This document shows positions 1-64,000 of a stretch of 64,000 bases of DNA, piece by piece. Source of the stretch: Romanomermis culicivorax. Lineage: Eukaryota > Nematoda > Enoplea > Mermithida > Mermithidae. Position 1 is the stretch's first letter; each line of letters starts with the position of its first letter. The stretch is taken from positions 868,001-932,000 of the forward strand of contig CAWUHX010000064.1 in NCBI GenBank assembly GCA_963922205.1, in the 5' to 3' direction. The notes below the pieces were generated by a model. It saw only the letters and a program-made list of their open reading frames with translations. It had not been told where the DNA came from and did no database searches. The position numbers were made by a program, and so were the translations under genes.

Positions 1-2
1 CC

Positions 3-3000
3 ACATCGTGTAGTGCCCAATTTCAGATGTGTGGAACTTCATTGAGCGGTCACTCAGTCAGCATACCAAAACTTGTATCATGCATGCCCCCTTCCACAGT
101 AGACAAACCCGTACAAACATTCGGAAAAATCTATATCCCCTCCACTAAGCCCCACATTACAGATGCATATAAATGCAGCGTTCGCAAACGCAAAATTTGT
201 ACTAATACAGGATTTTTTGGATCAAAAGGTATTGTCTTCGACCAAACCGAAATGCAAAATCTAACCCCACATGTTTGTAAGGCAATCGTTATAGACAAAG
301 AACACAACGGTCAAAAATTATACGAAACCCAACCAGGATTTTGGTCAACAAATAACTCCCTAAGCGTAGAATACACATGGTGTTGTACAGACCATTGTAC
401 CTCAGTCACTAACGTCATCATAGAAATAGGACAAATAGCATCTTGGAATGGAAAATCTATGACAGGTACATTAGGCGACCTAGGGTCATGCAAACCGACA
501 TCAGGTCATTGTGTCACAGCCGATGGATCCATTATCTGGAATGAAACAGCATTTGAAAACTTATGCCCCTTCGAATACAAAAACACACATCCCATCAAAC
601 TCACACAAACCCACATGATAATAGAAGAACTACAAGGTGCATTCTCAGTCAAAAATACACTCTTTTCAAACCCCAATTGCCCAGAAATCCAAGACAGCAT
701 TCTAACCGAACAAGGCATTATCGTCCAATTAGACAAAAGCACACCACATCGTAACGCATTTTTAACCCCAAAAACCAACGAAACTCGTACTACACTATAC
801 GATTTTGATGATTTTGAACCCATCAATGCAAAACTAAACTATCTAGCAGACAAAATACAGGAATTCGAAATTCAAAATTTCAAAAATGTATGGAATGAAC
901 TATGCAGACAGGCACAGCGTCACCTTGATCTCGTATGGCAAATTTTACGTCTTGATGCAACCCTTGGAGCGCGTGCATTCCTACAGCGAACGGACATAAT
1001 AGCAGAATTCACAGGAGAAGCCCTCACAGTCTGGCCCTGTAAGCAAGTAAATGCATCTAAAATCTTTTACAACCACAAAATCAACCAAACATGTTACAAA
1101 CTTTTGCCCATTCTCGTAGGAACTGAACTCATGTTTTCAAATCCAGGAGGCAACGATTTGACCCCTTTTTCACAAACAGTTGACTGCCATCACATGCATG
1201 TAGCCCTTTACAAACAGAATAATACATGGGTCAGTGAAACAGGATCCCCGCATGTCACAAATTTACCTTTAGAAATCGTCTGGAACCAAAATTTCTCCCT
1301 TTTTCATTTTAATACACCCGCCATTTTTCATGATCAACTTGCAACCATTTCAACCAACTTACTCTTTTTGAAACAATACATTTACAAAACTCACACACTC
1401 GAAAACATTGTCAAAAAACTCGTCAATTACACCGCCCAAATGTCTCTCAATTCCGATACAGTTTACAACATGATCTCAGGCACTGGTCAAGCACTCGGAA
1501 ATACACTCTCTGGCGCCGGTCAAGGCATAGAACATGTAATAACCGGTACCACCCAAAGTCTCACAGATGGATTAAACAATTTACTCAAAGGACCCCTGCA
1601 AATCATTATCAATCTCGCCGTTATTACTGTAGTTATTGCAGGCGTCTTTTATTCGTTTCTCGTCCTTCGAAAATATTTCCCCTCTCCAAAGCATCATGCC
1701 ACAAACGAACATGCATACGAAATACCATCAAACAACAGACAATTACATGAGACCATACCCCCATCATTCGGCCATGCTCTCTTAGAATTAGCTAATCGTC
1801 GTGGGGCACAAACACAGCAGAAATACGTCCTTGTCGATATCAATACCCCCCGAACCCCTGCAATCGAACTCATTAATCAAATTCAGCAATCTCCATCAAA
1901 CAAGCCACCCCAGAATGTACCTGAGAAACATACCCCTCATATTCCAATCACACTTAACGGCAAATTAATGACAAAAGGCATGATTGACACTGGTGCAGTT
2001 TACTCACTCATTGATTCCCGAATCGTTCAAATCCTACAGTTAGACATGAAACCCCCGCTAGTCCAAGCAAAAGCAGCAAATAATCTCCCGATTCACTTTG
2101 TAGGAACCACTTTTGTCACAGTGACAGCCCAAACAATCCAGGAAACAATCATGGTCCATGTCCAAAAAGATTGCACAGCAGACATCCTTCTAGGCAAAAA
2201 CTTTCTCAGTCGATTTTCGGAATACACTATCAACAATCAAAAATCACAGGTCAAATTTGGCAATGTTATACTACCCTGTGATGGCCTAGAATATAGCCCT
2301 CTTTCAACTCGTGGTGGAACTTATTTGGATGAGAAATTAGAATTACCACCCCGTACAGTAACCGACTTTTCTGTCCCCTTGCCCAAATCGTACTTACAGG
2401 TCAAACAGCTTGAGTTCACCCCGAAACCCAAACAGAATCCCAAAGTCCATTTCGCAGCTTGTATATCGGAAAATCAAAACAGTCGCATACGCATATCGGT
2501 CCTAAACACGCAAGAAACAGCTCAAACTCTTTACCCTGGAACATGCATTGGTACAGTCTCCTGTTACATCCCGAAACAAAATACTCCCGCTAACCTAACC
2601 CCTTCCACGCAAAACCAGCCCAACCGTTTTGATACATTCACATGGTTAAAGGAAAATGTTAATTTAACCTCCAGTGACCTCACAGAAACCGAAAAAATGC
2701 AACTCCTACGCGCCCTATCGAAGTACCCTACATTATATGCTAAATCCAAAATGGATGTAGGTAGAACCACCCTCGTTTCACATACAATTGACACCAATGG
2801 CTCCCAACCCGTACGTAGACAACTTTATCGGACGTCCCCAAAAGAAAAGCAAATCATACAAGCAGAAGTTGAGCAACTCGCAGCAGCAGGTGTCATAAGC
2901 CAAAGCAATTCTCCATGGTGTACCAACACAGTTTTAGTCCCCAAAAAAGATGGAGGCCATCGTTTATGCATTGATTTTAGAGGCCTCAACAAAGTCACCA

Positions 3001-5429
3001 AAAAAGATACCTACCCCTTACCCCGTATAGACGAAATTCTAGACACCCTCCGTGGAATGAAATATTTCACCTCCCTTGACCAATCCAATGCATACTATTC
3101 CATTCCCATAGCACAAGCAGACAGAGAAAAAACGGCCTTTAATTGCTCAGCTGGCCAGTATCAATTCAATTACCTCCCCTTTGGACTCACCAATGCCCCA
3201 GCCACATTCCAAAGGTTAATGGATGTTATTCTTTCGGATCTGCAATGGAACACATGCCTTGTGTATCTCGACGATGTTTTGGTATTCGCAGACTCCCATG
3301 CCCAAATGCTGGAACGTTTAGACACTATTCTTGCCCGATTCTCACAAGCAGGCCTTAAGCTAAACATACAAAAATGCAAATTCTGCCAGCCCCAAGTCCA
3401 ATACTTAGGCCACGTCATTTCTCAGCAAGGCATTTCACCAGATCCCCATAAGGTACAGGCCATTTATGACATACCCACACCTAAAAGCTCAAAAGAAGTT
3501 AAGTCGTTCCTTGGCCTACCCTCATACTACCGCAGATTCATCCCAAATTGCTCTCAAGTTTCTAGCCCACTCACATCGCTACTCAAAAAGAACTCAGAAT
3601 TTTCCTGGGGCCCTGAACAGCAAAATGCATTCACTAAGCTAAAAGAATTACTCATCCATGCCCCAATACTGCAACATCCCGATTTCACCAAACCGTTTAT
3701 TCTGCAAACTGACGCCTCAAAACTCGGAATTGGCGCCATTCTCAGTCAACTCGATAGTAAAGGTCAGGATCGCCCCATTGCTTTTGGGAGCCGAACACTA
3801 AAACCCGCAGAACGCAACTACCCGATAACTGAGTTGGAAACCCTTGCAGTAGTTGAATTTGTCAAGTATTTCCGCCCTTATCTTTTCCAGCAACATGTTA
3901 TTGTCCACACTGACCACACAGCAGTTCAGGCAGTCTTACAGAAGGAGAACCCGTCCCCTCGCATTGCCCCTTGGGGATTAGCCCTCTCTGGTATTCAACT
4001 CGACATTCGACCTAAGAAAGGCACTGCTAACCGCAACGCAGATGCAGTTTCTCGATTCCCCTCGCAAACAGCAAAGCAATCCTTTGATATTGAGCAATTA
4101 GAAACCCGCCCCGAAATATCAACGATCAATTCAGTTTTGGAAACCGAAGCAACTGAACAAGAAGAGCAACAGAAAAACTTTGCCAAACTCCAACGCACTG
4201 ACCCCACTGTCAAGAGTACTTTAGCAAAAATCGCCCAAAAACACCCCCTTACCCTTATCAAATTTGCAGTGCATCAAAACATTCTCTTCCGTATAGTCGA
4301 CAAACAGGCAAAACTATACATTCCCAAGTCACAAGTCCAGCATCTCATCGCCTCACATCATGACAGCAAATTCACAGGTCATTTTGCGGCCCGGAAAACT
4401 TTACACTTGCTCAAACAGAAATATTTTTGGCCCCAAATGAGCCGGGATATCAAACATTACTGCAAAACTTGTCACCCATGCCAGACACAGAAAGCTCTTA
4501 GGCACAAAGTACATGCAAACTTGGTACCAATTCAGCCAACTGGCCCATTTGATCGAGTTGGTGTTGATTGCATGGGACCATTACCCCTCACTGAAGACGG
4601 CAACCGATTCATTGTCGTTTTCATCGATTATTTCACAAAGTATGTAGAGGCATTCCCGACCCCTGACATCACCGCAGCCACCATTGCCAAGCTATTCGTA
4701 ACCAAAATTGTTTGTCGTCATGGGTCCCCAAAAATCATCCATTGTGATCGTGGCACCGATTTCGTATCCGATCTTTTCTCACGGATCACCAGTTTATGCA
4801 ATACTCAGAAAATTCACACTACCCCATATCATCCCATTGCCAATGGAGAAGTTGAGCGTTGTAACCAAACCTTAGCCACCCGTATCCGCATGTACATCAA
4901 TTCAAATCACACTGATTGGGATACTTATCTCCCGTATGCCGTTTTTTCGATCAACATCCATAAAAATGATAGCACATCATATCCCCCATTTGAATTACTC
5001 CACGGTAGGCAAGCTAATCTGCCGTCAGATGCAGCTTTAAATTTTTTCCCCACGTCCTACATGGTTGATTTAGATGATTACGCCCTTCGTGTAAAATCGC
5101 ATTTTACAGAAGCACTCTCAACCGTGCAGAAAAGTTTGCAAAAAGCCCAAGCCCACTATACCCGTCAGTATAACAAGCATGCTCAGAACATACATTACAA
5201 GGCAGGTGATCTTATTCTTTATAAAAATCATTCGTGTAAACAAGGGCTGACTCCCAAATTCCTCCCTCGCCAAAACGGGCCCTATACAGTTACAAATTTC
5301 ATGTACCCCAATGTTACACTTAAACACCCCCATAAGAATATTACATTTACGGTGCATGTAAACGAGACAACCCCTTTCTACCCTCGGAAAGCAACTATCG
5401 AATCTACCTCCATCCCTCCTCAACCTTGA
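3..5429 (+). CDS. Envelope-like glycoprotein fused to protease-RT-RNase H-integrase (partial 5')
   Basis: One open frame of about 1,800 codons, open at the left window edge; residues are numbered from the ATG at 27. Residues 1 to about 520 look like a secreted ectodomain: many cysteines and at least seven N-x-S/T sequons, then a Gly-rich segment and one transmembrane helix at about 524-550. Next come an aspartic protease (DTGA at 654, ILLG near 722), reverse transcriptase (YLDD at 1080-1083), RNase H (TDAS near 1228), an integrase HHCC zinc-binding region (about 1443-1490), a DDE core (D1514, D1574, E1610, spacing DD35E) and a C-terminal GPY-type module. Protease-RT-RNase H-integrase order and the GPY module are typical of Ty3/Gypsy. 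The glycoprotein in front of the protease is not. Copy B shows the frame continuing upstream through a signal peptide toward Gag. Which viral glycoprotein class it belongs to cannot be decided by eye. Confidence 0.92.
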   Translation, partial: TSCSAQFQMCGTSLSGHSVSIPKLVSCMPPSTVDKPVQTFGKIYIPSTKPHITDAYKCSVRKRKICTNTGFFGSKGIVFDQTEMQNLTPHVCKAIVIDKEHNGQKLYETQPGFWSTNNSLSVEYTWCCTDHCTSVTNVIIEIGQIASWNGKSMTGTLGDLGSCKPTSGHCVTADGSIIWNETAFENLCPFEYKNTHPIKLTQTHMIIEELQGAFSVKNTLFSNPNCPEIQDSILTEQGIIVQLDKSTPHRNAFLTPKTNETRTTLYDFDDFEPINAKLNYLADKIQEFEIQNFKNVWNELCRQAQRHLDLVWQILRLDATLGARAFLQRTDIIAEFTGEALTVWPCKQVNASKIFYNHKINQTCYKLLPILVGTELMFSNPGGNDLTPFSQTVDCHHMHVALYKQNNTWVSETGSPHVTNLPLEIVWNQNFSLFHFNTPAIFHDQLATISTNLLFLKQYIYKTHTLENIVKKLVNYTAQMSLNSDTVYNMISGTGQALGNTLSGAGQGIEHVITGTTQSLTDGLNNLLKGPLQIIINLAVITVVIAGVFYSFLVLRKYFPSPKHHATNEHAYEIPSNNRQLHETIPPSFGHALLELANRRGAQTQQKYVLVDINTPRTPAIELINQIQQSPSNKPPQNVPEKHTPHIPITLNGKLMTKGMIDTGAVYSLIDSRIVQILQLDMKPPLVQAKAANNLPIHFVGTTFVTVTAQTIQETIMVHVQKDCTADILLGKNFLSRFSEYTINNQKSQVKFGNVILPCDGLEYSPLSTRGGTYLDEKLELPPRTVTDFSVPLPKSYLQVKQLEFTPKPKQNPKVHFAACISENQNSRIRISVLNTQETAQTLYPGTCIGTVSCYIPKQNTPANLTPSTQNQPNRFDTFTWLKENVNLTSSDLTETEKMQLLRALSKYPTLYAKSKMDVGRTTLVSHTIDTNGSQPVRRQLYRTSPKEKQIIQAEVEQLAAAGVISQSNSPWCTNTVLVPKKDGGHRLCIDFRGLNKVTKKDTYPLPRIDEILDTLRGMKYFTSLDQSNAYYSIPIAQADREKTAFNCSAGQYQFNYLPFGLTNAPATFQRLMDVILSDLQWNTCLVYLDDVLVFADSHAQMLERLDTILARFSQAGLKLNIQKCKFCQPQVQYLGHVISQQGISPDPHKVQAIYDIPTPKSSKEVKSFLGLPSYYRRFIPNCSQVSSPLTSLLKKNSEFSWGPEQQNAFTKLKELLIHAPILQHPDFTKPFILQTDASKLGIGAILSQLDSKGQDRPIAFGSRTLKPAERNYPITELETLAVVEFVKYFRPYLFQQHVIVHTDHTAVQAVLQKENPSPRIAPWGLALSGIQLDIRPKKGTANRNADAVSRFPSQTAKQSFDIEQLETRPEISTINSVLETEATEQEEQQKNFAKLQRTDPTVKSTLAKIAQKHPLTLIKFAVHQNILFRIVDKQAKLYIPKSQVQHLIASHHDSKFTGHFAARKTLHLLKQKYFWPQMSRDIKHYCKTCHPCQTQKALRHKVHANLVPIQPTGPFDRVGVDCMGPLPLTEDGNRFIVVFIDYFTKYVEAFPTPDITAATIAKLFVTKIVCRHGSPKIIHCDRGTDFVSDLFSRITSLCNTQKIHTTPYHPIANGEVERCNQTLATRIRMYINSNHTDWDTYLPYAVFSINIHKNDSTSYPPFELLHGRQANLPSDAALNFFPTSYMVDLDDYALRVKSHFTEALSTVQKSLQKAQAHYTRQYNKHAQNIHYKAGDLILYKNHSCKQGLTPKFLPRQNGPYTVTNFMYPNVTLKHPHKNITFTVHVNETTPFYPRKATIESTSIPPQP

Positions 5430-5456
5430 AAGCCTTGAACGAGGACGTTCAACTCC

Positions 5457-5469
5457 GGAAGGAGGGAAA
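5457..5469 (+). other. Polypurine tract of element A
   Basis: GGAAGGAGGGAAA lies directly before the TGTAACG that opens the 3' LTR. This is the expected plus-strand priming site, and the identical tract precedes the 3' LTR of copy B. Confidence 0.85.
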
Positions 5470-6375
5470 TGTAACGTACCTGCTAAAGCAGTACTGTAAA
5501 CATGTAGCATACTGTATGTAATAGACATTTATTAGATATTATTTTATTTTCACATTTTATCGTCTCAAGGATGTCTGGGATTCACACCCAAACATTCCTA
5601 CAAAATTACGTGAAGTACTTTATTTTGATCCGTTCACACCCCGGTAGCCCAATTAAGACGCCCTAATTAATTTGCACAAACGGCAGCTGTTCCCCTAGAA
5701 CCTACACGAAACTACACATTCCACAGCTACCGTAATCCCCCGTAAAAATCGTAAACAACACCTGCACACAGTAAAATACGTAGAAGCCCCGCCGTACAGT
5801 AGTCTCAAGTGTAACAGTAGCGGCGGCCCCACAAAACATGTGTATACAGAGAAACCGATACAGGAAGCATGCACAGAAGCACAGAGGTGTGGCCAAGCCC
5901 ACCGTAGAAAGCAAGCGAAGCACAGAAAGCATACAGTACCAGAAAAGCATTAGAGAGGCGTAACTAAGAAAGCATAAAAAGCGTAGCCGGAAACGACGAT
6001 TGGCGGAAGAAGATGGACAGAAGCTCGACCTCCCGCAGCGTCCAGGGAGTGGCCAAAATCGCCGTATAAAAGAAGAAGCAAAGCGTGATTTTGATCATTA
6101 TTCTGGTTCTTATTCTTGTGGTTGTTTCCGTTTTGACTTCCGCGCTCGCCCCGTCTTTTTATATACATTTGCAAGCGGCCGACTATTCGAAAGCACTTAA
6201 ACCGAGGCCCCCGTCCGTATTTTAATTCGAAGCGCGTTATTTGTCGACGTTCAAGCGACCGTCGATCCCCGTTGTTTTATTGTAATCGTACGCCCGCGCC
6301 CCCGTCCCGTTATTTACCCCGCCGTATCGACCGATTGGTCCAAGTAAAGTACCTCACAGAAATCTGGTCGTTACA
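5470..6375 (+). repeat. 3' LTR of element A
   Basis: About 906 bp bounded by TGTAACG and CGTTACA, a 7 bp terminal inverted repeat with the usual TG..CA ends. It is homologous along its length to the LTRs at 39069, 43571 and 51603. It contains a TATA-like box at 6065-6072. Confidence 0.93.
6065..6072 (+). promoter_or_regulatory. LTR TATA box (element A)
   Basis: TATAAAAG follows GCCG and precedes a purine-rich stretch. The same box is kept in both LTRs of copy B (44166, 52198); the solo LTR has a weakened TATTTAAAG form. It probably marks the U3/R promoter. Confidence 0.6.
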
Positions 6376-6960
6376 AACGAAACGAATCCACTAGAGCTGA
6401 TGTGCTCAATGTAGGGCTTCCCATCGAGTTCCAACAACAAAACCCATTGGAGCTTGTACCTTGATGACGGTAGCTATAGCCTATTTAATTTCACATGAGT
6501 TTCAGCGATGCAAATCGCAAGCCAAAAATGACAAAAATGGGGCCTTTCTTTGGCCGCTATGAATCAAGTTTTGAAAAATATGGACATTTTTCTGCTTCTC
6601 CAGGCTCATTCACAAAAAAAAATTGATCATTGAAGAATAGTTTTAAAAAATCTATAAATATGCGAGGACTTCGAGTTACCCCAAGGACCAGGAACGCACG
6701 GGGGGCCTCACAGAGTATACAATGTCATGTTAAGGAGAGAGGTGTCTTCACGCCGTGTACATACAGCCAAAATCTGCAGGGAATCAGTCTCGACAGTGGA
6801 TATTTGTCTACCTTTTTCTATTTAGAAAAATTGTAAAGAATTTTTCATTTTTAAGGAAAGAGTCAGTGTAGTTCGGTATGCAACAGGGAGCCTTTTATCT
6901 TTCGTCATGTAATTGAATTATTCATAACAACATGAGCGTTGTATGTTTCAATCTATTCCT
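6376..6960. other. Unassigned spacer
   Basis: AT-rich sequence between the LTR of element A and the first foldback element. A 68-codon frame at 6630-6836 (+) has no recognisable features. I see no gene or repeat here. Confidence 0.5.
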
Positions 6961-7872
6961 AAATGAGCGATTCGCAGTCCAAGTGAGCATATTCTCAAAT
7001 GAGCGAAATCCCGATTGGGCGATTCTCAGATGAACTATCGAGAATCTAATAAAACTTTCATGTATGTTGCTTATGTTTTTGTTTATCTATGCTTTTCCGT
7101 TTTCATCCATAGTGTCCACTTTCTTTGATCTTCTTTTTTCCTTTGATCTACTTTTTTTCTCTTGAAACAGTACATTACAAGTTGTCGTTTTAAATAACCG
7201 AAGTGTGTATGGTCCAGTATATGGTCCGACATGCTTGTGTTTCATCGTTGTAAGGTTGTAGGTGCGAAAATCTTTATCAAAACACAAACAAAATGCTTCG
7301 AGAAGAAAAAAAATAAAGAGAAAGAGAACGTCGACAAAAATGAAGCCACCAATAGCCAGTGAAAAATGGTAGAAAAGCATGAAAATAGGAAGAAAAGTGA
7401 CAAGAAAGAAAACGCAACATGGAGAAAGCAGCAAGAAAGAAAAAATAATTTGAAAAAGAACGAAACAAAGAAAGAAGCAGGAGAATAGAAAATAAGGAAG
7501 CTGAGGAGATAAAATCAAAAAACTAAGATGAAAAGTAAGAATGGAGAAAAAATCATCAAGGAGGAAATTAAGTGGGAAATACAACATTCCGAATTGTTTA
7601 GAACCATATTGGAGACTGGTTCAAAATATTGTTTCATGAGCAAAAAAGAAAAAAGTTGATGACAAGAAAAAATGAACGAAAGAAGAGACAAAAATGGAAA
7701 CGTTAAAACGTACATAAGCAACACACCGTGAAAACGAATGATAAAAGAAATACCATACAAAGAAAAATATAAAATAAAGAAGCAAAATATGGGGAAAGTG
7801 TTAGTATATCCTCGATCGCTCATCTGAGAATCGCTTAATCGAGAATTTGCTCATTTTGGGAATCACTCACAT
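6961..7872. mobile_element. Foldback-like element, family F1, copy 1
   Basis: Both ends are short arrays of degenerate ~15-17 bp units of the type GAGCGATTCTCAAAT, at 6961-7050 and in reverse orientation at 7805-7872. Inside, the left half is pyrimidine-rich and the right half purine-rich on the same strand, as expected for long imperfect inverted arms. The motif TGTCGTTTTAAATAACC near 7186 recurs in copy 3. No transposase is visible. Long open frames here are by-products of the homopurine/homopyrimidine strand bias. Confidence 0.7.
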
Positions 7873-8111
7873 GACAATAGCCTTCATGTTTCTAGCAGAT
7901 TTCCAACACGATGAGACTACCTATAGGGTTTTTGAACAATGTTTGAATATTTTCCAACTTCATAAGGAAAATTTGCGAAAGTTTCTAATTTTTGGAGAAG
8001 TCAAAAGCTTTCTAGATTGTTTGAATAACTTTTGCAGATGTCTTGTTTTGCTGTATATTTTTTTTTATTTTGCAAGTTTTGACAATTCGAAAGATCCTCA
8101 TGCCGTAATAT

Positions 8112-9212
8112 TCCCAAGTGAGCAAATTTCCAATTGGATGATTCCCAAATAAGCGATCGATAATGCACTTATATTTTCCTCCTTTACCTTATATTTTTCT
8201 CTGTATGTGTTTCTTTTTTCTTTCGTTTTCTGTGTGTGTTGCTCATGTTTTCGTTTATGTATGCTTATACGTTTTCATCTTTTGTCTCTGCTTTCTTTCG
8301 ATTTTTTTCGTGTCATCTGTTTTTTTCTTTTTTGCTCATAAAACATAGCTGCATTTTTCAATAAGCATAATCTCCTCTGTAATTCTATGATTTTTGCATC
8401 ATTCTTATTTATTTTTCATTCTATGGCCTGTTTTTTATGAAATGCTTCCAAATAGAAGAGTGACACAAATCAGTACTGTCGTCAAAATAGCTTACATAGG
8501 GCTCTTGCTATAAAATTTTTCACTCTAAAAATTGATAAAGGTTTGATAAATATGCCCAAAAATCTCCAGTCCTACATGATATATTGTTTAGCAGAAAATC
8601 GTGTAAATCTGAAATAATACTTGCTTTCCACTTTCATTATTTAGAAGCTTTTCACAAAAAACAGACTATAGTTTTTTTGATTCTATTTCTTTTTCTATTC
8701 CCCTGCTCCTCTCTTCTTTTGGTTCGTTTTCATATCATTTTTTCTTTCTTTCTTGCTGCTTTCTCTATCTTGCTTTTTCTTTCTTATCACTTTTCTTCAT
8801 GTGTTCTTTGTTTGCCTAATTCTTTTCTACCTACATTTCCTTATTCTAAATGCCTTCTTTTTTGTTGAAGTTTTCTTTCTCTTGATTTTGTTTCTTCAAT
8901 CATTCTTTTGTTTACATCTTTTATAAATATTTTCACACCTGCAAGAATAAACCGAAATATATAAGAATTATATGGAAGAATATGATTATTTAGAACGACA
9001 ACTTGTAATGTATAATGAGCAAGAAAAGAAAAATCAAAGAAAGCTGAAACAAAAGATGAAAACGTAAAAGCATTCATAAACGAAAACATAACACACACAA
9101 AACGAAAGAAAAAAGAAATACATACAAAGAAAAATATAAGATGAAGAAGGAAAATACGAATTTTGAGTTGAGTAATATTGAGAATTGGCTCACTTGAGGA
9201 TCAACAAGTGAG
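8112..9212. mobile_element. Foldback-like element, family F1, copy 2 (carries a nested MITE)
   Basis: Terminal unit arrays lie at 8112-8168 and 9168-9212. The arms 8163-8340 and about 8965-9150 are clear inverted copies: the left has TTTCTTTTTTCTTTCGTTTTC, the right the complementary purine string with matching landmarks such as AAAATGAAAACG-type blocks. The middle holds the MITE at 8421-8671, a later nested insertion. It may move non-autonomously; no coding capacity is seen. Confidence 0.75.
8421..8671. mobile_element. MITE family M1, copy a
   Basis: 251 bp with imperfect terminal inverted repeats: CTATGGCCTGTTTTTTATGA at the left and the complement of CTATAGTCTGTTTTTTG at the right, each followed inside by an AAATGCTTC/GAAGC-type subterminal block. 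The interior (ACACAAATCAGTACTGTC, CAGTCCTACATGATATATTG) is shared with copies at 26447 and 29561. It sits inside foldback element F1 copy 2. Confidence 0.88.
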
Positions 9213-10315
9213 TTCCAGTCCGTCTCTTTCAGAATGACCATTACTGAACATGATGTTTACTGGAGTTCTGATGTTGAGTCTCGTGATTTTTTGTTTTTCA
9301 ATTCTAAAACACACGCGTAATTATACATTTAATTTTTGAAAAAAGCACTTTTTCGAAAATGTGGTCCATAAGCCAGCTCAATCATGACGAAAATAGATTT
9401 TTGCGGTCTTTCCCCAATGCATGAGCTAAAATCGATAGTACAGAACATCTTCTTTCATCGTATTTTTTCAGACGCGCCTGACACCAATAGTCACCACAAA
9501 ATGATAAGTAAACAAGCCTGTTATCAGTATTAGCTCGCGCCCTGAGTGTGTGTGTGCGCTATACAGTATGCCACTGAAAAAATATGGGTACGGTACGGTA
9601 GACACGCCGACTTATCACCAACATCATTAGGCCAGGAAACTTTTTCGTCGATATATGTTTTCCAACATAGTAGAAGAAACCGCAGATTCAGTCCATCCGT
9701 ATTCAGGTCGCAAATTTTCGGGCTTCTGTGTTTATCTTCCTATACGATGATAAGGTTCGCGAAGCATAGCAAAACTTACTTCGAGCGGGAAAACTTTTTT
9801 TTGCACGTAGAAAGTTTCGGTTTTTCTATTCGAAAAACATGTTTATTTGTTCAATTTTTAGGCAAAAAGTTAAAAAGAGCGGGATTTTAGAGCTAAAATG
9901 CAACGCATACCTTTTACTCGTGGTCAGATTACTGTATTTTTTATCTTTCATCGAGAAATCATGAGTCATATACCTAATTTTACAAGACTGAAGACCATGT
10001 GCCAAAATAGGAACATATCAAATTCACAAAGAAACTGCTTGAATCATGGAGGCAATATTCGGCAATTATCGACAGATGCTATCCAAAAAACATGGTGTTT
10101 CCGCATTTTTGACAAAATTGTGGATGAAATGAAAACGACTTTTGGCAGCATCCATAAAATAAGACAGTAAACAAACATTTTAACGAGCACTATTTTTGTG
10201 TATTTTCTCTTCATCATTCAGTCTAGACTTGGTTATAGGCCAAAAAGTGGAGGAAATGGGGTGTGGAATGGCGTGAAAAATGTTGTTCATCAAGGCCATA
10301 CGTTTTTTTGATTGG
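9213..10315. other. Unassigned spacer
   Basis: Contains open frames of 114 codons (9546-9890, +) and 90 codons (9898-10170, +) with no recognisable domain, weak start contexts and no convincing splice structure. I do not call a gene here. Confidence 0.45.
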
Positions 10316-11100
10316 GGGTCGTTCCCGCGAAAGGCCCGTTCCCGCGAAAGGCCCGTTCCCGCGAAAGGCTCGTTCCCGCGAAAATTGTATATGTTATACT
10401 GTTGTCGTATGTTTATACGTAGGGGGGTTCGTTGCCGCGAAAGGCTCAGTATGTTATACCGTTGTAGTATGCTTATACGTAGAGGAGCTCGTTCCCGCGA
10501 AAACTTTATATTATTCTATGGTAGCGTATCTTTTATGATAATTCATTAGGACTCAAAAACAAAGGAACGTTTTTATTTTTCTTCTACAAAAGTCAAACAT
10601 TTTTTTTCATACCGCCTAAATTTAATCTTCTACAACAACTACGCGTGATTTTTTTCCAACCAGTTTTGATCCGAACGACAGAAATTCGATAGAATATTAA
10701 ATTCAAAATTACCAACTTTTTCGTGATTTTTGAGCAAAAAAACATTTTTTGGATGTGTATGCCTATTTTTAGCTTTTGAAAGCTCATTTAATATGCGTCT
10801 TTTTAAAATCCGTATGTATGAGATAGGCACTCCCAGACCACCCACACCTGTAAGAGTTTCATTGCAGTAGTGCATAAATAAGCTCTTTAATTCTTTAATC
10901 TTTAATTTATCATTTTTAATTGTTTTATTTTTTATCTTAATTAAATCTTTTTTTTTTGTACGAAAAATGTTTTGCATATGCCTGTAAAATTTTCGCGTTA
11001 TCGAGCCTTTCGCGGTAACGGGCCTGCCCTTTCGCGGGATCGAGCCTTTCGCGGTATCGGGCCTGTTCGCGGTATCGGGCCTTTCGCGGTATCGGGCCAT
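10316..11100. mobile_element. Foldback-like element, family F3 (17 bp terminal units)
   Basis: The left end carries three tandem 17 bp units CCCGTTCCCGCGAAAGG plus scattered copies up to 10510. The right end (about 10994-11100) carries the inverted form, tandem CCTTTCGCGGTATCGGG, also 17 bp. These GC-rich units stand out sharply from the AT-rich background. The ~480 bp between the arrays is AT-rich without a recognisable gene. The left array also contains two copies of a longer block ending in TTATACGTAG. Confidence 0.72.
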
Positions 11101-11679
11101 ACCCGTTTTTTTTCTTTGCAGCCGTTTGTCAACAGAAAAAATCGATAAAGATTCGACAAACAATATTCTACTGCTTGGAATGTGACGCTGAGGTAGAGTA
11201 GAAAAAGCTTGAGCACTAAAAACTCTCAAAGTTTCACTACAGTAAGCTTCTAAATGTCAGTGACTACGTTTCTGACTTCAGAGATTTGAAAACTTTCACA
11301 TAACCAAGTGCATCACATCCAAACATTTATTTTCTTCCGACATAACATAATTTTGCACGAAAAAATACAAAAATACACATTTGTTTTCAAAATCGAATAA
11401 CAGTATGAAAAGAGCAAGAATTATTATAACTATATCGAATGGGTGTATGCGGAGAGGAGAAAAGGGAAAAATTTAGCAACTTCCGAACGTAAGGGAAAAA
11501 ACAATATTTCGAACCGGTGGATAATTCAACTCACGAAATCCAAAATGTCCACAGGGGATAGAGTACATTTTTCGACCAAAGAAAAAGAAAGATACGCGCG
11601 AGGAGAAAAATTAATGTACAAAACACAGTGGACGGCAAAAAACAAAAATCCGACTAATGAAATAATAAACTACTACAAC
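11101..11679. other. Unassigned spacer
   Basis: A 98-codon basic frame at 11443-11739 (+) is the only sizeable one. It shows no domain, signal peptide or splice context. Nothing else is recognisable. Confidence 0.4.
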
Positions 11680-11853
11680 TTACTGCACATGTGCTATAAT
11701 TTCTTTTCCATATATAACGTACGTAGTACCACAAAATAAATATTTAAATCGTATATTATTATCGATTAGCAGGTTAAGAATTCGGCGTCGACGACGTTTT
11801 TTTTGGCGGTTGAATCGTCCGAATTTTTGAAGTGGCATTTCATTAAATTTTAT
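11680..11853 (-). CDS. Possible terminal exon with a KKRRRRR basic cluster (unassigned)
   Basis: On the minus strand a strong 3' splice site (pyrimidine run ending CTTTCTCAG) is followed at 11853 by a frame encoding a Gln/Phe stretch and KKRRRRR, a nuclear-localisation-like cluster. The CGT/CGA/CGC codons resemble those of the CDK inhibitor exons upstream on the same strand. Only phase 0 is open, so it cannot be joined directly to exon 2 of that gene, which ends in phase 1. It could be a 3'UTR exon spliced from a GTAAGT donor after that gene's stop, an exon of another gene, or chance. Confidence 0.25.
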   Translation of the reverse strand: MKFNEMPLQKFGRFNRQKKRRRRRILNLLIDNNIRFKYLFCGTTYVIYGKEIIAHVQ

Positions 11854-14800
11854 CTGAGAAAGAAAAAAAAATTGAGATGCTATGATATTAAAAATTTTGA
11901 AGCTAAAAAGAGTCCAATGATGAATGAAAAAATTAGCAAGTGAATCAAGTACCGTAGCTTCTTGCACACTCACAGCACAAAATTATCAAATTTTTATTGA
12001 AAATTTTGCAAAATTTTACTATTCAAAGATCGTTTTTATTATTATTTTAATTTGTCATAATGCTTCCCACGTTAATTTTTGTTATACAATTTCATATGAG
12101 CTTCAGTTTTTCCATTCATCGAGCACATTTTGTACATGAGAACAAGAAAATAATGGCAATATTGATTCTAGAAAGTTACGCGCATTTTGCTGACGTCGAT
12201 GATCATTGATTCTCGTTTCCTACGATTGCCCCATCAGAAACGTCAAAATTACAAGTTTACAGTATTATTAAAAAATTCGCAACATCTATTTTAACTCCAT
12301 ATATTAGGTATCTCAACACAAAAAAGTTCATTTTTTAAAATTTCACACTCGCCAGACATTCTAACGGTTGGAATTTAGAATTTCGAAAACAAGAAAACAT
12401 AGCATTTGATGATGATTGACAACAGTACTGGGCAATTTGGCAGAAATTCTTGCTGGTTGAAGAATTCGAATTTTTAGTCGATTGCCTGTTTTTCGAATTT
12501 TGGCTGAAATTGATGAGATTTTTGTCGTTTTTTACGAGATTGTGAAAAACTGTTGAATTTTATCAGATATTTTTGTTATCCATCTCGTTGAAAACTTCAG
12601 TAAGTTCGTGAGGCCTTATTGATAAGTGTGATCTGTATCACGTGGAATCAAATACATCCGAGAGCTACTCAATCTTATTTTCTCACAATAACTTTTGTCG
12701 GAAACGTCGGAGTACCAGATTCAAAATTTCATCAAAATTCAAATATGATGAAAAAAGAAAATTACACCTCAATATCGATTTTCTATAATTTCCTCCTACA
12801 TTCATATTTTTCATATTCAAGAAACTTTTGACATAAATTCCAGAAATTCCGCAACAATAGAAGGGGAAAAATTAAAAATTTCGAAGTCCGGAACAATATA
12901 TTAATAATGATTGACAGGTGAAGTCAGCAAGAAGTCCAAAAAGTTGGGCAGGTACTAAACTTATTCCTTGATTCCTTTCTTGGTAAAGAAATCCGTAGAT
13001 TTTTTCAAATTATTCCAACTTTCATTCATAGCAGATGCATCCTACTGAAGCCAGAGGTAATTGATTCAAATCTTTCCTTCAAAAATAAACAAAAATTGTT
13101 CAAAATTTCGAACGACCAAAAAAATCGATTCTTTTATTTTTTCTCCGAAAAATTTTACATTTTCAGACGGAAAAGACGTGTCTCGGCTCGGGTATTATTT
13201 TTGAGCTTTTCATAACAAATAATGGATGCTTTTCAAAACGTGTGTCACCACCAGCAGTCCACAAGTCGTGAATAATTTTTCCTTTGCCGAGTGAATAATA
13301 TAATGCATGTAAAAAAAGTCGCACTTATGCCCATCAATCATTGCGGCCGCCGACAAATGGCCACTTTTTGACAGACAATGCCCTTTTTTTATTTTATTGA
13401 GGATATTGTACGCTTAATTATTCATACTGCTGCAAGTTGTTAATGCGAAAGAAATCCTTTTTTTAGGTTCAATCTGCTAGGAAAAACACAAAATTTACGA
13501 TCGGCGGTTTATAACAGCTGACCATAAGGCGTTTCGAGGTAATGGTCACTCTTCTCCTCTCTCCAGAAATCTCTAATGGTCACTCGGGAAATCGCCTTAT
13601 ATTATAAAAGTGGACATTATAAATCCTACCCCTGCAGCATCTGTTGTTGAGCGCATTTTCTAGTACGCTTCTCCATTTACCTCTTTTGCAACGCATTAAG
13701 GAAAAGAAAGAAAGTCTTTTGTGTTCTTTTGGGGTAAATGACGAAAAAGATTATTTTTCTTGTAAATCGAAACCGGGGCGCCTAGGGACATTTGTTCAAA
13801 CAATAAAAGCCTCTTTTTCCCGAAAATGAAGAGTGGGCTATTTTGTTGTAGCAGTAGCGGGTTGGAAGAGGAAATGCAGCAAATGGCATTCTAAATATAT
13901 GCATACACGAATAGACAAACAAATGGTGTTCGTGAATGAACTAGGAGAAAAAAAGTTCGAGCATTCTAGAAAAAAGAAACCAGCGTTTGTGAACAGGAAA
14001 TGAAAATTCCGCTGCCTTCGAAGACGTTTGACATTCTCTATAAGTTGAAAGTGAAAATTTTAGACAGTGAAAATGCGAAGATTGTTAATTCAAATATTAA
14101 AGGGCAAGTTCAATTCTTGCCAATGTCAAATTTTCAATTTTCAGGCACAACTGAATAAACACTAATTAATTGTAATTGCTTGCTAACCTCGGAGATCTGA
14201 TTCATTTTCAAAAATTTGGATTATGATACTATTTTGAGAATAAATACTGTATCACAACACCGAATGAACTTGAATTAAAATATTGATTAAATGCTTTTTA
14301 TAACACCTTTGAGTGTTATTCGCAAAACTGAAGACGAGTGAATTTTGAACAGTTTTGCTAATTTTCTCAAGGGGTGTCTGTTTTATGAGTTTAATTCAAA
14401 AATTCTATGCAATCATAATTCAGCTTTTTAATGGAATTTCTGAAGATTACTAATCGAACAGCTGATCTTCAAAGATAAAATCATTGATTTATGTAAGCCT
14501 CGAAATGACAGAAATATTAATTGGGATTGATTCTATGCTGAGCTTGATCTAAATCTCGTAAAATTATTTACCATGATGATTGTCCTGTTGATCAAGCTAT
14601 ACTAAGACAATTTCAAAATTCGTTAAAAATGTTCAAAAATTCTGAAATTGATCAAGAATATGAATCGATAAATTATTTAACTCAAGAATGTTGATAGGAA
14701 AATTTTCTTGCAGAATCATTAATTCTTGAGAAATGCATCAGATTTATTTTTCAATGTTAAAAATTTTATTTTTGTACTCAGCATATTCCAAAAAATTCAA

Positions 14801-15716
14801 ATTCAATTCACAATGAAAAATCAATAATTTCACAACTAAAAAGACGTCTGACTTTTCAAAGGATTCAAAGATTCCAAAACTTCGAGCATTGGACTTTTTT
14901 TGCATTTAATTTAAAAAATGGCGTCCCTAAACGTTATCTAACCGCAGAATTTAGAATGCCTTCGACGTATGAATCATGATTTTTCACCCATTTCCTTGTT
15001 TACATGACCGGAAAACCAAGCTTATATAACTTGTGTTGTAGAATATGAATAATCATAATATAAGCGAACCACTGATGTACCTGTGTTATGTGTGTATGTA
15101 TATATGTGGATTTAGAAACACCAAGCAGTCTGCTTCTCATCTCCGTGTGTATATTCATCTGCATCGATAGCATATGTCGAACATCTAGTTGTATAATACA
15201 CCGAAGGTAAACCAAAAGCAAATATATGAAATTTCCTTCATATACAAAAACCTCAAAAATGAGTCCAAAAATAGAGCACAATTTCGTCGGGTTACAAAAA
15301 TGAAGACAGGTAAATAAAATTCGAGTCAATCTGCTCTTTGTATAGAGTACAATAGGTTTTTTCTGAAATTTTCCCCTATCGTCTGGCACCTTTCGTTTTC
15401 ATCAATTTTTGTCCTCAGGTATTATTCCAATATATTCGTTGCACATCATTTTTCACTTTTAGTAGTATAATAAACAGGTAGTACATACAGTATACAGTAC
15501 AGCAACTGCTCAGGGGGCAATTTGGAAAAAAATATAGAGAAGCAGATGAAAAAATAGACAATTGCTGGACGTGTAAGGTTCATAAATAATTTTCAACCCG
15601 GGGACCTAATGTTCTACATGGCTCATAAAACACGGGAAATTTTTCGACAAAAAAACCCAGAAAAATGATACAAACAAAAAAACCAAACTTACGGCATCCG
15701 TTCGAGAATTAATAGT
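11854..15716. other. AT-rich intergenic stretch
   Basis: No gene, LTR or structured repeat recognised in 3.9 kb. Short frames at 12619, 13644 and 15000-15389 have no features. The stretch lies downstream of the CDK inhibitor on the minus strand and may include its 3' untranslated sequence. Confidence 0.5.
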
Positions 15717-18700
15717 TTAAGACGACGGCACCGTCGTATTCGCCGTCGAACCAGTCGTCGGCGCCATCGCCAGTGAACAAAAATGATGACGATTTGCGGC
15801 GGTAATTGTAGATTTTCCCGTTCGGTAAGTCGTCGTCGTCGTCTTATCGTCGTTCTGGCCGTCGACGATCATTTTTATACGTTGCTGCGACGTAGAACGA
15901 CGGCATCGTTTACGTAAGGGGAAGAAATCTGAAAAGTAGAAAGAAAAATTTGAAGAGAATAAGCAAAATTTGCACAATAGTACGACTAGGTAACGGCGGA
16001 CTGTAATTTCTCGAGCTATCCAAAGATCAAACACGATCAGGAAGATATGATCTGTCGATATGTAAAACTTGGATAAATTATTTACCATTTTTTAAATTTT
16101 GTGTCAAATTTCTGTATTCGATCGTGTTCTTTTTATTGAAACCGAAGAAGCTGAATCACATGTTCTGTAGATCTAGTCAGCTAAGCTTTAAGGAAGTTTT
16201 TGTGTTTAATTCAACTCACTGAGAATCATGTATTTTATTTGATCAATAAAACATGATCATCAACTGTTCCATTTGGACTAAGATCATCGGATCCAGTTGT
16301 TTTTTTCGTTTCATGAATCTTAAAATTTTAAAAAATCGAATAGAACTACGCAGAAATAAGCTGATTATGTAAATGTTGACGAAGTTGATTAAACGATACT
16401 TACGGTCACAGATTCCATGGTTTGTGCTCAGAAATCTTGATCTATATCTAAAAACTTTGTAGCCTAACTTCAACTTGCATGAATTACATCGTAATCTAGG
16501 AAAATTAATGTCCAAAATTAATTTTACTCCCAAACAAATCTCCTTTTGTAATTAATATTTTTAGTCCAGAAAAATTCGTTCGCCTTAACCTGCTTTATTA
16601 CAGTTTTGAGAAAATTCATTTCGATTACCTGCACCAAGAAACGTTACCCTCATTTGCATTATATGATTGATTACTGTACATGTACCAAAAAAATCTTCGC
16701 TGTTCGCATGCCACTCTCTTTCCCACGATATTCACTTTCGTTCGTTGACTCTAGAACCGTGTAAGGACGCGCGCCCAACTTGTATTGACTACAGTAATCC
16801 CGTTGTCACAAAAATTGTTACTACACTGTACTACAACAACCAGTAATCCTAATTGTCAGACACAAAAGTTTATGATAGAACTTTTCTGAACACTAATACC
16901 ATAATTGAGGCCATGGAATGTTTCGAGCATGTGGATTGTGGAAGGTCCATTTTTTGCAACACGGGTAATTGGAGTTAATTGATTCCTTTTTCTCGACTGT
17001 CTAAGTTTTTGACATCAACAATGAACGGATTAGTCGTTTGTTGAATTGACAGCATACCAAAGGAGTGAAGAAATTTTAGGTTAGAGTGGTCTTGATAAAA
17101 ATTTCATTTTCTAAGATAAACTCTGTTTCACGCCAAACGCTTACCAGGCGATAGATCTTGTGATGATCTACATCATTCAAATTACTGTATCTGCATTTAT
17201 CAAGAACTTATGTAGATTTTAGTTTCAGTTGATCTGTTACTATTTCTGTTTTTTCATGGAATACTCCTCTTGCTATCGACATCTTGAGAATGATACTTTC
17301 GACCTGACCTTTTGTTTCTCGAAAATATATTATCTCACGATCATTAAACTTACATGTGCGTAGCGTAGAGTGGACATTGTGTGACCTCAAGAATTTTTTT
17401 CTGGACCAAAAGTGACCTATGCTACTGCTGCAGCCGTGATTTTCAAGGACATAGGAAACTGCAGTAGACGGATTAACGATGCAAATGCATGACAGACGAG
17501 TAATTAACCACCGGCTCCTGGACGGACGCCTTTTTTGCATAATAAAAGAATGACCTCCGCCGTGTGGCATAATCAAACGTCATTACCTCTCATTGTGGAA
17601 AGGTCAGTCCTATTGTATAACAAGCGCAATATTGAAACATGGTACCTATTTTGCATATTAATCATGCAAAAAAGCAATGCCTGCTTTCATAATGTCAATC
17701 AAACAAGAAAAAAGCGTTGCTCGGAAAATCTGCTCACGCAAGAAAAAAGCGCACATGTGTAGAAAAAAAGCGACGCTTTTTACGCTCGGATGAAGCTAAA
17801 TTTTGGACTCCAAAGATCGATTTTTCCCTAGAAATTAGCGTATGGCTAAAGCAAGTTACAGAATTATACTGTAGCAGCCACGCTAGATGATGTTGGCGCC
17901 AGATAGTACACAAACTTACGAACATTCTTGTACAGAATTACAGTAATTTTACAAGTTTACCTTGTACCAGCTTGTACGCTCATTTTCCGAGAATACAAGC
18001 AAAAAAGGACGCCGTTTTCCCGCGTCCTACAAGGTCTAGTTAGCAAGTATGTAGCTTAACTAAATATATTAAAAGCTGATTTAACAAGGCTAAACATATT
18101 GTTGTAAGAAAAAGTTCGAAGAAAAATACTAGATATCCCGTAGAATTAGAATTATGTCAATTTCAACTGTCGTGTGAATAGTACAGTAGAAATTTGACAG
18201 AATTTGAAACGAGAATTTTATTTAGAACCAGCTAAGCTTTTCTATGACCAGAAAATCTCCGTTGCAGTTTGAAAATTTACAAAAATCGACTGAATTCAAC
18301 ACGTGTGTCAATTTTGTGAATCTTCACTATTTTATGAAACTCTTAGTTCGATTTCCTTATTTCATGAGAAACTCTGTTAAAAACACAATGAGAATCGATT
18401 TAAGCCTATTTTCGAGGCATGAAAATCTCTACGTGAGTATATTTCCACGAAATTTTCATGATTTAACGTGAGAATGTGAATTATCATGATATCATCGAAA
18501 TTTTCCATGATATAGAACATATGTTTGTTATGCATAATATTGGAGCTTCAGACGTATTTTTCAAAATTTAAATACAAGTGCAGTCCTTGAATGGTGAACA
18601 TCCGTAAACTCGACATTCAGCTCTTTAAGAGTGACCTGTCCTCCATCAAAGTTTAGAATTTCGGTGAAAATTTCAATTTTTAAGCTTCGATTAATTGGAT

Positions 18701-21111
18701 GACCCTGAATATAATGAGTGGGAACTTTTTACAACTATATGCGAACGAAAATTGCGTCGAATTTTTGGGGATTAAGCTGAAAATTATTTGATCTATCAAA
18801 ATTCCAAAAATTCTTATTGCTACCGAATTACTCACTATTTTGAGAAACCTTTACAGAATTTAAAATTTTCAGAATATATAAAGCATAATACGGCGTCAAA
18901 ACTGTTGAATTTTCGGATGAACTCAGTGAAGGAAAGTTGAGTCAGCGCTCGCCCGATTAGAAAAAGAAAAAATTGTACATGAAATATAGCGTTGCGATTA
19001 CAAACTCAAACATCATAAAATTGTACACTGCTCCCAGCGTTGTATACGATGAAAAATGTGGAGCGAAGTTTCAGGCGCAAAGTAGTAAAATTTGTGAGCG
19101 AGAGCATTTTCCCGCCGCGAAATGATCAATGATGATAGAGAAAATCGATTCATGAACTAGAAATGGTTTAAATTATGACATTTTAACGTAGGAATGAAAA
19201 TGATAGATAGATTTTTGGTTGGAAACGACAAAAAAATCTCAAAATTGGAATAAACATAATTATTGATAAAGAAATCATAGAATCCGATATACCCAAAAAA
19301 TAATCCTCTATAAAAACAAACTTACTGGTCATTTTCGATTGGTCATCTTGCGCTATATTCCTTCGTCGTTGAATCACCATCGAACTTTTACCGGCGATTT
19401 TATTAGCGCCCGTCGACGACGACGTCGCGGCGTACGTCTCGCAAAACGTCGGCGAAATTTTACCGTCATCGGACATTAACGATTCCGGCGGTTTATGAGG
19501 CGTCGTTTCCGACAGGCCGGCGGGTACCGGTTCTAATAAATTGAACGCCGGCGCGGGCATCGGTCGAACAAAAACGCTCGTCGTTTCGCTATGATTGGAA
19601 AGCGGCGTTGCGGCGCCGTTCGTTAAACCGCCGCGTCGGGCGGGCGTCAGAATTTTACGTTGAACAGAAGGCATCGGCTGCGTAGTTGTTTTAGTGCTAG
19701 ACGATTTGACGGGCGTCGAAAAATGTTCGTTGAGCGCAGGAAAGCGTTGTAATTTTTCGGGTCGAGCGGCCGGTGGACGACTATATTTTAGGAGAAAGAA
19801 ATAAAATTTATATCAACATTCAGAATTACGTTCAATTTTTGTGAAGAAAAGTTTCGATTTTACACTAAAGTTGGATAAGATTTATATAAGCTGTCTAAAA
19901 TTTGTACGAGCAACAATCTTGGGAAAATAAACTATCAAATACATGTGTGAATTTAATTTAGAATTAGGGTTTTTGAAACCAAAAAAAAATCAAAAATTAA
20001 AGAGCTGGGAATTTTTATCAGAAGCAAGAATTTCGTTCAAAATTCTAATTACTGTTGACTGATTGTGCTCCGGAAATCATGAAATAAAAGAATGTCTTCA
20101 AGTATTGAAGTGGAAACAAATTTGGAATTTTGTCGTTTTCGAAATTTTTGAAATTCAGAAAAACTTTTGCTGGTGGTTCTATATTGGCTTTCATCTGATT
20201 CATGAAAATCTAAATTCTGAATTTTTTTCCAAGTAGAAATTTTTGCTTAGAACGCGACGTTTTTAAAAAGATTATGTTAATATCATTTTCGGATTTCTGA
20301 AATCAAAATGTGCATATTTTACCGACAGAAAAGCGATCCGTACAGATTTAAAAAATCACAATGTTCATTGAAAAATGACTACTAAAACATGAATTTTTCA
20401 AGTCAACTCCAAACTCAGAATTTGTAAAAATCAAAACGTAAGATTTTCGGCATTATTTTTCATTTTTGAACTTTCTATTTAATGTTTCAATTGAAGCAGA
20501 ATATTTTACGATCATTTTTCGTCCGGGAAACTCTCCTTTTCTCCATGATACAATAGATTTAAGACCATAAAAAGGCATTAAATCATTTTAAGGTCGCGTT
20601 TACAAAATTCAAGACCTTGCGTCGTCTGATGATGAGTACAGTAAACCTTAAAAGGCCTCTACTAATTGCCTGCGTGAGTAATAAAGTTCAAAAGGAATCG
20701 CCGAAGCGAAAGAATAAAAAAACTTTTTTCTTCAAAGCGCCGACCGAAAACTCCAAAAATTTGAATATGCAAATTTTATTTTTACCTGTAAAAACTGGGC
20801 ATCGATTCGGCGCTACAACCGATCCATTCGTAATCTTGACATTTGCCGGTCGCCGTTGAAACCTCATTTTCGGACATAGGTCGTTCATTTTCGAAATCGA
20901 ATCCGTATAGGAGCGATTTTTCGCGATTTTCTTGCTTAATTTCGGCCAAACGATTTTCCAACCATTCGTCGGTTTTTCGACGCGTTTCGTCGTTTACGTC
21001 GCCGAACAGGCAACGACGAACGGGTCGAGCGGATCGCGGCGAATTTTCGGCCAATAGTAAACTACGCCGAAATTGAAAATTGGGCGAGAAATTTTCGCTC
21101 AAAGTTGGCAT
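15717..21111 (-). CDS. cki: Cyclin-dependent kinase inhibitor, p21/p27 Kip family (CKI-1-like), three exons
   Basis: Coding exons are 21111-20786, 19780-19326 and 15928-15717: 993 nt, 330 residues plus stop. All junctions are GT..AG and the phases agree. The N-terminus is a CDI domain: RRCLFG at 32-37 (cyclin-binding LFG), W50, GFDFENERPM at 70-79 (CDK-binding), YEWIG at 94-98 and FYSRPP at 107-112 across intron 1, matching the Kip FYxRPP block. TPVK at 131-134 and TPAR at 154-157 are CDK-type sites. QSKMTNFF at 256-263 is a PIP box for PCNA binding, followed by RKRCRR at 266-271, probably a nuclear signal. Such proteins inhibit cyclin-CDK complexes in the nucleus and hold cells in G1. The 27 residues before the LFG block and the long Ser/Thr-rich middle are longer than in compact family members. 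The start is the first ATG after a splice acceptor. Exon codon use is CG-rich, unlike the introns. Confidence 0.93.
15929..19325 (-). other. Intron 2 of the CDK inhibitor gene
   Basis: 3,397 bp with donor A|GTAAGT and acceptor CTTTTCAG|AT, phase 1, splitting an Asn codon inside the PIP box. Frames inside it (for example 16243-16533 and 17208-17576, both minus) have no recognisable features. Intron 1 (19781-20785, 1,005 bp, phase 2) is likewise empty of features I can support. Confidence 0.8.
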
Positions 21112-21140
21112 GATTTGATGATAAAATTGACGGAGAAAAA

Positions 21141-21178
21141 CTGTAAAAATGAAATGAATAAAAAATTGGTTCCTTACC
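21141..21178 (-). promoter_or_regulatory. Splice acceptor before the CDK inhibitor start (5'UTR intron or trans-splice site)
   Basis: On the minus strand CATTTTTACAG ends at 21141, 29 bases before the ATG codon at 21111. A donor-like TAG|GTAAGG lies at 21178/21177, which would give an intron of only 37 bp. In a nematode the acceptor could equally be a spliced-leader site. Either reading supports translation starting at 21111. Confidence 0.5.
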
Positions 21179-21243
21179 TACCGTAAACGGTCTACGCGAA
21201 AGGTAAAGAAAACGGCGTCACGAGCGTCGTTTCGCATTTTTTA

Positions 21244-21348
21244 GCGCGAAAAATGCAGATTTACGCGCGATTTTTACATATCGTAATTAATAAATATACA
21301 TATTTGTGCGATTTATGAAAAATTAAAAAAGGAATCTTTTCGCGAAAA
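21244..21348. promoter_or_regulatory. E2F-like sites upstream of the CDK inhibitor
   Basis: Two motifs fit the E2F pattern: GCGCGAAAAA at 21244-21253 (TTTTTCGCGC on the gene strand) and the palindrome TTTTCGCGAAAA at 21337-21348. They lie about 135 and 230 bp upstream of the start codon. E2F control would suit a G1 regulator, but this is inferred from motif and position only. Confidence 0.4.
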
Positions 21349-22777
21349 ATTTCTCATCAACGACTGAATCGCGAATTTCAGCGAAAAAAAAGTATTTCCA
21401 ATAACGAAAAGAGTTCGAAATACTAAAAAAAATCCAATTTAGGATCATTTAGAAAGGGATGAAAAATAACCAGAACCACGAAGCAAAAAAATTTTCCATT
21501 CCGGTTTTCCCTTGACCACTCTTTTAACAAAAAAAAAATCCGCAAAACCTCGAAAACCGAAATTTCCAAACCGCTAATCACCGCGACAATCCCGCCGCTA
21601 ATTAAGTCTAGCGAAAAAGCGAATTTAACGAAAACAAGTTACGCATGACGAAAGCGACCAATAGGAAAAATGGGCGAAAAACCGCACGCAGCAGCAACAG
21701 CAGCCGGTGTCGATCAATTATTTTTGGCCGCACGTAAATACCAAAATCGATTTTTCTATCCAATTCGGTAAACAACGCTACAATGTTTATTACGTCAAGG
21801 AAACAACAGAATAAAAGAGAGAAGATAGACTCCCTAAGTTTTTCTACCATGTATATAACATCAATTATCCGGGTTGGAAGAAAATTCTAAACCGCAGAAC
21901 ATTTTCCATGGCAAAACCGCACCAACGTTAAAGGACGGGGGGGACGCAGCGAGCAAATAACAGCAGCCGTCCCCATTGCTCGAATATAAGGACGACTGGC
22001 AGAGCAATTTTTCACTCACGCGCGGGCATAGAAAATGGGGGCAATGTTGCCTATACCTAAACGTGTTAGCGCCCTTTTAACTGAAAAAAGGGGGTCGAGA
22101 AAGGCGGGGTTTGTGTGGAAATAACGTGTGCGCCTTTTGAGTATATAACATGCATAGGCGGGATTTGGGAAAATTTATCGATCCTTTATACGAATACGGG
22201 GCAGATTCGTACAAAAAAGTGGTCGTTTCGAAAAGGAAAATAAAAATGCTGTACCCGAGAGAGAGAGAGGACTATTAATAGAAAGAGCGGGAAAATTGTG
22301 CGTTTATGTGAATAATGCGTCAGAAGATGGAAAAAGGCCAAGGAAAAACGCATGTGTGAATCGCATTCCAATGAGGAAGTGTGGGAAAATGCTGGATAGA
22401 AACAAAAGATTCTTTGTTTTAAGTGACCTGAGGTCGTGTTATGCAATGGACGCGAACCGATGATGAGTCAAAATATGTGTCAACCGTCATTATATTCAAA
22501 TATTCTTAGAATCGTTAGCGGGTAATTACTGCAAATAACATCAGATTACGTAATCGGAATACTACTTTTTTAGTCAAAACGTGGTTTTTTCGATGAACAA
22601 AAATTCATACGAGTGAGACATTTTAGAGTATCTCCATGGAAATATTCGAAAAACTTGTGATTCTTGAACTGAAAAGACGCCGTGTTTCAGCACGTGCGAA
22701 GCGCCATTTTTCCCCGATGATATTTCCAATATTACGAGAAATATGAAATTTTTCCTAGTTTTCAAATTCAAGTCACA
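21349..22777. other. Upstream region of the CDK inhibitor
   Basis: Mixed sequence with more CpG than the surroundings up to about 22100, and a GA run near 22258-22268. It probably includes promoter sequence of the divergently lying gene at its left. No other gene is supported. Confidence 0.4.
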
Positions 22778-22995
22778 CCTGTAATTGAGGGGGATTGGGG
22801 ACACCCCCCCTCCCAACTTGTTTGAAACCTGTACCCAAATGTCGGGACCCCCTAGCAACTCGGAAAAATTGGGAAAAAATGTTTTTTTTGGGGAAGTTCT
22901 CAGCTTTTTTGGAGAGCCCTAGAAAAATTTGGAAATTTTAAGACCCCCACCCCAAAATTTTGGATTTATTCCCCCCCCCAGCTGGTCAGACCTCT
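22778..22995. repeat. G/C-homopolymer-rich dispersed repeat, copy 1
   Basis: An edge CCTGTAATTGAGGGGGATTGGGG is followed by C-runs, GGGAAAAAATG and blocks such as CCCCACCCCAAAATTTT. It is the reverse complement, in outline, of the repeat at 52905-53140, which ends TCCCCCCAATTACATGTATG; the repeat near 36540-36990 ends CCCCAAATTACATGTATGG. Probably a non-autonomous element. Confidence 0.55.
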
Positions 22996-25629
22996 TACGG
23001 GTATGGTTTAAGTTTATACCCACATCTGTTTTATTAAATGTTTCCTGCCGGATTCAGTAATTTATGAAAATGAGGGAAGCCAGATTTCGAAGAAATTCGA
23101 TTTGAGAAGCTTATACATTCATCCTTTGGCGATTGAATTGTTTCGAAATGAAATGAAATGAAAAGCTTTGTTTGTTTCTATCAAAACTTTTCCATCCTCA
23201 CAAGAATTTGTGTAACCTGACTTATGTTCATCCACAATAGTTCATAATAGCCTCAGGTTTCCATCAGCATCGGTAACGTCACGTGCGAGCAAAAACAAAA
23301 TGTCAGCATTCGAATAAAATTTGCTCATTTTCCTTAATTCGTAAAATATGGAAGTTTAATGTGTTAAAAGTGAAATGAAGCTTTAAAAATGATGAACGCA
23401 GTTGTTACTGAGTTAATTCCAAATTAGTGAGGGTGAACTTGTTAACTCAACAGCCGCGCCTTTTGGAGCAAACAACGCTATGCTAACGGAAATTTCCAAA
23501 TTTTTATCCTTCAAAATGTCGAAAAATTGCAACATATTGATCTCGAACAAACAAAAATGTGATAAATGGCGCCAATATTTTTTCAAATCTCTAAAAACTT
23601 TACGGTTAGAAACACGATCCGCTGATGGAATTTCGATTGAGTGATAAATTGTTTACAGTAAAATCTGAGTTCTCAAACGTTGATTACAGTTACTCCATGT
23701 TTGTAGTACACTATAGCAAGATAAGACATCTTGTTCTTTTTCATAAAATGACAACAATAAATCTTCAGTCAGTGATGCATGGAATCGTTCGAAATGACAC
23801 GAGTAATAGCGAATTTCTCACCAGTGAATTTCTTGAGCGTAGAATTTCGAAAGTGATGCAAAAAAACGTAAGGGCGTTTTTTAAAGATTTGGGAACACCC
23901 TATTTCAGCTACAAACTAAATGAAAAATCAGAACATCATGAGTTTTATTCCAATCGATAGATTGCAATAAAACTTCATTTCCAAAAAACGACGTCAGAGT
24001 TTTGAACTCCCATTTTTGATCGACTTATAAAGGTTCGAAAATCGAATCAATCGATCTCGACAGAATTGGCTTCATTGAGCTTAGAAATCTTGAGATGATA
24101 AAAAATAGCACGATATCGTCAGACTTGCTTGCACAAAGCTTCACGGAAATTGTTAAGAACTGCTCAGGTACGCTCACAACTTTCCAATGATTATTTTAGA
24201 CGCATTCCAGGGAAAAAATTAAGAATATTTTCTAATTTTGCAGAATTTTCGACTTGCCCGACACGATACAAAATCTACGAAATATTTGTTTCATTATCTG
24301 GAGGATGCATGAAATGAGCGGTACAATGCTAAACACGAAAATTAAAGGTTGGAATTTTTGGAAAAATTCCGAATATTACAAAGTAATGAAATACGAGTTT
24401 TGATGAGTGTCGGACTACATCTAATGAGGTTAAGCCTCGATCTGCAGTCCGTTATATCAAGAACTTTTACGCAAATAGCATTTGCAAGTCATGTCCATCT
24501 ATGAAGCTTATAATAAATAATAGTCTATTCTGTAGCACTTTCTAGCATTCATCGAAAAAAGAAGATTCTTCTGCTTGTAGCTTTGAGAACAGTTCTTGCT
24601 TCTGCAGATATCTTTGGATTGAATTTCCAATAGATGTTTTTTATGACTGATACGTCATAAATGCAACCCAGATCCATATATTACTCATCAAGGATTGCCT
24701 TCATGAACTACCGTACATTAACTCAATGATAAACTGCTTGCATATCAGATCTGAATGAAAAATTGAGTAAAAATGTCAAATCAACTTTTTCTCGATATTG
24801 AATTTGTTGATATCAGTCTCATGCGCTGTTAATTAAGGAAGCTTCATTTTTCGAAAGATCAAGGGACGAGCAGTATCTCGATATCATAGTTAGAGAGGAC
24901 TAACTTCATTCAGAAATCCAAAGTGGTAATCTTTTGAGTTAATGAAGTAAAACAGACAGGCTGGATTATGTAACTATCAGCAACCATTGATTCTGCATGC
25001 AGACATATATCAGTACATTTTTACAAAATTCAAAAGTCTTAAGTCGAACGTCAGCAGTGAAAAAAATTAATTTTCTTCAGAAAAAAATCGAATTCCGGCT
25101 TTTAATTTTGAAGCAAAGATTACGAGAATTACTGAAATCATGGAATTCGAGATACGAATTCTGTTATTCGTAAGCGATCTAAGCTCCTCAAAAACTCTCA
25201 TAGATTTTTCCTATCCGATGGAATCGACATTCGAATTTGTCTTTCAACTGGCTCACAATTTTGAGCACTTTTTTATGCAGTTGAGTTAAGCTCGAAACAA
25301 AGATTTGGAAAATGGGAAGAAGCAGATTTAGAAGGCCAAGAAAATATTTCAACGCTATTTCGAAACGATGAATTCAAAGACGATTAAAGAGAATATCAGG
25401 AGTATGCTGCAGATATAGAAAAGTGAAAATAGAATAAAAAAATTTTTAATGACGTAGAACACGTTGCACAAAAACTGATTATAAATTGTACATCTGTTTT
25501 TGAGCTGATGAATGCATTTTCATACGGAATACAGACTCCCGAAAAATGTTCCCTCCTGCCATGAAACAAAAAAGGGTTTCTCTAGATTTCAATTACTCAT
25601 GGATACTGGAGGCCTTGAGGATGGTCGAC
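22996..25629. other. AT-rich intergenic stretch
   Basis: The best frame is 111 codons at 23625-23960 (+), with no recognisable domain. No repeat structure or RNA gene recognised. Confidence 0.45.
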
Positions 25630-26320
25630 CTGGCTATTCTTTTATACTTCTACTTTTGTTTTGTTTTGTTTTATTTTCCTTTGTTTTCTATCTTTTGATT
25701 TTTTAACTCGCTCATTTTCCACTCTGTTAATTTTCTCCAATCTTGCAAAACTTTGTTTCATTTTTCGTTCCTTGTTTACACTTTCTGCTTACGTTTCAGT
25801 TTTCAGTTTTCTTTTCCTTTTTTTACATTTCAGTTTCTGTTTCGTTCTTTTTTCTTTGTATAGTTTCTTTCCCTTCTCTGTCTTCATTCCTCTTTTCCTT
25901 TTTTCAAAAACTAGCACGTATGAGGCTTGGTCGTTTGCGTTACTGTAATGTTTCTCTCATGTGCTGCTAATTTCCTAGAAATTTTAAATTTGTTCCAAAT
26001 CCTTATGTTACATTACGAGCTGTAGCAGAGACACATGATATTTTATAATCACTGAAAGGCGACTCCTACCGATCAATGATCTTGCATGGAAATTTGGTAA
26101 TCGCTTCCTACTTAAATAAATGATCAGATCAGCATAAATGCTGAAAAGCAGCATGAACAGGCACGAAAGTGAGACGGGCGCTTAGTCAAAGCATCAGAGG
26201 AAAGTCATAGCTAAACAATGGGCGCCAAAGTAAGACGGGCGCCAAGTTAAGACAACAGTCTTATTTTGGCGTCTATAACATTGGGCGCCGAAGTGAGACG
26301 GGCGGCATAGTAAGACTATA
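25630..26320. mobile_element. Foldback-like half element, family F2, copy 1
   Basis: A pyrimidine-rich arm (25640-25915) runs into a shared middle and ends in an array of 17 bp units at 26165-26317, of the type GGGCGCCAAAGTAAGAC. The whole block is an inverted copy of 33975-34680: landmarks in the same order include ACTAGCACGT, CTCGCTCATTT, TAATGTAAC-type and GCTGAAAAGCAG strings. Frames within it reflect only strand bias. Confidence 0.7.
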
Positions 26321-26446
26321 CCACAAAAACACACATTCGAGATCAGCTGTTCATAAAATATTAAAACTTTTCCTATGAACGGATAAGAACAGTTGTGCGC
26401 AGTTTATTTCATTTTAACATAACAAATAAATTTCCTCAATAGTGAT

Positions 26447-26697
26447 CTAAAGTCTGTTTTTTATAAGATGCTTCCAAATTGAAAAGTGACACAAATCAGT
26501 ACTGTCATCAAAATCGTTTACATAGAACTCTTACCATAAAATTTTTCACTCGAAAAATTGTTTAAGGTAAGGTCAGTACGCTCACAAATTTCCAGTCCTA
26601 TATGATATATTGTTTACCAGAAAATCATGAAAATCTGAAATACTACTTGCTTTCCACTTTCATTATTTAGAGGCATTTTAAGGAAAACAGACTATAG
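26447..26697. mobile_element. MITE family M1, copy b
   Basis: 251 bp, the same length as copy a and in the same orientation. Left end CTAAAGTCTGTTTTTTATAAG, right end GGAAAACAGACTATAG; the interior ACACAAATCAGTACTGTCATC and TCCAGTCCTATATGATATATT match copy a. Confidence 0.88.
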
Positions 26698-29560
26698 TCG
26701 CCTGAAGGAGACGTGCTATTCGGTGAACACATTCAGTGGCAGAATTGACTTAAATATGCAAAAAAATTGCAGCGACTTCAAACAAACAATTGCTAACTTG
26801 AAACACAATCGATTGCAATCAAAGTTAAGATTTTTGAGGACTATATCTTATCTGAAATCTCTCTTCAACAGTTTGCGAGAACTTCTCCAAGTAATAATGA
26901 AAAGGGGCAATTTTCGATTGGAATGCGACGCTACCTTTCGGGTGTGGAAAAACAACGGAATTCTATTACTATAGGACGCCATTTTTGACCTTATTTTCAA
27001 ATTTCTCTGATAAATAAACAAGTTATACGTACATACTTCTGTAGTAGAAGAGTAAAAGACCGTCATTGGCATCAAGTTTGTACACTATATAGTGTATGTT
27101 GTGAAATACTATCCATTTTCATATTTACCAAAAATGGGCGCCATTTTATTATTTATCTCGTTTATTTATCTTTTTTTTATTTATTACTTTTAAAAAACTT
27201 TTTTTTTGTTATCGCGCGGTTTTATGTTACCCTGTAAAAAAGTTTGCATAATTGAAAAGCGTCGATTTTTCAAGGTCGGCCACTTTTCGACCCGAAAAAA
27301 ATTCTTTTTACAGTAATCCGCTACAGTAACTGTCCTCTCAAAACAGTAGTCCCCTTTATTTGACAAAAGTTTAGTGGTGATTAGGTGATATAATCAATTT
27401 TAGACTCACTCAAAAAAGCCAGACACGCCGAGAAAGCGCGAAAAAAGTTGAACTTTTTTGGTAGTAGTCGAAAACAACTTTTTTCGGTATTTTGGTCGTG
27501 ATACGTGGCGCCCGAAAATCAGGTTTATAGTGGCGCGGAAAATCTATGAATTTTAGGCGGGCCGATGAGTAAACATTGTGAAAATTTTTCAAACTCCACT
27601 GAACAGTAAAAACATACTACTACAACACACCATTTACCAAATTTCATTGCAAATACTGATTAGGCGGGATGATAAAGAAAGAGATGTTTAAAAGAAAGAG
27701 GGAGACACACACACACTACAGTTTTCAATAGTCTTTTTCGACAAATTCATCAAGAAATTAATCAACGGTGAAAGATGAACGATTAATCAAATAAAAATAG
27801 CCCACTCAACTTTGAAGTACTGTACTGTACTGTATAATGATGCATCATGAGAAATCTCAATTCAGTTGAAGTGGAACGGCGTAAAAGGGCGCGAACTAGT
27901 ACGCATAAAAAACAATGCAAAAAGGTCACGTGACACAGAGTTCAGTGTTACAATATAGAGTGGCCAAATCAGAGATGCTCGGCTCAAATTTTCTAGAGGA
28001 AAAAACTCAGGAAATGCCAAGTGAAGATGTGAGCTAAAATTCTGATATTCATCACTTTCTCCTGAGATCTCGGTATCTCATAATGTTTGTCCTAAGAAGA
28101 TACATTGGCAAATAAAGTAAACTGAAAAAACTATCAGGTTATGAATAAATGAACAGCGAGCAAATTACAACAGAAGCTTAAAAGTCCGAGTAAGAATCGC
28201 CAGTGGCTAAACAACACTTCATTTAGTGCCTGAACGAATACAAGTGGCTGAAGTGGTACCATGTTCATTGCCTTTAAGCAAGGCCGAGAGCCATATTTGC
28301 AGGGGAAATTTGCATAAATATGGTAAACCATGAATAACTAGTGAAATGGAGATTGAAAGATTCAAAAAATGCATTCGATAGATAGATTTGAATGTACTGA
28401 AATATTTTCCGTGATAAAAGGAGTCATTTCTACAACTTTTCTTCCAATAGGATGTCCAGAAATTTTATAATATTTCAAACTCATATAAGTGTGATTTGCA
28501 AAATCCGGTGAGTTCTCAAGATCAGGTACAAGTGAAATTTCCGTCTTTCGAAGAATTTATGCTAATTGGAGGGTTTAGAAATTTACCCACTCAAACAATA
28601 ATTTTTTTGATTGGAGTAATTTCAAAACGTGAGCAATCGGTCGATTGATTTTCTTGAAATCTATCCAGATCATTTTTAAACACCAAACGTAAAGGCTCTT
28701 AAGCCTAGTCCAAATTTCATTTTTGAGCCCAGTACTTCACTTTGGAAAACTTTGTCCGCATTGGAATAAAAGCTATGGAGCAAAATTTTCGGTCGGCGGA
28801 TCCAGATTCGGAGCAGAAAATAATTTTCGGCAATGATATCAGTATACGGATGATTCTGAATGGGGTTCAGGCTAAGGCGACCCGAAAATTGTAAATTTCC
28901 AAAGAATGTTGTACTTGACAGATTTCGCCCCTGTCGGGTCAGATTTCACCCAGACATCTCAAAAAATTTCAATTAACATTTTTTTGTGCATTCAGTATAA
29001 ACGTCGTAATCAACAACGTGGAATAAAGTTGAGAATGGTGTGGTTGACTTAATGTCGAAATTTGTCAAATTCAGAAGCAAAAATTTTAGCAATGTTCAAA
29101 ATTACTGGAAAAAGCCTAATTTGAAATCATTGAGTTTCGTACTTGGATGGTTCGTTAGCAGGCCTGTAGGTAGGGATTGGTTGGGGGGGGGGGGTGGTTG
29201 GGGCATGTGTCAGAAAAAGCGTTCTTTTTTTATCTTCAAGAAAAAGTCCAGTCAGAAATACCAATTTTACAGTGAATTGAGTGAAAAAAATGTGTCCCCC
29301 TGAAAAAAATCTTAGTTACAAGCCCGTTCATTAGCATAATTTCGAGAATCACGTGAAACTAATCAATTTGTTAATTTTCTGTACTCAATATCGAGATTAC
29401 TTGTTGCAGTTAGGTAATTTCACTGATTTCGAATCGAGGAAACTTGAGTTAAAACCACTCATTATCATGAACTTTTATTCTCGTTTTCCGCACTTAGTTC
29501 ACAAAAGCAGATACGGTTCAAAAATTGTTAGGATGAGCCTATAAAAATCTATTTCGTCGT
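26698..29560. other. AT-rich intergenic stretch
   Basis: No gene recognised. Short CTACAGTAA-type motifs near 27310-27360 and a CTGTACTGTACTGTA run near 27820 are common in worm intergenic DNA. A G-homopolymer patch at 29160-29205 with a C-rich tail near 29295 resembles the G/C-rich repeat family but is too short to assign. Confidence 0.45.
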
Positions 29561-29794
29561 CTATAGTCTGTTTTTTCTGAAATGCTTCTAAATAATGAAA
29601 ATGGAAAGCATGTAGTATTTCAGATTTTCCCGATTTTCTGATACACTATATATCACAGAAGAACGAAAATTTACCTTTAACAATTTTTTGAGTGAAAAGT
29701 TTTACAGTAAGAGCTCTATGTAAAGGACTTTGACGACGATACTGATTTGTGTCACTTTTCTATTTGGAAGCATTTTATAAAAAACAGACTATAG
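29561..29794. mobile_element. MITE family M1, copy c (inverted)
   Basis: 234 bp with the best preserved ends of the family: CTATAGTCTGTTTTTT at left and AAAAAACAGACTATAG at right, a 16 bp near-perfect terminal inverted repeat. The interior matches copies a and b in reverse orientation (TACTACATGC-type and GACACAAATCAGTATCG blocks). Confidence 0.9.
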
Positions 29795-30010
29795 TTCGGA
29801 ATACAGGCGTGAATTATAAATCAAAAATTGGTGGTCCGATTTTTGATTTTCCCTATATTTTCGTTAAGAAATAAAGGTACACCGCTTCAAATCACGTTTT
29901 TGAATAAATCTCGACGATGTATATCGGTCGGTACCGGAATTATCACATCTTGAAAGGAAAAAGTTCAGATGGTATCATCTGGCTGAAGTCACACTTCTGA
30001 TTATTATTGC

Positions 30011-30131
30011 TGCAAGTGGCCACCCATCTTCGGTAATATGGTAACGTTAAGACATGGGGATGGCTTAAGATTAGATAAGGACCATCCCTATCCTATAACT
30101 TTACCACACAAAAGATAGGCGGCCACTTGCA
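30011..30131. repeat. Long imperfect hairpin
   Basis: An 11 bp perfect terminal inverted repeat (TGCAAGTGGCC / GGCCACTTGCA) opens arms of about 50 bp that pair with some mismatches (for example GGGGATGG with CCATCCC), closing on a ~20 nt loop near 30061-30080. It could be a small MITE or an expressed hairpin RNA; sequence alone does not decide. Confidence 0.6.
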
Positions 30132-30495
30132 ACAGGAATATACACTTTTGGACATTAAACCTCCCAACTGCCCCAGCTGGCTTTTGGTAATAGTCAGTAC
30201 TACATCTAAAGTGTAAGAGATGTAAGTGTTATACAAGGAATTGTCCATCATAAAGTTGGTCATACGGCGACCCTCCACTATAATTTCCAGTTTAGGGACG
30301 AAAATGTCAATTATTTGGTAGAAAATTCAGTTTTAAACAAAAAATGGTCAGAATTATCGACTGTTTGCTGCAAATACGAATTTTCAATAATATTCATACC
30401 AGAAAAACTATTTTTTTGGACCAAGAATCTTGAAATTTTTTCGTTCAATGAACGCTTTACCTACAAATTTTGAGCAACCTTTAATCTCATCCTGA

Positions 30496-30753
30496 TTTCC
30501 GATCGTCCCAATCCACGACAAATCCCGCAAAGATCGCACAGTTATTGACCCCTTACGAAGCCTGGAAAAGCAAAGTCAAGTTGCTGATGAAATTTCCAGA
30601 TTACCACCAGGCATCCAGGAGACCACACGCATATATTTATGTATACCATCCACATTAGATGACCACTGCTATTCCATATGCAAACTAATGGATTATGTTA
30701 CCGCCAGACGTCTAATTGTCTGGGTTGCAAAAAACGGCATACAACAATTATAG
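30496..30753 (+). pseudogene. Coding-like patch of unknown origin
   Basis: An open frame of 85 codons, ended by TAG at 30751-30753 and bounded upstream by TGA at 30493-30495, lacks an early Met but reads like a real protein: balanced composition, with RSLEKQSQVADEISRLPPG in the first half and CKLMDYVTARRLIVWVAKNG in the second. Local GC is higher than around it. It could be an internal exon, though no clear acceptor is seen, or a fragment of a transposon or gene. I do not recognise the family. Confidence 0.3.
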
Positions 30754-31183
30754 ACAATCGAACCGCAATAAATGCGCCTGCCAATCAAAGTTGACGTTCT
30801 TCACACACGGCTCACGTGGCAGAATAAACAATGGTCGAAAGCGTTGACCAATATTTTGCTGAAGAAAGTTTTTGCTTCATAACGATGTTTTACCTATTCG
30901 TGAAATACAGCTTCAAAAAAAAGCTCAATCGTGTCAAAATTTTTCTATCAAAAAAGTTTGTGAAGTTTAGTACAATTTTACAGTCCTTTAAAACATACGG
31001 TTTGGAAAAAAATTTCAAAAAATATCAAATAGTATTTGTTTTTCACTTAAAAATAGACTAGTTATTCACAGTAAGCCTGTAGTACTTTAAGTTTTGAAAT
31101 AGATGCAGTAACTTGCTCCTTCTTGATTAACAGTCTATTTCAGACTGCTCTTTCCAGAATTTTCGATTGAATTTAATTTCTGC

Positions 31184-31552
31184 ATGTACATAGCCAAAAA
31201 ATTTTTCAAGTTTTCTCGTTTGTCGTTCAAGAAAGCCACAATGCACGACTCGTCCAAAAATCGAATGAGAAAAGCCAAGGTCATCAATGAAAAATGCTTC
31301 CATTCACTACCTGAACCTTATGTCGGCAAGAATCACGTTTTTTCCAATTTTCAATCTGTATTTATTGAGGCCAAGCTATCCGAAAAAAAGAAAAGAAAGA
31401 CAAAGAAAAAGGAAAACTCGGCATTTTGCTGCAGCTTTTACTCCATTTGTAACACATGCAAGATCCTTATTGGATTCGTTTGTTTATATTCCGGTTTTAA
31501 ATTAATGACTGATGCGTTGGACATTCATCGGTTCAATAAAAAGAAACAATAG
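31184..31552 (+). CDS. Hypothetical small basic protein with one membrane segment
   Basis: 122 codons from the first ATG, or 103 from an internal Met at residue 20. The N-terminal half is Lys/Arg-rich, with KKKRKTKKKEN around residues 68-78. A Cys-rich hydrophobic stretch with ILIGFVCLYSGFKLM follows near 94-108, and the end is again basic. No family recognised and no splice or neighbour support, so it may be a chance frame. Confidence 0.25.
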   Translation: MYIAKKFFKFSRLSFKKATMHDSSKNRMRKAKVINEKCFHSLPEPYVGKNHVFSNFQSVFIEAKLSEKKKRKTKKKENSAFCCSFYSICNTCKILIGFVCLYSGFKLMTDALDIHRFNKKKQ

Positions 31553-31888
31553 AGATGATTTCTGACCACTGTTGATCAGAGAACGCTTCTAAAAAAATAT
31601 GCCTCAAATTTCCAGTGTCTGTGAGTTGAAAGACAACAGGCGCATGACGAATGTACTTCAAAATACACTGCTTCTTAACGGAAATTAATGTAATCTTTGG
31701 ACAAATTATGACGTTTTAGAAATCAGAAAAAAACTGCCGATGCTATTTAATCAATATTCTTGATCTTGAAACATTATTCGTGAACATGTGAGACCACCAT
31801 AAAAATTAGCAACGTGTAATTTCAAACCGTCACTTTATTGCCACTATTTGCTGCTGAAATAACCGAACGCATTCAGAGGTATATTACC

Positions 31889-32960
31889 AGGTGGGCGATT
31901 GCCATGTGATCGACTTCCCAAATGACCGATTCCCATGAAACCGATTCCGAAGTGAGAAATTTCCCGATTGGGCGATTGTCAAACAAGCTGTCAAGAATGC
32001 AATGAAACTATTTTATTTTATTTTTTATATTTTCTCTTATTTTCTTTCTTTCTTTTTTATATATTTTCTTTATATTTTCCATATTTTCTCTCTTTTTGTA
32101 TTTTTCTTTGTACGTGTTTCTTTTTTCTCTAGTTTTCCGTGCCTGTTACCTATTTTTTGTTGTTTACGTTTTTATCATTTGTATCTGCATTCTTCCATTT
32201 TTTCACCGGCTTTTTCCTTTATTGCTCATGGAACAATGCATTAGATGTTGTCATTTTAAATAACCATAGTCTCTCATTTAATTCCTATACAGTTCGACAT
32301 GCTAGTGTTTCAGCGTTGTAGGCGTAAAAATCATTATAAAAAACACGAACAATAGAATACTGGAGAAAGAAAGCGCCAAAAAATTGAAAGCATTAAGAGT
32401 AAAGGAAAATAAGTAAAAAAATATTTAAAAAATGAATAAAACATAAAGAAAAGTGACAAGAAACAAAAAGCAACATAGAGAAAGCAGCAATAAAGCAAGA
32501 AAGAAAAAATAACGTAAGAGAGGAACAAAAAAAGGAGTAGGGCAATAGAAAAAGAGAAAAATAAAGAAAAAAATCAGGAGACTAAGATGACAAGTGAGTA
32601 AAAATGAAAGAATCACGAAAAAGGAAATTAAATAGGAAATAGTGCATGCTGATTTGTATACGAGTTATATAGGAGACGTGCTTATTCAAGATGACAACTT
32701 TTAATGTATGCTAAGAAAAAATGAAAGGGAGATAGAGACAAAAGACGTCAACGTAGAAACATAATAAACAAAGGCAAGCGCAACATCCTCTGGAAACAGA
32801 AGAAAAAAGAAATATACGCAAAGAAAAATATGAGATGAAGAAGGAAAAGAAAAATTTATTACATTTTCGTTGATAATCGCCCAGTCGGGAATTCGCTCAT
32901 TTGAGAATGAAGTCAGTTGCAGATCGCTCACATGAGAATCGCTCCCATGAGAATATCTCT
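31889..32960. mobile_element. Foldback-like element, family F1, copy 3
   Basis: End arrays at 31889-32003 (five or six degenerate 15-17 bp CGATTCCCAAATGA units) and, inverted, at 32870-32960. The left arm is T-rich (32000-32240) and the right arm A-rich (32390-32640 and 32700-32860). The inner landmark TGTTGTCATTTTAAATAACC near 32247 matches copy 1. Confidence 0.75.
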
Positions 32961-33974
32961 TCATTCAGCATATAACTGTTATAGATATTACACTCCAATG
33001 ATTTTTCACTTCTAGTTGGAATGAAAATTTTTCCCGTTGCAATGCCTGTGCTAGATTTACCTTCTTACAATTAACGTCATTGTAGATTATACTCCTTTTG
33101 CCCGTATCAAAACCACATATATGCCAAAACGGCTAGCACGGCCAATGCCTGGAACATCCCAAAACGAAAGGAACGCTTTCCACTACTTACCGATCATTGA
33201 AGCATAACCATTAATGATCACACACATGGACATGCAACATGAGCACCATTCCCATGCATGATTATTGAGTCATGCATTGCAAAAAAAATCATTTTATTTA
33301 CGAGAATGTAATTGCAAAGAAACGCACTTCTCATTTTACTGTCAAAAGTTGGAAAAACGTACAGCTTTCAAATGTATTTCCCTTGCTTCTCCATATGGTG
33401 TTTGATCGTTTTCATACTACAGAAGATTGCTGTGGTGGCAGAAGTGTCCGCAATGTCCATCCATAGCAGCCGATATGTCGATAGTGTCAGTGAAGATGTT
33501 TTAGCTCAAGGTTAGTTGTCGGCAGTAATGTATACTTGGTGTGTTTCTGGGATGAGTTAGATTTGAAAAAAAAAACAAAATTTATAGTAGAAAAAATTGA
33601 GGATCCGTAACCCTGCCAAATAGTGCATGACCACTACCTAGTGCACATCCGCTACCATTAGCCGCATCTGCTACCAGACAGAAAAGAGGGCGGAAAAGCA
33701 GCTCGCGCGAATCATTTTCAGAAGGGTTTTCCGATAACAAAAATTTAGGAAAATTAGAACAAGAATACTGGTTGACAGTTCTGAGCTGAAAAATATTTCC
33801 TTTGTTCACTTAATGGCTTTATATAACGATGCATTGTGCTTGAGACATAGTGCTACATAATTAAAAATCTTTCGAAAAATGAGTAAAAGTGTAAAATAAT
33901 AAAACTATGAAACACAATTACCTTTTTGTATTAACTAAGTAAAAAAATTACGAACCTATCAAAGTTCTGTCTCG
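32961..33974. other. Unassigned spacer
   Basis: No gene or repeat structure recognised. Frames at 33272-33515 (+) and 33582-33809 (-) have no supporting features. Confidence 0.4.
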
Positions 33975-34680
33975 CAGGTACAGTCTTACTTTGGTGCCCG
34001 TTTCAATTTGGCGTCCCGTCTTAGTCTGCTTTTCAGCATTCATGTTAATGATTTATTTAAATAAGAAGCGATTATTAAATTTACAAGATGATGAAGTAGC
34101 TTTGCAGTCGCCTGAAATATCATGTGTGTCTGCTATAGCTCGTAATGTAACATAAAGATTCGCATCAGATTGAAAATGATTCAGAAATTAACAGACCATG
34201 AGAGAAATAGTACATTAACACAAACGACCAGGCCCTGAACGTGCTAGTTATTGAAAAAAGGAGGGGAGGAAGGAAGACAGAGAAGTAAAAGAAATTATAT
34301 ACAAAAAAGTACAAAACGGAAACTGAAACGCGAAAAATAGACGAAAACTGAAAATTGAAATGTAAGGAGAATGTAGAAACAAGGAACGGAATCATGAAAG
34401 AAATATTTTGCGAAATTAGTGACAAATGAGCGAGTAGAAGAAAATGAAAAGATAAGAAAAGAACAAAAACAAAATTAGAAAAAGAAAAGAATAGAGAACG
34501 GGAAAAGAAAAAAGAATAAGGGGAACGGTGAGTAAGATGAAACAGAAAAGAAATATATGGAAACAAAAACAGAGAAACAAATAGAAATAACACAATGTGA
34601 AAATAAAACGGAAAAGTAGTGAAAATAAAGAAAACAAAACCGAAAAGCAGTGAAAATAAAACGGAAAAGCACTCAAAATA
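33975..34680. mobile_element. Foldback-like half element, family F2, copy 2 (inverted)
   Basis: Starts with GTCTTACTTTGG and CGTCCCGTCTTAGTC units (33982-34028), the complement of the 17 bp units at 26165-26317, and runs into a purine-rich arm (34240-34680). It is the inverted copy of 25630-26320, about 7.6 kb away. Whether the two are arms of one large element or separate insertions is unresolved. Confidence 0.7.
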
Positions 34681-36539
34681 ATCAGGATTGAAGGGAAAAA
34701 ACTGAAACAGAGGTAAGAAAACCTAACTCCTTAATTTGCCTCCCAATTACATAGTGAAAATGAGGAGAGGATCTTCTCCAGATTTTATCTAACACAAAAG
34801 AACACTTACGCATACAAAACGTTAGTAGGCGAGAATTATATGAAACTCCCACGTACAAATATTCTTTTGGCACGGGGGGGGGGGGGGCGAACCAATGCAA
34901 AACATATAATACTAATAATGAGGGAGTGAACCAAACGCACACGTGCCGATTTGCACTACAGTAAGACGTCTCTTGATGGTCCGCGTCGCTCGCTCCACTT
35001 TGTACTAGCGTCTCTTCGTAAAAACGGCAAACACAGTGATAATCCTGCAAATTGGCGGAAATACACTACAACAGGCGGCCACCGATTCAATGGTCCGACA
35101 AAGTTTTAACACTGATCGTTTCAAAAACTGTTTCATTTGAGCCACCAATATTGCTTCACCTTTTTTCCTGTGGTCAATTGACTTGCATATCTGCTATGGC
35201 TTTTTCAAATGATATTTTTCAGCAACGAGACTGTAAAACTCGGAGTAATTATTATGATCTGTTTGCTTTTTAATTTGGTGATGTGTGAGTTTTCTGACGA
35301 TCAATGGTCAAACAAAATAGCTGGTTTTTGGTTTAGAAAAGCAGAAAATGCATTTGTTAGTGGTAAGAACATAGAATAAACACTAAACGTGACTTCCGTA
35401 TTTTAGTGTACAATCAATATAATTTTGTTAGATTCGGGGTTAATCCACAGGCCACCTATTTGAATATTTGTCACACCAAAACTGCATTACAGAAATTCCT
35501 AGATGATGGCCCTTACCGATATTTGTCTTGACTAGTGGAATGCTTCACCCTTGAAGATGAAGTTTGTAAGAGCGAAAAACGTGAATAGATGTCTTTGTCA
35601 GTTACAAAGAAATCCCCACTCCCAGACTGATTCCATGAACAACTTTTTTCTCTAACTCTGTAAATTTAACTAATTTATGCTTAGTGTTTCATGAATTGCA
35701 ATTCTTCTAAATAAAATTGAATGAAGTATGACTTATAGAACAAAGGGGAATACGAATTTTAAAGTTAGAATGGAGAATGGCTCGGACATTGCACGTCCTT
35801 CTCCAACAACAAAAATGAGGCTTTTCACCTGGAAATCTTGACCATTTTCTTGCCTAGATATATGCAGCTATGCAGCATTTAACTCATATTCTTTTGATTT
35901 GAATTCTAAAACGAAGGGGTGTTTTCTCTATTTTCGCTTATTTTTGGTCAATTTGGTGGCCCAAAGGCTCAGCACACTCACCGAAACTGCTATATTTTGG
36001 ATGAATTAACCACTTACAGTAATTTGAAGTATTTAATTGGGTATATGTCATACATTTAGAGCTTGCTTCCAACTCTTTCCAAAAAAATTGGTATTTCAAA
36101 AAAATAGACTATAGGTCTAATATGTTGAAAGATTTCACGTTTTGCTTAACATGCCTGAAATTGATTGACACCCGCATTTATGAAAGATCGTAAAATAAAA
36201 TCGGCTGATTGAAGTGACACGTATAAATCATACATGTAAGGGACATACATGCATGTGGGGAGTTTGGAGGGGGGTTGACGATTCTTGCTGACCCCCAGTA
36301 GATTTGACTCCCCCAGTAATGATTGAGAAGTTGACGTGGGAAAATGAGCAAGAGAGAAGAGAAAGTTGTCATAAAAACGGAAATGATGGTGTAGTTTGAC
36401 AATTTTTCTAAACAAAGCATACTTGATTCCAAAGGAGTAACATTAAAACATTAAAAAGTGGCAAATTATTTCACATAGTTGTAACAATATGCTGCTTGGA
36501 CGTCAGAAGACTTTCTGAGACCTTTCTTTTCATTTATCA
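34681..36539. other. Unassigned spacer
   Basis: Holds a G homopolymer run near 34867-34880 and a short CCCCCAGTA-type patch near 36290-36320 related to the G/C-rich repeats. No gene supported. Confidence 0.4.
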
Positions 36540-36990
36540 AGAACAAAAAAATTTTTGTATTCCACCCCCTGTCCTGGCTGACCCCCAGCAGAATTTTTAT
36601 GCTGTGCATGTATGTTAACGGAGCACGGAGGTCTGGTGGAGGGGGGGGGTCGGCCCACTTTTTTGGGGCCGCGGGTTAGTAATTCCCAAAATTTAGGAGG
36701 GAAGGGTCTCTAAAGAGAAAGAATTCGATTTTCTCACGAAAAAGGTCCGAAAAATAGTTCAAAAAATAATAATTTTTTTCTAAAAAGACCGAAAAAATGT
36801 ATTCGTGGCGCGAAGCACCGAGAAAATTGACGTTTTTGACCATTTCCGACCAAAAGCATATGGGTCCCACGGCTACCATATGGCTAGCCATAGGATTGGA
36901 AAATTCTGGGGAGGGTCGCCCAATGGCTAGCCATATGGCCGGCGATTTCTGGAGCGGAGGTTCCTATAGCACTTCCCCCCAAATTACATG
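36540..36990. repeat. G/C-homopolymer-rich dispersed repeat, copy 2
   Basis: Shares the edge CCCCAAATTACATGTATGG and blocks such as CCCCCAGCAGAATTTT and GGGGGGGGGTCGGCCC with the repeat family at 22778 and 52905. It contains a nested short palindromic patch, ATGGCTAGCCAT, three times (near 36880, 36923 and overlapping forms). Confidence 0.45.
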
Positions 36991-37889
36991 TATGGTATAA
37001 ATGGGTCTTATTCCATAAGATCGCGTAATGGGGAAAATTTCCTTATATCCAGATAACTGCAGCGGCAATGATACAAAAAGCTGCACTTTAACTGACTTCT
37101 ATAAAAGTTTCGAATTAATAGGTGCTGAAATGATTGTGCTTTGAAATTACCCAATTATACTATAGGACGTCAGCCAAAACTATTTCACGCAAAAAGATAA
37201 TTCAATTCATACTGGTGGCTGGAATGACACAATAGCTGAAGTGGTCTGTATGGAACTGTGATATTGGGCATTTACTCAAGACTATGAAGATAATAAATTA
37301 CTGATGGTGGCTTTAAGCTTCAAGCCTCGAAACAGACTGTCCCGTTACGTTTGATCATTACCTTACTGCAATGGCATTAGTTTTATCGAAGTGTCTGCTA
37401 GCTCTCTTGGACATGATAGTCAGATTGTTTAACAGAATTGCTGTACTCTATTCATTTTGAAATGACCGATGTAGCTAGATCACAGAAAAAATTCTATCTA
37501 AACTTAAGGTAGACTCATTAACCCTGCTCGATGAATGTTTCACTCATGATACACAATCCTTGATGACTGTCTTCTTGAATCATTTCAAAGCTACCACAGT
37601 TGATTTCCAGATCTGTAGTCAGGCTGGAACTTTGACCGCCGCATGAATCATTTTAAAATGAATGGATTGGTGATGAAAATTGATATTCAGCACGTAAATT
37701 GGAAGTCCCGAGCATTGAAAGTCTACTTTTTTCTACAGAAATGCATCCCATTCGGAAAAGAAGTACCCAAATTCGATGCTTTTCGTCTTGCATTCGCGAT
37801 TCGGATTGCTTTGGTGGAAAGTGTTTGATGTTTTGTTGTAGCGCTTCAAAGAATAGGAAAAAGAAAATAATGTAGAATGCAATGAATTC
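36991..37889. other. Unassigned spacer
   Basis: No gene, RNA or repeat recognised. Frames at 37643-37828 (+) and 37653-38021 (-) overlap and lack features. Confidence 0.4.
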
Positions 37890-38507
37890 TTCCCGTATTG
37901 TCATCATTGTTTGTATTTTGTGTGCGAACTTAGCCCGACAATTATACCCGTGTTTTTTGAATATGATAAATACCAAGTGCAATCTGCTTTCCATTACAGA
38001 AATTAACAAACAGTATTTCACAAACTAATGTAGAATTGTCTGAATTGCATAAGATCAGAATGATTTATATTTTCTCTAGAAGTATATTTATCACCCTAGA
38101 TTTTTATCTTGAAATTGCGAGTACGTAATATTGTGTCTCAATATTTTTCATAAGATATACTACAGTGGCGGATAAAATCAGGTTACGATTTTTGACTGTT
38201 AGTTCTAATGCGTATGTTTTGTCAACATTCATCAATCCACATACCTTCTGGTTGCAATCCATTCATTTTTAGAGAAAGAGGAAGGCTCGATGAATTCAGA
38301 AGATCAATCAGAATCGAACACATTTTTTTGAGTACTAAATGTGTAAATGAAGAACATCGAAACATTCAGTTCATTTCAAATTTTTGCATGAGCATCAATT
38401 TTTTTCTTTTAGCCAAGGATGTGAAAAAGGACAGCTAGCGAAAACAACAAAATCATAAAACTAACACGTTAAACGTAGTTCTGCTAATTACTCATTTGCA
38501 AGACTGG

Positions 38508-38740
38508 AAAAAAATTTGTTTTTCTTGAAATGCCTCTAAATTATAAAAGTGGACAGCAGGTACTATTTTAGATTTTTACAATTTTCTGTTGCACCACTCA
38601 TGGCCTGAGACTGAAAATTCGTGACCATAATTAATAACAATTTTTTGGATTAAAAATTCTCCTTTCAAAAGTTTGTGTATGCCATTTTGACGAAATATTT
38701 TTTTTCAATTTAGAAGCACTTTTATTTTGGCTTGTATTAC
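38508..38740. mobile_element. MITE family M1, diverged copy d
   Basis: TTTGTTTTTCTTGAAATGCCTCTAAATTATAAAAGTGGA at the left and TCAATTTAGAAGCACTTTTATTTT at the right follow the family's end layout, with the interior much decayed. The matching place in the other direct-repeat copy (near 53390) lacks it. A truncated relative lies at about 40320-40400. Confidence 0.55.
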
Positions 38741-39068
38741 CCAATTTTTTCCAATTCTTTCGAATTTGGAATACCCATTGAATTGAAGCACTCATAAGGA
38801 TTTTGGTTTTGAGTCAGCAATCTATTCGGGCATTTAAAAAAAAATTAATGTCAAATTTATTATAAGCACTCATACAAATAGAAAGCAAAGACTATTTATA
38901 AATTTTCAATTTATCAAATTATAATGAACGTAGCAGCATTGATCTTTCCAGCAATATTTATCTTTTATCCTACAATCGCCCCTTGTCTTGCACTTTTGCT
39001 CGCATGCTGTAAGATATGACAAATTGTTTGGGATATGTACAGTCAACCAAATCCATAAGATATGGTAT

Positions 39069-39966
39069 TGTAACGTACCTGCTAAAGCAGTACTGTAAAT
39101 ATGTAGCATACTGTATGTGATAGTCAATTATTAAATATTAATTCTTTTTTCGTAATTTATCGTCTCAAGGGTGTCTGGGATTCACACCCAAACATTCCTC
39201 TAAAATCATGTGAAGTACTTTATTTTGATCCGTTCCCACCTCGGTAGCCCAATTAAGATGCCCCAATTAATTTGCACAAGCGACAGCTGGTCTCCTAGAA
39301 CCTACACTAAACCACACATTCCACGGCTATGGTAATCCCCCGTAAAAATCGTAAACAACACCTGCACACAGTAAAATAAGTAAAAGCCTCGCCAGACAGT
39401 AGTCTCAAGTGCAATGGTAGCGACGGCTCCACAAAACATGCGTACACAGAGAAACAGATACAGGAAGCATGAACAGAAGCACAGAGGTGTGGCTAAGCCC
39501 ACCGTAGGAAGCAAGCAAGACACGAAAAACATGCCATACTAGAAAAGCATTAAAGCGCGTGACTAAATAAGCATGAATAGTAAAGCGGGAAGCGACGATT
39601 GGGGGAAGAAGATGGACAGAAGCACGACCTCCAGCAACGCCCAGAGAGTGGCCAAAAACGTCGTATTTAAAGAGAAGCAAAGCGTGATTTTGTTATTATT
39701 GTTGTAATTCTCAGTTTTCGATCCCCCCGCCCCGTTTAATTGCAAGCATTTTTATATTGCAAGCGAGCACCCTTTTTTCAGAAGCAGTTAAGCCGTTGTT
39801 GTAACTCGCCGCGTTTCCCGTTTGTTGTTGTCGACGTCTCAAAGCAGCCGTCGATTATTATTATCCGTATCGCCCCGTATTATCCGTCCCCCATTCCGTC
39901 CTTGTACGCCATTTTGACCATCCGTAATTGGATAAAGTAAAGTGCTTCACAAATCTGGTTGTTACA
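39069..39966 (+). repeat. Solo LTR of the A/B retrotransposon family
   Basis: 898 bp from TGTAACG to GTTACA, without internal sequence, flanked by the 4 bp target duplication GTAT (39065-39068 and 39967-39970). The corresponding site in the second direct-repeat copy (near 53725) is empty. It is a product of LTR-LTR recombination and is more diverged from the LTRs of A and B than those are from each other. Confidence 0.94.
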
Positions 39967-40734
39967 GTATTTGTAGCTGAATGATCAGTTTCTTATGTCA
40001 GTTTCTTGTTTATGCAAAGTGTGATCAAAAAGAATAGTAGCAATGCCGGGTTAAATTGCAATTGAATTTTCGAGGCATTTTATAGCTCTGTGGTCAAACT
40101 TGAATACGAATGAAATTTTTAGTTAGTTCTCATTCTTCAATGTGTTTCATTCTCCTCTTGCCTCCATTGAAGCCATTAAAACATGACTGGAAAAATCAGA
40201 GTTCCATACAAAAAATGAAAAACAATGTCCAAATGTGAGTCTTGTTTCATCAATCAAACTGTATACATTACGGTCGTCCAGCATTGCCTGCTAACTGCAG
40301 TTTTTAAGTGCAGTTCATCAACTATAGTTTGTTTTTCTTCAAATGCTTCTAAATTATAAAAGTTGAAAGCGAGTGCATTTTATTAAAAAGCAAACTGTAT
40401 ACAATTTGTTCAACGAGATAAATCAAACTTATTATTAGCTCTAATGATAAAACTACCAAAAATAATTCACCAAAATTACGACAATGATACATAAAGCTTT
40501 CTAGGAGGAAGAAAAAGATGCTAGAAAAAAAATTGACTGAAAATGCTTTTATCAAAACAGAATGACGTTTTAGCATGAGAATTCCCAATCGGTCACAGAA
40601 AAACCTGCTCAGTTCATGACATTACAAAAATAATCAAGCGTCCATGAAGTTTGGAGCATCCTCTTGGAACGAGAAACTATAAAACACGAAATTTTTGTAA
40701 GCGTTATACACCGTTTTAACTTTTTATACGCTTA

Positions 40735-42516
40735 AGGCCCTGTTATACTTCCCCGCGAGGTACCGCCGCGCGGTACCGCGCGGCGCCGGTTGTCCTATTC
40801 ATACTAACAAGCGGCACCGCTTTTTTACTTTTGGATTTTGCTCTTGTCAAAAAATGCGCATTTCTCGTCTCGACAAATACGAAATACAAAAAACGCGAAA
40901 AAAATGAAAAAAACGGAAAAAATCGAAAAATAAAAAGCGCAAAAGAAAAATGAAATCAATCATTCCTACACAGAGCAGATATAAGCTTGCAAAAAGCCTA
41001 GTCTAAAGATTTTGGGCTCTTGCTTCAATTTGCTTCTCATTCCAACGATTAATAGCTTTTGAACTGCAGAGAAATATCAATTTTATATAAATTGATTTTG
41101 AAAAATTGAATATACAGGGTACGCCAAAAAAAGGCGACCAGTGCTGACTTCCATAACTTTTGAACGGATAAAGGTTTTATAACGCAGAATGTTGCATTAG
41201 AATGCCCTGTTTGTCTTTGTTACGAGGCCCAAATTTTATGCTTCCAGCATTGATGATTACTGTACGAACAGAAATTTAGTAAAAAAGATCATTTTTCAAA
41301 AAGTAAAAGTTGTGAGATGAAAGTAAAAGTTGTGAAATGAAAGTAAAAGTTGTCCTATTGTGAAAAAAGTTTTGTAAAGCTGTTTACACACAACAATACT
41401 TTAAAAATCACCCAGATTTGTAAGTTACACGTAATTTAAAGTCAACAACTTCTTGTTTCAATATGATCAAAATTTCGCCAAAGTCAAGAGCTTTTGTTAT
41501 GAAATTGGAAAAAAGCAAAATTGAAGCAAATTCAATTCTGTCACTGACCAGATCGAAAAACGATTAAAATTATTGGTGAAACAGAAATTGTGCTTTTCTG
41601 CCGTGAAACATGTTGATTCTGTAAATTTTCAAATACTCGTTATAAAAAATCGACGTTTAGTATTTTTGATTTTAGTCAGTCAATATTCAAGAAATCTGAC
41701 TGAAACTTTGCAGTCTTTATGCCAGATGATTTATATATCGATGACAGAAAACCGCACAAAAAAAGCTTCACCCGTTCGAAAGCTATAAAAGTCAGTACCG
41801 GTTGCTATTTTTATGGCTCACCCTGTATATACACATTTATTCATTCAGATATGTGCTATAAACAGGATCCAGATCTGATCTGTGTCCAGTCGGACCTGCT
41901 GTTTAGGACCCAGATTCAAAGTGGATACATCCTTTCCCTAGTATTCGGGAAATCGGGACGTTCAGGGAATAGGGGCTAATGCATTTTTCGGGGAAATAGC
42001 AAATTTATTCATTATTCGGGGAATAGGGACAATCGGGATATTTTGCGGAAAATTCGGACAATCGGGATATTTGCGGAAAAGGGACGTTGGGGGAATGAAG
42101 ACACAAGTACACTTGCTGTAGGAACATGTTTACACCTACTTTGCATATTCATAATTTTTACACATTAATGTCTTCATTGCTAATTGAGTGATCAACTTCT
42201 TAGTAAATCTTCATTGAAAATTAAGTAATCAATTTGTTAAAATAATTTGACATGTGTCAGAATTCGCCATTCAAGTGGAAAATATGATTTAACTACATGT
42301 ATAGATGTCACAATATGCAACAATATGTTACAACAACAGTATGCTGCAACTTTAGAGCACATAAATTGTTCGAAAATTTCGGTTCAGTTGAAACTTGATG
42401 GTGGCGCCGCAAAAATTACAAAAACCTATTCATACTTCAAAGGTGGTACCCGGCCGGCGCCGCATTTTAGTATGGATATAACAACCGGCGCCGCGCGGTG
42501 ATGTATGACAGGGCTT
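40735..42516. mobile_element. PIF/Harbinger-like TIR element (non-autonomous), with nested mariner-like element
   Basis: Starts AGGCCCTGTTATAC and ends with the complement of AAGCCCTGTCATAC. Beyond this the GC-rich inverted arms GCGCGGCGCCGGTTGT are shared. Flanking TTA (40732-40734 and 42517-42519) is a 3 bp target duplication typical of PIF/Harbinger. The paralogous site at about 54590-54605 (CTTTTACTCTG) is empty. No transposase is recognisable. The segment 41940-42090 holds several GGGAATAGGGAC/ATCGGGATATT repeats. Confidence 0.85.
41113..41827. mobile_element. Mariner-like MITE nested in the Harbinger-like element
   Basis: 715 bp with about 55 bp imperfect terminal inverted repeats starting TACAGGGT(A/G)(C/A)GCCA and including CTGACTT..ATA.CTTT.GAACGG at both ends, flanked by TA. 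The CAGGGTG-type ends fit Tc1/mariner derivatives. The frame at 41573-41788 (+) is not a transposase I can recognise. Confidence 0.85.
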
Positions 42517-43570
42517 TTACTGTGAGGCATGTACTCTTTTATGTCTACACTTCTACGTTGGACATTCTGTGGAGATGGTGCAAGATGTGAAGACGGTTTC
42601 GATAATCCAGAGCCAAAAGAACAACAACCATGTATGAGCACTTCGCTGCTATAAAATAGAGAGCAACAATGAAAAGAAGTAACCAGGCCATTCATGATTA
42701 TGAATTTCAGATTACGTTTCTGGCAGTTTCGTTGATGCATTGTTATTCCTATAGAAACTTGTTCAGCAAACAAAGAGCCTGAAGCAACACGTCAATGCGC
42801 AATAAATACTTCATACAAAAGGTTGCACATTTTTCATAAAGTAAAAAAGCTTTATTTCATGCATGAGCAATTATTTCTTGACTGCAAATTTTGATCACCG
42901 AATCTAGAATAAGTCTGAAGCTGCTTTTAACTATGATCTTCACTGCTACAGCCATAACAACACTGATCTCAGGATAAAGCTGCAAAAGTGTGACTGTAAA
43001 TTTTCATCACCGAATATGTTAAATCCTCAACAATTACACCATTAACCAAATTTTGTCAAAATACTTCAAGTTATTTATTGCATTAAATTTTGATTTGATT
43101 GCTACAGATCATTTTTTGAGTAGTGTAGTGCATCTAAAAATTATCCAATCAACCATAATATCGCAATCACTATGATGATAAAACCTACCTGTTGATTACT
43201 ATTCGGCGACTATTTTTGAGTGATATCGTGCTATAGTTTCTATTTAAATGTTATTTTTCCAGAAAGAGTTGAAAGCAGGCATTGCAAGTACTGCATACGT
43301 TTGATGCGATTTCTTCAATTACTGTAGATGGTAATTGTTTTGAGAGTGAAGTAGTTTGGTGACAATGCACACTTTAAGACCATCAATTTTAATCAAAATA
43401 TTAGCATCAATCCTTCCAGTTCAAATGGGAGATGACAGAGTCTGGTAAGAAAGAAAATAATCAAGATTCATTACAGAAAACCTTCCTTTGTCTCGTTCAG
43501 AGGGTTAGTGAAAATTCTTATAATTCAAGTTATTAAATATGTAGGTAGTACTTTGGGGCCCTTAAGGGCG

Positions 43571-44467
43571 TGTAACGTACCTGCTAAAGCAGTACTGTAA
43601 ATATGTAGCATACTGTATGTGATAGACATTTATTAGATATTATTTTATTCTCACATTTTATCGTCTCAAGGGTGTCTGGGATTCACACCCAAACATTCCT
43701 ATAAAATTATGTGAAGTACTTTATTTTGATCCGTTTGCACCCCGGTAGCCCAATTAAGATGCCCCAATTAATTTGCACAAACGGCAGCTGTTCCCCTAGA
43801 ACCTACACTAAACTACACATTCCACAGCTACCGTAATCCCCCATAAAAATCGTAAACAACACCTGCACACAGTAAAATATGTAGAAGCCCCGCCAGACAG
43901 TAGTCTCAAGTGTAACGGTAGCGGGGGCCTCACAAAACATGTGTATACAGAGAAACCGATACAGGAAGCATGCACAGAAGCACAGAGGTGTGGCCAAACC
44001 CACCGTAGAAAGCAAGCAAAGCACAGAAAGCATACAGTACCAGGAAAGCATTAGAAAGGCGTAACTTAGGAAGCATAAAAAGCGTAGCAGGAAACGAGGA
44101 TTGGCGGAAGAAGATGGACAGAAGCTTGACCTCCAGCGACGCCCAGGGAGTGGCCAAAATCGCCGTATAAAAGAAGAAGCAAAGCGTGATTTGATCATTC
44201 TTATTTTTGTGGTTTTACAATTTTTGACTTCCGTGCTCGCCCCATCCTTTTTATACATTTGCAAGGGGCCGATTATCCGAAAGCAACTTAAACCGAGGCC
44301 CCCATTCGTGTTATAAATCGAAACGCGTTTTGTATTGTCGACATTCAAGCGACCGTCGATCGTTAGTGTATATTCGCCCCGTATTTGTACCTCCATGCCC
44401 CTTTTGTCCCTGCCGTATCGACCGATTGGTTAGAAGTAAAGTACCTCACACAAATCTGGTCGTTACA
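43571..44467 (+). repeat. 5' LTR of element B
   Basis: TGTAACG..CGTTACA, with TATAAAAG at 44166-44173 and an internal Tsp-like CGACCGATTGGTTAGAAG block near the end shared by all copies. It supplies promoter and polyadenylation functions for the element by family analogy. Confidence 0.95.
44166..44173 (+). promoter_or_regulatory. LTR TATA box (element B)
   Basis: TATAAAAG about 300 bp before the end of the 5' LTR, in the same place as in element A and the 3' LTR. The likely transcription start is some 25-30 bases downstream. Confidence 0.6.
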
Positions 44468-44472
44468 TATTT

Positions 44473-44490
44473 TGGTGACCATACCATACC
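44473..44490 (+). other. Candidate primer binding site (element B)
   Basis: TGGTGACCATACC begins five bases after the 5' LTR end. TGG would pair with a tRNA 3' CCA. The primer tRNA was not identified. Confidence 0.5.
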
Positions 44491-44772
44491 GTTAACCAGT
44501 GGAACTCCCAGCCCCAATTAGGTGTACTCTTATCCGGGCATTTAGAAGCATTAGATAATACAGTAGTAATCATTCCCAACAGTAAGACAGTATTCGTAGA
44601 AAGCAAACTGGAAATCCCCTTCAACGAAACATTAAGCGATTTAAACTTTAATTTAAACTCATTTAAACACGCTGTATTCATTTCACGCTGTATTCATTTA
44701 AACTCATTTGAACGAATACAGCGTGAAGCAAAACTTGAAGCATTTAAGCAGAAATCACAGCGTAAACCTAGA

Positions 44773-45885
44773 ATGACCCACCAAACGCAAGATCATTTAG
44801 GAGAAATCGTTAGAGAACAGATAAACGATTTATTTTCAGAACATTTTCGTACTCTACGCACACAATTGAATCAGAATACAGCAAACCCTACCCTAATAGA
44901 CGATCTAAGAACAGCAAACATTCGTAATAACATGGCAAATAATTTCTATGCGAAACCTACAGTATTCACGGGCGGCATGACCCAACATTTTGGTGAATGG
45001 AACAAAAGATTAGAACAATTCATGGCACTCCAAGGCATGAAAGATACAGACGTACAGTTAAAGTTGGCATGTTTAGAGATTCATTTAGGAGGAGCCGCAT
45101 TAGCAAAGTTCAAAAGTTTAGCAAATTCCGAAAACCCTCCCCACACATACGAGCAGTATAAAGTTGCATTACAGGCATTTTTCCCAAACAATCGAGATAA
45201 TGAGCTACATCAACAATTTTTACGCGAAAGAAAACAAAAGCGTTCAGAAACAGTAACTGAATTCTTATTTGATCTAGAACATCTCGCAACCCTCGCCTAC
45301 CCTAACTTCAACACAGACGCACGAGAAATGATCATAAAACCCCTCTTTGTAGAAGGTATACAAAACGAAATCAGAGAAGCAATTAAGTATAGACGGTTTG
45401 CAATTCTAAAAGAAATGTCAGACGAAGCAGCTTACATTGAACAGCAAATCCTTAGAAATGAGCTAAAATCTAGCACCCTTCCATTTATACCCCCAAAACC
45501 CGAACCCATCTTTTCCCTAACCAAAAATACAGATCAACAGGACCTCTTGCGTCAGTTACAACAACAAGTAAAAGATTTACAGTTGCAGATCAAACAAAAA
45601 CCTCAACCCCCACAACAGAGTAGCTACAGCAATTTCAGTAACAATACTTTCAGCAGGAATAATGCTTACAGGAACAATACCACCCCTAGGCAACCCACAT
45701 GCTTCAAGTGTGGACTAATCGGACACGTAGTTCGTAATTGTAAATCAGTAGGCACCCGAAAATCATGTGAAATCTGTTTTCGTAATAATCACAGTATGCG
45801 TGATTGTAAAAGTCGATGCATCCACTGCTCCCAAGCAGGACATAGACCTGATAACTGCCTTTCGAAACCCTACTCAAATTTTTAA
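44773..45885 (+). CDS. gag: Gag polyprotein of element B
   Basis: 370 codons from the first in-frame ATG. Residues about 60-220 form a retrotransposon Gag/capsid-type helical region (FGEWNKRLEQF, YPNFNTDAREM). A Gln-rich linker follows, then three CX2CX4HX4C zinc knuckles at 310-323, 332-345 and 349-362. Gag packages the element RNA. The frame ends in TAA at 45883-45885, but the same frame continues directly with a fourth perfect knuckle (CSICKQRGHTSRYC) and then the glycoprotein-Pol region. Upstream the frame is also open, without an ATG, for 98 codons from 44479 just behind the primer site; that stretch reads like protein. The true N-terminus may lie there, with a lost or non-AUG start. Confidence 0.92.
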   Translation: MTHQTQDHLGEIVREQINDLFSEHFRTLRTQLNQNTANPTLIDDLRTANIRNNMANNFYAKPTVFTGGMTQHFGEWNKRLEQFMALQGMKDTDVQLKLACLEIHLGGAALAKFKSLANSENPPHTYEQYKVALQAFFPNNRDNELHQQFLRERKQKRSETVTEFLFDLEHLATLAYPNFNTDAREMIIKPLFVEGIQNEIREAIKYRRFAILKEMSDEAAYIEQQILRNELKSSTLPFIPPKPEPIFSLTKNTDQQDLLRQLQQQVKDLQLQIKQKPQPPQQSSYSNFSNNTFSRNNAYRNNTTPRQPTCFKCGLIGHVVRNCKSVGTRKSCEICFRNNHSMRDCKSRCIHCSQAGHRPDNCLSKPYSNF

Positions 45886-48800
45886 TGTTCTATATGCAAG
45901 CAGAGAGGTCATACAAGCAGGTACTGTCCAAATCAGCAGAGTCGTAATATTCAAAATTGCATTGAGTACAGGCAACCCCAACCCCTCATGGACATTGATG
46001 ACCCCGCATTTTACTCAAAATTACCCGCCATAACTAACAGCCCTCAGACAACTTTAGGAACAATTATGCCCACTACCCACCGCCGTAGTGACGAATACGT
46101 TCTCGACCTGGACGTACCCGATTGGTGTGCCATGTCACCACCCCCCACGCCCGAAGCCGCAAAAATCGAAAAATCGCCGCCCACCATCCCAGTAGGCTAC
46201 AAGATCCCCCGCAAGCAAGACACCACGCCGCCCAACGCCTCCGAAACCCCATCGAAAGCAGGCCGCAACTTGTTATCCCTTCTCCATGGCTTGACCCCCG
46301 AACCCTACCAATTTCACCCCCGCCAAACACTTCTACCGACCCCCACAAGTAAGCAAGTCCAAACCCCATCCCATAACTCAACTTCTAAAATTTTACAGAC
46401 CCTTCAGATTTCAAACCGGCCACCCCCCCAGTTCAAAATCGCAAAACGACAACACTCGCCACGCCAAATCGAGCAGAGCGAAAAAACACAGTGCTCTGCC
46501 ACCTCCACTAAAACATTCTATTGGCTGATGTTTTGTATTTTTCTTTGTATAATAATCCCCACATCGTGTAGTGCCCAATTTCAGATGTGTGGAACTTCAT
46601 TGAGCGGTCACTCAGTCAGCATACCAAAACTTGTATCCTGCATGCCCCCTTCCACAGTAGACAAACCCGTACAGACATTCGGAAAAATCTATATCCCCTC
46701 CACTAAGCCTCACATTACAGATGCATACAAATGCAGTGTTCGCAAATGCAAAATTTGTGCTAATACAGGATTTTTTGGATCAAAAGGTATTGTCTTCGAC
46801 CAAACCGAAATGCAAAATCTAACCCCACATGTTTGTAAGGCAATTGTTATAGACATTATTGTACAATTAGACAAAAGCACCCCACATCGTAATGCATTTC
46901 TAACCCCTAAACCAAGGATACTCATACTACACTCTACGATTTTGATGATTTTGAACCCATTAACCCGAAACTAAATTATCTAGCAGACAAAATCCAGGAA
47001 TTCGAAATTCAAAATTTCAAAAACGTATGGAATGAATTATGCAGACAGGCACAGCGTCACCTTGATCTCGTATGGCAAATTTTGCGCCTTGATGCAACCC
47101 TTGGAGCACGTGCATTTCTACAGCGAACCAACATCATAGCAGAATTCACAGGAGAAGCCCTCACAGTTTGGCCCTGCAAGCAGGTAAATGCATCTAAAGT
47201 CTTCTACAACCATAAAATCAACCAAACATGCTACAAACTTTTACCCATTCTCGTAGGAACCAAACTCATGTTTTCAAATCCAGGAGGCAACAATTTGACC
47301 CCTTTTTTGCAAACTGTTGATTGCCATCACATGCATGTCGCTCTCTACAAACAGAATAATACATAGGTCAGTGAAACAGGATCCCCACATGTCACAAATT
47401 TACCTTTAGAAATCGTCTGGAACCAAAATTTCTCCCTTTTCCATTTTAACACACCCGCAATTTTTCATGATCAACTTGCAACTATTTCAACCAACTTACT
47501 CTTTTTGAAACAATGCATTTACAAAACTCACACACTCGAAAACATTGTCAAAAAACTCGTCAATTACACTGCCCAAATGTCTCTCAATTCTGATACAGTT
47601 TACAACATGATCTCAGGCACTGGCCAAGCACTCGGGAATACACTCTCTGGCACCGGTCAAGGCATACAACATGTAATAACAGGTACCACCCAAAGTCTCA
47701 CGGATGGATTAAACAATTTACTCAAAGGACCCCTGCAAATCATTATCAATCTCGCCGTTATTACTGTAGTTATTGCAGGCGTCTTCTATTCGTTTCTCGT
47801 TCTTCGAAAATATTTCCCCTCTCCAAAGCATCATGCCACAAACGAACATGCATACGAAATACCATCAAACAACAGACATTTACATGAGACCATCCCCCCA
47901 TCATTCGGCCATGCTCCCTTAGAATTAGCTAATCGTCGTGGGGCACAAACACAGCAGAAATACGTCCTTGTCGATATTGATACCCCCCGAACTCCTGCAA
48001 TCGAACTCATTAATCAAATTCACCAATCTGCATCAAATAAGCCACCCCAAAATGTACCTGAGAAACATACTCCTCATATTCCAATCACACTTAACGGCAA
48101 ATTAATCACAAAAGGCATGATTGACACTGGTGCAGTTTACTCACTCATTGATTCCCGAATCGCTCAAATCCTACAGTTAGACATGTAACCCCCGCTAGTC
48201 CAAGCAAAAGCCGCAAATAATCTTCCGATTCACTTTGTAGGGACCACTTTTGTCACAGTGACAGCCCAAACAATCCAGGAAACAATCATGGTCCATGTCC
48301 AAAAAGATTGCACAGCAGACATCCTTCTAGGCAAAAACTTTCTCAGTCGATTTTCGGAATACACTATCAACAATCAAAAATCACAGGTCAAATTTGGCAA
48401 TGTTATACTACCTTGTGATGGCCTAGAATATAGCCCTCTTTCAACTCGTGGTGGAACTTATTTGGATGAGAAATTAGAATTACCACCCCGTACAGTAACC
48501 GAATTTACTGTCCCCTTGCCCAAATCGTACTTACAGGTCAAACAGCTTGAATTCACCCCAAAACCCAAACAGAATCCCAAAGTCCATTTCGCAGCTTGTA
48601 TATCTGAAAATCAAAACAGTCGCATATGCATATCCGTCCTAAACACACAAGAAACAGCTCAAATTCTTTACCCTGGAACAGGCATTGGCACAGTCTCTTG
48701 TTACATCCCAAAACAAAATGCTCCCGCTAATCTAACCCCTTCAACGCAAAACCAGCCCAACCGGTTTGACACATTCACATGGTTAAAAGAAAATGTCAAT

Positions 48801-51571
48801 TTAACCTCCAGTGACCTCACAGAAGCAGAGAAAATGCAACTCCTACGCGCCCTATCGAAGTACCCTACATTATATGCTAAATCCAAAATGGACGTAGGCA
48901 GAACCACCCTCGTTTCACATACAATTGACACCAATGGCTCCCAACCCGTACGTAGACAACTTTATCGGACTTCCCCAAAAGAAAAGCAAATCATACAAGC
49001 AGAAGTTGAGCAACTCGCAGCAGCAGGTGTCATAAGCCAAAGCAATTCCCCATGGTGTACCAACACAGTTTTAGTCCCCAAAAAAGATGGAGGCCATCGT
49101 TTATGCATTGATTTTAGAGGCCTCAATAAAGTAACCAAAAAAGATACATACCCCTTGCCCTGCATAGACGAAATCCTTGACACACTGCGTGGAATGAAAT
49201 ATTTTACGTCCCTTGACCACTCCAATGCATATTATTCTATTCCCATAGCACAAGCAGACAGAGAAAAAACTGCCTTCAATTGCTCAGCTGGCCAGTATCA
49301 ATTCAACTATCTCCCCTTTGGACTCAGTAATGCCCCAGCCACATTCCAAAGGTTAATGGATGTTATTCTTTCGGGTTTGCAATGGAACACATGCCTTGTA
49401 TACCTAGACCATGTTTTGGTATTCGCAGACTCCCATGCCCAAATGCTGGAATGTTTAGACACTATTCTTGCCCGATTCTCACAAGCAGGCCTTAAACTAA
49501 ACATACAAAAATGCAAATTCTGTCAGCCCCAAGTCCAATACTTAGGCCACGTCATTTCTCAGCAAGGCATTTCACCAGATCCCCATAAGGTACGGGCCAT
49601 TTATGACATACCCACATCCAAAAGCTCAAAAGAAGTTAAGTCATTTCTTGGCCTACCCTCATATTATTGCAGATTCATCCCAAATTGCTCTCAAGTTTCT
49701 AGCCCACTCACATCGCTACTAAAAAAGAACTCAGAATTTTCCTGGGGTCCTGAACAAACGCATTCACTAAGCTAAAAGAATTACTCATTCACGCCCCAAT
49801 AATGCAGCATCCCGATTTCACAAAACTGTTTATTCTGCAAACTGACGCCTCAAAATTCGGAATTGGCGCCATTCTCAGTCAGCTAGATAGTAAAGGTCAG
49901 GATCGCCCCATTGCTTTTGGGAGCCGCACATTCAAACCCGCAGAACGCAACTACCCGATAACTGAGTTGGAAACCCTTGCAGTAGTTGAGTTTGTCAAGT
50001 ATTTCCGCCCCTACCTTTTCCAGCAACATGTCATTGTACACACTGACCACACAGCAGTTCAAGCAGTCTTACAGAAGGAAAACCCGTCCCCTCCCATTGC
50101 CCGTTGGGGATTAGCCCTCTCTGGTATTCAACTCGACATTTGACCTAAGAAAGGCACTGCTAACTGCAACGCAGATGCAGTTTCTCGATTCCCCTCACAA
50201 ACAGCAAAGCAATCCTTTGATATTGAGCAATTAGAGACCGGCCCCAAAATATCCACCATCAATTCTGTTCTTGAGGCTGAAGCAACTGAACAAGAAGAGC
50301 AACAGAAAAACTTTGCCGAACTCCAACGCATTGACCCAACTGTCAAAAGCATTTTAGCAAAAATCGCCCAAAAACACCCCCTTACCCTTATCAAATTCGC
50401 AGTGCATCACAACGTCCTCTTCCGTATATTCGACAAACAGGCAAAACTATACATTCCCAAATCACAGGTCCAGCAACTCATTGCCTCACATCATGACAGC
50501 AAATTCACAGGTCATTTTGCTGCCCGGAAAACTTTACACTTGCTCAAACAAAAATATTTTTGGCCCCAAATGAGCCGTGATATCAAACGTTACTGCAAAA
50601 CTTGTCACCCATGCCAGACACAGAAAGCCCTCAGGCACAAAGTGCATGCACATCTGGTACCAATTCAGCCGACTGGCCCATTTGATAGAGTTGGTGTTGA
50701 TTGCATGGGATCCTTACCCCACACTGAAGATGGCAACCCATTCATTGTCATTTTCATCGATCATTTCACAAAATATGTGGAGGCATTCCCGACCCCTGAT
50801 ATCAATGCAGCCACTATTGCCAAGCTATTCGTAACCAAAATTGTTTGCCGTCATGGGTCCCCAAAAATCATCCATTGTGATCGTGGCTCCGATTTTGTGT
50901 CTGATCTCTTTTCCTGGATCACAAGTTTATGCAATACTCAGAAAATTCATACCACCCCATATCATCCCATTGCCAATGGGGAAGTTGAGCGTTGCAACCA
51001 AACCTTAGCCACCCGTATCCGCATGCACATCAATTCAAATCATACTGATTGGGATACCTATCTCCCCTATGCCGTTTTTTCGATCAACATTCATAAAAAT
51101 GATAGCACATCGTATCCCCCATTTGAATTACTCCACGGTAGGCAAGCTAATCTGCCGTCAGACGCAGCTTTAAATTTTTTCCCCATGTCCTACATGGTCG
51201 ATTTAGACGATTACGCCCTTCGTGTAAAATCGCATTTTACAGAAGCACTCTCAACCGTGCAGAAAAGTTTGCAAAAAGCCCAAGCCCACTATACCCGTCA
51301 GTATAACAAGCATGCTCAGAACATACACTACAAGGCAGGTGATCTTATTCTATACAAAAATCATTCGTGTAAACAAGGGTTAACTCCCAAATTCCTCCCT
51401 CGCCAAAACGGGCCCTATATGGTTACAAATCTCATGTACCCCAACATTACACTCAAACACCCCCATAAGAATATCGCATTTACGGTGCATGTAAAGGAGA
51501 CAACCCCTTTCTACCCGCGGGAAGCAACTATCGAATCTACCCCCACCCCTCCTCAACCTCGAAAGCCTTGA
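45886..51571 (+). pseudogene. Decayed glycoprotein-protease-RT-RNase H-integrase of element B
   Basis: In frame with gag after its TAA. A Pro/Thr-rich segment (45988 to about 46510) leads to a hydrophobic signal-peptide-like stretch at 46518-46575 ending in SCSAQF, then the ectodomain shared with element A. Lesions relative to A: a 420 bp in-frame deletion after 46854 (residues 91-230 of A), a 1 bp loss near 46915, a TAG at 47363-47365, a TAA at 48186-48188, a 4 bp loss near 49757 and a TGA at 50141-50143. In RT the YLDD box reads YLDH, so a catalytic Asp is lost. The integrase part (50402-51571) is still open, with D, D and E in place. It ends three codons beyond A because A's stop TGA reads CGA here. 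Confidence 0.93.
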
Positions 51572-51589
51572 ACGAGGACGTTCAACTCC

Positions 51590-51602
51590 GGAAGGAGGGA
51601 AA
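51590..51602 (+). other. Polypurine tract of element B
   Basis: GGAAGGAGGGAAA directly before the 3' LTR, identical to element A. Confidence 0.85.
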
Positions 51603-52499
51603 TGTAACGTACCTGCTGAAGCAGTACTGTAAATATGTAGCATACTGTATGTGATAGACATTTATTAGATATTATTTTATTTTCACATTTTATCGTCTCA
51701 AGGGTGTCTGGGATTCACACCCAAACATTCCTATAAAATTATGTGAAGTACTTTATTTTGATCGGTTTGCACCCCGGTAGCCCAATTAAGATGCCCCAAT
51801 TAATTTGCACAAACGGCAGCTGTTCCCCTAGAACCTACACTAAACTACACATTCCACAGCTACCGTAATCCCCCGTAAAAATCGTAAACAACACCTGCAC
51901 ACAGTAAAATACGTAGAAGCCCCACCAGACCGTAGTCTCAAGTGTAACGGTAGCGGGGGCCTCACAAAACATGTGTATACAGAGAAACCGATACAGGAAG
52001 CATGCACAGAAGCACAGAGGTGTGGCCAAACCCACCGTAGAAAGCAAGCAAAGCACAGAAAGCATACAGTACCAGGAAAGCATTAGAAAGGCGTAACTTA
52101 GGAAGCATAAAAAGCATAGCAGGAAACGACGATTGGCGGAAGAAGATGGACAGAAGCTTGACCTCCCACGACGCCCAGGGAGTGGCCAAAATCGCCGTAT
52201 AAAAGAAGAAGCAAAGCGTGATTTGATCATTCTTATTTTTGTGGTTTTACATTTTTTGACTTCCGTGCTCGCCCCGTCCTTTTTATACATTTGCAAGCGG
52301 CCGATTATCCGAAAGCAACTTAAACCGAGACCCCTGTTCGTGTTATAAATGGAAAGGCGTTTTGTATTGTCGACGTTCAAGCGACCGTCAATCGTTCATG
52401 TATATTCGCCCTGTATTTGTACCGCTGTGCCCCTTTTGTCCCCGCCGTATCGACCGATTGGTTAGAAGTAAAGTACCTCACACAAATCTGGTCGTTACA
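51603..52499 (+). repeat. 3' LTR of element B
   Basis: 897 bp, the same length as the 5' LTR, with the same terminal inverted repeat and a TATA box at 52198-52205. Followed by GGCG, the right target duplication. Confidence 0.95.
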
Positions 52500-52669
52500 G
52501 GCGCCACCCATGCATTTTCTAAAAATTCATTTATCGGAGAACTTCTCAGCCTGGGTTTTGTACATGCGTAGTTTGTTTGTTATTTGTCCGCAGTACACTG
52601 GTTCTAAAGTCGTAGTTCATGTATGAATCTCACATACAAATTGATGAAATATTTCACTATTACCTGTTT

Positions 52670-55215
52670 TAATCATCATTGTTTGTATTTTGTGTGCGAC
52701 CTTAGCCGGACAATCATGATCGTGTTCTTTGAATATGACAAATAGCAAGTACAATCTGCTTTCCATTGCAGAAATTAACACTGTTCCACGAAGTAATGTA
52801 AAATTGCCTGAATTAGCATAAGCTGAGAATGGTATGAATTTATTCTAGAGGTATACTGAATTGTATTGTAAAATTGATATTGTCCCTCGATGTTTTTCAT
52901 ATGCACTGGGTGATTGGTGGTGGTGAACCTAAAATTCTGGGGTGAGGTCCCAAAATTTCCAAAATGTGGGAGGGTGTTGAAAAAACCACAAAAAAGTCGA
53001 AACAATTTCGAAAATTTTCCCAAAGAATGCCAGAGAAGTCATTTTTCCCTATTTTTCCGAGTTTTGGGGGAGTTGGGTATAGGGTTGACTAAGTTGGGGG
53101 TTGGGGTCCCCTCAATCCCCCCAATTACATGTATGAAATGACTTTCTGGTTAGAATCAATTCATTCTTCAAGAAGTAGAAGTTTGATGAATTCGGAAGAG
53201 TCAACAGTTTTTTTTTGAATATCTTACAAATGTATAAATGAAAAGGTCAAAACATTCAGTTCATCCCAAATTTTTAAATAACTTGTCTAAATGAGAAAAT
53301 CTGCAGCTAGCAAAAGTTAGAAAATCACGAGATTAACGGGTTGAATGTTGTTCTGCTGATTACTCATTCGCAAGACTGGAAAAATTTATCGACCTTTTGG
53401 TTTGTACTACATGACAGTTATCACTTTTTTTCGAAATAAAATATCCATTGAATTGGAGCCGCCATCGGGATTTCGGCTTATTCAAAAAAATCCAAGTCAT
53501 CATTTGTTGTCAAATTTACTATAAGCATTGCGACAAACAGAGGGTAAAGACTATTCATAAATTTTTATTTGACCAAATTATAAGCTGTGTAGCAGCATTG
53601 ATCCTTCCAGCAATATTTTTCTTTTATCCTGCAGTCGTTCCTTGTCTTGCACTTTTGTTCGCATGCTATAAGATAACACAAATTGTTTGAAATATGCACA
53701 GTAAATCAAAACCACGAGATGTGGAAGTTGTAGCTTAATGATCAGTTTATTATCTAGTCAGCTTCTTGTTAATGCAAAGTGTGATCAAGAAGAGTAGTAG
53801 TGGTATCTGCTTAAATTGCAGTCGAATGTTCTAGGCATTTTTTAGCTCTATGGTCAAGCTAAAATATAACCAAAAGATGAAAAGTTAGTTCACGTTTTTC
53901 TTTCTTCACTTGCCCCTATTAAAGCCATTGAAACATGATTAGAAAATACAGGGTGAAATACAAAAATGAAAAAATATTTTTCAAATTCGAGTCTTGCTTA
54001 ATCATGGTCTCTCAGCATGGCTTGGTAAACACAGTTTGTTAAGTGCAGCTCGTTAACTATTGTTGATGCTTTGGAATGTTTTGTACCGGGGTGTTTTTTG
54101 TGTATCTCCCTGTATAGGCCCGTATAACTACTAAGAACCCTCCCCAAGAAAATCGCAGAAAGAAAATCGCAGAAATACATTAGTCTACACTTACAATAAT
54201 TTTTTGTGTAAAATGATCCCATACATTGAAATCTCTGTGGTCGAAAACTGCTTCCACCAAAAAATCACACAAATATGTTTGTTTCAACGTAAGATATTTT
54301 TTTGTTTAAAGAGACCCCGTCTATTGAATTCCCCAGGTTCCAAAACCCTGTCACCTAAAAAGTCTCAATAATGCTGATAATGAAGAAAAAGATGTTAGCA
54401 AAAAAACTAACGGAAAATTCTCTCATTAAAGCAGAATGACATTCTAGCCTACAATTAGTCCCATAAAACCTGCCAAGTTCATGACCTTACAATAAAAATC
54501 AAGCGTCCATGAAGTTTGGAGCATCCTCTTGGAACGAGAAACTATAAAAAATGATTTTTTAAAGCATTATACACGATTTCAGACTGTTATACTTTTACTC
54601 TGCGGCATGATGTACTCTTTTATGTCCACATTTCTACTTCGGACATTCTGTGCAGATAGAGCAACAGTTGTTTCTATAATGGTGAAAAACATAGCTAAAG
54701 GAACAACAACCATTGATGAGCACTTCACAATCATGAAATAGAGTGCAAGAATGAAAAAAAGTAATGGGACCATTCATGCGATTGTGAATTTCAGATTAAG
54801 TTTCTGACTGTTTCGTTGACTGATTGTTATTCCTTAGTAACTTGTTCAGTAAACAAAGAGCTTGAAGCATAGAACGAACACTCCGGATGTAATGCGTCAA
54901 TGAACAATAAATACTTTGTACGAGAGGTAGCATGTTTTACATAAAAGGAAAAAAATTGATTACAAGGATTAGCAATCATTTGTTTCCTCATAAGTCTGAA
55001 GCTTCTTTTGAGTCTGTGAAAATCATGACAACAGAGATCCTAGGATGAAGCTGCAAAGATGTGACTGTAAATTTATCATCAAATCTGTTTAATCCTCAGC
55101 AATTGTTTGTTAATCACTATAAAAAACTATAAAAAGTTATTGATAGCATTAAAATTTGATTTGATTGCTACAGATGAGTTTTCAAGCATTGTAGTGCATC
55201 TAGCTATTATTCGAT
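52670..55215. repeat. Large direct repeat, copy 2
   Basis: Collinear with 37890-43150. It lacks the solo LTR, the Harbinger-like element and MITE copy d, and instead carries a G/C-rich repeat (52905-53140) and about 300 bp of extra sequence at 54065-54360. Homology fades after TTGATTGCTACAGATGA near 55160 and AGTGCATCTA near 55193. Confidence 0.8.
52905..53140. repeat. G/C-homopolymer-rich dispersed repeat, copy 3
   Basis: Interrupts copy 2 of the direct repeat between CATATGCACTGGG and ATGAAATGACTTTCTGG, so its limits are visible by comparison. It ends CAATCCCCCCAATTACATGTATG. The two ends are roughly complementary (GGGTGATTGG / CAATCCCCCC), which suggests a small TIR element. Confidence 0.6.
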
Positions 55216-56718
55216 CAAGTTTTATGATTCAACTGTTTAAATGTGTTTCCTAGTGTACATAAAAACCAGCTAGATACGATGTAAATGAGAGTATTGATGT
55301 ACGTAGACAAGTCAATGGAAAAATATAGCAAACAGATGTTGTCCTTCAATGATGTAACTTTACCAACTACTCAGAAAACTTGATGTTTACTTTTCAGCTG
55401 GACATTTTGGCATTTTTTAACAAAGTGCTTGTTTTTTGTTTTTTATAACTTGTTTTTTGTTTTTAGCTTGTTTTTTATAACTTGTTTTTTATAACTGCAC
55501 AGTAAACCAGTTTTCATATATAAATCTTGCATAGAAAAATTCGTGAAATACCAACTCATTCATCCTTTATTGAAACTTTCCTAGTTTGCATAAAAAAAAG
55601 ATTGTTATAGTGTGAGTGAGAATATTGATGCACATAGACTTCGATATTAACTTTGACCTTTTATTTTCTGCAAACAAATCCGATGAAAAAAGCTAACTCG
55701 CACAACTGAATGAGTTTTTCTCACTAAATGAAATTTCTCTAAAAACTGTAATTATCAAAACAGTCCAGTTACTTTTCTGTAGTATGTATGCATTTTGTTG
55801 TTGTGATTAATTTTGTCTTGCTGCAGAGAGTTTGATTATTTAATTCATCTAATTGACACCAAAAAAACTAAATATAAAATATTAATTTGGATATCATATT
55901 GACAAACACAGTTCTGCCTCCTGGGGATGCAAAACTTCTATATCACAGATGCGTATTGTATACCCATATCCAAAAGTTTTGCCCCGCATTATCCCCTTTA
56001 ACCTCTCTCAAACTTTTGTTGCGCATCTCTGTTTTATACTATATTGATACAAAATTCTTTGAAATTGTAAAACTAATATAAGAGCAATAATGAAAACTAA
56101 TTATCTTCTACAAATTTGTTTGGGTACTAAAATCTTCCTTGGATAATTCGTTGCTGGCTTGTAGATTTCTGAAGAATCGATCCAACATATTGTGAATGTC
56201 AATTTCCTGGCACACAACTTCTTGACAGTCCAGTACAAGTTGGTTGGTGATTATTTCGATTTTTGAACTTATTTCAGTTGCCAGTTTTTTTTATCTATTT
56301 TTATCAGTTCTCTAAATAGATATTATACAGAAAAACTGTTTTTCTTGTGGAGAATTTCGAAGAATTTCTTATCATCTGTATTTTGCTCAATATTTGATTA
56401 TGAAACACTTTTCAACTCCTCGTAATCAGCTTGATTAAGGAAACTGCATGTGAATCCCTTGTAGATTTTCAGTTGTACCTTTAGCAATAATGAAGGTAGA
56501 CAAGTAAGCTTCTGGCCCTGCTCCGATTATTTGGAATTGAGTGACCCTCATTTTTGCATTTGCAATAAGCCTGAGTGACAAAAAAATGATTTGTTCTGTG
56601 TTAGGCATTACTAAACTCAGAAAAAATATTACTCTGAGCTTTTTACTCTAACTAATGAGTTATCAGTAGTTATACGGGCCCATACAGAGAGTACACAAAA
56701 GATACCCTTTTACAAAAC
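54079..56718. repeat. Inverted repeat pair ~2.6 kb apart
   Basis: Arms of about 54 bp at 54079-54132 and 56664-56718, sharing TTTTGTGTA..CTCTGTATGGGCCCGTATAACTACT-type sequence in opposite orientation. They could be ends of a TIR transposon or two fragments of one repeat. The interval includes part of direct-repeat copy 2, which argues for the second reading. Confidence 0.45.
55216..56663. other. AT-rich stretch without recognised features
   Basis: Contains a local TTGTTTTTTATAACTTGTTTTT repeat near 55430-55495 and nothing else that I can support. Confidence 0.4.
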
Positions 56719-56764
56719 ATATGCATGAAAGTCTGTGGCCTTAACTGTGTGGGGTGATACAGGG

Positions 56765-57062
56765 GGTGTAGAAAGTATGATCAATGATATCATATAATCT
56801 GATTTTTGTTGAGCATGTGGGGTGATAGGGGTGTAGAAAGTACGCCTGAAGCTTCAATTTGTAAAATTCTGCTTCCATGTAGAAAGTATGCCCAAAGCTT
56901 AAACCCATAGAACTCTACCTCCATGTAGAGAGTAGACATGAAGCATTGATCCACAAAATATTATTTTCACATGGAAAGTATGCCCCAAGCTTTAATGTGT
57001 AAAATTCCACTTCTCCTTAGAAAGTAAGCTCAAAGCTGCAATAAGTAAAATTCGACCTAAAT
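56765..57062. repeat. Degenerate tandem repeat, ~47 bp unit
   Basis: Five to six units, each with TGTAGAAAGTATGCCC, AAGCTT and GTAAAATTC/T landmarks, between 56765 and 57062. The units are well diverged, so the array is old. Confidence 0.65.
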
Positions 57063-57179
57063 GTTCCTCAACTGACTTGGATTTTAAAATTGATGATGCA
57101 ATGTCTCCCTCAAGAAAATTGAAAAACGCCTGAGGGTCATAGAATCTAATGATTTAATACCTGCACTCTTTTTTTTTAA

Positions 57180-58345
57180 TTTTCACAACAAATTTTATTC
57201 CCGGACATATTCTTCCTATGAATTTCAAGGACACGTTTTTTGATGATTCCCTACGCTTAAGCATTGTTTTCAGGACAAATTTTCCACTGTTTCAGGACAA
57301 GGTATTCCATGCATTTTGTTGAACGTGTGTCCTCAAACAGTAAAAAATGTGTCGTGAAAAAATGCTCAAGCATAGTTAATCATCAAAGAACATGTCCCAA
57401 GTATGTAAAAAAAGGTGTCCCAGATGAATTTTTTTTGTGATTATTTTGTGAAAAATAAGTAAAACAGTTATATCATTAGATTCTATGACCTTCAAGCATT
57501 TTTGAAATTTTTCAAAGAATGCAGGACAAACACACACTACAGTCAACAACTATAGTATCAATTTTTCCGAAATCTTTCACATGTTAACAAAATCTAATGG
57601 TTTCACAAAAGTTCTGTACAATTTAAGAGAGTAAAACAGTTAGATTACTTGATCCTAAATTTAGTGGTTTCAACATGATTCTTTAGAATCCAACAATCGA
57701 ACCATTTTACTCATTTTTTACTATTTTTACCAAAAATTTTGTTAGGGACACAACTATTAAGTATTAGGACATGTTTTTCAATGATTCTGTATGCTTAGCC
57801 AATGTTTTCTGGACACTTTCTTCACTGTTTCTGGACATGATTTGCTACAGGATGATTGCAAAACTGTGTCTCTAAACAGTAAATAAGGTTTCCCGAAAAC
57901 AACAGCATAAGGAATCCTTGAAAAACGTGTTCAAAGTACTAAAAAATTGTGTCCTGAACAATATTTTTTTGTAAACATTTTGTAAAAAACAAATAAAACT
58001 GTCAGATCATTAAATCATATAACCCTGTTGTTGTCCTTCAAAACTAGTGAAACCTCTTGATTCCAGGAGTCTGATCATTGAATTCTATGTTGTTTATACA
58101 AAATTTTTGTGAGTAAAAACATTAGTTCCTTAGATCTTACGCTTGGATCCTTAAAATCTAACAGTTTTAACCATTAGATCCTTAGATCTTACCCTCAGAT
58201 CCAAAAAATCTAACAATCTAATGACTTTACACTCAGTAAACCCTTTTGATCTTACGCCTCGGATCCTTAAAATCTGAGAGTTTTACTGTGAGTTAAACCA
58301 TTTGATCACAAGATTCTATGCTCAGGTCCTAAAAATCTACTGTAT
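57180..58345. repeat. Tandem palindromic repeat block
   Basis: Two direct copies (about 57180-57480 and 57735-58010) of a unit that is itself an inverted repeat: AGGACACGTTTTTTGATGATTC at one end and the complementary ATCAAAGAACATGTCC at the other. Between and after them are short repeats on a TTAGATCCTTAGATCTTACCCTC and ATCCTTAAAATCTGA theme up to 58345. No coding potential seen. Confidence 0.6.
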
Positions 58346-58534
58346 TATAATTTGCAGTAAAACTGTTTACAAAACATTTATTAAGGTATTGAATTAGACT
58401 AAAATTACCATTTTATCATTTTAACTTTTTTATACATTGTAGAACACCAGTTTATGCACGCCTCCTTGTCTTTGCAATAATTTTAAACAAATTATGTAAT
58501 AAATAATTGCACATCGAAACAAAGTGAAACATTT

Positions 58535-58945
58535 TTGAGACATTGCAAAAATTGCAAGAATTTTTCAAGAGGAAACTTACATTTGGATTTTTTAGTTCAA
58601 AAAAGTCAAAGCAGAAAATCAGATAAAAAAAGACAAAAAGTATTTTTGCAGCATCTTACAAAAACTCATGGAAGCCTCAGAATACCTTCAGTATTCTTCA
58701 AACCATCCACAGCTAGGATCATGGAGGAACATGAAAGTCTTAATTATAATACAGTAAATGATGATAATAAAAGGTTGGATGAAAAAATATTTGAGCAAGT
58801 ACCTACGAAGTTTAAGATCATTTTGTGGCTTTTATTACAGCATATTTGTAATAACACTGGTATAGAAATAAATTCTGATGGACAAATTGTAGTGAAATCT
58901 ATTCTTCTAAAAGTCACTTATTATAGACTTGATTTACAATTTTAG
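58535..58945 (+). pseudogene. Polinton accessory ORF fragment
   Basis: 136 codons. The N-terminal part is Lys/Arg-rich (RKSDKKRQKVFLQHL). The C-terminal part (VPTKFKIILWLLLQHI then a short NSDGQIVVKS strand) resembles a small protein encoded next to the integrase in many animal Polintons, recalled by pattern only. No start is certain; the frame may extend upstream. Remnants may continue in other frames to about 59130. Confidence 0.4.
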
Positions 58946-59406
58946 TTGTCATAGGAAAACAATTGCACTACCTATAGGAAAATTAGCATTTGCTACTTTT
59001 CTACATGAGTCTAACATTCCCAGCATAGTGGTTGGAAATTATAAAAGACTAGCCCTTATTAGGAATTGTGAAGACATTGATAAAAACTTATCAAATATAA
59101 ATGTGAAGCTACTTTGGATCACTTGAATGAAAGTAAAAAAATGATCAGTCGCTGTAAATAGTTGCCTACAAAATTTTATAAAATGGTACATCATATAATT
59201 TTACTGCTTAATCAGGATTTCTATTCCCTTTTCTCTCTTTTTGATAGACTGTATAGTCAGTCAAATAACTGATGAACTGATCTGTGGCAGTTTTTTGACA
59301 CCAATGGCCAGAGCATTTCTATGACAATGTCTTATTACTCAAGTTGATCACTTATAAATAAAAAAACACAAACAAAAAAAGAAAAAATTGAAAAAAACTA
59401 ATAAAT

Positions 59407-60890
59407 CTTCATTATAATCCTATAACTGGGTATACTAGCATAAAAGCTTTACATGAAGCAGCTAAAAGGCATGATCCTGAACTGAACTTGAGAATGTCGA
59501 AATCATAGTTAGCATATCAACCTACATATACACTGCATGAACCATCTCAAAAAAAGTACACACCTAATAGGTTCTTTTAGCACTATAGATGAGCAGTAGA
59601 AAGCAGATTTTTGGTTGACCTACAATCTCTGAGTGGTCATAATGATAGGTTCAAGTACTAGCTCAATGTCATGAACATGGTTGATACCTATCTAAACTGA
59701 AGGTTCAAAAAAACTTTATCAATGCATTTCAAGGCATTCTAGAAACATCAGGCAGTAAGCCCTTTTGACTGCAAACAGATGAAGGTTTAGAGTTTAAGAA
59801 TAAAGAGTTAAAAAATTTTTGACACATGAATCTGCTGATTTTTTCACTGCAAAATATAAAATGAATGCAAGTGTTGTTGAACATTTCAATCAAACTCTAA
59901 ATGTTAGAATGTGGCAATTTTTTACAAAAACCAATACCTTTTGCTACATTGATGTTCTCTCAGGCTTACTTGAAAACTATATTAATTTATATCACAAAAC
60001 AATGAAAGGTATCCGAGCTAAAGTCACTCAAAAAATTGGACATTAAATTTTCTCAAAAATTTATAGACTCTGAAAATTAATGATCAGGTTCAAGTTCAGT
60101 GAGGAGGACAAGTGTTGTAATGGCATTTTCCAGTCTGCCACAACTGTTTTAATGTCACTTCACAACTACCTGATCTTTACAACAAAATATGAGCATGTCT
60201 CCAGCATGCCATCTTGATTCAAACTCAGCAATGCAATTACTGTAGTCATTGCATCATGTGCCAGAATTAACTCAGTGATTCAGATTATTTGTTTTATATT
60301 CTCCACTGTCTGGTTGGTTCTCCTTAATAAACTCGTCATGCTAATTACCTGCTGCTATTTTGCATTATATTAAAATGGGAAATCAAAGATTTCTCAATTT
60401 AGAATAATTTCAAATTGGATCGATTTTTCAAGTGGTTTTCAAGATTTTTCAAGAGGCATACATGCCCCATCCCAACACTAGGTAAGTCTTAATATTGAGG
60501 TCTGAACCTCTTTGATAGAATTCCTGCAAGATTATTTTTGTTTTCAAAATTAAATCTTATATTCTTGGTGGATCACCAGCCGAGAGTCTCAACAAATTAA
60601 AAAATATATATATATATATAACACAAGGTTCAAATAAGAAAAGTGAAAGGCCATTTTGGAAAAGGGAATGTGGCCTATCTGGAAGAAAGGTTGGGACAAA
60701 ACCCTCCTGTATACAGGTTAGAAGATCAAATGAGTGAAAAACTTGATGGAATTTTCTATCAACCCAAGTTACAATTGGTTACACTGGATGGGTCAGAATT
60801 CTATGTTATAGAAAAGATTATAAAAACTCCTTAAAAGGCTAAAAAAACTACTTTGTGATGTGGAGGGGATATCCCTAAACTGACCAGCTG
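59407..60890 (+). pseudogene. Polinton-type DDE integrase, broken, with chromo-like C-terminus
   Basis: Pieces in order across frames: an N-terminal region (59407-59508, ALHEAAKRHDPELN then TYTLHEPSQKKY), the first catalytic Asp in LVDLQSLSGHN (D at 59617-59619), the second in LQTDEGLEF (D at 59778-59780), the Glu region in ASVVEHFNQTLNVRMW (59819-60046), and after an insertion a C-terminal domain (VKGHFGKG, PPVYRLED, VMWRGYP). The motifs fit Maverick/Polinton integrases, which join the element to new sites. Several stops and at least three frame changes make it inactive. Confidence 0.85.
60094..60633. mobile_element. ~540 bp insertion inside the Polinton integrase
   Basis: The octamer AGGTTCAA occurs at 60086-60093 and again at 60626-60633. 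Integrase similarity stops at the first and resumes, in the same frame, straight after the second. That is the signature of an insertion with an 8 bp target duplication, such as hAT elements make. No clear terminal inverted repeat; its right end contains a TA microsatellite (60604-60620). Confidence 0.65.
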
Positions 60891-60904
60891 GCTCTCAAAT
60901 ATAG

Positions 60905-60908
60905 TAAA

Positions 60909-60939
<31 letters not shown>

Positions 60940-60950
60940 ATATATATATC
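60905..60950. repeat. TA microsatellite
   Basis: A TA run, interrupted by one phase shift, directly behind the integrase remnant; a second run lies at 60604-60620. Confidence 0.9.
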
Positions 60951-60973
60951 ATACTATCTTTTATGACAACAAC

Positions 60974-61632
60974 AAACAAAAATGGTTGAGTTTCATCCAG
61001 ATCTGCACGACTTTTATGTCTATTTCAACTTTGAGGATATTTTAGCATAACTCACTAGGAAACATAGGGGTACACATTCATGTTGGAAAAGCCTCTAGAA
61101 TTGGTAGGCTAAAGAGAGGAAGCAGTAGAACAGGCAATAGTACAGGTGCCTTATGGTCAATCTGCCACCCATGCAGTACAGTATGTATCCAAAAATGTGG
61201 GAGGAATTTCACAAACAAAAAAAGTTTGGCTAAATTTTGACCGGCTAAGCTTAAGCTAAAAGGGTACAGTAGATTTTTCCAATGGTAGTTTTCCCTCAAG
61301 TGTGAAATAAGAAGTAAACATTAGTCTGGATGAAAATGGTAGGCTCATCTAAACATAAAGAAAAAGCAGTTGAAGTTTTTTTTTCCGATTATTTTACAGA
61401 ATTCCTTAGATTTGAAACAGATGTAAATTATGGTAGTCTAGTCAAGGAAACAAAATATAGAAATAAAAACAGCCGATTGCATTATACAGTAGTATACTCA
61501 TTTTCTTACATAGACTGTGACTTTACAGTCCCTGAACTTTTTGACTTTCATAATGTGCGGGTCATAAGCATGGACACCTTGCCCACCCAAAAAAGGTTTA
61601 ATACCACAAATATGAAAATCCAATTATCATAA
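60974..61632 (+). pseudogene. Possible Polinton minor capsid (penton-like) protein remnant
   Basis: The opening VEFHPDLHDFYV resembles the start of Polinton minor capsid proteins. After several stops an open frame at 61330-61632 contains FSDYFTEFLRFET, similar to the FSxxLAxxLGF block of that family, and then a hydrophobic strand pattern. Its position directly before the major capsid remnant is as in other Polintons. Similarity is weak, so the call rests largely on context. Confidence 0.45.
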
Positions 61633-61869
61633 AGTCATGCAAAGCAATATCACAAGATTTTTTTGTGATCCTAAAATATATAAGTAACAATTTTAATCCT
61701 CTTGCAGTACCATTGATTATCAAATTTCATTTCAAGTATCTCTAAAGCATGTCTTACCAACCATTTTACTGTCAATAAGGTCACAGCCCCTAAAGATGAA
61801 GCACCTGAAAAAGAAAAAGTTGTCACACATTGGAAAAAAGAAGCAGGCAGGGAGCAGATGAATTCAGTT

Positions 61870-63070
61870 TGATATCCTTGAAATTTTTGCACAAATAACT
61901 GTTTCAAACTTTTTATTCAAAGTGAGGGCTAAAGTCAGACAGAGAAATGATGCTCTACTTGAAGATAATGCCTAAGTTTGAACCTTGCATGCTCTCTTTA
62001 GGGACGTCATACTCAAACCTAATGGGATTATTGTTACTCAGGCGATTAATACATATCCCTACAAAGCCTATATTGAGACAAATTTAACATATTCTTGTGG
62101 TGCATAAAAGGTGGCAGTAGGACTTCCTCAAATGTATATTCAGGAAACTGCAGGAAAATTTGAGACATTCACTGCACTACAAAGTCGATCTTCTGATCAG
62201 AGAATGAAAAGGTTTGAAAAAGTAAAGTTGTGGAAATGGGAGGGTGTTTGCATTATGACCTTCTTTTACAACACATGTCATTTTACCCGGCGTAAAATTT
62301 TCAATAACCATGGTTTCTTTCCCCACAACATTTCATTTAATTTCCGATACGCTGCAGGAAAAATTGTAATCAAAAGAATGGTATTGAAAATCACATGCAT
62401 CAATCGAACCAGCAGTTCACTTTTGAGTATAGAAAGGGGCTGGCAGAGAAAACCACTGGAGTATCATATAAATTTGACCTGTGTCGGGACAGATGAGCAG
62501 CCTGCTGGTTTGACCTTGCTACCCAACTTGATGCTACAAAAGGGTCAGTTAGCCAGGATAATCATTGTAACCTAGGCACCCTCTGTATCTTTTTAAGGAA
62601 ACTATAAAACGAACCATTTTGAATTGACCTGAAAGACTTTAAAAGGTGCAGATTGAGGTTAATGGGTGTCTTATTCCTCCAATAGCTTACCAACCAGTTT
62701 CTTTGTGTGTACCTAAACTTCCTTCCTATTGTGAAAACATTGTATATAGATTCAGACACAGGAATAACTTTGGAAGATTTTTTGAGTGAAGGTCATCAAA
62801 TTTTGCTTTTTGACTTTAGCCCTGAGGGAGCAGGGATGAACCTTGAAGTGAAGGGATAGTCACATTCACAGGTGAATAGGATGCCAATTCGTTTGGGCAG
62901 AACCATACTTTGGTTTTCTACCTCGTTTTTGCCAAAGCTATAAGTATGTATTAATGGAGAAACATTAATATTGATTACATTCCCTAAAGATGTATGCAAA
63001 TTAAATGTCTCAAGTGCTGCAGCATGACCCGCCAACCAGCAAACATTTTATGAGTTGTGAAAAAGTTTCT
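61870..63070 (+). pseudogene. Polinton major capsid protein remnant (double-jelly-roll family)
   Basis: Several fragments in family order: QFDILEIFAQ and LFKVRAKVRQRN (61860-61945), LHALFRDVILKPNGIIVTQ and NTYPYKAYIETNLTY (61985-62095), a 154-codon frame at 62111-62575, an IPPIAYQP region near 62670, then TGITLEDF, LLFDFSPEG and a hydrophobic end (62760-63030). The NTYPYKAY and FDxSPxG blocks are landmarks of the capsid protein found across animal Polintons (C. elegans F54H12.2-like). Frame changes and internal stops make it nonfunctional. Confidence 0.75.
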
Positions 63071-64000
63071 AAAGCGAAGAAAAAACATGTTTTACAATTG
63101 TGAACACATATCCGTCAAAGGAAAAAAATCAACATTGGGTATTGTTTTACAAAAACGTTAGTATATCCATATTTTTGATAGTTTTGGGAAAGATCCTAAT
63201 TTTTATTGTGAGGACTCCAATTAGATATTAGAACGCTTTGTGGTCTATACTGTATTTTTGTGACTATACAACTCTCTGCAGGAAAAAACATAAACAACAT
63301 TATGAACTACTTTTCTGAAAATAGAATACAAAATGATAAAAAATTTAGAAGTGGTAAAATAAATTTTACTGTTCAAGAATAAATAAAAATTGTCAGACTT
63401 GCATAAAAAGACAAGTATGGAAGAAATTGATTTTAACATAAAAGTCCAGGAAATAACATACAAATTTTGAAATCAGTGGGGCTACAAGTAATGGAAAACC
63501 TATTTCCTCCTAGAGTAATTCCTACACTGACCTCTTTTGTCTGAAAAGAAACATAATGGTATACTTTTATAATGTTTGGCAAAATTTTTCTGAGATTCTC
63601 TGGAGAAATTTCCGGACATATCTTTTGTACAGGGGCTCTGCTTATAGATAAAATCGAAAATGAATGGCACAATGAAACTGGGAAGTTAAATGTATGCATA
63701 GTGAATGATCTAGCTGATTCTGCTGTGGAAAGTGACAAGTTTGGAAGACTTTCACTCTATATGGACACCATAAGAACATGACTTTTTCATAACACAAAAT
63801 CCTGGTCCCTTGTCTGCTACAGTAAACCATCAAATTAATTGTTATCACAAGAAAACCTCACCAGAACATTTTTGATACCCTGAATCACCAACTCTATGTG
63901 AACCAGGGTCCCTTGAAAGCTGCCTACATGAAAGTGTTGCAAAATGAGCCCTACAACTACCTAATGATTGAAGTTTTTACTGATAAAATCAAAAATGGTC
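63071..64000 (+). other. Polinton continuation, unassigned
   Basis: An open frame of 69 codons at 63572-63781 (+) with FSGEISGHIFCTGALL looks protein-like and is probably part of the same element. I cannot assign it. The rest to the window end is AT-rich with short frames. Confidence 0.3.

What the first reader, a model, noticed from the sequence alone, without database searches (positions are those of the whole stretch)
3..5429. Envelope-like glycoprotein located between Gag and protease-Pol in one reading frame
In Ty3/Gypsy elements with env genes the env normally lies 3' of integrase, expressed separately. Here two copies (A and B) both have a signal peptide, glycosylated ectodomain and transmembrane segment directly upstream of, and in frame with, the protease. 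In A this is one uninterrupted frame of about 1,800 codons, so purifying selection on the fusion is plausible. The topology works: signal peptide into the ER, ectodomain in the lumen, one membrane pass, then protease and Pol on the cytosolic side. This would be a membrane-anchored Pol precursor.
Basis: partly seen in the sequence, partly recalled or inferred. Interest (0 to 1): 0.9.

Follow-up and report, generated by a model that had tools for sequence, protein, structure and literature searches.

The report
Retroelement with envelope inside its polyprotein
A virus-like jumping gene in what appears to be a mosquito-killing roundworm carries its virus-entry protein in the middle of one long protein, between its shell protein and its copying enzymes, and related elements share this unusual order.

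Summary
Window 3-5429 is the 3' part of a Ty3/gypsy LTR element whose envelope glycoprotein lies between Gag and protease, in one frame with both. The genome matches the Romanomermis culicivorax v2 assembly by size and scaffold number. Of 79 scored copies, 48 have open frames of 2461-2583 codons, 17 exactly 2486. Of 58 copies read from Gag to RT, 42 have no stop or frameshift; the stops seen are scattered. The ectodomain is a class III fusogen by profile (PF24664, E 4.8e-19) and predicted fold, with low apparent dN/dS (sample ranked by env similarity). In 14 of 14 database proteins holding both env and RT, env precedes RT (three env hits weak); a second host family agrees as far as tested. Best reading: an internal signal peptide threads Env into the ER, signal peptidase frees Gag, and Pol remains the cytosolic tail of Env until protease cuts. 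The arrangement is shown; the processing is inferred. Env-bearing gypsy elements and Gag-Pol-Env polyproteins are known; Env in the middle was not found in my searches, but one key paper could not be read.

The parts
3..5429 (+). Copy A: open frame (1808 codons inside the window) env-TM-protease-RT-RNase H-integrase; continues to the left of the window into signal peptide and Gag
15..1592 (+). Env ectodomain of copy A (residues 5-530), class III fusion glycoprotein
   Evidence: PF24664 E 4.8e-19, 68.2 bits against cut-off 27; model resembles herpesvirus gB
210..227 (+). Candidate fusion loop 1 (GFFGSK, residues 70-75), a turn between two long strands of the model
   Evidence: strands 51-69 and 75-86; GFFGSKG conserved in the alignments; assignment by recalled gB topology: inference
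333..356 (+). Candidate fusion loop 2 (PGFWSTNN, residues 111-118)
   Evidence: conserved WSTNN; inference
1593..1670 (+). Transmembrane segment (residues 531-556) followed by a basic stretch
   Evidence: hydropathy peak at residue 534; helix 531-558 in the model
1671..1943 (+). Linker between TM and protease, loosely constrained
   Evidence: dN/dS of shared variants 0.16, private 0.50 for residues 561-640
1944..2213 (+). Retroviral-type aspartic protease
   Evidence: PF13975 E 6.4e-08; DTG at residue 662
2937..3992 (+). Reverse transcriptase and RNase H
   Evidence: home-made RT profile residues 979-1330; nearest solved structure Ty3 RT 4ol8, 297 bits
4320..4835 (+). Integrase (H2C2 and catalytic core); a GPY motif follows at 5277
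   Evidence: PF17921, PF00665; motifs
5457..5469 (+). Polypurine tract next to the 3' LTR; only 40 nt lie between the pol stop and the LTR, so there is no 3' env
   Evidence: sequence printed
5470..6375 (+). 3' LTR of copy A (TGTAAC...GTTACA)
43571..44467 (+). 5' LTR of copy B; flank GGCG
44479..45885 (+). Gag frame of copy B, ended by a private TAA inside the zinc-knuckle array
   Evidence: PF03732 E 9.5e-06, zinc knuckles; CAA in 58 of 58 other copies
46486..46572 (+). Signal-peptide-like segment of copy B (...FYWLMFCIFLCIIIPTSCSA)
   Evidence: hydropathy and eye only, no signal-peptide predictor was run
46573..48185 (+). Env, TM and start of protease of copy B, broken by a 420-bp deletion at about 46851-46855 and by frame breaks
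48189..51571 (+). Pol frames of copy B (broken)
51603..52499 (+). 3' LTR of copy B, followed by GGCG (4-bp target-site duplication with 43567-43570)
   Evidence: LTR pair 18 transitions and 10 transversions in 897, K2P 0.032
39069..39690 (+). LTR fragment, 88% identical to the LTR of copy B

Best explanation
A Ty3/gypsy (Metaviridae) endogenous retrovirus-like element that encodes one polyprotein in the order Gag - signal peptide - class III fusion glycoprotein - single TM - protease - RT - RNase H - integrase. Proposed working: the unspliced RNA is translated from the Gag start; when the internal signal peptide emerges the ribosome is brought to the ER; the ectodomain is made in the lumen and glycosylated; signal peptidase cuts at about SCSA/QF and so frees Gag into the cytosol; the TM stops transfer, so protease and the rest of Pol are made on the cytosolic side as the tail of Env. 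Trimeric Env would carry Pol to the membrane where Gag assembles; protease, brought together there, would cut Pol from the Env tail. Shown here: the order, the single frame in many copies, its recurrence in divergent elements, the fusogen identity by profile and predicted fold, low apparent dN/dS. Inferred: every translation, targeting, cleavage and assembly step, and infectivity.
Against: No RNA, protein or processing data. A fixed 1:1:1 output of Gag, Env and Pol is unlike retroviruses, which need excess Gag; either some ribosomes stop, splicing adjusts it, or the tool-blind gap is real. 34 of 59 copies do have a Met 12 residues before the mature env start. The dN/dS sample was ranked by env similarity, which lowers env dN. 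Sequons are only mildly enriched in the ectodomain (1.71 against 0.96 per 100 in Pol for P0001; in P0009 and P0013 Pol has more). The stem region (model residues 421-529) is poorly predicted, and global TM-scores to gB are low, 0.25-0.42 in the 50 rows listed. P0017, a close relative (51% identity), has no detectable env, so env is dispensable at least there.
Confidence: 0.68

Rival explanations
1. The frame is fused in DNA, but Env is made mainly from spliced RNA that joins the Gag start codon (or a trans-spliced leader) to env, and perhaps a second splice removes Pol; the fused protein is a minor or no product.
For: Spliced env RNA is the rule in retroviruses (recalled), and Cer1, a gypsy element of another nematode, makes its 3' product CERV from a spliced mRNA while Gag-Pol has no stop between them (PMC10309623, passages).
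Against: No stop lies between Env and protease, so an Env-only product would need a second splice or cleavage; no env start codon in 25 of 59 copies. None of this excludes splicing.
Confidence: 0.22
2. Env is a tolerated passenger: an old insertion of a viral glycoprotein into the Gag-Pol frame that is kept open only because a stop would kill Pol.
For: P0017 lacks env within the same RT clade, so env can be absent.
Against: A mere need for an open frame does not keep amino acids: shared variants in env have dN/dS 0.04 against 0.31 in the linker before it (biased sample); cysteines and core positions are conserved across relatives about 33-42% identical.
Confidence: 0.06
3. The glycoprotein has lost its entry role and serves inside the cell, as an anchor that brings Gag-Pol to membranes for assembly or budding into the ER.
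For: The fusion itself makes Pol a membrane protein; nothing here tests fusion or entry.
Against: Candidate fusion loops and the disulfide framework are conserved, which a plain anchor would not need.
Confidence: 0.12
4. Assembly chimaera, or an env of another element inserted by chance.
For: None found.
Against: Dozens of copies on many contigs, the same order in independent data sets and in a second host family as far as tested.
Confidence: 0.01

Closest known systems
Envelope-carrying Ty3/gypsy elements (errantiviruses and relatives; Chary and Hayashi 2025, eLife 108449, not readable here; EMBO Rep 2026 PMC13172572, passages)
   Same: Ty3/gypsy Pol; some carry type III fusion glycoproteins according to figure legends in PMC13172572
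   Different: [quoted passage not shown] here env lies between Gag and protease in one frame and nothing lies 3' of Pol. Whether the eLife survey already contains the middle order I could not check
Atlas virus of the hookworm Ancylostoma ceylanicum (PMC9094657, passages)
   Same: one long frame for the whole polyprotein including Env, in a nematode
   Different: BEL/Pao; order Gag-Pol-Env with Env at the C end; class II, phlebovirus-like Env
Anakin BEL/Pao elements of mosquitoes with chuvirus glycoprotein (PMC7642597, passages)
   Same: captured glycoprotein of the mononegavirus-like class III kind
   Different: BEL/Pao; the paper describes the known BEL/Pao env proteins as downstream of the polyprotein
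P0002-like BEL/Pao env
   Same: about 34% identical env with PF24664
   Different: preceded by a DUF5641 stretch (E 5e-4, just under the Pfam cut-off), the C end of BEL/Pao integrase by recall, so env is 3' of Pol there
Herpesvirus gB and mononegavirus glycoproteins
   Same: class III fold in the predicted model
   Different: stand-alone genes in those viruses (recalled)
Flavivirus and alphavirus structural polyproteins (recalled)
   Same: works like: capsid, then internal signal, then glycoprotein in one polyprotein; in flaviviruses signal peptidase parts them
   Different: no homology claimed; no reverse transcriptase or Pol behind the glycoprotein

Membership tests
Metaviridae (Ty3/gypsy) | RT nearest to Ty3 among solved structures | tested here: met
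   4ol8 297 bits and 7q5b 295, next 8r0s 192, then 7o0h 151
Metaviridae (Ty3/gypsy) | Order protease-RT-RNase H-integrase, with GPY/F motif | tested here: met
   meaning of the GPY/F motif recalled and in PMC12440569 section 12
Metaviridae (Ty3/gypsy) | LTRs with TG..CA ends and 4-6 bp target-site duplication | tested here: met
   TGTAAC..GTTACA and GGCG on both sides of copy B
Metaviridae (Ty3/gypsy) | tRNA primer-binding site | not tested
   sequence after the 5' LTR seen, not matched to a tRNA
Errantivirus-type env-carrying gypsy | env as an ORF 3' of pol | tested here: not met
   40 nt between pol stop and 3' LTR in copy A; env is upstream of protease
Class III viral fusion glycoprotein | sequence profile | tested here: met
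   PF24664 above cut-off
Class III viral fusion glycoprotein | class III fold | tested here: met
   [not shown]
Class III viral fusion glycoprotein | membrane fusion as a trimer | not testable with these tools
   -
BEL/Pao single-polyprotein retroviruses (Atlas type) | BEL/Pao RT and Env at the C end | tested here: not met
   Ty3-type RT; env before protease
Troyka | CG..CG LTR ends, no env, no GPY/F | tested here: not met
   TG..CA ends, env and GPY present; features from PMC12440569 abstract and section 12

The most novel reading that the evidence does not exclude
An old lineage, or a recurrent design, of retroelements in which Env is the hinge of the polyprotein: the host's signal peptidase, not a stop codon, frameshift or splice, parts Gag from the rest, and Pol is carried into particles as the cytoplasmic tail of the fusion protein. 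The env-holding elements fall in several places of the RT tree; a single origin is not rejected (AU p 0.114 and 0.106).
Probability: 0.4. Interest if true: 0.92.

Novelty: new variant of a known kind. Interest (0 to 1): 0.78.

Why it matters
Retroviral gene order gag-pol-env, with Env made separately, is treated as near universal. An element that keeps Env between Gag and protease in one frame, across many copies and divergent relatives, would mean a different solution to three classic problems: parting Gag from Pol, packaging Pol, and co-ordinating Env with assembly. It makes testable whether membrane insertion can act as the Gag/Pol switch, and gives a second polyprotein route (besides BEL/Pao Gag-Pol-Env) for how retroelements gained and lost envelope genes. 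The host is probably a mosquito-parasitic mermithid nematode, so horizontal traffic with arthropods is a natural follow-up.

Tried and rejected
Troyka was considered and set aside. Scans for relatives: viral contigs, 14 stretches matched a pattern, none confirmed; genome contigs, 11 and 1 stretches matched, none confirmed. Env sequence search of solved structures: 0 matches at E up to 10, so the class III call rests on profile and predicted fold. 2A-like NPGP between Gag and Env: one NPGP in 130 proteins, in P0116 at 1058, not an env-holding element. A stop between Gag and Env was rejected: that of copy B is private. A single origin of env-holding elements was neither shown nor rejected. Paper searches: 10 run; 'gag-env-pol' gave 0 papers alone and with 'retrotransposon', and phrases such as 'env between gag and' with 'retrovirus' gave 0; the zero for so plain a string is surprising and may reflect how the search reads it, so absence in print is weakly supported. 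Chary and Hayashi 2025 is not held.

Left out of the dN/dS count: L013 (N run), L035 and L039 (diverge), leaving 56; of the frame count: L013, leaving 58. One search anchored 54 of 59 and printed at most four stops per side. The 5' LTR of copy A was not obtained, so copy A is not dated. Order in further host families was checked by sequence for one copy only; one search also contains copies of the window's own family (C93, C81 also), so the number of families is not known.

Full report
What is there. The window is G000:C64:868001-932000 of a 359,112,060-base genome in 595 contigs. A paper's table gives Romanomermis culicivorax v2 as 359.1 Mb in 595 scaffolds (PMC10879605, passage), and the UniProt R. 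culicivorax protein P0005 matches this genome at 92%; I infer that this is the host, a mermithid nematode that parasitises mosquito larvae. At the left edge lies copy A: an open frame from 3 to 5429 and a 3' LTR 5470-6375. At 43571-52499 lies copy B with two LTRs (96.9% identical, K2P 0.032), TG..CA ends and a GGCG target-site duplication.

Domains. Cut into pieces, the frame of copy A gives PF24664 Monjiviricetes_fusion (E 4.8e-19), then aspartic protease, then RT, RNase H and integrase; copy B gives Gag with zinc knuckles upstream. RT is nearest to Ty3 among solved structures. After pol only 40 nt remain before the LTR, including a polypurine tract, so no env sits in the usual place.

One frame, many copies. 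With the env piece as query, 79 of 4175 first-look candidates were scored; all 79 match residues 1-546 at 98-100% without stops; 48 have frames of 2461-2583 codons and 17 exactly 2486 (hand count; a 3612-codon frame at C122 crosses an N run seen). With Gag as query, 91 of 3688 were scored and 22 have frames of at least 2486 codons (hand count); most of the rest are shorter, as expected for decaying copies and for a query that is itself a decayed copy. Fifty-nine loci were read from Gag to protease or RT. Of 58 (one with an N run left out) 53 are open from the last zinc knuckle into env, 57 through env to the TM, 52 from TM to the end of protease, and 42 over the whole 4638 nt. Stops lie at scattered places; a few copies share a frameshift pattern upstream (L021, L055, L056). 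The Gag stop of copy B is CAA in all 58 others.

Selection. Over 56 copies, variants shared by three or more give dN/dS 0.04 in both halves of the ectodomain, 0.03 in protease, 0.06 in protease-RT, 0.08 in the Gag-NC region, 0.12 in TM, 0.16 in the linker after TM, 0.31 in the linker before env and 0.43 in the short signal segment; private variants give 0.16, 0.12, 0.11, 0.19, 0.21, 0.17, 0.50, 0.40 and 0.27 in the same order of regions. The sample was ranked by env similarity, which lowers env dN; protease and Gag were not ranked on and are equally low. Even private variants are low, so these are young or recently selected copies.

Relatives. Against 5.8 billion proteins the lone env finds 4; searched as part of a long protein it finds 8, and the Pol part lists 120 of 1459 hits. 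In the 130 proteins held, a profile of env hits 22 (E-values for 130 sequences). Apart from the window's own P0001, 14 of them also have RT, and in 14 of 14 env is upstream of RT: P0006, P0007, P0008, P0011, P0013, P0020, P0022, P0029, P0033, P0036, P0100 and, with weak env scores, P0051, P0057, P0098. Eight (P0007, P0008, P0011, P0013, P0022, P0029, P0033, P0036) show a Gag-length N part, a hydrophobic segment before env, one after it, then RT and integrase. P0100 shows no TM at my threshold. P0017, a near relative, has protease at 672-761 and no env. Env and RT identities correlate (r 0.79, 15 pairs; env and integrase 0.87, 10 pairs; pairs not independent). In an RT tree of 118 rows env holders form one 9-row clade (SH-aLRT 97, with P0017 and P0021 lacking env), a group P0008-P0051-P0057 (95), the pair P0011-P0013, and P0036, P0098 and P0100 elsewhere; one clade is not rejected (p 0.114 and 0.106). 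So the middle position is either old with losses or reached more than once.

The same genome. P0005 finds further env groups, 55-62% identical to it, in frames of up to 2703 codons (a 24354-codon frame listed there is not credible as coding and was not examined). For one, C34 with a 2665-codon frame, 601 bases about 3 kb downstream hold RT, 55.8% identical to that of copy A and in the same reading phase as env. The P0002 query lists frames of 2514 and of 3014-3018 codons too, order unchecked.

How it may work. The segment before env looks like a signal peptide by hydropathy and eye, with a plausible cut at SCSA/QF; basic residues lie on both outer sides of the signal and TM. In 25 of 59 copies no Met lies within 60 residues before the cut, in 34 one lies 12 residues before it; 4 of 6 database polyproteins looked at have none. 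So env is probably not started on its own, and the simplest product is the polyprotein. Signal peptidase would then free Gag and leave Env-Pol as a type I membrane protein with protease on the cytosolic side. How Gag is made in excess is not explained. Splicing from the Gag start codon stays possible.

Standing. Env-carrying gypsy elements, class III Env in LTR elements, and single-frame polyproteins with Env at the end are all known. The middle position in one frame I found in none of the passages read, but the main survey of env-carrying gypsy elements was not readable, so I file it as a new variant of a known kind.

Noticed in passing
P0098 (2974 aa): A Gag-Env-Pol-like polyprotein whose precomputed domains include an immunoglobulin domain (PF13927) besides PF24664.
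   Followed up: no
P0007 residues 1360-1454: A second, weak RVP-type protease match between TM and the main protease, in a protein with an unusually long stretch there.
   Followed up: no
P0004 and P0051: Env-type retroelement proteins filed under gammaproteobacterial metagenome bins, probably eukaryotic sequence binned wrongly.
   Followed up: no
G000 C122:529142 and 537551; C81:874768 and 883160; C283:177228 and 185822: Pairs of same-strand env copies 8.4-8.6 kb apart, the spacing expected of head-to-tail elements sharing an LTR.
   Followed up: no
P0017 (1903 aa): Close relative without detectable env or hydrophobic segment: a natural env-less form in the same RT clade.
   Followed up: partly
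window 8420-8672, 26446-26698, 25712-26043, 34115-34447 and others: Other dispersed repeats, 75-88% identical, direct and inverted, unrelated to the element as far as seen.
   Followed up: no
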